From Bryum argenteum (Eukaryota > Streptophyta > Bryopsida > Bryales > Bryaceae): a DNA stretch of 64,000 nucleotides. Below the pieces are notes generated by a model, which was not told the DNA's origin, searched no databases, and worked only from the letters and a program-made list of their open reading frames with translations. Below, piece after piece: positions 1 to 64,000 of this stretch. Both the position numbers and the translations under genes were made by a program. Location of the stretch: NCBI GenBank assembly GCA_037043015.1, contig CM073321.1:19403001-19467000 (forward strand). The letters run 5' to 3'. Numbering within the stretch: the first letter of the stretch is position 1; every line of letters begins with the position of its first letter.

Positions 1-44
1 ATGCTTCGAGTTCACGAAGTCAAGTACTTGATGATTCATAGGAA

Positions 45-380
45 GACCATTTAGCTCGACTCGAGCTAAATGGTCATCCACCTAAGTATTATTTGATTTT
101 TCTTGGGAGATGATTGTAGGAGAATCAATTAGCTCGAGTCGAGCTAAATGGTCTTCTTTATACAAATGCCTCGTAAGCGTGACGAACTGTTTTCTTGATG
201 CCCATTTAGCTAGACTAGAGCTAAATGGGCTTCAAGATAACTGTCCATCACTCACCTCGATGCAGTTGAAGCTGGATGACCATTTAGCTCGACTCGAGCT
301 AAATTGTCTTCTTTATACACTTGATTGGGGTGAGTAATGGACATTTATCTTTATGATTAGCTCGAGTCGAGCTAAATGGC
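45..380. repeat. Palindrome array A, five units of about 77 bp
   Basis: Five near-identical palindromes are centred at 60, 138, 215, 293 and 366, so the spacings are 78, 77, 78 and 73 bp. The best unit (45-75) has perfect 15-nt arms, GACCATTTAGCTCGA and its complement, around a single unpaired base. The sequence between palindromes is only weakly conserved, so the palindrome is the constrained part. A related palindrome recurs beside the second DUF7869 gene near 60.6-60.9 kb. The array lies directly upstream of the first DUF7869 gene, where a promoter or a transposon subterminal region would be. Confidence 0.9.
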
Positions 381-479
381 CATACATTCTCAATGGTCAT
401 ACACATTTCTGACTACGGGTTTATTAATTTACCAATGATTTCTCATGATTGTGTGTTTATTGCTGGCATTCAGGTAATC

Positions 480-2972
480 ATGGAATTGAGTGAATCTGAT
501 GGTGACGGAGATTTTCAGCGTCTTTTTTCTGAGGTATTGGATTTACTAATTTTGCTTAATATATTTTTATGCCCGCGATTCTTAAGGACCAAGAGAGAAC
601 AGGAGCTCCTGACGTTCAATTCAGTCAACTTGGTTGCAAGCAAGATTTGTTGCAGTAGAAATTATTGCCAACCCTTCCCTCGAAACAAAATTATGGCTCT
701 CCGAAAGCAGATGTAGAAGGCGTGGGGTTTTAAATTCAAGTCGCATTTCAAGATAGATGTTCATAATCGTTTTCATCAGGCACCAGATGGCAGGATGATG
801 GTAACGACTGAAGGCATTGACGTTTGCGCGCGTGCATGGCAACATATAAGTGGAGTTCCGATTTCAACATTCTACAGAAGGAAGGCAGAAGCTGCAGCTA
901 GACAACGTGCTCGCCACCATAGCAATGTTGGTCAGAAGAAACCACGATTGCATGTTAAGCAAGCTGTAGCTACTCTAAAGAAATTCATTGACAATGTTGC
1001 TGATCATATGCCTCAGAGGACGAAGATGTTGACATCTGGCGAGAAGGTTGTGTCTCGGTCCTTGCCATCGTCCTTCAGATGGAAGGATGCGATACCCGGG
1101 ATCAATGACATCAATGAGAGGTTGGGCTTGAAGTCCATTTCTCAGAGCACACTGAGCAGGATTAGGAGGTCAAAATTTTCTGAGTATTCAAAGAAGGCGC
1201 CGGGGGACAACTTTGCTTGTTGCTCAACTTGTGACAGGATGGAGACAATGATCAAGTCTATGGTACCTGATTCATGTGAAGAGAATATGTGGAACAAGAA
1301 GCTAGAGGAGCATTTGCATCATCAAGAAACGCATCGTGAGTATTATTATTCAAATCGTTCTCTTTCTATTAAGAGGCCGAGAGATGTCCTTTGTATAATA
1401 CATGACAAAATGGATCATGCAAAGACTGCGTGCCCTATATTTTCACATAAAACAAAGGCAAATGATGCATTGATGAAGCTCCCAATTGTTGTGACTGGCA
1501 TGATTGCGCACGGGCATAGCGATGTCTGGTATGCTCATTATGGGCTCGATATTTATCCAAGTGATTGCAATCACACTGTTGGATCAATATTAAAGCTTTT
1601 ACAAGATCTAGAAGGTGTTCCGATCCCGTAATCGAAATCATTATTTGCAAATTTGGGGTCGCTGCCTCTATTTGAAGCTGTATTTTTTGGGAAAGAAGGG
1701 TGTTTAGACTCTCTTCTTTCTGAAAGTGAAGTTTTTGGGGTGGCGGAGCCTCTACCTCCTGTCCTGCATGTGCAACTGGACAACGCAGCTTCTGACAACA
1801 AGAATAGATTTACGTTTTGCTTTTGGTCTCTTCTCGTACACATGGGTGTGTTCCGTGAAGTATATGTCAATTTCTTGTTAGTTGGACATACCCTCGAAGA
1901 TATTGACGCCCTCTTTGGACGTTGGAGCATGAATCTGAAAGAGAATGACTTTCTCACACTTCCTCAGTTGATGAAGTCATTTATGGACGCGGAGTCTTTT
2001 CCGGTCATTCCTCATTTGATAGAGGAAATACCTGACTTCAAGGGTTATATTAAAGACTACATTGGTTCTAGAGATGAATTTCTAGTTGGGCATTCGAAGG
2101 GTCAGCAATTCAAGTTTTACAAGCATGACAATGGATGGCCCATGATGCAGTATAAGATGTTATGCACAGACAATGAGTCGTTACCTTCTACTAATGGAGG
2201 TATAAAATTGTGGAAAGAGGACCAAAGTACAAGAAAACCATTGTTACCTACAGGTGACATGAAACCCTTGGCGCCCATTCCCATGAAGAACCGTGATGAC
2301 ATTGTAAAAGGCATTGGTGGGTTTATTAAGATGTGGGAGACTTCATGTGCGGAGGACATATCTGGAGAATTTCGTCGGCGTCATGAATTTGTTATTCGCT
2401 ATTGGCGAGCTGTGAAGATTGCGTTGGTTGAGCCTATAGAAGTGTCTTCATTTTTGAAGAACGGGTGTTGACCTTTAACTCGAGTACCCGCTACACGAGA
2501 ATTCTTAAATACTGGCGAATTGCGAGAGGAATATGGGCGTGATCCGCACTTTATCGGACGGTTGTGTGATAGACCAAGGGAGTCGTTTCGGGTTGGTCGA
2601 GATGTTTTTGCTGGATATTTTGTAGCTCTACGTCCAGCTGATGGGGATGCTCGTCCTTTCTGGATTGCTAGGGCTTTAACTGATTTCGATGTTGATCACA
2701 ACTATCCAGGCTGTATTCAAATGCAATATTTTCAACCTGCATTAAAAAGTAGTGTTGCTCAGAAAACCTATGCTGGTTGGGATACGAAGAAGAGTTTTAA
2801 ATGGACAGTTGAAGACACTCACATTCCGGAATGGCTTCATGCTGATGCTATTTTTACGTCATGGAAATCAAGTGCAAAACTTGGCTCTCGGCGTTCGATT
2901 ATTTCATTATCGGAGCGTCAAATCGACATCATCAAACAAAGTATTGAGCGGTTCGACGATGGAGAGGAGTAG
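480..2972 (+). pseudogene. DUF7869-family transposon protein, copy 1 (three in-frame stops)
   Basis: One reading frame runs from an ATG at 480 to the stop at 2972, broken by TAG at 714, TAA at 1629 and TGA at 2469. The order is: a Cys-rich segment (CCSRNYC near 655), a helical region with RRKAEAAARQRARHH, a CSTC motif near 1225, then the DUF7869 core with HDKMDHAKT, LDNAASDNKNR and VGHTLEDIDALFGRWS. A C-terminal region with YWRAVK and SFRVGRDVFAGYF follows. I know this family from transposon-like genes of bryophytes, algae and other eukaryotes. The spaced acidic residues suggest an RNase H-like DDE fold, which is inference. The 5' end is uncertain: a GT-AG intron at about 534-587 is possible. 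The second copy (60934-63290) is closely related but has different lesions. Confidence 0.8.
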
Positions 2973-3356
2973 TTTTACTTATTTTACATATATATTTTTA
3001 AATAATTATTTGTAGCATTTTTCTTATTGTATTGATTTGAATATTATTTATTTACCTCTTACGAAGGTAATAGAAATACGTTTCTATTGCTTTCTATTTC
3101 ACAATCATAAGTAAAGAGTAGTAAAAAGAGAGACAAATAAATTTATGAAAATTTCCCACTCTATAAGTTTTTAACATATGGTATCAACTTATAATCATAT
3201 TTGATCTTGTATACTTATAGTAGTGACATTTTATGTTAAATAAAATTGATGATTATTATAATAGAAACTTCAGATGGTTGATTTGGCGATATAATCTTTT
3301 GAAGAGCCATCACTCCTTCATTCCGAGTTTCACTTGGATAATATCACTTGGAGATA

Positions 3357-3448
3357 GGATTTAGGGTTTATGGTTTAGGATTTAGGAATTTGGGTCTAAG
3401 GTTTAGGTTTTAGGGTTTAGGGTTTAGGATTTTGGATTTAGGGTCTTA
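3357..3448 (+). repeat. Degenerate interstitial telomere-type repeat (TTTAGGG)
   Basis: The stretch is made of TTTAGGG-like heptamers with variants (GTTTAGG, ATTTAGG, TTTTAGGG). TTTAGGG is the Arabidopsis-type telomere unit of most plants and many green algae, so this supports a plant origin. The degeneracy indicates an old internal block, not an active chromosome end. Confidence 0.75.
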
Positions 3449-3449
3449 G

Positions 3450-4350
3450 AAATTTGGAATAGATTTCATTTAAACTTAAGTTTCGGTGGTAGAAAGCTTT
3501 GCAACTCAATTAAGAGAAGAAGTAAAATAATGGATTCTTGTACGAATGATGTAATGTTAAATTATTAATTATTAATGGAAAATAATGGCAGTTTTCTCCA
3601 TTGTATAGTTATTACTTGCAATAAAATTCTATTTTGTATCTATCATTTTTGTTTGAAGATGTTATTGACATGGAATAAATCAGGTTTTTATTGCGAGAAA
3701 TATTTTGTAGTAATTTCATTAAACATAGGATCTAAAATTCTAGACTCCTATACCTCACAACCTAACTTTAGCCAAATGACACATTTTCAAAAAAAGAGTC
3801 ATATTTCAAAATGAAGATAAGTAATTTTGATCTCGACTGTACAATCTTGTAATACAGTTGTTGTAGGTCATGTGGCCCAAAGTTTGACTCATGAAGCCTC
3901 ATAGATTACGAGATTATATTGTATTAGTAGACAATCGAATTTACAAAATATCATCATTTTCAGATTAAAGTGAAAATTCTTACAAAAAAGCTAATGCAAT
4001 GATAAAATTTCCAAGTACAAAGTTAATCAAATTTATCTCAATATTACCCTTGTACCAAAAATTATGTTCAATGAAACTTCTTGGTTGAAAGCATCGCCTT
4101 AGAATGATGAAAACTGCCAAATAATTTACTAAGGGAAAATAGAGAAGAAGTAAACGATTTGGACTCAAATGTATGCCTTATGTACGAAACATCTTTGAAT
4201 TTGTCAAGATTTATACTATATAAACTAATCCCCCTTCTTCATGTCGACAATGACCAATATCATGAAGATGGAGGTTGTTTCTCAGGAGACCTTAATGTCA
4301 CTGGAGAAAGAGAATAGAAATGCAAAATTGGTATAGACGGACTTGGTTTT
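3450..4350. other. AT-rich intergenic stretch, nothing recognised
   Basis: No open frame here resembles a known family and none has a homologue elsewhere in the window. I see no clear repeat or terminal structure. Confidence 0.5.
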
Positions 4351-4352
4351 AC

Positions 4353-5058
4353 ATGAGACACCGACAAAAGAGACTTAAACGAAAAGGAGCAAGACTTGAT
4401 TTGCATTACATGATCTTGGATAATGTGGCCATTAAAGTTGAGAGCGGTTGGGAGCTAGAAAAGGAGGAACACTGGAGATTGGCGACTTGCAAGAGATATG
4501 TGAAGATGTACCACATTGTGAAACTTTGGCCTAGAGAATGTCACAAAGTTAATACCATTAATTTTACTTGCAACCGCAAACATGCAAGGATGATAACTTT
4601 CTTCATTGTGCTAAAGAAGTTTGGGTGGCATTGTTTGGAGATCGTCCCAAGAAAAAAGGGTACTTTTCCTACACGTTGTTGTCCATAGTGTATGCTGAGC
4701 TAATATTGAAGCGAAAGGTGAACTGGAGCTCTTTCACCACAAGTAGTACATTTCCACTTCGAATCGGGAAAATCAAAAGGATATCCCAAATATGTTTGAT
4801 CTAGAATCAAACTCTACAAAGGCTTTGTTGCAGCACTTGAGGAAGAAAACTCCTGAGATGGCAGTGAGGGATACTCCTCAAACAACCACAATAGTGAAGG
4901 GGGATGGAGTGAACATGGTTGCCTTGGATGCTCCACTCCTAGAACTAACAATAATTGATAGGCTTGAGGATACAAAATTAGTTGACGAACCTTCTGTGAC
5001 AGAGGTTGATGCAGTACAGGACCAAAATGGACACTTCAAGAAGTGGTGCCTAAATTAG
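4353..5058 (+). pseudogene. WCH-family gene, degenerate copy
   Basis: It starts with a basic segment (RHRQKRLKRKG), followed by GWELEKEEHWRLATCKRYVK and MYHIVKLWP, which align with GWE...W..C..Y..WCHI.KLFP of the better copies at 42.7 and 49.6 kb. After a frame change the sequence KDDNFLHCAKEVWVALFG, then SYTLLSIVYAELILKRKVNW, matches HDEF...IEVW..L and QMVYAE.IL....W. The tail is acidic. Relative to the family at least one indel splits the core. Unlike the other copies it has no array C beside it, so it is an isolated relic. The function of the family is unknown. Confidence 0.65.
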
Positions 5059-5219
5059 TGTCCACTTTCACTACTGAAAAGCCAATTAAGGGTGTATTCA
5101 TTAAATTGAGACAAAATGCACATTTTGAAATTTTTAAACACTCAAAACTTACTAAATTGTACTAAAAGTTGTTGAAAAGTACTATGATTGTATAACATAT
5201 GAAAAGGTATGAAGTAGGA

Positions 5220-6027
5220 TTAAGAGCTTCCAAAGTTTTGATGTTGCGTCCGTCGTGATTCCTCCGTAGGACTCTCGCTGTAGTCGACGGCGTCCTCCCT
5301 CAGGTTATCAACAAGATCTCTAGCGGGAGATCTGAAACTCTCGTCGATCATTGTTGCACTAATCGGAGGTGTGTTGGTGTCCTCCGTCGCAACTACTGCC
5401 TCTGCAGCTTCAGAGTCAACAACTTGTGCATCTTCCATTGTAGCGTCAAGATTATTTTCGCTGCGGAAATGAAGGGGGTAGTTGAGTATACTGAGGCAAG
5501 TCCAACCTAGTATCGGGAGACGGAATCGGGTTAGTTGCGACAGACGCCACCTGCGACCCTGTCGCTGGATGACCTATATCCATGGCGTGCGGGGTCCAAG
5601 GAGAGGTCCGAATGGAATCAGGAGTATCCCCAGGCCGGGGATAACCTTCACCATCAGGAACTGGCGCATCAGCAGCTAGCAATTTGGCTGCAACGGGAGG
5701 CCTATCCGATGGACGTGAACCATTGGACTCCATAGCCGCTCCAACACCCAAATTTGGAAGAAGAGAGGATGAATTTCGATAGCCAAGTGCAATTCTAACC
5801 TGGGGGAGGTGTAAAACCGCCTCTAATTTAGGAGCCGCTGCTGCATCCACCTCTATGACGGCAATACGAACCGCGGAAGGTTGCTGAACCAAATTATCCC
5901 CGGAGCCGGGATAATCCTGGGACGGAGGAGGGGAGCATCCCGCAGCCCGCTTGGCACCAGTGCACGGGAGAGAGAATGAGGGCATTGACAATGTATCCCC
6001 GGTCCATATATAAACAGACAACGGCAC
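5220..6027 (-). pseudogene. Low-complexity 3' exons of the array-B gene (hypothetical)
   Basis: Two open stretches (6027-5452 and 5438-5220) encode Pro, Ser, Ala and acidic-rich sequence with no recognised domain. Three copies of palindrome B (5623-5645, 5892-5915 and a partial one at 5993-6006) lie within the frame and encode PGSGDN- and PRPGDT-type peptides. Lack of a domain and repeat content make real coding uncertain. The stretch is placed with the gene upstream on the same strand because composition and palindromes match. Confidence 0.35.
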
Positions 6028-6559
6028 GAATAGGACTTACTGAGCTACCGACCTTGATGGCCCCTATATGTTAGACACCATCTCCGCAATGTCTTCCGGC
6101 AGCTCAAGGTTTATCTTCTTCATATCAGCCGCAAGATGATCAGCCTTCTAAGCCTTTTTTCTTGTTGCCTAGAGCTCGTGCACCTTGGCTTGGTCTTTGA
6201 GCTCCTTTCTAAGCTTTTCCTCTTTTTGATACTTCCAGAGTTGCTCAGCCTTAATTGGAGCGGATATCAAAGGTAGTACCAAGTTCAGGGGGTTGAGAAT
6301 AGGATCTGTTGAGGTAACATTTATCCGGCTTAACTATTGCCAAGACTTGTTCAACTTTAACTACCTCAACCACCCTCTTGACCCTCTTATTATTATCATC
6401 CTCCTCATTGCTGGAGAACTCAATGTACACCTAATTCTCCTTGGAGCCAACGTACACAACCACAACCTTGGTTTTACACTAAAGAGTAACAGTTATGTTC
6501 ACGACCCGAATCGGCAAGTTCTTTGCAAACAAAGAACCATCGTGTAGGTTTACCGGTCC

Positions 6560-7109
6560 CTAAACGCTCACATTGACATCCAGCCAACGCTTGCTCGTTC
6601 GCCTCTTCTCGCTTGGTTCAGGAGCATAGAGCGATGACTCGATGGCACCTACTGGAGTAGGAACAACGGAAGTAGCAGGAACCGACCTTGCCAGAGTTGA
6701 TGGTGCATCCTCGTTCGCAATTTCAACCGCTACATTAGCCTGGGCGCACGCCAGCGGTAGGTTGCCGCCATCAAAATCGTCTGAGTTGCCAGACTTGTCA
6801 GACTGAACATCGTCGACATCACCTTTAGAATTGTTGTCTGATGACTTAGATGGACTTGGCTCACGAGGGGACATCGGCATGTTGTTGTGTAGGGCTTCGT
6901 CGTCCTTGTCGTTGTACTCTTGGTCTTTGGCTGCAAGCTTGTGGTCCTCGCCCTCTGCCGCATCTCCTTGATCAAGGGCAGCGTCTGAGACCGTACCCGT
7001 TGTCACGGACTTAGAAACAGAACAAATTGGTTCAACAGCGGATACACGGGCTACACTCGTTATTTGGAACGATTGCTTGCTAATCCCGGAGTCGGACCGC
7101 GTCACCAAG
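6560..7109 (-). CDS. Acidic, Ser-rich exon of the array-B gene (hypothetical)
   Basis: An open stretch of about 180 codons follows a good splice acceptor (pyrimidine run plus TTAG, exon from 7109) and ends near a GTGAGC that could be a donor. The product is acidic and Ser/Asp-rich (SKSSDNNSKGDVDDVQSDKS), ending in a basic KRRTSKRWLDV segment, with no recognised domain. It lies downstream of the exon at 8593-7469. The phase does not connect directly to that exon's donor, so a small exon or an alternative acceptor between 7110 and 7468 would be needed. It is probably part of the same decayed gene. Confidence 0.35.
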
Positions 7110-7468
7110 CTAAGGGGGGGACCTCAGCTCACGTCTCACCACACCCCTGATCGTAAGGGCAACAACGATGAACAAAGTCGCGTCAGTCTACCCTTTGCAT
7201 GTTAATGGCCGAATTCATGTACTGGTCTTTGTAATGTTGGTCATATTAACCAATGTACGAGTGAACGTGAATCCGCATCAAAGAACAACATATACTAATT
7301 CCACCCAACAACAAGAAATTATTATTCGAGCTGACATAACGCAACTAATACATTGTTAAACAAAATATAACACGAGCAGCATGAACAAAATTGAGTACCA
7401 ATTATCATCTGGCCACAGATAATCGCAGAGCCCTACCGATGTAAATGTATTATACAATAAGTACTCAC

Positions 7469-8820
7469 CATTGATTCAACCATGAATTTGAATCCTCTAA
7501 AAATTTCCATGGTGGAATCTTCAACGTCGCAGTATTTCTGGATGAGCTCGATGTAAAATTCCATCCGCAGTTCCGACTCCATTGACATCCATTTGGCCTC
7601 GTTGTAGAAGCCAGTGTCATGGTAGTACGGCACCTTAGCGGCCTTGTATACTGCCACTATGGTTGCAAGAAAATCGTCAGCCTTCGCATCTCTTTTCTTG
7701 AAAAACAAGAGGATGTACACTTCATTAGCCAGCTTCTCTGGTTGGGGGATATTGTATAGGTGCTCGGCTTTTACGGTCCAATAAGTCGATATCTGCAAGT
7801 AGTAGTCCGGAAAATGCACACGCACAAGCGCCTTTAGCTTCTCCAACTTCTTTATAGCACAACTAACAATGAAGACCCATACCCTAGAGGCAGGATAGTT
7901 GGGTTTAGAAAGACATTCCCTTTTCTTCATGAGTTCTCCCAACATCCTCCTCTCGCTCTCCTCAGACTTGCACGAGACAAAATGTGTGTCTCGTAGGTTA
8001 AACACACCGAGCAAAATGGGTGATTCCATTAAGATTTTTGTCTACTGCAGGCCCATGTTGTTATCCCTGAGAGATATGGTTCTGAAGACATAATCTGCTG
8101 GTAGAAGTTGGAAAGCTCTCTTCATATCGAAGAAGTTCTGCAAAAATGGCAGCACGTATGGAAATCTCTACATCATCTCCTTAGTTGTCTTGCACTTCCC
8201 TTGATTTTGCAAACGGGTGGAGAAGTACAACTTGTCGGGGTGGCCAAACACCATGTTCTATGAGGTCGTCAAGAATCCCTTTCTATTCTTCCATATCTTC
8301 CATTGCATCTTGTCCATAGCAATGGAATCAGCTATGTAAAACGGAAGGCTCGGTTTTAGAGTCTTGAACTCCTCCCAAGCAAGTCTCTTCAATTTTCTTC
8401 GAACGCACCACTCAAAAACACTACTTTGATAGCGGTGGTAATGTTTGGTTTTGTGAAATGAGAGCCTCGGGTAATTTAAGGAGGCGGCCTCGGCTTTGGC
8501 TTGGGGGACATTGACAAGGAGATAGACCATCTCATAAATATCGTTGTCAGACAACTTCCCGAGCTTCTTGAAGAAGTCTCGGCCGATGAGATGCTGTCGG
8601 TTGACAAAATATGCCCTGTTGTGATGACCAACCCCGTATCAGGATCTATGAGATTTCAGAGGGAATGAAGACCCAAGAAATCTTTGACCTTGGTATACAT
8701 ATGGTCAGCCAAAGTAATGGCGTCGATCTCGTATTTGAGATCGGACATTATACTCACATGTTTCTTGTCTTTCCTCAGATTGATGTTTCGATACCTGATG
8801 ATGAACAAGTTGCTGAACTC
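7469..8820 (-). pseudogene. Spliced gene fragment of the array-B unit, three in-frame TAG codons
   Basis: A 21-codon exon (8820-8758; EFSNLFIIRYRN...KDKKH) has a TTTCAG acceptor and GTGAGT donor. A phase-0 intron of 164 bp (8757-8594, acceptor CGACAG) leads to a long exon, 8593-7469, ending at another GTGAGT donor. The long exon encodes about 375 residues with HLIGRDFFKKLGKLSDNDI, a basic VRRKLKRLAWEEF segment and NEAKWMSMESELRMEFY. The frame is interrupted by exactly three stops, all TAG, near 8260, 8171 and 8045. I do not recognise the family. The final segment loosely recalls the C-terminal part of SAM-dependent DNA methyltransferases, but no DPPY or glycine motif is visible, so I do not claim that function. 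Confidence 0.5.
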
Positions 8821-8893
8821 CTGAAAGTAACAAACAAGAAAACTTATTTCAGTATTGTAAACACATAAAGATTCAGATCATGAAATTGACTAA

Positions 8894-10281
8894 GTTATCT
8901 CCGGACCGGGGATAACGACCAAATGCAGCAACAAATGAATTGTTGGTTGCAAAGGTTCAGACAATATTAATCCCAGAGCGGAGGTAAATGGTTCTGCTTC
9001 TGGAGTTCATCAACGAACGCCACGATGTCGAACTGCGGCCCACGTCCCTCACCTATCTTAATGATGAGACCAAGGTGGAACACCCCTTTGTTGTCATCCC
9101 TCTGATTAAAGACGAGGCGCAGCAATATGTATTTACCCTTGTGACATTCGTCTGCGTCATTGTGAATGTTCACATGCAGGGGATAGTAGCCAGCTTCAGT
9201 GACCTTCTTGTGCGTGACAAGGAGCCTCCGTCCAACAATTTTTACGGACCAACTACTGACGCAGTCCTTGAACTGCTTCAGAGGCAAATCTTTGTCTTTG
9301 TTGTCTGGGAGGGAATCTCCTTGGTCTTCCGGAACTTCAAAGGATTGAGTGAAGAAGTTGAGGGGATCGTCACCACGGACTTCCGTTGTAAAAACTGCAG
9401 ACGGGAATGAAATTGTAAGATAGTGGGTACTCTTGACGTTGAATATTGTGTTCAAAATTATCCCCCCTCTAGGAATAACTAATAGTCGGAAATGATCCGA
9501 GTTCGGATTATCGATCGATTGAATCCCGGACCGGGTATAACGCTTGCCATGTCTACTTAGGAACATATATATTTTCTATGATCTCAGGACCTCGTTTAAA
9601 TGGAAACATTTAACAAGCATGTACATTCCATCTTCGTTAATTTGTAATGAGATAAGTATCATCCTAGCGTACAATCATGATCCTGTAGAAGCTCTACTGC
9701 TATGACATGCAGATTATCTCCGAGCCGGGGATAGTTACGGCGACGTTTGGTTTGGATAGTTGTATTTTGGGAGAGATTATTCCCGGACCGGGGATAATTT
9801 GCTGTTAATCGCCGATTCTAGAGGAAGCTCAGTATATTTTTTGCCGATTATGAGAATAACTTATGCCATGATTATGTATTTTAGCATTGTGATGAGAATT
9901 TTATGTTCAGATCTAAAGTTGAATACCTTGATTTCAACAAGTATACTCGTATACTTGTAGTTTTATCCTGGGGTCGGGGATAAATTACCTTCAATCTAAC
10001 ATAGATTGTGTTTCATTGAGTGAAATGTCCACCTGCCGGAGATGAGACATATTCATTCTATCCCAACGATTGGCACATTCACGAGATTATCTCCGGACTA
10101 GTAATAGTATACCTCGATTTTCCTACAATATCTAGCAAATTCACACGATTATCCCCTGGCCGGAGAGAAAATTTGTTTTTATCAATCTTCTTCATGGGAG
10201 TATCTCTAGGCCGAGGATAATAGTCCTTCTAATCACAATTTTGGGCAATGTTTTGGAATTATCCCAGGGCTGGAGATACTT
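8894..10281. repeat. Palindrome array B
   Basis: About eleven copies of an odd-length palindrome are spread through the stretch, the clearest at 8894-8917, 9712-9737, 9775-9799, 9962-9985, 10147-10170, 10199-10224 and 10257-10281. The consensus arms are ATTATCCCCGG and CCGGGGATAAT around one unpaired base. In the last 600 bp they recur roughly every 55-65 bp, except for one wider gap of about 185 bp. Further copies occur inside the 5.6-6.0 kb reading frame. The densest part lies between the minus-strand gene and the plus-strand RPA-like exon, where a shared promoter or first introns would be. Confidence 0.85.
8967..9566 (-). CDS. Hypothetical exon(s) upstream in the array-B gene
   Basis: An open stretch of 199 codons has ordinary protein-like composition (for example WSVKIVGRRLLVTHKKVTEA, YYPLHVNIHNDADECHKGKY), but I recognise no domain. 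The first third overlaps copies of palindrome B, so the true exon may begin later, for instance after the CTGCAG acceptor near 9397. It lies just upstream of the small exon at 8820 on the same strand and probably belongs to the same gene. Array B continues upstream, toward the divergent RPA-like gene. Confidence 0.4.
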   Translation of the reverse strand: MFLSRHGKRYTRSGIQSIDNPNSDHFRLLVIPRGGIILNTIFNVKSTHYLTISFPSAVFTTEVRGDDPLNFFTQSFEVPEDQGDSLPDNKDKDLPLKQFKDCVSSWSVKIVGRRLLVTHKKVTEAGYYPLHVNIHNDADECHKGKYILLRLVFNQRDDNKGVFHLGLIIKIGEGRGPQFDIVAFVDELQKQNHLPPLWD

Positions 10282-10292
10282 TTATTTTTTTG

Positions 10293-10847
10293 TAGGTTCA
10301 TGGGACATTCACCATTGCTAGTCCAACACTGGCCCCTTACAAGCACGTGTGCCGTAAGTGTAACCTCTCCAACCTTATCGTTGTTGAAAACGGCTTCTAC
10401 TGCAACGTTTGTCACAGCTCTGAACTTGTTAAGAAAAAAGCACATCTTCGCGGGAAGATTACAACAAGTACCCAATCGGTTACCATATATCTTGAAGGCC
10501 AGTGGTTGGAGACGTTAGTGAGGATGACGGAAGAGCAATTTTTGAAGTTGTCAAGAGGCGAACGGATCAAGATGCTTACTTTATTCCGGATCAAAGGTAC
10601 TTTTTGGCTCACTCCCATGGCTGTCTTAAATGGGTTTGAAGAAGATATGGATACCGGTAATTGTAGCTCTTTGAATTTGTCTGCTTCCAGTAGTGGAATT
10701 CCTATTAGTTGTCCACAAGATTCAACTGCAACTCCATCGATTGAGACTGAAGGAGAAGAAGGCACTCCATGTGCGCAAAGATACAAAAGAAAACTTGACG
10801 CTGGTGACAATGTAGGTGCATCTAGCACTAAGGTTCCTAGAACTTAG
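10293..10847 (+). CDS. RPA1 C-terminal-like zinc-ribbon protein, 3' exon
   Basis: The exon begins after a strong acceptor (T-rich tract plus GTAG at about 10289-10292) and ends at TAG 10845-10847. It encodes a zinc ribbon C-x2-C-x13-C-x2-C (VCRKCNL...GFYCNVC). An OB-fold-like segment follows (ITTSTQSVTIYLEGQWLETL; EEQFLKLSRGERIKML), then a disordered Ser/Thr-rich tail with KRKLD. This matches the layout of the C-terminal domain of replication protein A subunit 1, a single-stranded DNA-binding protein. Plant Helitrons often carry RPA-like genes, and a Helitron starts less than 1 kb downstream, so it could belong to that element. Array B, however, ties it to the unit on its left. Upstream exons were not found. 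Confidence 0.55.
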
Positions 10848-10974
10848 TATTTTCGAAATTCAAACATGCTTCGATCTGTGAATGCAGTTTGATATTTTTC
10901 TAATGCAAATATTGTTATGTTCTGAGTATAAAGGGCATGAGTCCATATTTTCACACTCCATCTTCAATCTTTCA

Positions 10975-11185
10975 TCAACAATTTTACATCTACATCTACA
11001 TTTTTTCATCTACATCTACATTTTTCCATCTACGCATAACGCATAACAATTTTTCATCTGTGGATAAACGCATAACGATTTTTCATCTGCAGATGAACGC
11101 ATAACGATTCTTCATCTGCGGATGAACGCATAACAATTTTTTCATCTGCGGATGAACGCTATCTTCATCTACGGATGAACGTTTA
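10975..11185. repeat. Palindrome array D (tandem units of about 30 bp)
   Basis: Five units near 11052, 11083, 11111, 11141 and 11163 carry the palindrome TTCATCTGCAGATGAA or close variants, linked by AACGCATAACGATT. A simpler TCTACATCTACATTTTT repeat precedes them (10985-11030). The array ends about 260 bp before the first OTU-coding frame of the Helitron, so it is probably the 5' subterminal or promoter region of that element. Confidence 0.85.
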
Positions 11186-11446
11186 AACGATTTTGCCAAA
11201 CATTTTTACCAAAAAACTTTTGCAAACCGCAACGCCTCTATCTGACACTTCCGCTACTACAGTTTTAAAAACTTTCTTTACGTTTTTGCTAACACACTGA
11301 TGTGTTTTCATTTTAATTTTGATAATTTATTATTATATTTTTATTATATTTGCTAAAGTATTTTAAGTTCAACCACAAAAGTCTTATGATATATAGTTTT
11401 TTTTTTTAAATCAAAAATTATTTTTCGTACAAAACAAAAAGTAACA

Positions 11447-12382
11447 TTGACACCTATAGATTGGATATTATCGCATTGTAATTTACAACAAAATACAACT
11501 TATACGTATGTTGTCGGTGATTGTTTTTTTAATTCTATAGCGTATCTTTTAAATTATGATATTTCATTTGAGATCCTTAGAATAAATACAATGCAACATC
11601 TTGCTTTGTGCATATCTTTAAATACACCAAAAGCTTTAGAAACACTTCAGTTTGAATTAAATGAAGATTGGTTGCATGACTTACATATAGGAGTATTTAA
11701 TGCAGAACAATATATCCAAAAAATGTCTCTAAGTGCAAGAGGAGGTCTTCGGGGAGATTTTACGGCTATTAAATGGATATCTGATTATTTAAAAAGACCT
11801 ATTTATGTATGGTCTACTCATAGCGGAAAAATAATAGTGAAAGGAGATTTTGAATTTCAATTGGATCCATTGCATTTGGCTTTTGGTTCAAGACATTTTG
11901 AACCTATAGAAAAATTAAACCAAAGCATGTCAGTAGTTTTGCCTCTAGAAGTTACAAAAACTGAAATAATAAACTTAGAATTAGATGGAGTATTTAAAGA
12001 ATTAAATTCACAAAAAACATGGAAATCAAATACATATAAAGAACAAATAGATAGTGAATCACAAATGACAAACATTGAAAATCGTAGTATCATTACTAAA
12101 AGTAATGTGGATATTGAAAAGATTGTAATCAATGACTTTTGTATTAAGACACCTACAAGTATTAAATCTAAAATTATAAAAAATGAAATTTACAGTAATT
12201 TATTTAACAGTGGTGAAAAAATGGATGCTAATGCTTGTTTAAAATATCAAATTGGTGTAGATACTGAGAGGAATAAAAACCATCATAATTTGATTAAAAA
12301 CAACATAAAAGAAAATTGTGCAATATTAAAAATAGTACACCAAACACACAAAAAAAAAGAAAAAGAATGTTTTGGAATTTAG
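11447..12382 (+). CDS. Helitron OTU-like cysteine protease segment
   Basis: An open stretch of about 310 codons begins with an OTU-type domain. VVGDCFFNSIAYLL holds the candidate catalytic Asp-Cys pair, RPIYVWSTHSGKI is a typical OTU strand, and FGSRHFEPI supplies the late His. OTU domains are found at the N terminus of Helitron2/Helentron polyproteins, and this one is followed by the other parts of such a protein. The second half is Lys/Asn-rich without a clear domain. A homologous OTU domain occurs at 20986-21598. The ATG lies in an AT-rich leader; a start a few codons away is equally possible. Confidence 0.7.
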   Translation: MTPIDWILSHCNLQQNTTYTYVVGDCFFNSIAYLLNYDISFEILRINTMQHLALCISLNTPKALETLQFELNEDWLHDLHIGVFNAEQYIQKMSLSARGGLRGDFTAIKWISDYLKRPIYVWSTHSGKIIVKGDFEFQLDPLHLAFGSRHFEPIEKLNQSMSVVLPLEVTKTEIINLELDGVFKELNSQKTWKSNTYKEQIDSESQMTNIENRSIITKSNVDIEKIVINDFCIKTPTSIKSKIIKNEIYSNLFNSGEKMDANACLKYQIGVDTERNKNHHNLIKNNIKENCAILKIVHQTHKKKEKECFGI

Positions 12383-12990
12383 AGCTGAATAATACTCTAA
12401 AAACTTTGATGTTGAAATATCCAACAAATAAAGAAATTGCTTCAAGGTTTTTACTTGAAAATAAAGAATTGAATTTATCAATTGACCAAGTAATTCGCTA
12501 TATTAGAAAGATTAAAACTAGCATCATAAAAGTTGATATTGATACAACTAAAGAAAATGAAAATGTTTCAATTGAAAAAAAAATCGAAAATGAATACATT
12601 TTTACCATACAAGATAAAAGAGTGAATTGCAACAAAATCCAAAGTAAATCTATTATAGATACCAACAATATAAATTTGATGTGCAATAAAATTCAAACTT
12701 AAAATGACTTATCAATTTCATATAAAAAACGATCTTATACTAAGTGGAAAGAAATGCATGAAACATTGAAATTAATATTGAATGAACATCAAAATAGTAC
12801 ATTCCATGCTAAAGCAAATTTATTTGCACAAAATAATCGAGAGCTTCATAAAACTCCAACACAAATATTAAAACAAATGAAACTTATAGTATCCAAGTGA
12901 AACTTATTAGATAAAACTTTAGCCCAAAAAACTTCAAAAAAAGATAATTTTGCTAAAAATAAAAATAAAAATAAAGATCCTTTTGTTATA
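12316..12990 (+). pseudogene. Helitron polyprotein, Myb/SANT-like linker segment
   Basis: The frame opens 66 bp before the OTU frame ends and encodes WNLELNNTLKTLMLKYPTNK...IDQVIRYIRKIK. This looks like a helix-turn-helix or Myb/SANT-like DNA-binding segment. A similar unit appears in another frame near 12740 (YTKWKEMHETLKLILNEH). Stops at 12700 and 12898 and further frame changes interrupt it. It connects the OTU domain to the zinc-finger/DUF6570 part and is probably one polyprotein broken by mutations. Confidence 0.45.
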
Positions 12991-13014
12991 TTATAAGACA
13001 AAATAAAAGATATT

Positions 13015-13904
13015 CCAATCTATCCATGTATATGTTGTGAAAGGTTGAATTTTTTTTCGAAGACAACAGCGGCTTGTGAAATAATCATGAAACAATTGAA
13101 TAATTTATTGAAATATAATCTACAATTCACTATGACGGAAAAATTATATGTATGTAACTTTTGCTTAAAATCAATTAATAAATCTATGATTCCTAAATAT
13201 TGTGTTCCACTCAACCTTCCAGAAATTTTGTTATAGAATCTGTCAAAAAAATCACAATGTTAGAAGAAAGATTAATATCCCCGCGGATTGCATTTGCACA
13301 GATACATAAATTATATAATTATGGCCAATATAAATTACATGGAAGTATCATAAAAGTTCCAGCGAACATTGATCAAACTCAATGTTTACTTCCACGCTTA
13401 CCAAAAGATGGTACAACAATTGGAATATTATTGAATAGTCGTTTGGAGTATCGTTCTCCTTATATGTCGGGAAATATTCGACCAAATTTAACAATGTTAG
13501 CTTTAAAAGATCTACTTAAATCACCTCTTTCTAAAGAATGCAATGTTTCAATTCGCCCACACTGGAACAATTTGTTTGCATTATACATGCAATCTAATTC
13601 AAATTTGGATACATCAAACAATACACTTGAAGATACATCAAATGAAGACAACTTTGAAGAAGATTTGGAAGGACCTCCAAGTGAAACTTTGGTACATAAT
13701 TTTTTAGATTTTGAAAAAATATATGATTTTGATAACATGATTCCTATTGCTCCAAGCCAAGAATATTCTCCTATTGACATTTTTAAAGACAAACACAGTG
13801 AGGAATTGAATTATCCAACATTATTTTATGGCTATCCACGAGAAGAAAAGATTTTAAAATTTTTTTCCTTATCATCAAATAGCAAGTTGGAAAATTTTAC
13901 ATAA
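13015..13904 (+). pseudogene. Helitron zinc-finger plus DUF6570 region
   Basis: It starts with CICCERLNFF and a later CNFC pair, as in the zinc-binding part upstream of Helitron replicase domains. Then comes MLEERLISPRIAFAQIHKL, the hallmark of DUF6570, continuing with LPRLPKDGTTIGILLNSRL and YMSGNIRPNLTMLALKDLL. After an acidic linker, ELNYPTLFYGYPREE matches the FPTLFP signature just before Helitron_like_N. A frame change near 13235 separates the zinc finger from DUF6570. Confidence 0.75.
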
Positions 13905-14795
13905 AAATCATGATTTTGCTACCAATATCCAAAATACATTTTTCAAGGCAATTAAAATTTGTATTGAAAATGTTAGAAGTTCTAGTTGGATACAAATTCA
14001 AAAAGGAAAGTTATTTGGACGTAGATTAACAGCAGGTCAAGTAACCCAAGAACCAAATCTTGATAAAATCTTGGAATCCCATATAGTTTTTCGAGATTTG
14101 AAAAAACTACGAACATCACCTGATTATATTGAGGGATTAACAAAAAATTATTTGCTATGATTAGACAAGTAGGTCCACCAACTTTCTTTATTACATTAAC
14201 AAGTGCAGAGCGATTATGGGAACCATTGATTGAAGCTTTGTATAAATTGAATAAAGAAAATCTTAAGTTACCAGAATTTAATAAGTTACAGTCTAGTGAT
14301 ATTGCAGAAATGATTAGAACCGACCCTGTCACTTGTGCATTATATTATAATCACCGTACAAAAGCTTTTCGGGAATTGCTTCAAAAAGAGCCTAATATTT
14401 TGGGTGAAGTTGTTGATTTTTTCTTTGTCACAGAATTTCAACACCGTGGAAGTCAGCATGAACATGCACTTATTTGGATAAATGATGCACCTAAATTTTG
14501 AGCAAACACAAATGAGGAAATTGAGAATTTTGTTGATAACTATATTAATACTGATAAAAGTTTATTGCCTTTAACACTACAAGAGACACAAACACATAAG
14601 CATTCACGACCATGTAGAAAAAAAGGTCAATCCATTTGTAGATTTCACTATCCGCTTCCTCCTATAAAGCAAACAACAATTTTAGAACCTGTAGAGAACA
14701 CAGATGCCAAAACTCTATTGTTTTTACAAAATAAAGCTAAAAGTATTTTTGTATACTTGAAGGGAAATAGACTTTGGAATAAATATGCAATTTGA
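13905..14795 (+). pseudogene. Helitron replication initiator domain (HUH Rep, Helitron_like_N)
   Basis: AMIRQVGPPTFFITLTSAERLW is the conserved start of Helitron_like_N. TEFQHRGSQHEHALIWI contains the HUH metal-binding motif (HEHAL). THKHSRPCRKKG...CRFHYPLPP is the Cys/His motif that follows it. The catalytic Tyr region comes in the next segment (DPYAATTYCTSYMTK near 14980). Stops near 13904, 14158 and 14499, plus the frame change at about 14785, show it is not translatable as one protein. The upstream portion (HDFATNIQNTFFKAIKI) lies in a different frame. Confidence 0.8.
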
Positions 14796-17404
14796 TGATT
14801 TTATCAATAAATTTCAAATAGATGAAAAGACTTATATTTTAGCTTTACGTAGTCAATTAAAAAGGCCTCAAGTATTCTTGAAACGATCATTATGTAACAT
14901 TCGAACAAACACATTCAACAAAACCATTGCACACACATGGTTTGCAAATACTGATATACAATTTATTCTTGATCCGTATGCAGCTACTACATATTGTACA
15001 TCATATATGACGAAGGTTGATAAATCTATAACAGTCGAGTTGAAATCAATCTTACAAAAATGCATTACTGATAAAACAGATGCCAACTTAAGGATCTTAA
15101 AACTTGGAAATGATTTTTTAAATGCTCAACAAATGTCTGCTCAATTGGCAATTTATCTTGTTTTGTCCATACCTTTGTATCATTGTTCTCGTTCTTTTGC
15201 ATTTATAAACACTTCATCATTAGAAGAATGCGCATTTGTTTTAAAACCACAACAACAACTTCTTAAATTGGACAAAGAATCTACGGATGTGATGTGTAAA
15301 TCTATTCTAGATAAGTACTTAAATCGGTCAAATGACTTAAAAGACATAAGTTTAGTGGAATTTGTAGGGAATTACAATCACAATACAAAAAAAAATTCGA
15401 TTCGAAGAAAACCAAAAATTATTAGATGTGTAAATTACAATAAATTGAAAGATTTAGAAAATTGGTCACGAGAACAATTATTGTTATATGTTCCATTTCA
15501 TGTATCAGAAGAATCTTTAAAAAATAAAAAACTTACATGGAAAGAAGCTTATGATGAACAATATGAAATTATAATGTCAAGACGAAAGATTTTCAATTAT
15601 GAACTCAAAAGAGAATCATCCCAAAATTCTAATGATGATGACGAGTGGAACAACTTACAAGAATTGGCATCTAATGTAACAACCTTAAAAGATTTTAGCT
15701 TATGGAATGATTCTTCGATAGAAAATGCACAATCAATACCAGTAAGTATGAATGTTGAGAAATATGATTTAGCCACAGATATTTATGTAAAACCATATTC
15801 CACTTACACTTATAAAAGTACATTACAAGATAATAGTTGTATTTTAGAATTAATGAAAGATGAAGAATATTTTAAAATACTTCGATTGTTAAACGAGGAG
15901 GAAAGAGCAATTTATGATGATCTAATGTATAAAAAAAGAGTTCATTTCAATGAACCAATATATTTATTTCTCACTGGAGGAGCTGGAACTGGAAAGACAT
16001 TCACTCTTCAAGTAGTTATACAAGGATTGTTACGTATACATCACAAAGATTTGAAATCAGATCCTTTGAAAATCAAAGCATTATTAATGGCATTTACTGG
16101 CAAAGCTGCATTTAATATACGTGGAACTATAATACATTCAGCATTACACATTCCAATTAATCAATCATTATCAAATCTTGGAAAATTATCTTCGGAAACA
16201 CTTTCTAAATTGAATGAACAATATGAACAATTAAAATTTATTGTTATTGACGAAATATCACTAGTAGGTGCTAAGATGTTAGATGCAATTGATCAAAGAT
16301 TGCGTTCAATCAAACATGTAAAAAATCAATTTTTTGGAGGTTTGGATGTGATAGTCACGGGAGATTTTTATCAAGCGCCACCAGTACGAGATAGATGGAT
16401 ATTCCAAAAACTTGATCTTGGGCTTAATGTTATAGCACCTAATTTTCGGCATGAATACATTGCATGTTATGAACTCAAAACTATTATGCGCCAAAATGAT
16501 ATGATGTTCATTAACTTATTAAATAGATTTCGAGAAGCATTCCATACCATTGAAGACATAGAGACAATAAATAATTTGTGCTTGAAACCACCTCCATCAA
16601 ATTCACTGATACCTTATCTATATTATACTAATAAAGATATGATTGCACACAATAATAAAGAATTTTTCAACGCAAAAGGGAAAACATATCATTTTGAAGC
16701 AAATGATGTACGACAACCTTCTTTGCCACCATCTTATCAAATTCCAACAAATCCAAATTTGACTGCATGATTTCATACAACCATCAAAGTTAAAAGAGAT
16801 AATTATGCTAGTAGAACTTTGCAACAACTATGCAATATTTCATGGACTTGTTAATGGTGCAGATGGTTTATTTAAAGCAACATCATCACATTCCAATAAG
16901 TCTTACATTTGGATAAACTTCTTCGATACAAAGGTGGGCAATGTTACTAGACATTCTAACTGTCATTTATATAAGGAGAGTAATATAGATTTAACATAGA
17001 CTCCCATAGAACCAATTGTAAAAGAAATTAGACTTGGTAAAACTCAAACACATCTCATTACCCGAAGGCAGTTTCCTATACAATTAGCTGCTGCAAGAAC
17101 AATTCATCGATCTCAAAGTTTGTCATTAGATGACGTTGCTTTTAATCCATTTGGTGTGAATGAACATGGTTTGGCTTATACAGCGTTATCACGCATTCGA
17201 ACCAAAGAGAAGCTGTACCTACTTACTCTATTATCAAAATCTAACTTCCAAGTCGATGTACTAGTGCGTGAAGAAATGGAAAGGTTAACAACTAGAGCAA
17301 AATGGAATTTGTATGTACAAATATTAAGACCTTTACGTCAATCTTATATAATTATTCAAAGTATTACTATAAATTCTTTACACAAACATTTTTTTGGATT
17401 ATAA
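14785..17404 (+). pseudogene. Helitron Rep C-terminal part and PIF1-family helicase
   Basis: A 661-codon frame (14785-16770) holds the Rep tyrosine region (DPYAATTYCTSYMTK), then a PIF1/SF1B helicase. Walker A is LTGGAGTGKT near 15975, Walker B is VIDEISLVG near 16245, and GDFYQAPPV and ELKTIMRQND follow. After a stop at 16768 and a frame change, the helicase continues with ELCNNYAIFHGLVNGADG, QFPIQLAAARTIHRSQ and GLAYTALSRIRTKEKLYLL (motif VI). A further TAG lies at 16997. The helicase would unwind DNA during rolling-circle transposition. All its motifs are recognisable, so decay is fairly recent. Confidence 0.9.
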
Positions 17405-18038
17405 AAATGATCATAACATGCAAAGTTCACATATTTTGTGTTTTCAAGAAACCAAAATAAATCATGAAAATGAAATAAGTGAATTTATCGATACATCTAG
17501 ATATAAATTTATTTACAAGAAGGATAAGTATGGCTTGCTTATGATGTATGAATATCAAATGCATTGTGCATCGTTTGAAACAAACACTTTCTCCGGATCA
17601 GAGTTTATAGCCGCTTCATTTAATTTGGGAACCCGTAATGCAATATTTGTCATCACATTATATTGCAGTCATTCAACCAAAGTTACAAAATTCTTAGAAA
17701 TTTTAGAATCTTTATTGAATCAAGCACCATTAGAATGTCCAATCCTTATTTTAGGTGATTTTAATGTGGATTTATCTAATAATAGTACCCAACATTTTGA
17801 GATTAAAAAGATTTTTGATAGCATGAACAAAAATAACTTAGAACAAAAAATTTCAACATCTACTACCCAAAAAAATTCGTTGATAGATCATATATGGTGA
17901 AATATACCTGGAACCGATACCAAATATGGAGTTACAGATGCCTATTGGCCTGATTATCACAAACCCATTTATTGTGCTTTTAAATTACCAAGTTCATTAC
18001 CAAAATATACTAAACAAATTCAATCATTTCGTTTTACA
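17394..18038 (+). pseudogene. AP-type endonuclease/exonuclease/phosphatase domain of the Helitron
   Basis: ILCFQETKI, PILILGDFNVDLSNN, SLIDHIW and DAYWPDYHKPI are the four classic motifs of the endonuclease-exonuclease-phosphatase fold, in order. The last stands where SDH normally occurs. A stop near 17898 separates the third and fourth motifs. Presence of this domain after the helicase marks the element as Helentron/Helitron2-like, not a canonical plant Helitron. Confidence 0.8.
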
Positions 18039-18186
18039 TAACTTCAGATTAAAATATCATAACAAGCCTCAAGAATGTCAAAAAAAAATAATAAAAACTC
18101 AAAATTCCAACAAGTCCCTAAAAATTCAATGTGTATGAAATCAAAGTTGGAAATTTAAGCACAACAACGACACTAAAAATTGTCTA

Positions 18187-18660
18187 AAAAATATTTTTCA
18201 CGATGTAAAGAAACTTTTCTTTTTCAAATTTTTTTTTTGCACTATTTTATGCAGGTATTTTTCTACATGTTGGAAAAATATCAAAAAATTTTGATTTTTT
18301 TTCTTTTTTTTTTTGGAGGCTGGGGCGTCTTTTTACTGCCCAACAAACTTTGAATATTTTTCACGATGTAAAAAAACTTCTTTTTTTTCAAAATATTTTT
18401 TTTCAATATTTTATGCAGTTATTTTTCTACATGTAAAAAAAATATCAAATTTTTTGAATTTGTTTTTTCTTTTTTAGGCTAAAGCGTCTTTTTATTGCCC
18501 AACAGACTTTGAATATTTTTCACGATGTAAAATAAAAAAAGATTCAAATTTTTTTTTTGCAATATTTCATGCAGGTATTTTCTACATTTAGGAAAAATAT
18601 CAAATTTTTTTGAATTTGTTATTTTGTTTTTAGGCTGGAGCATCTTTTTACTGCATCTTA
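18187..18660. repeat. AT-rich tandem repeat, three units of about 160 bp
   Basis: Each unit contains AATATTTTTCACGATGTAAA, a poly-T tract, TATGCAGGTATTTTTCTACA and GGCTGGGGCGTCTTTTTACT. Units start near 18187, 18352 and 18510. The same unit recurs twice at 20400-20690. It lies just after the Helitron endonuclease and could be its 3' terminal region or a satellite-like repeat. Confidence 0.8.
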
Positions 18661-20105
18661 AAACTTTCATCTTTCAATGCTAGAAGAAAACTTCGGACGT
18701 AAATTGAAAATTTTACCCCTATAATCTAGTAAATGATTATTACATGTACATGTACACCAAAAGTTATATTCAAACTCCTTACCATTCATGAGATTATAAT
18801 GTTCTAAGTTATAATAAGATGACATATTTAACTAAATATGAAGTGTCCGGAGATTACAATCAACAACAATAGTTGCCAAATGGTTTATGGAATCATGAAT
18901 TTATGTAGATTTTAGGGTCACGGATGGGGAATCTCCTCATGTTTCAAAGTCCTTAATTTAGCCCAAAGTCCATATTTAATCAAATGATGCACTGAAGTTA
19001 TTTTTCCTTGTTGAAGACTAGGATAGAAGTTTTTTGGAGAGGGGAAAAACTACTTCAAGAAATAAATATTACTTGAGACTCTTTAAATATTTGTTTCTAG
19101 GTGAGTTAGAAATATATCTGCAAAGTTATTACCGTGACAAGACATGTGATACCTAGGGAAAAGCTTAGTTCTCCACAAGGTGGTATGTTAAAGTTCATCT
19201 ACAAAGGCCAATTTTTGTCAACAAAGAAGGCATGTGCACAATCATTGAATTAAAATCCCAAAGTGTAGAACATACTCCATCACCTATCTTATATGTAAAA
19301 TGATCCCAATTTTTGGTAAGTTTTTGAAGTTTTTGTCATTTGATTGTCTTTAGGCACATTTTCAAGATAAATGAGAATATAATGCAATTTTGGTCAAATT
19401 TCGGCTTGCCTTTACTTTGGTTTTTGAGAGTAGAGAACCCTTACGGTATTAAAAATGCTAAAGTACAAGTGGTCTACTTAGAAAGATATGAAAAAACTTT
19501 ACAATACATAGTAGGTTACAACTTCATAGCTTGAAGATTGAGCAAATGAAATCTATAGTAAGGTGGTCAACAATGGCGCAATCTTCAATACGGAAAATTT
19601 ACATGGATGTTACAAGTGCAAGCAGTTTTTATGCATGGGAAAAATTAGTTGAGAGCTAGAGCAAGTGGGATCATCATTTTGAGACTCTTTAACAAGTGAC
19701 ATGGACCTTTCAAAATCCTATGTGAAAATTAAAATTTTGACAAAATCTTGCAAAAGCCAACACTTACAATAGTTTTAGAGGGTTTTCAGAAACTAGTACA
19801 ACAAAGGGATTAATGAAATGGTTCTCAGTTTGATTTGAGATTAGTACCAATTATTAATTGTTAGGGACTAAATGCACCAAACTAGGGTCCATTTCAAATG
19901 TGGAGGATCCAAAATCCCCATTTCACATGCTCCAAAGAAAGTATGTAATTCCGATGTCTCTATTGCATCAAGGATAATATAGCTTCTGCACAACAAAAAC
20001 ACTGCATGTACCAAGATACACGAATACAAAGCAAATATATATTCCAAAATTGCGAACATGCAAATAACATAATCAGTCACTATGTAGCCAAATTTCCCAC
20101 CAAAT
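18661..20105. other. Stretch without recognised genes between two tandem-repeat blocks
   Basis: I see no domain and no repeat match elsewhere in the window. The stretch is AT-rich and many-stopped in all frames. Confidence 0.5.
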
Positions 20106-20385
20106 TCAAGGTTCCTGGCAAGCTCAGAATTATTTTCCAAACGCTCATCCCTCTCAACAACCTGACCAGCTTTCAATTCGAGTAAACGTACTCCAAATGC
20201 TCGACTTGTCACTTTTCCGGCTACACACGGTTAATCAGTCAGTTAGTTAGGTATGAACCTTTATTTGAGTAGAATCACTGATCGATTGAATATGATACAT
20301 GTCTGGTAAGCTTCAGGGCTTTACTTGGTAACAGAAGAGTCAGTGATACGATTAATGAAGAGGATCACATCGGTTAGCTCCTCCT
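20106..20385 (-). pseudogene. Exon-like fragment(s), possible captured gene piece
   Basis: On the minus strand, a GTGTAG acceptor at about 20223 precedes about 40 codons with ordinary host-like composition (VTSRAFGVRLLELKAGQVVE, then RLENNSELARNLEF), followed by a possible GTGGGA donor. A second exon-like piece lies just upstream (LTKEELTDVILFINRI, then GTAAAG). The phases do not join cleanly. The fragment lies between repeat blocks shared by both sides, as expected for a gene piece captured by a rolling-circle element. I cannot name the parent gene. Confidence 0.35.
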
Positions 20386-20399
20386 TGGTCAGCAGACTT

Positions 20400-20690
20400 T
20401 GAATATTTTTCACGATGTAAAAAAACCTTTTTTCTCAAATTCTTTTTTGCACTATTTGATGCAGGTATTTTTCTACATGTAGAAAAAATATCAAAAAAGA
20501 TTGAATTTTTTGTTTTTTTTTTTTTCGATGTTGGGGCGTTATTTTACTGCCTAGCAGACTTTGAATATTTTTCATGATGTAATTTTTTTTTCATTTTTTT
20601 TTTTTTTTTTTTGCAATATTTCATGCAGGTATTTTTCTATATGTAGAAAAAATTTCAAAATTTTTGGAAATTTTTCTTTTGAAGAAGTGA
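20400..20690. repeat. AT-rich tandem repeat, two further units of the 160-bp repeat
   Basis: Units near 20400 and 20560 match those at 18187-18660 (CACGATGTAA, TATGCAGGTATTTTTCTAC, GGGGCG). They end in GATGCCCTAAAGCATC, a short hairpin of the kind found near Helitron 3' ends. Confidence 0.75.
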
Positions 20691-20742
20691 TGATGCCCTA
20701 AAGCATCTTCGTTTTTCAATTTGCATTTTAATCAATGTCAGA

Positions 20743-20822
20743 AAAAGATTCAAAAGATTCCCAAAGATTCCAAAGATTTTGAAAGATTCCAAAGATTCTA
20801 AAAGATTCCAAAAAATTCCAAA
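20743..20822. repeat. AAAGATTCC short tandem repeat
   Basis: About eight imperfect copies of (A)AAGATTCC run in tandem just upstream of the second OTU gene. Confidence 0.8.
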
Positions 20823-20985
20823 ATCATCTAATATTAATAAACCATGGTAAGATATTTTTATAAATTAAAGTAAAATACATTTATAAATAATATCCTTCAT
20901 TTAGAATTTAAAGATATTGTAAGGTACATGTATATATATACTAATTGTATGTAATCGATATAATCTTTCATTCATATACCTAATC

Positions 20986-23907
20986 ATGACTAATATGGAT
21001 GATCGTGATTTTGCAAAGAAAATCAGTGATTATAATTTAAAAGTGGTTTCTCCTTTTCAATATACTGCAGGGGATTGCTTTTTTGATTCAGTTGCGTATT
21101 TAAAGTTGCTCGGTACTAATGCTAGTTCCCAAGAGAGAAAAATATTCAGACTCTCTAAGGATAGAAGCTATGAAAATCTTTGAAAAAGAAATTGCAGCGA
21201 ATACCGAATTGGCCCAATATAGTATTCGAGAGATAAATTCAAAACTTATCTATATGAATATTTCATCACTAAACGAATATATTGCTAGGATGAAAGTATC
21301 TCACAAAAAGTCCGAGTCAAAAAGCCTATGGGCTAACCTTACACTTCATTTGTGGGTAACAAAAGTTTTGCAACAACCTATTTATGTATGGAATAAAAAT
21401 GATGCTGGTAAATTATTAGCTCGAGCTCAAGGGTATTTAGATAAAGATCCAATACACTTGGTTTGGTATTTGGAGCATCGGCATATAGAACCAATGATTC
21501 CTATCGATAATAATATTGAAATTCCTATTCCAATAATATCTGGGGATACTATAGATTTAACAGATGATAATGTTTTAACCGATTTTGATCCTAATTAGAA
21601 AAAGAAAAAAAAAAGAAACCAAAATATTGATAATAAAACCTATGAGATACGTCCATATAGTGTTGCAGAAATTGACGAAGGTTATATATTTGAAAAAGAT
21701 TTTGTTTGTGATATTCCCATAAATTATATCCAAACCCCTTCGTTATTAACCAATGAGAAAAATATCAATAAACAAAATGCTCAATGTATATATAATTTAT
21801 TAATGAATAATGCTACACAAATAAGTGTTCTTTTACTACAGCCAACATGTATTGTAATGATTGATGAAAATAAAGATGACACCAAAATTCCAATCACAAG
21901 TAAGTTTTTACCATTGATGTTGAAGTTCTTTGAAATATAATTTCTATTTTGTTTTCTATATTAATCAAATTATTAATGTTTTTACAATTTTTTTTTAAGT
22001 ACAAAGCTTTTTTATGATGAACTAGACAAACTTTTGAAGAAAAATCCTGAGAAGGATATTAAATATTATTTAGCAAATAATGTGAGGTATGAACCCATAG
22101 ATGGACAACATGTAATTTATGCATGTAAAATGATAGCCCACGAAAAATTGGAAGCTAATGAAATTTCAAATGAAGATTATGAAAAGAAGTTTGTTTCTAG
22201 ACCAGCTAATATATATTATATGATGAATATTATGAAGACAAATATCTAGCTTTGTCATCCAATTCTAATGAATTTCATCTAAAAAGAAAAAATTATAGTA
22301 CCGTTGGAGAAAAGCTATCAAAGATGAGAGAACTTTATCATCATTACAATGATCCAGATCCATTGGCAGGAGGGGATGACCTTGAACGTGCGCAAGTTAT
22401 GAAACTTATGTTATATGTTTTACTCATACAAGATCAAAATATTACAACGCTCGGAAAAGTAAGTGAGAAATTAGTTGATTGGACAACACATGTTTTTATA
22501 TTCAGTGATGATTGTTACAAATCTTTGCAACAAGTATGTGATGCATATGACAACAAAAGAATATTTTATAATAAATCATTAAGCGAAAAACATTCTAAAG
22601 ATTCTTCATTGCTTCAAAAATCGATGGAAGTTTCATAGTTAAGACCATGGAAAGGATTAAACTCTAATGATTATATTGTATTGAGCAATGCTTGCTTAAA
22701 ATCTCCACAACTCCATTTTTTTGAAGGATATAATATCAAGGATGGTTTATTTAAGACTCATACAATCAATTATTTTTCAAATAAAATCAAATTAACCAAT
22801 GCTGTGAATAATATATATAGATGGTTGGAAGTAAAGGAAAATCCTTTACTTATAGACCAAGATTTTCGACATTGTGATATATCAAAATTTCAATTTGAAA
22901 AACTACTTGATTATATGGCTGAATCCAATAATTCTATCTTTGTAAATGCATGGGGCACATTAAAACGGATTAAAGAGTTACCTAATCATCAAAGATATAT
23001 TCCACAACTTATATCCAATCATTATGAATCTATCAAATATTCATTCGACCAATCAATGATTGCAAATTCTTCTAAATTTTGGACATGGAATAAAAGAATT
23101 CAAGGTGCTATTTCTAATAAATTTGTTGAAATTTTTGCAAAAATTGGAAACTTCAATATAACTTCATATCAACTTTCATGCAATTCCTTATTTATTTTTT
23201 ATACAGGTCGTCAAGGGATTAATGGAAGACATTAGTCTATGAAAGAATATAAATTATTTGGAAAAAATCTTCAAAAGTGGACTTCTTCAATTTCACGATG
23301 GAATGTAATACTCTTGTTGCCAATAGAAACCTCAGCACATGAAGTACTTTCTAATCTTAAAATAGAAGATCAACATATTATAATAGAAGGTACTTGGGGA
23401 TATCCTAGGCAACATAAAAGTGAAAATTTACAAGATGACAACAATAGTAACTTAATAAGTTTTCAACAAAAATCTGAGATTATTTTTATCTTTTCTTACC
23501 TGGTGCAGAGTAGTGCATCGTTGAATTTTCCATCAAAGCTTGGAAGTGATCCATTGCCACTTATATTTGCGAAAAATGAAGTTGAATACAATCCCGGTGA
23601 AAGAGGGTTACTAAATTTTAATTATTTGATAGAGTGTTATTTACCTCGAGAGTGGGATTTGATCTTCATTGGGAACACTTTTAATGTAGAAAGTTTAGTC
23701 AAATCTCCTCATTTTGTAGTAACCAAAATTTATGTCTTGGATTCTTCTTTTGTAAAGATATTGATTTTGAGAAAACAAATCCTAAGCATTATTAGAATGA
23801 CTAAGTTATTATTTTATAAAACCTTTTCATTTGAAACGGTCTGCAATGTTATTTTTCATCCATCCAACTTATGTGCATGCATATTTACAAATTTATTTTG
23901 TTTGTAA
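20986..23907 (+). pseudogene. Second OTU-domain transposon polyprotein, decayed
   Basis: It starts at ATG 20986 with an OTU domain (YTAGDCFFDSVAYL; PIYVWNKNDAGKLL; EHRHIEP) split by a frameshift near 21120. TAG at 21596 is followed in frame by more coding-like sequence. A possible intron (about 21901-22000) joins PITS to KLFYDELDKLL. After another frame change near 22220, one frame runs to 23907 with stops at 22636 and 23233. It contains DPDPLAGGDDLERAQVMKL, WAWGTLKRIK-like and GTWGYPRQHK segments. The OTU part is homologous to that of the Helitron at 11.4 kb, but no HUH or helicase motif is present and I do not recognise the long C-terminal part. Confidence 0.6.
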
Positions 23908-24529
23908 GACAGAGGACAGAGCCTCACGGTTCTACCGTTCTTGTTTTGGAATTATCGGTGAGCGTTTTAGTGTTGGTGCGCGTTCAGTGTTGGTTAATTG
24001 GTTGATGAAATAGGTAGTTCTTGAATAGGAACATAAAATAGCTCCCGTCACAACGACGACATCTATTCCCAATTGAAGGGCTCCTGACCCTTCAGGGCCT
24101 AAAGACCATATACCAGCCGGTCTTTTATGCACCAGATACACCACAACAACCATTTATCCTCTAAACGCCCATACAAGCCTCTCGGTCAGACAGAATCTGC
24201 TCTGTTGCTCTCTCTCTACTCAACTTCCTTATGATGCATTCAAAAAGTGAATCCTACGATCCAAATTACAATTTGTATGAATGATTTTGTGCTTTGAAAG
24301 GATTGTGGTAGGTAGGTTGGGGTTGTACACAACCTTGTAAGAGGTTTCAAGCTCATCATCGATTGGTTCATTCATGATGCCCAAGTCCAGAAGATGTTGA
24401 TGTCCTTTCTTATCCACAACTATTTATCGTGCATATGAGACCTCAGTCATTGCGATAGGGCAAAATCAAAGTTGACTTTTTAGCGCTTAGAAGACATCCC
24501 AAGAGAATATAGGTTGCTTCATTGTACAT
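23908..24529. other. Intergenic stretch, nothing firm
   Basis: A short CT-rich run (GCTCTCTCTCTACT near 24210) and small open frames are present. None is supported by a domain or by homology within the window. Confidence 0.4.
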
Positions 24530-24739
24530 TACGTTTGTCTTACATGACACATTTGTTTAAATTGCGGTTTTGGACATGTCCGTCTAACATCAAGTTCGAC
24601 ATAATAGTCGACAATAATAGACAAAACATACTAAAAATAGGTTGACAATTCTACCTTTTGGGATTATAGTAATAACTCTTTCCAGAACTAACAAAGTATC
24701 GATAACGACATGGAAAAAAATACACGTCACATTAGGCGA

Positions 24740-26409
24740 CTACAAGTTTGAGCAATAGGCCGTGTGGGCTACTCCGAGAGAAGGCGTTGATACTGTGCGC
24801 ACCTGAGTCCCCCTCTTCGAAATACTTTTCATACCACCTTTCGGTGATGACCTCCGTTTCTTGCACTTCAGTTTGTTGTTTGCATAGATGTACATAGGAG
24901 CCTCTCCTTTGGAAGTAGACAGCCGATTTCTGACTTTGTTGTGCACAAAATAGTACATGCTCTAATACTTCTCACATTATGAAGCTGAAGATGTTAGAGC
25001 TAAAATTTTCTTAGCAATTTTTGGCAAGGCATTCCGGCCGACTTGATGCCATTACTGATGTGATAACAAGTTATATAGAGCAGGATCATGGGCCTCTGAA
25101 TTGGTGTTGAGGGCTTGCCCTTAAACTGTACAAGTTCCCAAACCAATTCCTCATATAAACATGGCAAGCACTTCCCCGTCAAACTCCTGAAGAGCTATGA
25201 ATACGGGTTCAACCACATTTACAAAGTTTGTATAATTCTTCCAAATTCATCGCTTCAAATCCTATTCCTTACAATTATTGGCTTTGTTTGTAAGTGGTGA
25301 ATGTTTTGCCTGTTTTTCAATGTCTGAACAAATATTTGCCACTCCGCATTGAGCACCACATTGTCCAAAGGTTGTTTTATCTTTAACAAGATATCTTTAA
25401 TAATAGTCGCTCCATTATCAACATGTTTGTTGCGAATCGCGCTTGACGTGGTGCTTTCAACGACATCTTTGGAGAGTAGTTCTTGAATAGAGGAAGAGGC
25501 AGGTGCAGCCTTAATAAACATGCACATTCTCTTGGCTTCAACCACCAATTCTTTCCATGCCACTCTCCCCAAATCTTCAAGTAGAACCTAAATATGTGGT
25601 GCGCAACTTTGTCCATACAAGTGAGGGTACTTTGTCTCCAACCTCCTCACAACTCCTAACATAGAGCTTGCATTGTCAATGCACACTAAACAACAATATG
25701 TTGTCCAACTTTCTCTATGTACTTTGTGAATTCATTTTCGACATAGTCCATGTTTTTCTTATTTTCCGTAGTATCCACCGATAAATAGAAACCATCCATA
25801 CTAGACAAAGTAGCATCATGTTTACTGATGGTCTAGATGTAACGTCTCACCACCCCTCAGAGCATATTCTTTCTTTGTACATTTTGATGAAAAAACTTCA
25901 TCTATTCTTCGTTCGATTTTTGCACTGGAGCCTTCTTTGCCCATAACGGCTTTGTGTAGTAGTACAATGTCCTCTGTACTAGTCCTTGAGTACTAATCTT
26001 GTGTATAGTGTTGCCATGACTTGCCATCTTAGAAATGGCATTTGTAGTGACATGTTGCGTGGGGAAGGCATTTTTATAGACCTCATGCTTTGTAATGGCA
26101 TCTATACACACCTCTTGCTAGAGAAATCTAATTGTCTATGTTCTCCTACCACATTTGCTATGGCTTCATCCACTCCTACGAGATTTGTAATCCTTTCATC
26201 TAATCCTACCTTAGGTATAATATTGGCATAAAGAATCTTCTTCTTAGGAACAACCCGTCGAGAATCATGGAAGAATTAAAGGACTCGACGGGGTAACTTC
26301 TTTCACTAGGGTTATATTGATGGTTGTGGATATCCGAAGTGGGCAAATCCTATTTAGGAGTTATTCTTTGATAATCTGCTACATCGTTAGATTGGAAAGA
26401 AGAGCCCAT
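24740..26409 (-). pseudogene. hAT transposase, E3 copy (zinc finger deleted)
   Basis: The start region matches E1's transposase, then the sequence jumps from about residue 17 to the segment after the BED zinc finger, so the finger is deleted. Fragments of the DUF659/RNase H part and of the C-terminal dimerisation region (YYFVHNKVRNRLSTSKGEA, 24958-24890) remain, in several frames with stops. Identity to the other two hAT copies is clear at the fragment level. It cannot encode a working transposase. Confidence 0.75.
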
Positions 26410-26524
26410 GTTCCAAAATCGCCCACCTGACATGTGAGTGTGCATAAGCAAGAGCGCATAAGATGCGACTTCGTAAGCCTCCTCAACTCAACTCCATCAA
26501 GGCGAACGACGATTTGGCAAAATT

Positions 26525-26625
26525 GTTACAGTTGCACCAACGGTCGCTCTAGCCCTTACGCTGTCGCGCAACTTGTACCGATGGTTGCCCTAACGCCTAG
26601 GCTACCGTGCCACTTAGATCCGTGA
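26525..26625. repeat. Array C remnant beside the E3 transposase
   Basis: Decayed units (ACGGTCGCTCTAGCCC, CCGATGGTTGCCC, GCTACCGTGCC) occupy the position corresponding to the 5' arrays of the other hAT copies at 35860-36000 and 50850-51015. Confidence 0.55.
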
Positions 26626-27119
26626 TGGCCCCCAACTTTGAAAATAAAATCGGATTAATGTTGCTCAACTTGCTTTCTCTAAATCAATAGGAATGTTGTT
26701 GCACATATGCTAATTAAAAGTCAAGTATGCCATAAAAGAATCAATCAACATTGTATTCTGTAGTTTTTTCATTTCAATTACACCAAGCACAAGATTGACA
26801 ATTTATACATCAAATTTTCTGCGTATTTACAAAGTGACAATCGTACTAAGTATTTGAGACTATTGTACACTACTTTTTAGCAATTGCACTTCGACTTGGG
26901 GCAGCCGCTTCTCTTAACTCCACCTATACGGACTTGCGTGGATTCCACGCCTTTAGCTGCAAGCATACCTTTAACCTCCACGCCTTCTGTGAGATTGACC
27001 TCTCATTCAGTTCCTTGGACGTCTACGTCATCTATACATGCTTCATTTATCTCCAAATTTCCCACGGTCTTTTTACCAAAGTGACTCTATTCAGGATGAC
27101 CCATACTACCTTCAAGGGG

Positions 27120-27720
27120 GACTAGAGACCACTTTCTATTCATTTGGTAATCAGCTTGGGCCCCCTTCATCATCCAAACGGCCCCAAACTATGTCCTCAT
27201 CTGCCACTCCATCTTTCTAAATCTTCGGCGTCGTAAGACCTTCTCGTGGATTTTCCAATGGATAAGGTGCTCCTGGAATGTCTTGCCTCATTGGCCTTAT
27301 CACCTAAGGCAATATTTAAAATGTCCTCCAATTGACCTCTTTGTGCAGAATAATCTGTGCGCACACAATTTTTAGGATTCCGTACTAAATGATGTTGGTG
27401 ACTACATTCTTGCCTCTCTGGAGAAACCCCCACACCTTAATACATCGTTGAAGAAATTCATCATCTTTGCAATAGTACATTTTTGCCTCATTCTGCTTTA
27501 TGTGAAAAGCATGTTCATGGCGTGGAAACATCTTGCTGATGTGACACCTACCAATGTACTTCTTGATTGTCTTCTAGTTCCAAACGCCCTCTTTTGTCTC
27601 CCACCTTGGAAAAGCATGTAGAGGGGAATCAAAGAGAATATGGTGATTCCTCTTATGCTTCTTTCATGTCTTCTTGCGATCTTTGTCTCATGCTATCTTC
27701 TGCTCCCTCGGAGTCGCCAT
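27120..27720 (-). pseudogene. WCH-family gene, type d, E3 copy
   Basis: It starts at ATG 27720 (MATPREQK, cf. MTPSQERK of the 49.6 kb copy) with a basic segment. HAFPRWETKEGVWN, KKYIGRCHISKMFPRHEH and YYCKDDEFLQRCIKVWGFL follow, then the VNWRTF and NPREGLTTPK motifs and an acidic DEDIVW tail. Several stops interrupt it, including TGA replacing the CGA of IARDKDRK and TAG replacing the CAG of WNQK. It lies directly upstream of the E3 transposase, as the type-d copies do in E1 and E2. Confidence 0.75.
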
Positions 27721-27889
27721 TGTTACACGCATAATAATCAACTAAAAAACTAAATATTGGACGATAAATTAAGCTGTATCTCTCGTAGTCATGCATAGAC
27801 ACGATTAACAGTTACATAATCATTAATATAATAGAAAAAATTTAAGAAATCCGACTGTTTAATCTACGGCAAACCGAACTCGTGTTCGT

Positions 27890-29049
27890 TTGTGAAAGTA
27901 TTTGCTACCCCTTTATTCTACTTTTCTACCATTGTACTTCCACCTACTGTGCCCCCTTGATTTAAGTCTTACCAACTTTTAGTCACTGAGTTGACGCTCT
28001 CTCCAACTGGGCTTGCTTTGTCTACCTTGGTATCACATGTAAGATTTCTCCTTTTTTATATTTGCAATACATAAAGCTTTGATGTAAACCTTTATCAACC
28101 TCTCGTCCTCTGCACATACCAAAAGCTTTTCTACCAACCCCTCACCTCTTTCTGTGCCTAGGAAACTCTAACCCTCTTCAAGAATTTCAATTCTATTCAC
28201 TCGTTTAAGTACCAGCTTTGATTGGCTCTCCCTCAACCTTTTCTTTGCTTGTTTAATAGCCGATGTTGCATTTGTAATACTAGTGTCCAAAACATTGCAT
28301 GCAATGAAGAATTCACGGAGCTTTTCTTTATTACGACCTTAGTCAATGTCTTTAGCAACCATGATCTCCTCTCCGTTTCTATGTTCATCATGAACCATTT
28401 GTCACTTGGTGGTTGGGGTCATGGCCCTCACTGAGGGAGTCATGGGTTCTATTCCCCATGCCGGCGTGGTGCTCACCACTGTAGTTCATCAAACTATTTT
28501 TGGGGTCCTTAGACCTTGTTGTATGGGTACCTCAAATTCCTTTGGAAGGATACTATGTCAAGTATCTTCAAGGCACTAGTAACTAGCTAGAAAATAACAT
28601 ACTTATAGTCTCCACCCTTGACAATGGGCGGTAGTATTGTTTTAATTTCCCCTTGTCCTGTGGCCATCGGGATATTAGCATTTCAAACGGACACTTCATT
28701 AACGCCAACCCTTTCAAAAGGGACTGGAAGTTCTATCTATTTGCCATTCTGTCTACCTCCTCCACGACTTTGAAATAATGATTGATTTGATCCTCGGAAT
28801 TGAAAGTTGGAAAGGTTTACGCCCTCGTGGCCCTATTTTAGTCTTTCCTTGTTTGTCTTTGTCAATCTCATGTTTGAATTTAGCAAACTTCTTTTCATCT
28901 AGTACCAATGCTTCAAACAAGTCATGTAGTTTTTTCACAGCCTTGTTGATGTCTTCGTTGCGGTGAACACGAACTTCCTCCATGTTTCTATCATTACATT
29001 CTCCCCATTTAAGAATGAGTAAACAAGGATGGACAGGCCTAAGACTCAA
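27890..29049 (-). pseudogene. WCH-family gene, type c, 3' coiled-coil half (E3 copy)
   Basis: Segments FEALVLDEKKFAKFKHEIDK, then MATGQGEIKTILPPIVK, EIMVAKDIDQGRNKEKL and a C-terminal coiled-coil stretch align, in order, with the second half of the type-c genes at 44.8-46.4 kb and 58.4-56.8 kb. The N-terminal WCH core is missing. A SINE-like sequence (28401-28535) interrupts it between the aligned blocks. Stops and frame changes are numerous. Confidence 0.65.
28401..28535 (+). mobile_element. SINE-like (tRNA-derived) insertion
   Basis: About 135 bp splits the type-c WCH pseudogene between two blocks that are contiguous in its paralogues. It carries an RNA polymerase III B-box-like GGTTCTATTCC (28445-28455) with an A-box-like TGGTTGGGGTCATGG about 30 bp upstream, the spacing found in tRNA-derived SINEs. 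A TTGTATGGGTACC segment resembling plant SINE tails follows. A possible short target duplication (TGTCA) flanks it. No second copy was found in the window. Confidence 0.45.
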
Positions 29050-29385
29050 AGAATGAGGGAGAGAGGGTTGAGGTCCTTAATAAAGCCGCGAGAGAATATG
29101 TGCAGCGGGACAAGGTCTCGGTACAGATTCTGCTGGCAGTCAAGGATATGGACTTATGGAGGGTCTTATTTAGGGTTACAAAAAGTAATTCCGACCCTAA
29201 GTGGTGCCTCTTAGCTACGCCTTCTTTGGTATTTTAAGTTATCAATAAAAGTAAGAGATTAAATAGGGAGTACCCTCATCAAGGTATCTTAGACACAACC
29301 AACATTTGACATGTGGTGGCTTGACATACTGAGAGTACGTATAGAGAAGACAACTAAGTATGTTATAGTAAACCAAACTTCCTTG

Positions 29386-29740
29386 CACTATAAGAAACCC
29401 CTATTTTTAATGACACGTCAAGTAATGTGCAATTAGGTATTTTCCAACATGATGCCCCGTCAACTTGAATGTCCAAAAAAATCCGTTATAATTGAAATGC
29501 GAAAGCATGCCAAAATCTCAAAAAACAAGCCCACGTTTTTGAAAAACGTTACAAATACATGAGAATGAAAACATTAAAAATGTGCCATGTGGCTGCCACC
29601 TAGCATCTACATCATTACGAGGGCCGGTAGTGCCATGTGAGAATTTATTCCCATTGCCCCTTAGTGACGTAGCATCTGATGTGGATCCGCCAAAATCTGA
29701 CATGGCGACGCAAAAATCCAAGGTGGCCCCTCAGTATGCT
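29386..29740. mobile_element. CACTA-type transposon end (left terminus and subterminal region)
   Basis: CACTATAAGAAACCCCTATT at 29386 closely matches the usual plant CACTA/EnSpm terminus (CACTACAAGAAA). Short alternating motifs (TGCCATGTGG, GACATGGCG) over the next 300 bp look like EnSpm subterminal repeats. The matching right end was not found, so the element is truncated or interrupted. Confidence 0.5.
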
Positions 29741-29821
29741 GAAGTAGCTTGTACAATGAGTATAATTTCACTGCAATTGACACTCATGCTTGTGTTTATG
29801 TGGACGTAACTTTTGAAGTCC

Positions 29822-30262
29822 TCATATTTCACATTTTACTTGATACAATGCTACAATGTTTTGTGCGACATTATTGTGAACAATATTGTTCTTCTGCTCA
29901 CTTTTTGATGGCCAATGTCCCCATGGTTGTAAACATCTTTCAAAGCATAGCAACGTCTGATTAGACATTGCTGAACGCCTGTGTTGCATTATGTTGTGAA
30001 AATTTCTAACCTTTCTGTTGACCTTTGTAGCTTTGGATCGTTCTACTACTTTTGATTGCTCGGGTGTTTGCAAGGGCTTCGAAACATGCCTAGCCCGTAC
30101 CATTGATACGCCCGGTATATCCTCTTCTTGCGCAAGGTAGCAATGAAACTTATAAACACGATCACTTATAGACACCGCGATTAACCATGCATGCAATGAT
30201 TGAATCCCCTTTTGTATGGCACTTGCTACTGTTTGCGGCAATATCCAAAAATATGACAACAT
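29822..30262 (-). CDS. Hypothetical 146-residue open frame
   Basis: The open stretch encodes SAIQKGIQSLHAWLIAVSIS, YLAQEEDIPGVSMVRARHVS and a basic KVVERSKATKVNRKVRN segment. It has no recognised domain and no homologue in the window. It lies between the CACTA-type end and the E2 terminus and may be a remnant of either. I am unsure it is coding. Confidence 0.25.
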   Translation of the reverse strand: MLSYFWILPQTVASAIQKGIQSLHAWLIAVSISDRVYKFHCYLAQEEDIPGVSMVRARHVSKPLQTPEQSKVVERSKATKVNRKVRNFHNIMQHRRSAMSNQTLLCFERCLQPWGHWPSKSEQKNNIVHNNVAQNIVALYQVKCEI

Positions 30263-30899
30263 GTTTATTTGTATTTAACGTTTGTAACAACATGCACATT
30301 TATAAACGACGTCGATGCAAGCGTTACATAGAACGACGCTATGAGTAGTTCTCTCCCATAATACTAAGTTATCTTTGGTTCAGCCATGGTCGTCTTATGT
30401 GACACACTTTTTAGATCGTCAGTCTAACGTCCAATTCGACATGAATGCCGACCATACTAGAAATTGCATAGTAAAAACACGTTGAAAGTTTTGCATTTTG
30501 ACATTTAGATAAAAGCTATTATCATACGTGGTTAAGGGTTGATAATGATGTGGAAAAAGGAATATTGGTCACACTAGGCGACAAAGTTGTTAAACCGGGA
30601 AGGCACGCCGCTCGCCCACCTGCCCGCCCGATTAAGCTCTTGCTTGCCCGATAGAGTCAAACGGCTGTTGACTTTTAGTTTAGGCAATAATACGATGACG
30701 TGGCAAGGGTTTAGGTGAAAACTAAGCCACTTGGCCGCCACGTACGGGCTACGTGGGATGCCACACATGCTTTTTATTTTAAATTTAGTTACCCTCAAAA
30801 AATTACTTACCCCCTACAATCAAGGTGGGCAAGCACGCCTGCTGTCCGGGACAACTAGTCCGCCCGGTTTGCCTGCCCAATCACCTAACACGCCCGGTT

Positions 30900-31040
30900 T
30901 GACAACCTTGCTAGGCGACCGCAGGTGGGCAAGCAAGGATAGGCGACCGTTGGTCGCCCTGTGCAATCGACAATTGTCTATGTCCATTACCGATCACCCT
31001 AGCCCACCGCGCCTAGGCGACCGCCGGTCACCTTGGGCCA
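30900..31040. repeat. Array C, E2 3' copy
   Basis: Units such as TAGGCGACCGTTGGTCGCCC and AGGCGACCGCCGGTCACC follow the transposase 3' end, the same relative position as 54735-54970 in E1. Confidence 0.75.
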
Positions 31041-31365
31041 CCGCGCGTGTGAGCAACTCACATTATGGTTGAATCCAAAACAATCAAGATAGTTATTTAT
31101 TGTTACAAACCGAGCAGCAATGTAATTTATAAATGCCTTTTTAAGCAAAACAAGATCAATGCTACATGATTTTAGAGTAGAAAGTTGTCCATGTCTACTA
31201 ATATAGTATTCATATATATAATGTAACTTTTACATATACCCAACATAATATATTATACTCCAAAACGTAATAAATTACTAATATATTATAGACTAGTAGG
31301 AACCAAACTTGCACTATATTGTACTAACTTCCAATCCAAAATAAAATATTTCTAACAACACGTCT

Positions 31366-32097
31366 TTAGGTATCCTTCAATGATATGTATCGTCGCTTCA
31401 TACTTCATGTGCGTTCGGATCGGTTTCATCTAGAGACTGATAATGCTTGGTTGCCATCTTTGACGTCGTCCTTTGTCTCATTGCGTACTTCACATTTAAC
31501 CTCACTCGCCAAATTGCGCACTTCTGTGTCTGTAGTTGTTTTCTTGTTCACTGTAAAGAGCCGCTTCAACGGCCGAGAAGCATAAGTAATCCCGTTTGCA
31601 TTGAGTGGTAGATGTCGCATTGTACGTGTCTTCTGATTATTGGAGGAAGCAGTACCTGCATGGACTTTTTCATGTACCCGTGCTCCTTTCCGACTTTGTC
31701 GCTTGTGTGCCTTCCTCAAACGCTTTTTTCCTCGTGTAATACAATTGCGAGGTTTTGAAGATGGCCCAATATCTCGCGACACTACCAATGCTCGGATTCA
31801 TGTTGGAACTATTGCTTCTATTTTGACCTCCGTCTTTGGCAATATCATACGAGTCGTATGGCCCCTTTAGGTTGGGTAACCCTTGGAAACAACTGTTGTA
31901 GTGGTACATCGGAGTCATCTCCGTTATGAGTTGCACTTGATCGAATGGTGGAAACTCTAGGTGATCGCACTTCCAAGCAACGTGTATTTGATACATTGTC
32001 ATGTTCCACTATAATTTGGCCCATTTCAACTCCTGCCGAGATAGTCGTACACTTCACACGATCAAGGATACCGTCGCGATTGGATTGTGGGTTGCCT
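31366..32097 (-). pseudogene. hAT transposase C-terminal extension, E2 copy
   Basis: This stretch aligns with E1 53619-54360. It encodes VSNTRCLEVRSPRVSTIRSS, DDSDVPLQQLFPRVTQP, a basic KKRLRKAHKR segment and an acidic tail ending at 31366. Frame changes split it. Its first base coincides with a breakpoint: the preceding transposase segment lies inverted at 33118-34003. Confidence 0.8.
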
Positions 32098-33117
32098 TTA
32101 CCTCCTAAAAATCAAAGCGTTTCCTCAACCTCGAAAACCAAAAACTGCCATTTTTTACCTCCGTTGGGAAATGGGGAAATGAAGAAACTTTTTTCTTTTT
32201 TCAGACATCAAACCGTAGGATCTTGTAACTAACCCATATACAAAGGACTGGTCAAAATTTCAAGTGGTGGATGTTTGTTATTTGAGAGATCATAACGATC
32301 AAAGTTTGTCCAACACATTTTTTTTGCGGGTGCCCGAGAGGCATTGTCTAAATGGTGCCCAGGGCAACTTGATGATTTTAATTCCTAACATTATATCCTC
32401 ATTTTTTTCCATGTAGCAAACCAAGTTGGGAACATGCATGCAAATTTTTTTTGACCACATATGCTTCTAGAACCTTCATCTAAATTGTTTTGGTGGTGGA
32501 GGTATAAAAGCAAGGAAAATCTAAGGTTTGGTGAAAATGAGCATTGTATAAAAAATATACGGGTACCTATAAATCCATACGGTGAACATATGTGTATATA
32601 GTATTATGTTTTTTTTGTAATTTAAAAAAAAAAATGTGAAATCTCAAATTCTTATGAATTCCTAAGCAAAAGAAATGTAAAAACTCCTTGTAAATTGAAA
32701 CGGGCAAAAAAGGGAAATTGGGTCTCCCCTTACACATGTTGGGCCATTATACAAAAGCTCATAATTGTTTTGCCAAAAGTGGCTGGATAGGGAATGAGCA
32801 TTTAATTGATAATAGTGGTGCGGCTTGATTTTAAGGTAATTGCCTCGGTCAATGGCTTGACAGCCCATGTGGAGCATGCATGGGGGTCCAACTAGATTGA
32901 ATTTTCAAACATCAAATTCATTAGAATCATGGGTTTGTCGTAATCCCCCCTCTAAACCCATTGCCCGAGCTATATTTCCCTTCTTGACCGTCTTTGCTGC
33001 CCACTCTGCGCCCTTGTCTCTCGTTGGCTTAGAACCTAGCCGGTTCTGCCCGTTTTGGATTTCAAAACTTCAAATTGCTCCACACAAGTCAAAAAATTGA
33101 ATCTGGGAGTAAAATTT
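32098..33117. other. One-kb insert inside the E2 transposase, nothing recognised
   Basis: This stretch has no counterpart in E1's transposase and separates the C-terminal part from the inverted segment. It is AT-rich with only short open frames and shows no obvious terminal repeats. Confidence 0.45.
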
Positions 33118-34003
33118 TTACAAAATACAAGGATGCATTCAAAAACGATAGAAAATGATGCTCACGAACCTCCACTATGTAGCAGCTTTGTTGAACCCTT
33201 ATTTGTCAAATATGGGAGTAATTGAAAACAATAGAGAAGCAAAAAGAGCTTCAAATCAAGTCGTAAGGAAGCTTAGTAGCCCTATGAGAGTAGTCTATGA
33301 AGAAGTGGTGCGGGAACTTATTCAGTGTAAGGAGAAGATGGGTCCATTTAAGACAATTTAGAGGCCCGCGATCCCGCTCAATGTGAGTTGTTACCACATC
33401 AATGGTGGCATCAAGTCGAGGGGAATGCCTTGCCAAAAATTGCTATGAAGTTTTTTTGACATTGACATGTTGAGCTTCATCATGTGAGAGGAATTGGAGC
33501 ATGTACTCTTTTGTGGACAACAAAGTGAGGAATTGGTTGTCTACTTCCAAAGCAGAGGCCCTTGTGTACATCTATGCAAACACCAAAGTCGAGCGCGAAA
33601 AATTTAGAAAATCGCCAAGAACGTGGTATGAAAATTATTTAGAAGAAGAAGACTCTCATCAAGAAGAGGATAGACCAAACAATGAATGGGATGATGGTGT
33701 ATTGGGGGATATCCCGGAAGAGGATAACAACAACGATGTCAATGCTGGTAGCAAACACGACGACCTAGAGAAGTGGAACAACGACGAACGTCCATTTTTT
33801 CAACATGAAAATATGCCTATCCCTGTCAACGACCCATTTGAGTTCAATGACGACCAGGATGTTCGACAACGGCTTTGCCAGTTTGCGGTTGGGGGCATCC
33901 ACACAAAGGGTGAAGGAGTGGCAAATTTACAGCTCCAACCAAGTACTTGCCTAGCGAAATAAGACTTGGTAAACCGGATTGATGTAGAAAACGTTGGTCC
34001 GCT
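33118..34003 (+). pseudogene. hAT transposase middle segment, E2 copy, inverted
   Basis: This segment aligns with E1 52743-53620 but lies in the opposite orientation to the rest of the E2 transposase. It encodes VVRKLSSPMRVVYEEVVREL, SSCEERNWSMYSF-like and DNKVRNWLSTSKAEALVYIY, that is, the hAT C-terminal dimerisation region with its SSCERNWS..H...RNRL signature, then LEKWNNDERPFF and DPFEFNDDQDV. Its right breakpoint (about 34003) matches the first base of the 32097-31366 segment, so a local inversion explains the arrangement. Confidence 0.8.
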
Positions 34004-34149
34004 TAACCCCCGAAAATCCAGGAAAACCGATTCGGCATTATCTAGTTTTGGTCAGGCTCATTTAGAGTGAAAAATGAAAATTTGGGGCTTTTTTTTTATG
34101 GAGGTGAGGAATAGGGTAAAGTAGGAGTGTCGGAGGATATTTTGGATGG

Positions 34150-35657
34150 AGGTTCACGCAAAGAGAACACGTATTCTTTAAGGTCCGACATGATCACATA
34201 TGCCTTGGGCAAGGCTGGTACTTCCCTGTCAATCTCCCAAAGAGCTATTAGTACGAGTTCAACTACTTTCACAAACTTCGTATAATTCTCCGAATGCTAC
34301 TCCTCACATTTCTTGCCTTTGTCTGCAACTGGTGATTGTTTTGCATGTTCCACAATGTCTGGACAAACACATGCCACTTTGCATCGATCACCATGTTGTT
34401 CAGAGGTTGTTGTAGCTTTAACAACCGCTCTATGATCAAGTAGTTTGTTGCAAATCGAGTTTGAAGTCGTACGTTCAGCTGCAGCTTCTGGGAGTACTTC
34501 TTGAATGAAGCAAGTGGCACATGAAACCCTTTAACAAATGTGCACATTCTCTTGGCTTGTTTCACCAAATCTTTAACCCATGCCTCTCTCCTCCAATCTT
34601 CTAGAAGCAGGTCTCGAATATGTGCCACACAACCTTGTCCATACAAGTGAAGATAGTCTATCCGCAACTTCTTCACAACCTCTAATATGGAGCTTGCATT
34701 TTCTCTTCATATCCGAACAATGTTTTTTGGTCTAACTTCCTTTATGTACTTTGCCATTTCATTTGCGACATGGGCAATGTCCTTCTTTGTCCCTGTAGTA
34801 TCCACGGATCCCGAGAAGAACTCCTCGACAAGGCAAACTAGCATCATGTTTATTAGTCGTCTACTTGTGACATCCGACCACCCATCCAAACATATTGTTC
34901 CTCCGTACTCCTCAATGGAAAATTTTGTTCAATCTTCAACCGACTTTTGCACAGCTGCCTTCTTTCCGTCAAGCATTGTATTTCTAATAGCATGGTACGA
35001 GGGTGATTACTATCCGACAATACCGGCCTTTGATGTCTCTTGAACGACACTTATGAATGCTAGATCTTGTACGACATTGAATGCAATGTTTGCCTCATAG
35101 AAAAATGAGGCCCATTTTGCATCCAAATTTTGCCTAGTGGCAAGATCAAAAATATCCTCCATATTCCTTTGCCCATGACGGCGTCCTATAGAGAGCGTAT
35201 AAGGCCTTTGTCCAGTGCTGCCATGACCCGCCATGTTAGAGGATGGCATTTGAATAGACCTTATGTTAGGGGATGGCATTTGTATAGACTTTATGCTAGG
35301 GGAATCTATATCCTCTATATTTTTCCTTGCCACATTTGCTATGCCTTCATCTACTCTTGTCTCAAGAACAACATTGGCGTAAGGAATGTTCTTCTTTGGA
35401 ACATTCCCTTCACAATCACGGAATAACTCGTGAATTCCACGGGGTAACCTATGACACGGGGGTAATGAGTAATTGGGAGGATATCCAAAATGAGCAAATG
35501 CTCGCCTCTTAACAAAGACTGTGCCTTTCCCACAGAATACACATAAGCGAGTATTCGGCTTGTCATTCGGTTCCTTGGGTAAATGTAGCCAGCTGTTCTC
35601 TTTGCAAGTTTCTCTTCAATTATCTACTACAACATTAGATTGCCAAGTATGGTTCAT
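34150..35657 (-). pseudogene. hAT transposase N-terminal and catalytic part, E2 copy
   Basis: The start at 35657 corresponds to E1's start at 51196. A BED-type zinc finger (RLCVFCGKG...) is followed by the DUF659/RNase H part (GWSDVTSRRLINMMLVC; KKLRIDYLHLYGQGCVAHIR). Residues then run to the equivalent of E1 52720, where the inversion breakpoint lies. A stop follows about 17 codons after the start, and there are other frame changes. Confidence 0.8.
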
Positions 35658-35859
35658 GTTCTAGAATTGCACACTTGCCATGCAGCAAAATTGGTGAAGG
35701 TACTAGAGAGCCGAAGTACTCAAGTTACACTTTACACTGAGCAGAGGGCTTCTCATAGGAGACCTAAGACTACGGACAAAGCACAAAGTAAAGTGGTGTC
35801 AAGTTTTTGAACGACTCCATGTATACGCCAAAATTTGAAAGTCGGAGGTTAATGCGCAT

Positions 35860-36000
35860 AGAAGGCGACCGGGAGTGTGGCAAAGTTGCTAAAGCCAAAC
35901 CGCCAGTCGCCCTAGCCTCAACGTTCTCGCGCCATTTGGACCGCCAATCGCCCTAGCCCTGACACTGTCGCGCCATCTGCACCGCCGGTCACCCTAGCCA
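35860..36000. repeat. Array C, E2 5'-of-transposase copy (degenerate)
   Basis: Units GAAGGCGACCGGGAGTG, GGACCGCCAATCGCCC and CACCGCCGGTCACCC lie 200-350 bp upstream of the E2 transposase start, as 50850-51015 lies upstream of E1's. Confidence 0.75.
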
Positions 36001-36414
36001 TGAGAGATGTTTTAGCGCTGTGGTCTCCTTCATTGTAGTTGAGTCCATGTATTTGCTTTGATCCAACTATAAGCAAGGAGACTATGATAACATTATCCAC
36101 AATGCAAACTTTAGCATACTTTGGGGACCCCAAAGTTAGTGGTCATTCTCATTTTTTTAAGGTAGTGTAAAGCCAAATGGGACGAAGAGCACTTAACTCT
36201 CCAATCATAGATTTTAGAAGGTCATGGTCAATCTGCATGGTCTATAGTGTAAAGCAACCCTCAACTACAATCCCGGAGACCATGTGGCTCAAAAAGGATT
36301 GATTGGCTAGTGTTTTTTTATTTAAAAAGAAAGGAGGGAAAAGGGGAGAGTAAGGGAGAGAATAATGAGCATTCATATTAGAAACTTGAGCTTAAACTTC
36401 TCCCAATCCAAATC

Positions 36415-36557
36415 CACTTTACACTACAAGAGTGACCAAGCCACTCAAAAATCCATTTATGATTTATCATGGTCACCGCTCTTGGCCGAGAGCCAAGACT
36501 ATGAAAATGATTTAAATTTTCTTAGCCATGGCTCTTGGTCCATATTGTAAAGGGAAC
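36415..36557. mobile_element. MITE-like insert with TTTACA termini
   Basis: About 143 bp is bounded by CTTTACACTACAAGAGTGACC on the left and, inverted, by CCTTTACAATATGGACC on the right. The corresponding part of E1 (near 50590) lacks it. Related sequence, including an internal hairpin around CTCTTGGCCGAGAGCCAAG, occurs at 44100-44215 and, inverted, at 59100-59215. Termini with TTTACACTATAGACCA also occur at 36225-36250 and 59495-59520, so several related inserts may be nested. Confidence 0.45.
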
Positions 36558-36559
36558 CT

Positions 36560-36930
36560 TAGTTCTGAAAAAAAAAAAAAAAAAAGGATCATTGTTGGTC
36601 AACTCAAATTCTCTCAATAATTAAGAATGATAAAAAATGCCATATAACAATGAAGGTACATTGTACATTAAAGGTTTTTCCCATTTGCTTATACCAATTG
36701 CAAGAGTAACATTACATTCACCAAGAATATTTTAATTGAGCAAAAGCAAAACTTCATATTTACATTCAATTTTTTTGCATACCTACAACATGGCAATCGC
36801 ATTTAGTGTATCATATTGCGTACACTACTGGTCAGCAATAGCACTTCCACGTGATGCACATACTGCCGGTAATTGTAGCAAGTAAACCCTTTTTGGCTTG
36901 GGCCCCCTTCATCATAAACTTGGCTTGGCC
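36560..36930 (-). pseudogene. 3' tail of the E2 type-d WCH gene, separated by E1
   Basis: On the minus strand, sequence from 36930 (GGCCAAGCCAAGTTTATGAT...) matches the end of the type-d gene at 50230-50300 and its downstream flank to about 50590. It continues the frame that stops at 55179, the two halves being parted by E1. The coding part is short; most of this stretch is 3' flank. Confidence 0.8.
36923..36930. repeat. Target-site duplication of E1, left copy
   Basis: GCTTGGCC immediately precedes the left terminus and is repeated exactly at 55179-55186. An 8-bp duplication is diagnostic of the hAT superfamily. Confidence 0.92.
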
Positions 36931-36948
36931 CAGGGTTGTCTTATTAGA
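36931..36948. repeat. E1 left terminal inverted repeat
   Basis: CAGGGTTGTCTTATTAGA is 18 bp and perfect with the right end. CAGGG is a typical hAT terminus. Confidence 0.92.
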
Positions 36949-37132
36949 GACAGACGGACGTCGACGCCATTACGACATGTCGAGCATGACATTGAGCCTC
37001 GTAATGTCTAATAGAATCTACTGAATCTTTTTTTTTACCCTGATTTACCCCCGCCCACGATGCATCCTACGTGGGCGCCACGCGGCTTGTACAAATTTCA
37101 AGAATACGGTTCGCGATCGCGCCACGTAGGGG

Positions 37133-37410
37133 ATCGGACCGGCGGTCGCGTCATCTAGACCGGCGGTCGCCTTGGCCGGACCGGCGGTCGCCTTCTCTGG
37201 ACCGGCGGTTGCCTTAGCGACCAACGATCGCCCAAGTCGACCGACGATCGCCCAGGTCGACCGACGATTGCCCAGGGTTGACCGACGATCGCCCATGGTC
37301 GACCGACGATCGCCCATGGTCGACCGACGATCGCCCATGAGCGACCGACGATCGCCCAGGGCGACCGGCGGTCGCCTATTCTGGCCCCTGGACCGGTGGT
37401 CGCCTAGGCT
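37133..37410. repeat. Array C block, E1 left subterminal
   Basis: About twelve units alternate GGACCGGCGGTCGCC with CGACCGACGATCGCCCATGG. It lies between the left terminus and the 3' end of the kinase gene. Confidence 0.9.
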
Positions 37411-37817
37411 GGCCTTGCATTGGAGGCTTCCCCCGAGTAGAATGAGTCAATTTTTTTATCCAACATTATCCAAAATTCTTCCGTTCACGTTTTTAAACGT
37501 AGATGAAGCATTAAGAATTCAAGATGAAACAAATTACAACAATCCACAAACCCCTGAAGAAAAGGCTAACATCAACCATGAGGTTTGAAACTCATGTAAC
37601 AAAAAATGTGGTGACATACATACGTGACTAGTGTAAAAAGGGAACATAATTATAAGAGTTGCAAAAATCTATTAGATTTGGAACAATATGTCAAAAAGTA
37701 GATTGTATATATTGCAAGTATGAAATGTGAATTACATGGCTAAATGAGCACTCAATGACGTGAAATGGTCATTCAAAGGAGTCTGTGAATTGCAAGAAGA
37801 TATACTGATATTATAAA

Positions 37818-39369
37818 CTAATAACTGTCCTCTCTAAATACAAGCTCCGGTGGAAGCATATGATATGGTTTCGCCATCAAGCGGTTCACCACCTCCGCAC
37901 AGGTCATTCTCTCTTTTAATTCATGCCTGGTCATTGAAAACACTTTCGTTAGGAATGAATCTCGCACCGTCGAATTCGGTAATAATTCTTCGTCGAATTC
38001 GTTATGCACACCAATCAGCTGGATGAGCTTGCCAACCGCATACGAATCTGATGCTACCGTGGTTGGATGTCGAAGTTCCTGGACGTTCAAATTTGTATCT
38101 GAATCTTCAGGTCCATAAGTATAGTACAACTCGGGCGCCACCCACCATCGACGTGTCATATCTACTTGTTTTTTTGGCGTCGTCTGGTATCCGTAACGTG
38201 AAGGCTGTTGTTCTACTATACGAGATGCCATCCCCCAGTCACACACTCCAATACAAATCTTGGTTCCTCCGAAAGTTGGGAAATGCAATAGTATGTTCGA
38301 GGGGGATAGGTCGTTGTGAAGAACTCCTGTCTTATGCACGAGATTCATGATGTACACTAAACCCCAAGCTAACTTCATCCTGTGCTGACGGAAAAGGGTA
38401 ATTCTGAAAGCCTCCTCTGGAGTGAGACTCGGAACTTCCTTCACTTTCGACCAGTGAAGATGTTTGTCTCCGACCTTCTCATCCAACTTCAACATCTCGT
38501 GTAGTGATCCCCCCATTCCACCAATACGAGTAAGCTTCGAATGTCCTTGTATGCAACGCCCAAAACTTGATAATTCCTGGATGATTCAAAGGACATACAA
38601 GAGCTTCTGCAGCAGTCTCTATCCTCCTCTTCTGAAGATTCATATTCTTGGAAAGCTTTGCTGCAAACTCGACATTTTCTGGAACGTGGTCTACTCCAAG
38701 TATCTTCACCTTCCGCACTAGTCCATGGCCTCCCTCCATATTGCGGCCTGATAGAGCTTCTATCGTAGCGTCTTGAGGAATCCACACCACCCCCGACCCT
38801 GTGTCTCGTTCAAATGTGGCGCGCAAAGCGGTTTTTTCCCATGACTTCCCTCGGGTTTTATTCTTGCTAAGCTTTTGGATTGTGTGTTGCCACCAATCCA
38901 TCTTGCATTTAAAGTGGTCCTCTTCTGGTGTTAGACGCCTCGTTCCAAATCGCTTCTTCCACAACTCCTTTACATTGAAGATGCATTGTTCAACTGTATT
39001 ATCCATCCACAACTCGTACTGCGAATGATAATCCACATCTTGGTATTTATCCGTTTCCTCCATGGCCTTCAAAAGTACTGCCGCCAATTTCTTCTTCAGT
39101 CTCTCTTTGCCCGTACTAACATTCCTGAGGTAGTTGTGCTCTAGGAATTGAGCCTCCGTTTCCTCATACCAATCCATGCATGCTTTTTCCGCAAACTTAG
39201 TATAATGTGATGTTGGGAATCCGGGTCTTTCTTCTTTTGGGTGTCTCCTCTTCCTCTTATGGCCTCCACTTCCACTAGGTTGTTCCCCTCCAACGTCTGG
39301 TGCAAATGTTTCGGGGGCATCCAGATCCCATGCTTGTTGTCCCTTCCCGTGCTTTTTGGATTTAGTCAT
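37818..39369 (-). pseudogene. Protein kinase-like cargo gene (single frameshift)
   Basis: It starts at ATG 39369 (MTKSKKHGKG). About 190 residues of unknown N-terminal domain come first (basic KRKRRHPKEE, then WYEETEAQFLEHNYL and WWQHTIQKL). A kinase domain follows: Gly-rich GGHGLVRKV, Lys in FAAKLSKN, Glu in RRIETAAEAL, catalytic loop HNDLSPSNILL, DWG in place of DFG, VAPELYY and SDSYAVGKLIQL. All residues needed for phosphotransfer are kept; Arg of HRD is Asn, so it is a non-RD type. The frame shifts once, in a run of six C (plus strand 38509-38514) within WWNGGSLHEML. Five would restore the frame, so a recent slip or a sequencing error is likely. About 515 residues in total. It shares a 611-bp divergent upstream region with WCH h. 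Confidence 0.8.
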
Positions 39370-39561
39370 CGTCGAAAATCTTGAAAAAAGCGGCAAAAAA
39401 TCTCCCCCCTGCTATCAATGTGCACCAAACCCCAAAAACTCCTCAGACGACCCGGCAGTGCGCATCATTAAGACGAGCAAGGACACAGGGCGGAAGAGAA
39501 TTCGGTAGGGGTTTGGGGAAAAGTAATAACAAACCCGCGCGTTGGGGTTTATATATCCTTG

Positions 39562-39840
39562 GAGACCGGCGGTCGCCCTACAGTCGCCCACCGGCGGTCG
39601 CCCCAGGTCCCGCTGTCGCGACAGCTGCACCGGCGGTCGCCCTACGTCCCGCAGTCGCGACAGCTGGACCGGCGGACGCCCTGCGTCCCGCTGTCGCGAA
39701 CAGCTGCACCGGCGGTCGCCCTACGTCCCGCTGTCGCGAACAGCTGCACCGGCGGTCGCGCTCTCACTGGACCGGCGGTCGCCACGCAACGCCATACCTC
39801 TATCTGGACCGCCGGTCGCCTTGAATTTCTAGTCGCCCCG
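39562..39840. repeat. Array C block between divergent kinase and WCH h genes
   Basis: About eight units of CACCGGCGGTCGCCCTA, separated by CGTCCCGCTGTCGCGAACAG spacers, fill the shared upstream region of two divergent genes. Spacer conservation makes this the most regular C block. Confidence 0.9.
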
Positions 39841-39979
39841 GCGTATATATATTCCCCCATCGTACCTAAACTTGTTATTTGGGTTTACTGGCCTAGCGCG
39901 TTGTCTTACATCCATTAAATTGGCTGCATGCTCGTGCGGGGTAGGTAATAACTATTTGCCATTTTTGGCTATTTCATCC

Positions 39980-40943
39980 ATGGCTACTCTCGGGCAACTT
40001 AGGAAGGAAGAGAATGACAAGAAGAGGAAGAGGAAGGGCGCTCCACAACGGAAAAGATTACACGTGCTTCAAATTCCAAATAAGCTTGCCTTCAGAGGTT
40101 GGGAAGATGAACCAGATATGTGGACGATGGCCAGTTGCGAATCGTTCATTGAATGGTGTCACATTGACAAGAAATTCCCTCTGTCTCGTCACCATTTTCA
40201 TCGGCGCACCAACAAGGCAAATCTTGGGTGGATGGGCTTTAGGTTCTTGTGTCCATATGTATAATCCGCAGTGTCTTTTAGTTCATTGTTTGACTCAAAG
40301 TCGTTGTGCTATATGCAAAGCGCCTTTTCACGAGCGGTTCTACGAGATGTTCAATCTAAGAACTTATATGCCGCCTTCTTGGGAACACAATGCTGAGACT
40401 ACTGACGAGGTTCGATTGTGGGGTAAAGACCTTATTTGGAGTTGGCGTAGAGGTGAACATGATCTCGAGAAGAGTACTCCTAGCTCCCAATTGAATTGGG
40501 AGACTGACCCAAACGAGATTCTAAGATTTGCTCCAATACTTGCCGGACAAGGTCCACAGCATGAGGGTAATCGGATGTTCTTCTTCCAATGCCTTGGAGG
40601 CTATTTTGATGTGAGCTCTAATACATCCAAGTGGGGGCCCCATCCAATGGGACATCGATGGAATCAATATGGGAAGAGAGTAACCGACGGTGAAGGTCGT
40701 GCCTCCATGGAAGATTTGGAAGAGTGTCAATATGCTGAGTCTACTTGGGGGCCACGATACCAGTCTCAAGCTCTAGACTATTTACTGGATGTACATAGTC
40801 CCCTCACAAGAAGGACTTTGCAGGACTTGAAAGACTCTAGAGTATTAGATCTGATCTTAAATGCAGATGGTCCATTCAATCGAACTCGTGCAAAGCGCAA
40901 ACTTCTTGTTGGAGAATGCTCCAACCCTCAGCCTAGTGAATGA
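39980..40943 (+). pseudogene. WCH-family gene h with a distinct C-terminal part
   Basis: The start at 39980 gives MATLGQLRKEENDKKRKRKG, a basic nuclear-localisation-like segment. FRGWEDEPDMWTMASCESFI, then EWCHIDKKFPLSRHHFHRR and NKANL follow. The core then breaks off at 40264, and a different frame, 40265-40943, carries CAICKAPFHERFYEMFNLRT, WGKDLIWSWRRGEHDLEK and ALDYLLDVHSPLTRRTLQDL. A frameshift or a short intron near 40230-40272 (acceptor CCGCAG) could connect them. The second half has no counterpart in the other copies, so this paralogue may have gained a new C terminus. Confidence 0.6.
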
Positions 40944-41377
40944 TAATTACGATATTGTGAATCCATACACTCCAGCATAGCGTATGGTTTTAGCTATATA
41001 GGACTATATTTCATTATAGTATTATTGAGTGGTAGCTTTTTGCGCAACAATGTATCTCATTTCCTATTGTACTACTTTTTGCATCGATTAAATCAATGGT
41101 ATGTATTTGGTTCGCTCCTTTGCTTGTGGTCTATCGATTGTACTTTGTCAGCTTTTATTGTATCTTACATCTTCATAGTCCATATAACCCGCCCAACCCC
41201 TTGTACCAATGCACAAACACGTACTTACGCATGATGAAAGGTAAAAACAAACTTCCATATATAAAGTGTATGCGAAAAAGTACATAGAAGAAATTACGTA
41301 CACTTTCCCTACACCTAATTAACGTAAATCAAATATCGTTTGGTGAATGTTGGGGGTGTAAGTCCATCGCCTCTATG

Positions 41378-42703
41378 TTAAGAATCTTCAACTTTTTCCT
41401 TGCCCTTTGAAAAAAGTGATCGTTGCGATTCCAAATCAACGTCGATTGCGTTTATGTTGATGTCATCTTCTGCGGTACTTTTACGATGAGCCCACTCTGC
41501 CCATGCGTCCTCAAATCGAGCATTCTCCTCAGCTACACGTAGTTGCTTTGCGAGTTTTACATTATGGTCTTCACTCCATTTCACCAGCCTCTTTAATTTG
41601 TCAACTTCCTCTGGAGTCTTGCCATACTTACCCGCTAATGCCAAATCCCGAATGCGTAGCATCTCTTTATCTACCTCTAGAGCAATAGATTCTTCAATAT
41701 CCGTCAACCGATCCCTCCTCTCAGCTAGGACCCCTTCCAGGTAATTATGTTTAGTTGTCCAGAACTCTACGTAGTCTTCTATGGAAAGGCTGTTTGAATT
41801 TTTCTTCTCGAAAAACTTCTCCTTAGCCTCTTTTCGTAGCACAAGCATGGTCTCCATGTCAGCTATGCAGTCTAGAGCTTTTTCGAAAACCTCCCGACAT
41901 TCTTCTTGTACATCGTCTGGTGTAGAAAGGGCTCTTTCTTTGAGGGCTTCCAATTCCTTTCTATTCTGCAGTACTAAATCCAATTCGATGCATTTTCCTA
42001 TACTTAAATTGTGCAAAATGATCAAAGTATCCATGGCTTTGGATAATCTTCCACCCACTTTTCGGAGTGGATTTACCTCAAAAGATATTCCTTCAGTCCA
42101 ATGCATTGGAGGACCAGTTGGTTCACAGAGCTCGTATTCGTGTGTGTGTTCATCCTCCGAGGATTCAGAAGAAGACCCTGCTGTGTAAAATTCCGCGTCG
42201 GCCTTAGGACTCATAGGTACCGTTCCAATTCCATCTCCTTCAATAGTCTTTGATGTCTCTCCAACCTCTATTGGTTCGGTCTTCTCTTGTACAGGCAAAC
42301 GTGGATGCGTCCACCAATGAACGTTCTTCCCGAGAATCATTTCCGCATATGCCATCTGTGCCAAAAAGTAGGGAACCTCATATTTAAAAATATGGTTGTT
42401 ACCGTATATCATATGCCAAGCATAGATGCATCTCGCTTTGAAATCGTAATGATGGCACTCTCGGAGGTTAGCTTCATTCTTGTGCCGATGAATATTGTGC
42501 CAATGTAGAGGAAAGAGCTTGTTGATGTGGCACCACTCCACATATTTCTCACATATGGCAAAAGACCACGGCCCCCTCTCTTCCTCCCATCCTCTAAACG
42601 CTACTATCTTTGGATTCTTCAAGATAGCTCTGCGCTTCTTCGCAATCCGACCTCGGTCATGGCGCACCATGGATGTGGCCGCTACAACGGGTGGTGCCTC
42701 CAT
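41378..42703 (-). CDS. WCH-family protein g, intact, with coiled coil
   Basis: An open frame of 441 codons from ATG 42703 (MEAPPVVAATSM) is uninterrupted. It has a basic segment GRIAKKRRAILK, then the complete core FRGWEEERGPWSFAICEKYV, EWCHINKLFPLHWHNIHRHK, HHYDFKARCIYAWHMIYG and YFLAQMAYAEMILGKNVHW. An acidic Ser/Glu linker (SSSESSEDEHTHEYE) leads to a long C-terminal coiled coil rich in Glu, Lys and Leu to the end. The function is unknown. The architecture (basic N terminus, compact core with conserved Cys/His, coiled coil) suggests a dimeric nuclear nucleic-acid-binding protein, which is inference. Array C (42848-43078) lies directly upstream. Confidence 0.75.
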   Translation of the reverse strand: MEAPPVVAATSMVRHDRGRIAKKRRAILKNPKIVAFRGWEEERGPWSFAICEKYVEWCHINKLFPLHWHNIHRHKNEANLRECHHYDFKARCIYAWHMIYGNNHIFKYEVPYFLAQMAYAEMILGKNVHWWTHPRLPVQEKTEPIEVGETSKTIEGDGIGTVPMSPKADAEFYTAGSSSESSEDEHTHEYELCEPTGPPMHWTEGISFEVNPLRKVGGRLSKAMDTLIILHNLSIGKCIELDLVLQNRKELEALKERALSTPDDVQEECREVFEKALDCIADMETMLVLRKEAKEKFFEKKNSNSLSIEDYVEFWTTKHNYLEGVLAERRDRLTDIEESIALEVDKEMLRIRDLALAGKYGKTPEEVDKLKRLVKWSEDHNVKLAKQLRVAEENARFEDAWAEWAHRKSTAEDDININAIDVDLESQRSLFSKGKEKVEDS

Positions 42704-42847
42704 AAGAAAAATTCGTAGAAAAACGCAAAGTCCCTCTACGAGCAAGCAAGCAGCAACTCTGAAGTCGATACTAGTCAATGCGCGAAAAGGAGGAACTCGC
42801 AAAGTGTGAAAATGGACTGCCCGTCGCGTTCTTAAGCACAGTGATAA

Positions 42848-43078
42848 GGCGACCGGCGGTCTACAAAATGTGCACCGCCGGTCGCCCGCTGGTCCAGCTA
42901 TCGCCCTATCTGTACTGCCGATCGCCACAGCGACCAACGTTCGCCCATGAGCGACCGACGTTTGCCCATAAGGTATACCGGCGGTCGCCTTGTGACCGAC
43001 GTTCGCTCATTGGCTGGACCGCCGATCGCCCCAGCGACCGATGTTCGCCCATGAGCTGGACCGGCGGTCGCCCTATTT
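42848..43078. repeat. Array C block upstream of WCH g
   Basis: Roughly nine units alternate GGACCGGCGGTCGCC-type with GCGACCGACGTTCGCCCATG-type. It begins about 145 bp before the g start codon. Confidence 0.9.
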
Positions 43079-44387
43079 CACCTCTTTATGTTGAATGCGA
43101 GGGCATCAGGTTTCATAGCAGCTCCTACGAGGATGAGAATCATGAGATGAGGATGAATATTGGATGGGGGAGGAATAAAAGAGCCCTTTAGTTTATAATG
43201 TATTAATTTAAAAATTAGGAAGGTATGCATAGGGTAGGAATTTCGGATCGTGGGTCCCATAATTCCCATTTTATGATCATTCAATTCCTAAGAAATGGAC
43301 AAGAGATGTGTAAATGGATAATAATGAATGGGAGGAAGGATGGGGTGAGAGTTTTTCGTCCTCTTTGTAGGCATGAATGGTATATATTATTTTGTATGGT
43401 GTATATTTTAAGAAGTCATATCGTGCCTAATCAGTTATAATAATTGATAAAATGTGAATTCATTTATAGAGCATCAGCCTCTTCAATGCATGAAAACACT
43501 TTAATGAATCTAACAATTCAATACCTACAATCTAAGAATGTAATCCAAGGTAGTCAATTCCTAGCATCTAAATAAGATACCATTTCTGTACCAAAACTGC
43601 ACCTCATATTTTAACATCACATTCAAGAACAATTTCTAGTTTCTTTTTATATCAGTGGAGCCTTTAATATATTATAAGATCTCCGTATATAATATCCGAC
43701 TGATAGATTATCCTTGCAATGAGTTTATGGGCTCATAACATTATGAAATTGGTTTAATTGAGTGGGGGGAGGATTCTGAAAATTTTGGCAAGTCAAATAA
43801 TAAGGCCTTGAAATACAATTAAGTGAATGGAATTAGTGCATATACCCTAGAAAGCACTGAGAGAAATAGTTGCTTACCAAATTAAAAGGTGATATATCAT
43901 GACATATTATATGTTTGGAGAAAAAATGAGTGACCAGTATATAAAGGTAAATATTTGAAGTGAAGAAGACTAATGATTTGCGGACATTCTTATCAACCCG
44001 TTCCTGAGCGTACTTTTGGAACCAATATTTGATGAGTATTTTATGTTGAGAATTCTGAGAATGTTAAAAATTATAATTTTGTAAATTGTGATTAAACTTG
44101 TATCGATCTAAATCCATATTACACCACAAGAGTATCCAATGAGCATAAAATCATTTTTCATGTATCATGGTCACCGCTCTTGGCAAAATGCCCATGACCA
44201 TGAGAATCATTTTCAATTGGGAATGAGATATAGGAAGAAGTGAGTGGGAATGAGAGGGAATGAGGGGGGATGAGGGGGATTGAAGGGGGGAATGGGGGAG
44301 ATGCTTGAATCGGTTAATTCAAAATTTGAATATTGCATAAAGAGGATCCAAGAAAAAGAGCGGGAGCTCTCGCGAAGTCGCCCCTGC
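43079..44387. other. Non-coding stretch of E1 shared with E2
   Basis: No genes are seen. From about 43630 onward it aligns, inverted, with E2 60100-59100, including the CACCACAAGAGTAT segment and hairpin near 44113-44200 that also occur in the MITE-like inserts. A GGGGAATGAGGG-rich tract at 44220-44300 precedes array C. Confidence 0.6.
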
Positions 44388-44572
44388 AGAGTGCCGGTCG
44401 CCCCGAAGCGTTCCGCTGAGGCTGGATCGAAACTCTTCTGAAGCTGCACCGACGGTCGCCCCGGAGGTCTGCTGCAGCTGGACCGGCGGTCGCCCTGGAG
44501 CGAGTCTTGCAAGAAACACTGGACCGGCGGTCGCCCTAACGATGTCGCCGGGACACCGCCGGTCGCCCTGCC
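44388..44572. repeat. Array C block upstream of WCH c
   Basis: About six units (GCCGGTCGCCCC, GACCGGCGGTCGCCCT, CACCGCCGGTCGCCCT) end some 200 bp before the start codon of the c gene. Confidence 0.88.
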
Positions 44573-44768
44573 ACAGGAGGTTAAATACAATCGTAATAGG
44601 CCGTACTCGTCACTTTTCAGTCCACGTGCCGTGGAATTGCGCATTGTCTGGTGTCGACTCAAAGTTGCCACTTGCTTGCTCGATTGGAGGCCAACGTGGA
44701 CTGCACTATTTTTGGTGTTTTGTATCTAACATCACATCATAGCGGCATTTCCGTGATCGGAGGGAACA

Positions 44769-46366
44769 ATGACTACAATTGCGGAACGTAAAATAGTACT
44801 TGGGGAGCGACGCAAGAAGAGAGGAAAAACACAGAAGAGGAATCACCGTATTCTCCAAGATGCCACTCAACGCGCTTTTCCGGGGTGGGAGACCGAAGAG
44901 GGTGTGTGGAGTCAGACAACAGTGAAGAATTACATCGCCTGGTGCCACATCAGCAAGTTGTTTCCACACTTTCGACATGAGACGCACTTGAAATTAAATG
45001 CTGCAAATCTGCACTATTGTAAGCATGACGAATTCGTGCAACGATATATTGAAGTGTGGAGGTTCCTTTATAAAGGCAAGAATGTCACCAAGAACGAGGT
45101 TTCGTATCATAATTCTCAAATGGTGTATGCAGAGGTAATATTGGAGAAAGTGGTGGATTGGAGCTCAATGAAAAAATCGCCTCAATTCTTCCTTCCAACC
45201 AAGCAAGATATTCCAAGAGCCCCATTGACAAAAAAAACCCACGAGAAGGACTTACGGCAGCAAGGCATCGGAAAGATGGGGATGCTGATGATGTGTATGT
45301 TTGGGTAAATCCTAATTCTGATGAAGAAGAGGTTAAGGAGAGGGAGCATCATACTCCTCTTGTAGAAGGTTCTATTGGTGGCGTCGAACACTTTCATGTG
45401 GGTGAAACAAGCGTGCAAGATTTGGATGTGATTGATGCACCTGTGAAGCACATCGAGGACCTACGAACAGAAGGAGAAGCGGATGTCATTGAATACATGG
45501 AGGTTGAAGCAATGTTTGGTGCTTGTACTTTGGGAACACTTGAAGTTATAGTTCGGCCCGCTATGAGCGCCTCTCCTCAAACAAATGTTAGCGTAGAGGA
45601 TGGGACTCTAGAATATCCAATGGAAACGATTGAACAAAATGAAAAGAGAAGGAAATGAAGAAGTAGAGCTGGAGAAGGAAGTCGAAGTAGTCTTCAAAGC
45701 AAAACGCCCGAATGAAAACGATGATTCGTAGATGAAGTTGTTAAACAAGGCTTATGAGGATTATGAATATATGTGTTTCATGCTTTGTCATACGAACGGG
45801 CAAAGTGTGTTGAACTCCAACATGACATAGAGGTAATCAAGGATGGAAAAAAGAAGATCCAAGAGGAGGCGACGAATGTTCTCCCAGCTCTGGTTGCATC
45901 GGATCAGGTCGATTATGAGGAAGAGCTCATAAAGAAGACGAAACATTTCGAGGATGTGCATAGGAGATACAAGCGCGTCGACGAATGGTTTGTGGTCAAT
46001 GATTGGGGTCGCGAGAAGGATTTTATGGTTGAAGGAGCCAAGGACCAAGGTCATTTTGAGAAGGAGCTAAAGGAACTCATTTCGGCATGCGATGCCTTGA
46101 GAGCTGAGATCGAAAGGGTGAACCTAGCATCAATAAGATTGAAGGGGAACAAGGAAAAGTTAGTCCTCAATAAAATAGATGGAACCGTGGATATTGCAGA
46201 AGAGGGTCAAAGTTCACAGCGCAATGAAACAACTAAGGAGTTGGTCAAAAAGCTACTTGTGCTCGCAGAAGAGGAGAGGTTCTTAAATGCAAGGATCGAA
46301 GATCTATGTATTGCAAATAAGACAAAGGAGAAATGTCGGAGCTGGTACCATCTAAAAAAAATCTAA
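44769..46366 (+). pseudogene. WCH-family gene c (frameshifted)
   Basis: It starts at ATG 44769 (MTTIAERKIVLGERRKKRGK). The full core is present: QRAFPGWETEEGVWSQTTVK, then IAWCHISKLFPHFRHETH, NAANLHYCKHDEFVQRYIEV and VYAEVILEKVVDW. A frameshift in a run of eight A (45230-45237) moves the frame to an acidic middle part. Stops near 45656 and 45740 interrupt it. The C-terminal coiled coil (45773-46366; YERAKCVELQHDIEVIKDGK, ELKELISACDALRAEIERVN) then continues. The E2 copy at 58422-56840 is its closest relative. Confidence 0.75.
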
Positions 46367-47065
46367 AGTACAATGGAAGAAGATTAGAGTAAGCGGAATC
46401 AAATTTTAGAAAGACGTTGGTGTGTTGGTTATATCCAATTACTTTATTTTATTTGTGAATTGAAAGTTGGGAGATAAGTGCTAGGCTGGATGTTATACAA
46501 TGTATCTTTTTGATTATATGATATGTTTTTACGAGTAAGATACCCGTTGAACGATGTTATGTTTATTATTTGTATATATGCGCACGGTGTTATTTTAATC
46601 ATCTTGTTTATTCTTTTTATTTGTTTATTTTTTATTTGAAATGCATGATTTGGAAATATCTAAAAAAAGGTTCTTAGAATGGTATGTAGGTTGGTAATTA
46701 TTTAAGTTGGTAGGTTTGTATGTTGGTAGGTTGGTGGATACTTTGGACAATGGTCTTTTAGAAAATTATGTCGTGTATACCATTCCATATGTATATATAA
46801 TGATATTGAATTTTGGAAAGCTTTGATTAGTATTAATCCACGATTAAGTAATGATAAATAATTTGTAAAAATTTGGAATCGTAACTAAGTTGTTGAAGTT
46901 ACGTATAAATATATGGTGGGATTTAGTTGCAAGTATTTAGAGTCAATGAATATATTTACAAACCCCCCAAAACCTCGAAAGGCAATGATTCGTACATGAT
47001 TTCAAATATGCAGAAAAAGATTTGTAGCGAAAGGGGGGGAAGCAGATATTTGCGCCCATCACGTA
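46367..47065. other. 3' flank of WCH c, shared with E2
   Basis: No genes are seen. AATTTGGAATCGTAACTAAG and following sequence (46800-47050) align with E2 56540-56340 (inverted), so this flank is part of the element. The rest is AT-rich. Confidence 0.6.
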
Positions 47066-47322
47066 GACCGCCGGTCGCCCTGTCACCGTCGTTCGCTCAT
47101 GAGCTGGATCTGCGGTCGCCCTAGCGACCGACGTTCGCCCATCGCCTAGATCGGCGGTCGCCCCAGCAGGAGGCTGCGCGGAGGCTCGCGGACACTTTCT
47201 CCTTGGTGCTTGCCCATCACGTAGACCGCCGGTCGCCCTGTCAGCGTCGTTCGCCCATCAGCTGGATCGGCGGTCGCCCTAGCGACCGACGTTCGTCCAT
47301 CCGCTGTATTGGCGGTCGCGCG
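47066..47322. repeat. Array C block after WCH c
   Basis: Two nearly repeated runs of GTAGACCGCCGGTCGCCCTG, CGTTCGCCCATCAGCTGGAT and CGGCGGTCGCC units flank a GC-rich spacer. It corresponds to 56100-56290 in E2. Confidence 0.88.
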
Positions 47323-49007
47323 ATTTGGAGGTTTTGGATGAAGTTAACACCAAGTATCCTATGGACCTATACCATGCCAAGGTTGAATCAAATTAACACC
47401 AAGTATTTTCTTCCATGTAAATCCAAGTTCCATGTGGCTTCTTTCATGATTTAATATATTTAATACGGTTAGAGAAAATAATAAAACCACCTCCTCCCCC
47501 CTTTAGTATAACTTCCTCTATTACTTAGCATCCTACAAAGTCAAAGTAAATCATAACATGTAGATACGTTTCTTTTACGGGAAATTTTGTTCTTCCATAA
47601 TTTTTATAAGGTCTTTTTTAGTCAACACAAGTTTTAAAATCGTTATCTCTTTCCACAAATCTATTTTCCGTATATCATTCAATATTCTACTCATTCAAAT
47701 GACTTACAAGTAAATGATGACCTATAGATGACATATCCCCACGATTTTCTAAATAACACCATCATTTCCATAGGGTCATCATTAGGTAGTCTAAGGGTTT
47801 AAATTATCCTCTTACCCCCTTTATCTATTTTTTCTTATGTTTTGAAGTTTTGGTGTTTCTAAGTGCTTGCAATCTAAATCCACCCTATAGATCCTTTACT
47901 CCAACGATTTTTTTTTATAGCTCCATCATGTTCATAAGGTAGTTATTACATAGTCCAATTCTTTTTAAAATATTTTTTCTCTCCATTTAACTATTTTTTA
48001 TCTATTACTTAAAGCTCTACTTACTTCGAAAATTCTATATTAATTTGGGAAAAATAGTACAGGTTGTCCTATAGTATTTTTGATGGTTCCATCATTTTTA
48101 TATGATCCATATTACCTACACTAAATAGGTAGATTGGTGTTAGATACACTAATATACATAAATAGGCTATAAGTTTTTACTATTAGTCAATATTTGTACC
48201 CTCTACAAAGGTGAAGATGGGGATCCTTACATAGTATTGGAATCGATACTCTTGGTAAAATTTTTATCCCAAAAGTAAAATCTTGTAGCATTTTCAAATC
48301 TTATAAAAATCTAACACTAATGTACTTATTTAGTGTAGTCCAAATGTTCAAATTACATTCCCCACTTTGTTTTCGTATGCATGTGCGCACAACGCCTACT
48401 TTCACATGACTATTTAATTTTTGGGAATTCGGGAAAAATACTTTCATTCCTGCTGTGCCCCTAAGATTTATATTATATTTTTTACACAATATGAATCACC
48501 TAGGAAAGTTATCAACACCCCTTCTACTCCCTTTTTACTTATATATTTACATATTCCCCCGTGCTTCAGACCCCGCAATTCAAATATCCCCATATAAACT
48601 CAACCACTTAGTTCGCATTCTCCCATGGTTTTATGAATTCTTCCATTACATTTATGAGGCCCTTATTACCTAATTCAAGTGTTCGTATCACCTCCTGTAT
48701 GCTTTCATTCTCTTTTCCCTTATCATTCGAAGTTGTGGTGGGTGCACCTAAATTATGACATATGGATGCGATTTCCCTATGGTTTTTTTTATGATTCGAT
48801 CATTTTCATAGGGTCATTATTAGGAAGTCCAAGTATTAAAATCACATTATTGCCCCATATATATATATGTATTTTTTTTATTTTTTTTTGTTTTTAGTTT
48901 TGATGGTTCCAAATACTTGCCACCAAAAGTCATTATATACATTCGTTACTACTTTGATAATTCTGACACACACGCTGGGAGGAAGGTTAGTCCTTGCCCA
49001 TGAGCTG
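47323..49007. other. AT-rich insert between two array C blocks
   Basis: About 1.7 kb has no gene and no counterpart in the compact E2 arrangement. The C blocks on either side (47066-47322 and 49008-49355) are very similar, so it may be an insertion into, or a duplication around, one block. Confidence 0.5.
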
Positions 49008-49355
49008 GACCGGCGGTCGCCCAGTGACCTACGGTCGCCCACCAGCTGGATCGGCGGTCGCCCCAGCGACCGACGTTCGCCCGTCCGCTGCATCGGCGGT
49101 CGCGCGATCCAGAGGTCGCGACCCCACGCATACGTCGCGCCCTCCCATTTGGAGGTCGCACCCTCTAACCGATGGTCTCCCACCAGGTGGACCGGCGGTC
49201 GCCCATCCGCTGGATCGGCGGTCCCTCCAGCGACCGACGTTCGCCCATCGGGTGGATCGGCGGTCGCCCTGGCGACCGACGCTCGCCCTTCAGCTGGATC
49301 GGCGGTCGCCCTAGAACCAGGGTTAAATATACGCGCGCAGACACCGCCAGTCGCC
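49008..49355. repeat. Array C block upstream of WCH d
   Basis: About fourteen units alternate GGATCGGCGGTCGCCC and GCGACCGACGTTCGCCC. It ends about 240 bp before the start codon of the d gene. Confidence 0.9.
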
Positions 49356-49596
49356 ATTTTTCACCTCCACGTGACAGGCCTTGCGCATTGTCTGGTGTCG
49401 ACCTCTGGTTGCCGCCTACTTGTTCGAGCGCTAGAGCGTGCGGTGATTGGCACACACGTGCCACACGTGTGCATTTTACACATACATGCTGCCCGATTTT
49501 CGAGTTTTCTAAATTCTGTGTTAGTCCACGGAATAGATATAACTTTGTTTTGAGTTAGTTTAAAAATTTTCTTCCTTGGTTAGCATTTGGGTGACC

Positions 49597-50301
49597 ATGA
49601 CGCCTAGCCAGGAGCGGAAGATAGCGAGAGACAAGGACCGCAAGAGGAAAGGAAAGAAGCAAAGGAGATTTCACAAGATTCTCATAGATCCCACGCAACA
49701 TGCTTTCCCGGGGTGGGCGCAAGTAGAGGAACCGTGGACCCTTAAGACTTGCAAGTGGTACATTGCTTGGTGCCACATCGGCCATTTGTTTCCACACTAT
49801 CGTCACGAGTTTCATCGCCGCCTGAATTGCGCAAATTTGCACTATTGCCATCACGATGAATTTGTGCAACGATGCATTGAAGTGTGGAAGTTCCTCTACG
49901 CCGGTGTGCATGTGGTGAGCAACGAGGTTTCGTACAGCATAGCACAAATGGTGTACGTGGAGGTAATTTTGCAGAGGGACGTGGATTGGAGGACGTTTAA
50001 AAATTCCCCTCAAACAATTAAGTCAACAGAACCCCATATTCCGCGAGCTCCTTATCCAGCGGCCAACCCACGAGAAGGGCTTACAACACCTAGGGGTTAC
50101 AAAGGAGGAATCCCTGATGAAGACATAGTTTGGTCAGATTCGGAAGAAGAAGGGACTGAAAGGCGAGAAGTGGATGAAGGGGAGTCGAACCAAACGATGG
50201 AGGAAGGTCGAGCACATTTTGGTGAAGGGGGGCCAAGCCAAGTTTGTACAGAAGGGGGGCCAAGCCAACTTTACAATGAAGGGGGCCCAAGCGAAGAATG
50301 A
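49597..50301 (+). CDS. WCH-family protein d, intact
   Basis: An uninterrupted frame of 234 codons starts at ATG 49597. The N terminus is strongly basic (RDKDRKRKGKKQRR). The core is complete: HAFPGWAQVEEPWTLKTCKW, then YIAWCHIGHLFPHYRHEFH, NCANLHYCHHDEFVQRCIEV and MVYVEVILQRDVDW. The tail is acidic (DEDIVWSDSEEEG) and ends in three EGGPS repeats. It lacks the coiled coil of types c and g. Type-d copies lie directly upstream of the transposase in all three hAT elements. The function is unknown. Confidence 0.75.
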   Translation: MTPSQERKIARDKDRKRKGKKQRRFHKILIDPTQHAFPGWAQVEEPWTLKTCKWYIAWCHIGHLFPHYRHEFHRRLNCANLHYCHHDEFVQRCIEVWKFLYAGVHVVSNEVSYSIAQMVYVEVILQRDVDWRTFKNSPQTIKSTEPHIPRAPYPAANPREGLTTPRGYKGGIPDEDIVWSDSEEEGTERREVDEGESNQTMEEGRAHFGEGGPSQVCTEGGPSQLYNEGGPSEE

Positions 50302-50849
50302 CTGATAGTTAGTTAATCACGTTCTTTTAGCAATTGTAGAAAAGTAGTGTACTCAATACCAAACACTAAGTGCAATTGCCATTTTGTATGCAAAAACGTT
50401 GAATGTGAATATGAAGTTTTTGATTTTCTTCAATTTAAATATTCTTGGTGAATGAAATCTCACTATTGCATGTGGTATAAGCATAAAGGAAAAACCTTCA
50501 ATGTCCGAGGTACCGTCATTGATACATGGCAATTTTTATCATTCTTAATTATTTAGGAAATGTGGATTGAGCAATATTCATCCCTTTATTTTTATGATTT
50601 GGAGCAAGAGAAGTTAAAACTCTAGTTTCTAATATGAGTCCTTATTGTTCTCTCTCTTGCCTTCACATGTTCCCTTTATTTTTATTATTTTTTTTTCTTT
50701 TCAAAAGAAAAGCATTATTGCGAATCAAACATTTTTGAGCCACATGGTCTCCGGGATTCTAGTTAATAATAGCTGTACTGCGTGGACCATGGATATTGAC
50801 TTGGAGAGTAAAGTGTTCTTCGTCGGAACAATCTGTCATCGCTATGGCG
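50302..50849. other. 3' flank of WCH d and spacer before the transposase
   Basis: No gene is seen. The stretch aligns with E2 36900-36230 (inverted), apart from the MITE-like insert present only in E2. A shared segment, GAGCCACATGGTCTCCGGGA, is near 50740. Confidence 0.6.
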
Positions 50850-51015
50850 ACCGGCGGTCTAGGGCTAGGGCGACCGGCGGTCTAGCTAGCGCGATGAAGT
50901 CAAGGCCAGGGCGACCGCCGGTTCACATGGCGCGACAGCGTTGTTGTTAGGGCGACCGCCGATCTGGCTGTGGCGACCGCCGATTTGGCTGTGGCGACCG
51001 CCGATCTGGCTGTGG
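50850..51015. repeat. Array C block upstream of the E1 transposase
   Basis: About seven units (GGCGACCGGCGGTCTAG, GGCGACCGCCGATCTGGCTG) end 180 bp before the transposase start codon. Confidence 0.9.
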
Positions 51016-51195
51016 AGTATATAAGGAGTCGTTCACAGGCTCGAAGCCACTTTCCTTTGCGCTTGGCCCGTTGTCTTGGGTCTCCCCATGAGAAGCCCCC
51101 TGCTCGGTCTATATGTGCAAAGAGTAACTTGAGCCCTTGTAGTGCGTGTTGTCGTCACTGGTTTCATTGCAGCGGCGGAGGTGCGGTTCCAGAAC

Positions 51196-54100
51196 ATGGA
51201 GCATTCTTCCCAATCCAACGGGGTACCAGATAATAGAAGAGACACTCGCATATGGGACGAGTGGCTACGAGTATCCACGGAACGGAACGACAAGCCAAAT
51301 ACTCGCGTGTGCTTATTCTGTGGGAAAAGCACAGTCTTTGTAAGGCAACGAGCATTAGCTCATTTCGGATATCCTCACAATTCCCCATTATCCCGGGGTA
51401 TGAGGTTGCCCCGTGGAGTTCTCGAGCTATTCCGTGACTGCGGAGGGATAGTTCCAAAGAACAACATTTCTTATGCGGATGTTGTTCCTGACTCACGAGT
51501 GGATGCCGGCATACCATATGCGGCAAGGGAAACTACAGAGAACATAGATACCCCTCGCATCAACTCTGTACAAGTGCCATCCCCTAACCTAAGGTCTAAT
51601 CAGGTGCCATCTTCTAACAAGGGGAGTCATGGCAGCAATGGACAAAGGATCTCTACACTCTCTAGTGGACGGCGACATGGGCAAAGGAGTATGGAGGATA
51701 GTTTTGATCTTGCCATTAGGCAAAATTTGGATGCAAAGTGGGCTTCATTTTTCTATGAGGCAAACATTGCATTCAATGTCGTACGACATCCAGCATTCAT
51801 AAGTGCCGTTCAAGAGACAGCAAAGGCCAGTATTGGTGGATATCAACCACCCTCGTATCATGCTATTAGGACTACGATGCTCGATGCGAAGAAGGCAGCT
51901 GTGCAAAGGTCGGTAGAGGATCGAACAAAACTTTCTATCGAGAAGTACGGAGGAACTATATGCTCAGATGGGTGGTCCGATGTCACAAGCAGACCACTCA
52001 TTAACATGATGCTTGTTTGCCCAGTGGGAGAGGTGTTTTTGGGATCAGTGGATACTACAGGGAAGAAAAAGGACATTGCTTATGCGGCAAATGAAATGGC
52101 GAAGTACATAGAGGAGGTTGGACCACAAAACATCGTGCAGATATGCACCGACAATGCAAGCTCCATGTTAGGTGCTGTGGAGAAGTTGCAGATAGACTAT
52201 CCTCACTTGTATGGACAAGGTTGTGCGGCACATATTCTAGACCTCCTTCTGGGAGATTGGGGGAAAGAGGCGTAGGTTAAGCAATTGGTGGAGCAAGCCA
52301 AGAGAGTGTGCACATTTATTAAGGGGTCCCACGTCCCCCTTGCTCTATTCAGGAAGTAATCGCCGAAGCTGCAGCTCAAGGTACCACCTTAGACTCGATT
52401 TGCAACAAACTACTTGATGATAGAGCGGTTGTTAAAGCTACAACAACCTCTGAACAACATGGTGATCGATGCGGAGTGGCATGTGTTTGTCCAAACATTG
52501 TTCAACAGGCAAAACAGTCACCAGTTACAGACAAAGGCAAGGAATGTGCGGATTAGCATTAGGAGCGATGAGTTCTGGGAGAATTGTTCGAAGTTTGTGA
52601 AAGTAGTTGAACCAGTACTCCTAGCTCTTCGGGAGTTCGACGGGGAAGTACCAGCCATGCCCAGGGCGTATGTGATCATGTCGGACGTTAAGGAACACGT
52701 GTTCTCTTTGCGTGAACCTCCATTCGAACTATCCCCCGACATTGCTACAAAATACGAGGATGCATTTCAAAAACGATGGGAGATGATGCTCACGGACCTC
52801 CACTATGCAAACTGACTTTGTTGAACCCTTATTTGACAAATATTGGAGCAATTCAAAACAATGGAGAAGCAAGAAGAGCTTTAAACCGGGTCATAAGGAA
52901 GCTTAGCGCCCCAATGGGAGTGGTCTATGAGGAAGTGGTGCGGGAACTCATACAATATGAGGAGAGGACGGGTCCATTTAACACCAATTCGTAGGCCCCC
53001 GATCCAGCTCACTCGTGACTTGTTACCACATCAATGGTGGCATCAAGTCGGGGAATGCCTTGCCAAAAATTGCGAAGAGGATTTTGGCATTGACATGTTC
53101 AGACTTCATCATGTGAGAGGAATTGGAGCATGTACTCTTTCGTGCACAACAAAGTGAGGAATCGGTTGTCAACTTCCAAAGCGAGAGGACCTTGTGTACA
53201 TCTATCGAACGCCAAACTTGAGCGCGAGAAAACGTACCAAATCGCCGAGAACGTGGTACGAAAATTACTTAGAAGAAGAGGACTCGACGAAGAAGACTAC
53301 TATGTACCCGACAATGAATGGGATGATGGTGTATTCATGGATAACCCGGAGGCGGATGACGACAATTATGTCAATGACGGTAGCGAACACGACGACCTAG
53401 AGAATTGGAACGACAACGAAGGAAACATGACTATTCATGTCAAGGACCCGTTTGAGTTCAATGACGACCAGGATGTTCCACAACCGCCTCGCCCGGTTTG
53501 CGGTATTTGCCAACGACACGAAGGGAGAAGGAGTGGCAAATTTACAACTCAAGAGAGTACCGCCTAGCGAAACAAGACTTGGTAAACCGGATGGATGAAG
53601 AGAACATTGGTCCACTTAAAGGCGACCCACACACTCTAACAACGACGATAAACTTGAGAGTGTGAAGGGCACGGTTACCACGACAGGAGTTCAAATGGAC
53701 CAAATTAAAGTGGAACCTAACGATGTATCCAATTCAGGTTGCATGGAAGTGGGGTCACCTAGAGTTTCAACCATTCGATCAAGGAATTCAACTCTTAACG
53801 GAGATGACTCCGATGTACCTCTACAACAATTGTTCCCAAGGGTTACCCAACCCAAAGGGGCCCATACAACTCGTATGGTATTGCCGAAGATGGAGGTCAA
53901 GATAGAACCAACAAGTCCAATATGCAACGGGGCATTGGCAGTGGCACGAGACGTCGGGCCATCTACACAACCTCGCAATCGTATTACACGAGGCCATAAG
54001 CGTTTGAGGAAGGCACACGATCGACGATGGCGGAAAGGAGCACGCGTACATGAAGAAGTCCATGCTGGGATTGCTTCATCCAATAATCCGAATACACGTA

Positions 54101-54360
54101 CAATGCGCCATCTACCACTGAACGCAAACGGGATCACTAATGCTTCACGGCCCTTGAAGCGCCTCGTTACACTGAACAAGAAAACAACCACGGACACGGA
54201 ATTGCGCAATTTGGCGAGTGAGGTTGAGTGTGAAGTACGCAATGAGACAGAGGATGAAGACGAGGATGGCGACCAAAGCACTGATGACTCTCTAGGTGAA
54301 ACCGATCCAAACGCAGATGAAGTATCAAGCGACGATACGTATACATTGAAGGATACCTAA
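51196..54360 (+). pseudogene. hAT transposase of E1 (several stops and frameshifts)
   Basis: It starts at ATG 51196 (MEHSSQSNGV). A BED-type zinc finger (RVCLFCGKSTVFVRQRALAH) comes first. The DUF659/RNase H catalytic part follows (ICSDGWSDVTSRPLINMML; IVQICTDNASSM; GCAAHILDLLL), with both early Asp residues kept. TAG at 52273, TAA near 52358, TAG near 52390 and a +2 frameshift near 52805 break it. The dimerisation region (SSCERNWSMYSFVHNKVRNR) lies at 53100-53180. A long C-terminal extension (53662-54360) carries two sumoylation-type motifs (IKVEP, VKIEP), a basic RGHKRLRKAHDRR segment and an acidic tail. Canonical hAT transposases end after the dimerisation region, so the extension is unusual. 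Confidence 0.85.
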
Positions 54361-54734
54361 AGACGGGTTATTAGAATTTTGTTATTTTGGATTGGAAGCA
54401 CGAAGTTCATTGTTAGTACTCGGTACAATACTACAATGTACTGCAAGTAGGGCAACTATTAGCTTACAATACTTTGGTATCCTAGTATGTTTCGGGAGTA
54501 TAATACATATAGTTTGGTATATGTAATAGTTACATCATATATATGAATACTATGATTATAGACATGAGCAAATTTGTACTATGAAATGCACCATTGACCT
54601 TGTTTCCAATTAAAAATGTATTCATAAAAATGCTTTGAAGCTCATTTTGTACCAATATGGATATATTTTTCTTGTTTCATATACAACTATAGTGCTGGTC
54701 ACCACACACATCGCCACATGGGCGCTAACCCCAG
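54361..54734. other. Transposase 3' flank
   Basis: AT-rich, with no gene. Likely the 3' untranslated region and terminator of the transposase. Confidence 0.5.
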
Positions 54735-54970
54735 GGCGACCGCCGATAGCCATAAGCGACCGACGATCGCCCTGGGCGATCGTCGGTCGCTAAGTACTAG
54801 ACCGGCGGTCGCCTAATAGCGGTTGTCAGGGCGACCGCCGGTCTCCATACTGGACCGCCGGTCGCCTTCTCGCGGCAGCCAGGGCGATCGGCGGTCGCAG
54901 TAGGCGACCGACGTTCGCCTCGGTGCGACCGCCAGTCGCCTAGCGAGGTCGCCCACCGGCGGTCGCCCAC
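54735..54970. repeat. Array C block, E1 right subterminal
   Basis: About ten units (GGGCGACCGCCGATAGCC, GCGACCGACGATCGCCCTGG, GACCGGCGGTCGCC) lie about 200 bp inside the right terminus, mirroring the left block at 37133-37410. Confidence 0.9.
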
Positions 54971-55160
54971 TGTGAAGTGTATTTTGATTTTCCACGTCAT
55001 TATCAACCCTACGCCACGTAGGAAAATAGCTTTTTACCTCAAGGTAAATCTCAGCAAGTTTTTTACTATGTAATTTTTGGTACGGTCGACATTTTCGTCG
55101 ACTCGACGTCTAACAGACATGTCTAATACAACAAATCACACAGAAATTCCCAAAATTGTG

Positions 55161-55178
55161 TCTAATAAGACAACCCTG
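55161..55178. repeat. E1 right terminal inverted repeat
   Basis: TCTAATAAGACAACCCTG is the exact inverse complement of the left end. Confidence 0.92.
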
Positions 55179-55186
55179 GCTTGGCC
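55179..55186. repeat. Target-site duplication of E1, right copy
   Basis: GCTTGGCC is identical to 36923-36930. Confidence 0.92.
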
Positions 55187-55819
55187 CCCTTCATTCAAAC
55201 ATGCTTCATCTTCATCCATTGTTTGGTTTGACTCTTCTTCATCCACTTCACACCTCTGGTTGCTTTCATCATCCGATTCCAACCAAACTATATCCTCATC
55301 AGGGATTCCTTCTCTGAAACCCCTAGGCGTTGTATAACCTTCTCGTGGATTCTGTGATGGAAAAGGTGCTCGTGGAATGACGGGTTCTATTAGCTTTGTC
55401 ACTTGAGGCGTTCTTTTTAACGTCCTCCAATCCACCTCCCTCTCTAAAATTATCTCCACATACACCATTAGTAGTATGTTGTACAAAACATCGTTGCTCA
55501 CCACATGCTTGCCGCCATAGAGAAACCTCCACACTTCAATACATCGTTGCTCAAAGTCATCGTGGTTGCAATAGTATAAATTTGCGCAATTCAGGAGGCA
55601 GTGATACTCGTGACAATAGTGTAGAAACAAATGGCCGATGTGGCACCAAGCAATGTAATACTTGGCAGTCTTTTGGTCCCACGGTCCCTCTACTGTCTTC
55701 TACCCAGGAAAAGCATGTTGTGTCGCATCTAAGAGAATCTTGTGAAATCTCCTTTGCTTCTTTTCTTTCCTCTTGCGTTTCCTGTCTTTTTCTTTCTTCC
55801 GCTCTCGGCCGTTCGTCAT
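55179..55819 (-). pseudogene. WCH-family gene e (type d of E2), 5' part, interrupted by E1
   Basis: It starts at ATG 55819 (MTNGRERKKEKDRKRKRKEK). One stop replaces the Trp of FPGW. The core continues: YYIAWCHIGHLFLHYCHEYH, then NCANLYYCNHDDFEQRCIEV and MVYVEIILEREVDW. PRAPFPSQNPREGYTTPRGF and an acidic linker lead to DEACLNEGGQA, where E1 begins. Homology to the d gene of E1 resumes at 36930 across the E1 insertion, in the same phase of the GGPS repeats. Confidence 0.85.
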
Positions 55820-56099
55820 TGTTACGCGAATGTTGACGAACTAAAAATCTATAATCAAAACTCTAAACGAAGCTTTATATATTCTATAAAAGAACACATA
55901 ATTTGAAAAACTAATTGTTGAATCTATTGCGTCCACGGGTGGCACGTTTGTGTTATTGTGTGGCACATGTGTGTGAATCACTGCGCGTTCGAGCACTCGT
56001 GGAAGCAGGTGACAACCATTAGTCAACACGAGACAATGCAAAAATGCACAACATGTGGAGGTGAGAAATGGCGACTGCCGGTGTGGGCGATCACTTTTG

Positions 56100-56290
56100 T
56101 ACCCAGCCTGCTAGGGCGATTGGCGGTCCACCAGATGGGCGCGATCGTAAGAGGGCAACTGGCGGTCCACCTGATGGACGCGAGCGTAAGAAGGCAATCG
56201 GCGGTCCATTCAATGGGCGCAATCGTAAAAAGGCGACCAGCGGTCTATTGTTCAAGGCGATAAGCGCTTGCCTTGACGAGGCAACTGCCG
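56100..56290. repeat. Array C block of E2, upstream of WCH e (degenerate)
   Basis: Units GGGCGATTGGCGGTCCACC, AGGCAATCGGCGGTCC and AGGCGACCAGCGGTC recur every 35-40 bp with a conserved GATGGGCGCGATCGTAAG spacer. Confidence 0.8.
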
Positions 56291-56839
56291 GTTCAGTTTC
56301 CAAGGACTCGGGGACGCATGTTTCGACGCCCGGTCGATTTTTGAGCCGCCTCCCCCCTTTCTCGAATATGTGGTTCCCCCTCTTATATTTGAATTCATGT
56401 AGGATTCTACTGAATCATGACACATAGATGTTTTACGGGTTTGTCCAAATTTGTATTGGCTCTAGATAATTGGAAGTAAATTCCACCATATTGATACGTA
56501 ACTCCTATAACTTAGTTACGATTCCAAATTTTTATTAGTTATTATTCATTACTTAATCCCTGCTAAAAACCAATTGGAGTATTTCAAAAATTAAAATACA
56601 AACATATCATATAATCATGAAGGTACACTGTATAACATCCAACCTTCAACATATCTTGCAACTTTTGATTCAAAAATATTTTTTTTGGAAATAACCAACT
56701 CGCAAGCATCTTTTTAAAATTTCAACCCCTTAACTCTAATCTTCTTCCATTGTACTTCTACTTTTAGCGGCCGCTTCATTTAGGTCCTCCCAACTATCAT
56801 TCACACGATGCTCTCTCCAACCAGACTTGCTTTGTTCTC

Positions 56840-58422
56840 CTTAGTAGCATTTGCAAAGTTTCTCCGTTGTCCTATTTGCAATATATGGATCTTCAATGCT
56901 TGCGTTTATCGACCTCTCCTCATCTGCGCGCACTAGTAGCTTTTTGACCAACTCCTCAGCTGTTTCACTTTCTTGGGAACTTTGACCCTCTTCTGCAATT
57001 TCAATGCAATCGAGTGGATTGATTACTAGCTTTTCTTTCTTCTCCTTCAATCTTCTTGATGCTTGACTACTAGCCAATTCCACATTTTTGATGTTAGTGC
57101 TCAAGACATTGCATGCTTTAAAGAATGCCTTTATCTTCTTTGTACTTTGACCTTGGTCCTTGGCTCCTGCAACCATAATCTCCTCCTCGCGACTCCAATC
57201 ATTGACCAAAAACCATTCGTCGACCCCCATATATCTCATTACTTCTTTAAAACTTTTGACTGCTCTATGAGTTTTAAATAATAATCCACCAGCTCCTCGG
57301 CATTGGGAGCTTGAAAGACATTCGTCGTAACATCTCTACTCTTAAGTTTTGCATCGTTGAGTTTTTAAATGTCATGGTCAAGTTTGACACACTTTCTATC
57401 TTTCAATGCCAAAGCATGAAAGAAGTCATGGAATTCCTCCCCAGCCATCTTAATCTCCTCCTTGCAGTTATCTATGGCTTCCTCCATAAGGTTATCATTG
57501 ATGACTAATAAAACTTCCTTCTCCTGTTCAACTTCTTCATTCTCTCCTCTTTTAGTCCCTTCAGTTGTTTCCATTGTATATTCTTGAGTCCCCTCCTCTA
57601 TGCTAACATTTGTTTAAGGATGGGCGCTCATACTAGGTCCAATACTAATTTGGATGGGACCCAAGCCTTCTGCACCAAACATTCCTTCAACCCCCATGTA
57701 TTCATTGACATCAGCTTCTCATTCAATTTGTGGGTCATCAACGTTCTTCACATGTGCATTAGTCACCTCCGAATCCCGCACGATTGATTCACCCAAAAGA
57801 AAGTCTTGTAGGTCACAAATATAAACTTCTAAAAGAGGAGTATGATGCTCCTGCTCTTAAACCTCTTCTTCATGAGAATTAGGATTTTCCCAAACATACA
57901 CTTTATCTGCATCTCCATCTTTCCAATTCTTTGCCGCTAAAAGACCTTCTTGTGGCTTTTCTGTCAATGGAGCTCTTGGAATGTCTTGCTTGGTTGGATG
58001 GAAGATTTGTGGCGTTTTATTTAATGAGCTTGAATCTACCACTTTCTCTAGTATTACCTCCGCATACACCATATGAGCAATATAATACGAAACCTTGTTC
58101 TTGGTGACATTTTTGCCTTTATAAAGGAATTCCACACTTCATTACATCGGTGTACAAATTTGTCAAGCTTGCAATAGTGCGGATTTGCAGCATTTAATTT
58201 GATGTGCGACTCATGTCGAAAGTGTGGAAACAACTTGCCGATGTGGCAACAAGCAATGTATTTCTTGACTATTTTCTGATTCCAAACACCCTCTTCGGTC
58301 TCCCACCCGAGAAGTGCGCGTTGAGTGGCATCTTGTAGAATACGGTGATTCCTCTTTTACTTCTTTCCTTTCTTGTTGCCTTGTTGGTTGAGTATTCTTT
58401 TACGTTCTGCAACTATACTCAT
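56840..58422 (-). pseudogene. WCH-family gene f (type c of E2)
   Basis: It starts at ATG 58422 (MSIVAERKRILNQQ). The core is recognisable (LGWETEEGVWNQKIVKKYIA, CCHIGKLFPHFRHESH, NAANPHYCKLDKFVHRC, MVYAEVILEKVVDS) but crosses a TAA in the basic segment and frame changes. The acidic middle and the coiled-coil part (EEFHDFFHALALKDRKCVKL; MRYMGVDEWFLVNDWSREEE) follow in the same order as in the c gene of E1. Confidence 0.75.
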
Positions 58423-58744
58423 TGTTATCTTTGTACTAACTAATTAGAAAACCATATATTAAGCTATATTCAGAAGTCTTACCTAGCACTATATTGCCTT
58501 GCCTATAGATGGGCACTAATCACATTTTCAATTACAAACATAATTAACAACATATTCTTCCAAGAGTATCTTCAATCTACGGCTATGGTGTGATGTTTGA
58601 CGCACAACTCCCAAAATAGTGAAGTCCAAGTTCCTAGAGCAATCGTGCAAGCAGGTGACAACTTTGAGTTGACACCTTGCGATTCGCAAGAGTACGGAAG
58701 GTGAAGTGTAAAGTGGTGACTGCGGCTAAGGGCGACTACATATT

Positions 58745-58920
58745 ACCTCCAATGGCAGGGCGACCGCGAGCGCAAGGGTGACAGCATTAGGGCGACCAGC
58801 GGTCCACCATTTCTAGTAGGAGTGCGCAAATCCTGAAAAGCGCAAAAGTCGTTAGCTTCGGCGTCTAGCTGCAACACCTGTCCGGAGCGACGGGCAGTCT
58901 CGAAGGGCGAGTGCGCAAGA
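58745..58920. repeat. Array C block of E2, upstream of WCH f (degenerate)
   Basis: Decayed units (AGGGCGACCAGCGGTCC, GGAGCGACGGGCAGTC) and a GAGCTCCCGCTCTTG segment are shared with the E1 stretch before WCH c (near 44365). Confidence 0.65.
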
Positions 58921-59039
58921 GCTCCCGCTCTTGTTATTGAATCCACTTTTACGCAAAATTTTGGGCCACCCTCATATTCAGATTTCAAATTCCCCGCTTC
59001 AAGTATCTTCCTCATTCTCCCTCATTCCCCCTTCATTTC

Positions 59040-59530
59040 TCATTCCCGCTCTTCTTCAAGTTTCATATTTCCCACTTCTTCACATTTCTCATTCCAAAAT
59101 ATAAGTGATTCTGATGGTCATGGCTTTTGGCCAAGAGCTGTGACTATGATAAATGAAAAATGAATTTTTGAGTGCCGTCGATACTCTTGTGGTGTAATAC
59201 GGATTTAGACCCGTACAAGTTTGATCTCAATTTTAAAATAAAATTCTCATCATTCGCTCATTTACTCTCCTGTTTTTCCTCCTTTCCTTTTAAATGATTG
59301 TACTCTAGACAATCAATGATTTTGGAGTGTCATGGTTTCCTCAATAGTAGTTGAGTTTAGGCATTTATTTCCACTCGACTACAATCAAGGAGACCATAAA
59401 GTCATTATCCATTATGGATTAATTAGCATACTTTGGGGACTTTGAAATTAGTGATCATTCTCCTTTCATCAAGGTATTTTAAAGCCAAATGGTCAATCTT
59501 GAGGGTTCATAGTGTAAAGTGAACCCTAAG
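59040..59530. repeat. MITE-like repeat cluster of E2
   Basis: This matches 44100-44215 and 36010-36560, including the ACACCACAAGAGTAT terminus (59196-59210, inverted), the CTCTTGGCC hairpin and a TAGTGTAAAG terminus near 59503. ACTACAATCAAGGAGACCAT and CATACTTTGGGGAC segments also recur at 36010-36130. Confidence 0.5.
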
Positions 59531-60500
59531 ATAAGTAGAGTAAAGGTACGCTTATTCCAACTTCCTATTATGTCTTAATAGCGAATACAAGTGTTGAAAT
59601 CATTTGATTGTCCTCATATCTAAGATTGATTTATTCATCATAATAAAGGCAAGGGATATCAAATACTTGCACGTAATTCACAAATAATGGGTTAAATATA
59701 ACCATGATTAATTGGTTGTTTAGAATGTTTGTAAATGGTTATTGTTGTTGACTTAAAATATTTACCTTTATATCGTGGTCACTCAATTTTTTGAAAAATA
59801 TATTATGTTATATATCACCCTTTAATTTGACAAGCAACTTTTTCTCACATTGGTTACTAGGCAATATGCACTAACCTCTTACTCTTAATTATATTAGAAG
59901 GCGTTTATACTTAACCCCCCAAACTTTTCAAAATCCTCCCCCCTCTCATTTTAACCAATGTTATGATGTTATCGGGTAGTAAACTAATTGCAAGGACAAT
60001 CTATTAGCATATATATACTCAAATATTGTATGTAGAGAATTTATGATTTATTAAAGGCTTCATCAATCTGAAAAGAAACTAAAATTTGTTCTTTAAACAC
60101 GTAATTCATTATAATGGCAATATTCAAATTATCATCAAATAACATATTTCGTTAAAGTGAGAATATTTCCATTATCATCGACCTAAATCCCACAAAAAGG
60201 GCTTCAGCTCGACCGAAAGTGCAAAATAAGAAACTCAGAACTCTCTAATATAAGCAAAACATCCCATTAAAACAAGAAACTCAACTATATTGAGAACATA
60301 TATTTGGAATGGTCAAAACACATTCCATATCTAATCTAGAAAGAATAGCACATCAGAACGGAAAACACATTAAAATGAGTAATCATCACAATGTCAAATA
60401 TTACATATAGGTCTAAAGATACGATTCCATTTAAAATATCAGTTACAATACAGTGCTACTACAAAAAATTACACCAATCTACTTATCTGATTCTGCCTAG
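59531..60500. other. AT-rich flank, partly shared with E1
   Basis: 59680-60100 aligns, inverted, with E1 44000-43630. Homology stops near 60100, which is either the break of E2 or the edge of the DUF7869 element. I see no genes here. Confidence 0.55.
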
Positions 60501-60580
60501 AACGAGAAAGCTCTAAACAACTTCAAGGTTATTGAGCTTAAATCCAATTCGAGAAAAAATTATAGACGAGCCCTTGCCCA

Positions 60581-60972
60581 CTTTGTCCTCCATAATAGCT
60601 AAAGCCGCGATTGACTATTTAGGTCGAAGTGAGCTAAATACCAATGTCTTCAGTGATCAAAAGGTTTATTCCTCCTCCGCCTCAAAACCCAGAATACTTT
60701 GTTGCACTTATCCACTTTGTCCTCTATAATAGCTAAAGCCGCGATTGACTATTTAGGTCGACGTGAGCTAAATACCAATGTCTTCAGTGATCAAAATGTT
60801 TATTCCTCTTCCGCCTCAAAACCCACAATACTTTGTTGCTCTTATCCACTTTGTCCTCCATGATAGCTAAAGCCGCGATTGACTATTTAGGTCGATGTGA
60901 CCTAAATACCAATGTCTTGAGTGATCAAAAATTTTATTCATCCTCGACCTCAAAACGCAGAATACTTTGTTT
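60581..60972. repeat. Tandem triplication of the DUF7869 gene 3' end, about 134-bp units
   Basis: Units begin at 60581, 60714 and 60849 (CTTTGTCCTC). Each contains the last coding bases of the gene (AGTATTCTG-GTTTTGAGG on the minus strand), a stop and 3' flank. Each flank holds a palindrome ATTTAGGTCGA...GAGCTAAAT closely related to array A. Confidence 0.88.
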
Positions 60973-63290
60973 GATGATAGTTACCTGTTGCTCAGATATT
61001 GAGATTGTTGGACGTTGAGAAACAGCTTTGGCACTCGATTTCCATGCTGTAAAAATAGCATTAGCATAAAGCCAGACCGGGTCATGGTTGTCATCAAAAA
61101 CCCATTCAAAATTCTTTTGTGTGTCCCAGCCGACATAGGTATCTTGAACAAGAGCGCGCTTGCTAAAAGGTTTTAAAAATTGAATTTGAATACATCCCGA
61201 ATTGTTGCGATCTACATCGAAATCAGTCAAAGCCCGCGCAATCCAAAAGGGTCGAGCATCTCCATCTGCAGGACGTAAAGCCAAAAAGTAGCCAGCATAA
61301 ACATTTCGACCTACGCGAAATGACTCTCTTGGTTTATCACACAATCGGCTAATAAAATGGGGGTCTTGCCCATATTCCTCGCGTAATTTGCCAGTGTTCA
61401 GATATTCGCGAATCAACGGTACTCGAGACAAAGGCCAACATCCATTCTTCAAAGTAGAAGAAACCTCTATGGGCACCAACAATAAATCATTGACTGCACG
61501 CCAATATCGTAAAACGGAATCATGTCGTCGACGAAACTCTCCTGACAAGTCTTGGGCACATGAAGTTTTCCACAACTTAATGAAACCTGATATACCTTTC
61601 ACAATTTCATCGATATTCTTCATAGGAATTGACGCTAGAGGTTTCATTTCTCCCGTAGGCAATAGAGGCATACCAGTAATAGAATTCTCTTTCCACACTT
61701 TTACTCCTTCACTAGTCGATGGAAGCCACTCATTGTCAGAACATAACATCTTGTACTTCATCATGGGCCACCCGTTGTCATGTTTGAAAAATTTAAATTG
61801 TTGCCCTTCCGAATGACCAACAAGAACTTCGTCTTTAGAAGCAATGAAATCCTTGATATATCCTTTAAAATCGGGAATCTCCTCAATCAGATGCGGAATA
61901 ACTGGGAGTGCCTCAGCATCCATGAACGATTTCATCAGAAGAGGAATCGTCAAATAGTCATTCTCCTTTAAAATCATACTCCAACGTCCAAACAGAGCGT
62001 CAATATCTTCATGAGTATGTCCAACTAAAAGAAAATTAACGTAAATTTCACGGAAAACGCCCATATGTACCAGAAGGGACCAAAAGCAAAACATGAACCG
62101 ATTTTTGTTATCGGAGGCGGCGTTGTCAAGTTGCACATGTAAAACTAGAGAAAGGGATTCCGTAGCTCCTGATGACTCACTCTCAGGCAAAAGAGATTTC
62201 AAACAAGCATCTTTTCCGACAAGCAATGCCTCAAACAAAGGATGCGTTCCAGATCCAGCAAACAATGACTTGGAATGTGATATCGGAACTCCTTCTAAAT
62301 CCCGGAGAAGCTTCAAAATAGATCCAACAGTGTGACTGCAATCACTCGGATAAATGTTAAGTCCATAGTGAGCATAACGAACATCGCAATGCCCGTGAGC
62401 AATCATTCCCGTCACAACAATAGGAAGTTTCATAAGTGCATCATTTGTTTTTGTTTTGTAAGAGAACAAAGGACAAGCCGTTTTCGCATGATCCATTTTG
62501 TCGTGGATAATGCAAAGAACATCGTTTGGCCTTTGAATAGATAAAGAGCAGTTTGTATAATAATACTCACGATGTGTTCGCTGATGGTCCAAGTGCAGTT
62601 TAAGCTTTTTGATCCACATGTTCTCTTCACTTGAATCTGGCACCATGGACTTGATCATGGTCTCAAGTTTATCACACGTTGCACATCGCGCAAAATTGTC
62701 TCCGGGTGCTTTCTTCGAATACTCGGAGAATATTGTTCGCCTAATCTTGCTGAGTACTTTGCGCGATGAATTTCAGCCCCAACCTCTCGTTGATGAGATT
62801 GATATCTGGGATCGTATCTTTCCATTTGAAGGAGGAAGGCAATGACCGTGAAACTACTTTGAGTCCATTACTCAGCATCTTCGCTTTGTGCGGCATATGA
62901 TCAGCTGCGTTGTCGATTAACACTTTAAGCGTTGCAGCAGCTTGCTTCACATGAAGTCGTGGTTTCTTGGAGCCAACATTCCCGTGATGTCGAGCTCGTA
63001 AACCAGCAGCCGCCTCTGCTTTCTTCCTGTAAACCATTGCAGGAGGAACTCCAGTAATATTCTGCCAAGCTCGAGCACAAATATCAATACCTTCCGTTGT
63101 AACCATCATACTCCCGTCAGCAGTTTTATGAAATCAATGATGTACATCAATCTTAAAGTGCGCCTTGAACTTAAAATCTGAAGACTCGTACATCTGCTTT
63201 CTCAAGGTTAGAATCTTTTGGGGAGGGAATGGCTGACAACAATTTTTACTGCAACACTTCATACTCGCAACCAAATTGACAGACTCTACG
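60934..63290 (-). pseudogene. DUF7869-family transposon protein, copy 2
   Basis: A continuous 574-codon frame (62658-60934) carries the core: CIIHDKMDHAKT, HVQLDNAASDNKNRFMF, VGHTHEDIDALFGRWS, then HLIEEIPDFKGYIKDFI and SFRVGRNVYAGYFLALRPAD. The upstream part (63109-62741 and above) lies in another frame because of a 2-bp deletion near 62750 relative to copy 1. TGA near 63138 replaces an Arg codon. The Cys-rich segment CCSKNCCQPFP is near 63250. Unlike copy 1, HTHED is intact. The palindromes lie 3' of this copy instead of 5'. Confidence 0.8.
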
Positions 63291-63299
63291 GTCAATAGT

Positions 63300-64000
63300 T
63301 GGGTGATAGTCTGGTTGGGGTACCCAAAAAGGTTGTCCCATGAACAATTGCACTCTATGCTGGTGTGACAAACATATCCATTTTTAAACTGTAATACAAT
63401 AAGACTTCATTAGATGTGGTTTTAGTTGTCTATACTTATAATGTATCAAGAAAAAAAATTAAAATTTTAAAAAAATATTTTGAAGTAATTTTATTTGATT
63501 TTTTAGTTGAAAAAGTAAGTCATGTCCCAATAATCTAAAATCCATTGAATCAAGCAAATGGAATATCAACCATTTTTATTTTAATATAATTTTTGAATAT
63601 GACCTACATCTTCTTGTATAGAATACAAAATAATTTATTTAATAATAAAAAAATTAATTCATTGTGCACTATAATGCCTGCAAATCCCCAAATTCAGCAC
63701 TTTTTCCCTCATCTATGAATGGATCCAAAAAAAATAAAAAATCTAAAAGAAAATCTATAGGCATATATACTTTGATTTCAGTGAGGTGCATGATATTTTA
63801 TTTTCTATTTTAGGGTCTTTTTACTTGATTAAAATGACTAAATTAGACAAACTTTGGAGGCTTTCAATAAAAATAACCTAATTAGTGTGTCCAAAAAGTG
63901 ATACCCCAAGCTTACCATTGCTCAGTTGCTCTTCCCTCCGAGTTCTGTGGATCTTAGAATGTCTTTCTTCCAAAGTATACGGACGAACTCCTTTCCTCTT
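63300..64000. other. AT-rich end of window, nothing recognised
   Basis: There are no supported genes, and no match to E1's left terminus, which would mark the far end of E2. Confidence 0.45.

Follow-up and report, generated by a model that had tools for sequence, protein, structure and literature searches.

Can an 18.2-kb locus with six genes be a single transposon of the hAT superfamily, whose members are textbook small, one-gene elements, and do its further genes belong to it? The locus lies in a window (the whole stretch of DNA analyzed) of 64,000 nt from Bryum argenteum contig CM073321.1 (19,403,001-19,467,000, forward strand); all positions given here are window-relative. A sequence-only reading had bounded it by a perfect 18-bp terminal inverted repeat (TIR) and a perfect 8-bp target site duplication (TSD), and both were borne out. 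The TIR CAGGGTTGTCTTATTAGA at 36931-36948 (plus strand, kinase side) and 55161-55178 (minus strand, transposase side) has no mismatches between the ends, and the TSD GCTTGGCC flanks the element on the left (36923-36930) and right (55179-55186), giving a span of 18,248 bp (36931-55178). With up to 3 mismatches allowed, these two ends were the only TIR matches in the window (shuffle mean, 0.04). The search for further copies with the same termini and differing TSDs, which had been suggested as a check, yielded 284 exact TIRs genome-wide versus 0 for the reversed control, and 494+484 matches versus 1+4 at up to 2 mismatches. Among 13 elements with both ends read, TSDs were perfect and mutually different in 10 cases, matched at 7 of 8 bases in 2, and were absent in 1. 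Elements with the full gene set measure ∼18 to 20 kb, among them siblings of 19.4 and 19.7 kb with the same gene order and strands, and the ends are common to gene-less relatives. The size, rightly flagged as unusual for the superfamily, is therefore normal for full-length family members in this genome. These data establish the locus as one copy, now decayed, in a family of giant hAT DNA transposons.

Assignment to hAT relies on the 8-bp TSD, the short TIRs, and a C-terminal dimerisation region found in siblings. The window transposase gene (DUF659; 51196-54357, plus strand) is broken, as had been noticed, by several frameshifts and stops, and long open transposase frames are present in other copies. 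Dimer_Tnp_hAT scored above the cut-off in the sibling transposases E24.5 and E31.3; Pfam listed it neither for the broken window transposase nor for the 695-aa frame of E30.6, which stops before that region. The transposase N-terminus displays a Cys/His pattern by eye, for which Pfam lists no BED finger. Three other identities were rejected. The element ends read CAGGGTTG, not CACTA, and the TSD is 8 bp, not the 3 bp of CACTA/Spm. VANDAL elements belong to the MULE class, and the transposase matches here were DUF659 and Dimer_Tnp_hAT, with none of MULE type. Finally, the frames scanned by Pfam contained no DUF3435 captain of the Starship kind, and a TIR and an 8-bp TSD are present.

All six genes named in the sequence-only reading are present, in the fixed order kinase (minus), WCH1 (plus), WCH2 (minus), WCH3 (plus), WCH4 (plus), and transposase (plus). 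The kinase gene (37821-39411; Pkinase E, 1.1e-9; 38.5 bits, above the cut-off of 31.7) is split in the window into two overlapping frames (37821-38585 and 38482-39411); among the matches listed, three other genomic copies carry it as a 530-codon frame with no stops in the match. WCH proteins have a basic N-terminus and a conserved domain without a reliable Pfam match, and the long ones contain coiled-coil-like stretches. In siblings, WCH1 encodes the WCH domain, a coiled-coil-like stretch, and a RING-H2 finger that is complete in two of the four siblings read. The eight-ligand pattern C-x2-C, C-x-H-x2-H-x2-C, C-x2-C occurs in E31.3 and E17.5, whereas one histidine is missing in E24.5 and the second half in E21.4. 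The zf-RING_2 match of E31.3 WCH1 (E, 5.6e-6; 27.0 bits) falls just under the cut-off of 27.3, and PDB RING proteins also support the finger. The finger is incomplete in the window WCH1 (39980-40940), which is internally deleted and lacks the middle part present in siblings, a loss that had been missed. WCH2 maps to 41381-42703 and WCH3 to 44769-46363, the latter in several frames that correspond to one 530-codon frame in sibling E30.6. WCH4 (49597-50301) is open and encodes 234 aa, with 27-bp repeats in its tail (50224-50296).

The gene set recurs well beyond this locus. At the 71 of 154 genomic WCH4 matches included in the collinearity count, the transposase follows downstream within 6 kb, in the same orientation, in 58 cases (wrong-strand control, 0/71) and the kinase upstream on the opposite strand in 48 (control, 1/71); both occupy the expected place and strand at 41 of the 71 loci. 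Omega values, computed so that no base was read in more than one frame, were 0.71-0.72 for the kinase, 0.53-0.57 for WCH4, and 0.58-0.61 for the transposase (p < 0.01, two sets of disjoint pairs), which shows that these three genes are under purifying selection; for WCH1-3, such constraint is weak or unproven. Recurrence in the same order and on the same strands, in siblings and genome-wide, together with purifying selection on at least the kinase and WCH4, favors regarding the kinase and WCH genes as part of the element itself rather than as chance cargo; "cargo" had been the label given earlier. That label implied a Pack-type hAT that captured host genes by chance. The kinase does match a widespread domain, large transposons do capture genes, and the poor constraint on WCH1-3 would suit such an origin, but the 41 collinear loci, the selection on the kinase and WCH4, and a transposase-WCH4-WCH3 order already found in an older element make capture very improbable.

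This older element is a relative into which the present copy inserted, a nesting that the first reading had overlooked. Its left part (30385-36930, minus strand) contains a transposase tail and pieces, one of them on the plus strand (33474-33917), and a candidate TIR with 4 mismatches (30385-30402); its right part (55187-58425, minus strand) carries WCH4 and WCH3. The older WCH4 is 66% identical and split by the insertion. When the flanks were joined in silico minus one duplication, homology to the WCH4 tail was regained, with the two tail blocks in different frames; this WCH4 was therefore itself frame-shifted. An assembly join at the element ends is thus unlikely and, given also the abundance of exact TIR copies with distinct TSDs, the notion of such a join, or of unrelated neighbors enclosed by chance inverted repeats, has a negligible probability. 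The window copy bears frameshifts and stops absent from three aligned siblings, plus a deletion. Since perfect ends coexist with these lesions, the copy either decayed once it had inserted or was mobilized in trans. The earlier proposal of fairly recent movement thus draws support from the perfect ends and is softened by the lesions.

The subterminal motifs and arrays previously claimed are real and extend to every gene. Exact cores of the palindrome GAYCGNCGRTC number 38 in the window, 37 inside the element and 1 elsewhere (0.08 expected), and arrays of it occur at both element ends and upstream of each of the six genes. The left subterminal array (37137-37373) has 9 exact core sites with an ∼21-bp period and the right one (54758-54896) has 6. 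Internal arrays lie between the divergent kinase and WCH1 genes (39564-39817) and upstream of WCH2 (42851-43069), WCH3 (44434-44532), WCH4 (48996-49311), and the transposase (50841-51015); another, between WCH3 and WCH4 (47053-47319), sits inside a 1.5-kb non-coding segment retained in 5 of 6 gene-less relatives. At up to 1 mismatch there are 68 sites (shuffle mean, 1.3), only 2 of them in coding sequence although this makes up 52% of the element. Spacings are most often near multiples of 21 bp, and each gene start has 4 to 11 sites within 800 bp upstream. Among 12 elements, the outermost 650 bp on the kinase side contained five or more exact sites in all 12, and the transposase-side end had at least 4 in 11, E21.4 having 1. 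Three array subtypes of the palindrome were distinguished (GACCGACGATC, GACCGCCGATC, and GACCGCCGGTC), and ends and internal arrays differ in subtype, GACCGACGATC accounting for 45/154 sites at the ends versus 4/151 inside. The older host element has 19 sites at up to 2 mismatches (shuffle mean, 5.9; maximum, 12).

Such a shared motif before each gene suggests that the giant hAT family may run its own small regulatory network. The WCH proteins, encoded by the element, would recognize the GAYCGNCGRTC arrays as sequence-specific DNA binders. At promoters, their binding would activate the element or relieve its silencing, with a precedent in VANC, the anti-silencing proteins described for Arabidopsis VANDAL elements (PMC5735166, PMC10398659); at the ends, it would assist the transposase in pairing these, with a precedent in TnpA, the protein that binds subterminal repeats of Spm/En (PMC2613891). 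The WCH1 RING-H2 finger and the kinase may modify host or element proteins on array chromatin. We rate array binding by WCH proteins, with activation or unsilencing and assistance to transposition in the manner of VANC or TnpA, at close to an even chance. The complete scheme, a self-regulating multi-gene hAT in which a private family of four DNA-binding WCH proteins would recognize a palindrome, equally private, at all promoters and at the two ends, while the ubiquitin-ligase module of one of them and the kinase dismantle host silencing locally, is rather unlikely as a whole.

It is possible, on a tentative assessment, that the transposase itself binds the end and promoter arrays, and that WCH, RING, and kinase act elsewhere, e.g., on host silencing or transposase stability. 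hAT transposases bind subterminal repeats, as Ac transposase does its own, and DNA binding by WCH is a prediction; yet the transposase has a separate TIR-proximal candidate site, and differing array subtypes at ends and inside fit several binders. Apart from its copies in the TIRs, this site, GTCTAATA, is found in 11 of 12 elements at ∼74-80 bp from the end on the kinase side, and in the window copy also near the transposase-side end; only 1 copy lies >300 bp from an end across all 12. Binding of the arrays, as GC-rich promoter-like elements, by a host factor, with accessory genes in roles unrelated to them, would accord with their promoter-like placement 145-589 bp upstream of gene starts. 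We nevertheless consider it improbable: once the element and its host element are set aside, near-matches (up to 2 mismatches) in the rest of the window were no more frequent than in shuffles, and the arrays are also terminal, at both ends in nearly all 12 elements.

Ac/Ds elements combine a short TIR, an 8-bp TSD, the hAT dimerisation region, subterminal repeats, and gene-less relatives within a few kilobases. The B. argenteum family has all these traits but differs in its 18-20 kb, in five further genes recurring with the transposase, and in the arrays of one palindrome that precede every gene. With VANDAL/VANC, as described (PMC5735166, PMC10398659), it shares a multi-gene organization in a plant element, dense short-motif tandem arrays in non-coding parts, and a family of proteins encoded by the element; repeats occur within the protein as well, here the 27-bp repeats of the WCH4 tail. 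Unlike VANDAL, its transposase is of the hAT superfamily, and it has a RING, a kinase, and four WCH paralogues with no reliable Pfam match. Spm/En and large CACTA elements, one of which reaches a comparable 20.5 kb, likewise involve a separate DNA-binding protein for subterminal repeats, the role predicted here for WCH (PMC2613891), whereas CACTA ends, a 3-bp TSD, and another transposase set Spm/En (TnpA, TnpD) apart; its repeats are described as subterminal (PMC2613891), and the B. argenteum arrays also lie upstream of genes. Giant KDZ, EnSpm, and Sola elements of Ectocarpus and other algae are similarly very large, with accessory genes mostly of unknown function, but belong to other superfamilies; in the table of that report hAT accounts for 0.05% of the Ectocarpus genome, and hAT is not named among the giants it describes (PMC12477816). 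ToxhAT of fungal wheat pathogens, which spans 14 kb and bears genes, was originally assigned to hAT; its duplications are TA and its TIRs 74 bp long, and the name ToxTA has been proposed instead (PMC12506042), so it cannot serve as a precedent for a giant hAT.

A hAT family of six genes and 18-20 kb, with a motif regulon across its promoters, would place accessory networks of the kind seen in VANDAL or giant algal elements within the evolutionary reach of this superfamily, and would offer a further, independent case for testing how transposons overcome silencing. WCH adds a protein family that lacks a Pfam match and is partly fused to a RING finger. The model predicts testable points, namely, the pairing of each protein with an array subtype and the targets of the kinase and RING. 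If the self-regulating reading is true, the family would possess its own anti-silencing system, independent of VANC and situated in a different superfamily and plant lineage.

The 18-bp terminal inverted repeats (TIRs) that the sequence-only reading placed at the ends of the giant hAT element proved identical (36931-36948 and 55161-55178), and no other place in the window matches them with 3 or fewer mismatches. The 8-bp target site duplication (TSD) GCTTGGCC indeed flanks both ends of the 18,248-bp element. Genome-wide searches (258.8 Mb in 25 contigs, with the window at 19.40-19.47 Mb of C1, contig CM073321.1) returned 146+138 exact TIRs versus 0 for the reversed pattern, and, with up to 2 mismatches allowed, 494+484 versus 1+4. 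The first 100 exact places are all on C1; among these, neighboring pairs less than 40 kb apart were oriented inward in 17 cases, outward in 6, and in the same direction in 3. We inspected both ends of 12 of the 17 inward pairs (window element included) and of one C10 element found via its genes. Further copies combining the same 18-bp ends with differing 8-bp TSDs, which that reading had proposed to look for, were thereby found: 10 of these 13 elements, which span 4.1 to 19.8 kb, have perfect and mutually different TSDs, 2 have duplications matching at 7 of 8 positions, and one sibling, E21.4, has none. Membership in the hAT superfamily is well supported by TSD, TIR, and dimerization region.

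The six anticipated genes were all recovered, namely a kinase (Pkinase, E = 1.1e-9), the four WCH-family genes (WCH1 to WCH4), and the transposase (DUF659, E = 6.9e-34). Siblings E24.5 (19.4 kb) and E31.3 (19.7 kb) carry all six in the window element's order and strands; the transposase is largely missing from E21.4 (17.7 kb), WCH1 and WCH2 are absent from E30.6 (13.2 kb), and E17.5 (10.3 kb) has neither WCH3 nor WCH4 and little of the transposase. Stretch 53620-54357 was rejected as a separate gene; in E24.5 it belongs to the transposase frame, as its C-terminal part. Among the matches listed, a transposase frame of 1,073 codons occurs in three (one without an in-match stop), a 530-codon kinase frame free of in-match stops in three copies, and WCH1 frames of 786 to 827 codons in nine. 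Between the ends of E18.3, E25.3, E1.07, E1.10, E4.5, and E8.6 (4.1 to 11.8 kb), tblastn at 1e-5 yielded zero matches to the element genes. These six share ∼370 bp at the transposase-side end (95 to 96% identity) and ∼360 to 430 bp at the kinase-side end (77 to 84%), and five of them also contain a 1.5-kb noncoding segment of the window element. E18.3 (C1:18326254-18338006; 11.8 kb, with family ends) harbors a different set of frames of up to 446 amino acids, perhaps a nested retroelement.

Gene order was evaluated on the first 71 of 154 WCH4 matches. For 58 of them a same-strand transposase match lies no more than 6 kb downstream (wrong-strand control, 0), for 48 a kinase match lies 6 to 25 kb upstream on the opposite strand (control, 1), and 41 have both. 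On C1 alone, with 47 WCH4 matches, the transposase was found at 39 (random mean, 0.2) and the kinase at 33 (random mean, 0.9). Given this fixed placement and the near-empty controls, the kinase and WCH4 are travelling companions of the transposase. C1 (44.1 Mb, 17% of the genome) is strongly enriched in the family, with 79 of 108 tabulated transposase matches, 47 of 71 tabulated WCH4 matches, and at least 100 of the 284 exact TIRs. None of the 90 light-harvesting protein gene matches in the genome, many of them tandem copies, is on C1. C1 may be a sex chromosome or another poorly recombining one. For one of the light-harvesting genes, PDB chains 8htu and 7xqp, from the moss Physcomitrium, are the second and third matches after 9vfj, in keeping with a moss as the likely host.

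The resident transposase is broken, as had been read from the sequence, with several private indels and stops relative to three siblings. The window kinase is split between two frames, and the middle of WCH1, together with the first half of its RING finger, is missing. The WCH4 frame is open; its tail contains a 27-bp tandem repeat (50224-50296) encoding an EGGPSQ-like sequence. We estimated omega on two sets of three disjoint young-element pairs, assigning each base to one frame only; a count with some bases in two frames gave stronger apparent constraint, and single pairs of highly similar copies scattered above 1. The values grade purifying selection gene by gene. It acts on the kinase (omega = 0.72 and 0.71; P = 0.009 and 0.0094), WCH4 (0.53 and 0.57; P = 0.0075 and 0.0092), and the transposase (0.61 and 0.58; P = 0.002 and 0.0008), is suggested for WCH3 (0.65 and 0.72; P = 0.02 and 0.068) and WCH1 (0.70 and 0.70; P = 0.073 and 0.07), and was not demonstrated for WCH2 in these two sets (0.87 and 0.78; P = 0.25 and 0.096). 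Very young WCH4 copies (the 30 best scoring) are closer to neutral (omega = 0.64), as expected after insertion, and their low stop count is biased by the choice of best-scoring copies.

WCH proteins consist of a basic N-terminal stretch followed by a domain of ∼100 residues with (nearly) invariant W, WCHI, F, H, H, N-x2-N, C, F, R, Y, M-x-Y-x-E, L, and V-x-W. No reliable Pfam family match to this domain was found, and a fold search with its predicted model, of fair quality (pLDDT 77, pTM 0.71), gave no convincing match. Nine relatives were listed at E ≤ 2.9e-34 from 5.8 billion predicted proteins, every one on a contig of at most 3.4 kb. Judging from weak PDB coiled-coil hits, the longer WCH proteins look partly coiled-coil. 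WCH1 ends in a RING-H2 finger, complete in two of the four siblings inspected. More distant relatives of this RING part (43 to 46% identity, several without in-match stops; C10:15917979, C9:7362887, C4:5289780, C3:2466229, and others) may belong to a sister family of greater age or to separate elements.

The window element is nested within an older relative whose genes follow the family's usual order in the flanks: transposase tail and transposase at 31383-35690 (minus strand, except piece 33474-33917) and WCH4 and WCH3 at 55172-58425 (minus strand). Identity is 66% for WCH4, 69% for the first transposase part, and 45 to 55% for the WCH3 pieces, and a degenerate TIR with 4 mismatches lies at 30385. 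Insertion split the host WCH4 in the tail homologous to the 27-bp-repeat tail; joining the flanks in silico restores this homology in two frames, the old gene itself being shifted. E1.07 is likewise flanked by kinase-gene sequence. A still older hAT-WCH relative occupies 24857-28368, in the order hAT, WCH4-like, WCH3-like, with WCH parts ∼50% identical. It shows no palindrome excess (24.8-28.4 kb); it may have decayed, or the motif may have changed along with its reader. Elsewhere in the window, an AT-rich segment at 11390-17401 (GC ∼29% versus ∼42% around), which contains frames for a PIF1 helicase (14761-16767) and an OTU-protease-like protein, is likely a Helitron, and two inverted copies of a DUF7869 gene near the window's ends (717-2969 and 60937-63133) probably belong to another transposon family.

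The window has 38 sites of the palindrome core GAYCGNCGRTC where 0.08 are expected, and 37 lie inside the element. At up to 1 mismatch the element has 68 sites (shuffle mean, 1.3; maximum, 4), of which just 2 fall in coding sequence, although 52% of the element is coding. The 800 bp preceding each of the six gene starts contain 4 to 11 sites, with kinase and WCH1 having a single divergent array in common. The commonest spacings (40 to 42, 19 to 21, 23, 60 to 63, and 82 to 84 bp) lie close to multiples of two helical turns, and spacings of 33, 53, and 73 to 75 bp are also present. The arrays noticed at both ends recur across 12 elements, with at least 5 exact sites less than 650 bp from one end in all 12 and 4 to 10 at the opposite end in 11 (1 in E21.4). 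Subtype GACCGACGATC accounts for 45 of 154 near-end sites versus 4 of 151 internal ones, and GACCGCCGATC for 58 inside versus 17 near ends, in a sample of related and hence nonindependent elements. The older host element retains 19 sites at up to 2 mismatches (shuffle mean, 5.9; maximum, 12), some of them clustered near its end and in front of its transposase and WCH4.

Other superfamilies are known to include giant DNA transposons that carry accessory genes (PMC12477816, PMC6431247; the main text of the latter does not use the word hAT), and our literature search found no precedent for a giant multigene hAT. The DNA logic of the window element, with one motif at every promoter and at each end and mostly absent from coding sequence, is the same as in two precedents with transposon-encoded proteins, the anti-silencing VANC proteins of Arabidopsis VANDAL elements (PMC10398659) and TnpA, which binds subterminal repeats and is required for Spm/En transposition (PMC2613891). 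The main rival reader of the arrays is the transposase itself. The motif distribution, together with a multicopy WCH family in which at least WCH4 is selected, argues for the WCH proteins; by analogy, these are most likely the factors that would read the arrays at promoters and ends.
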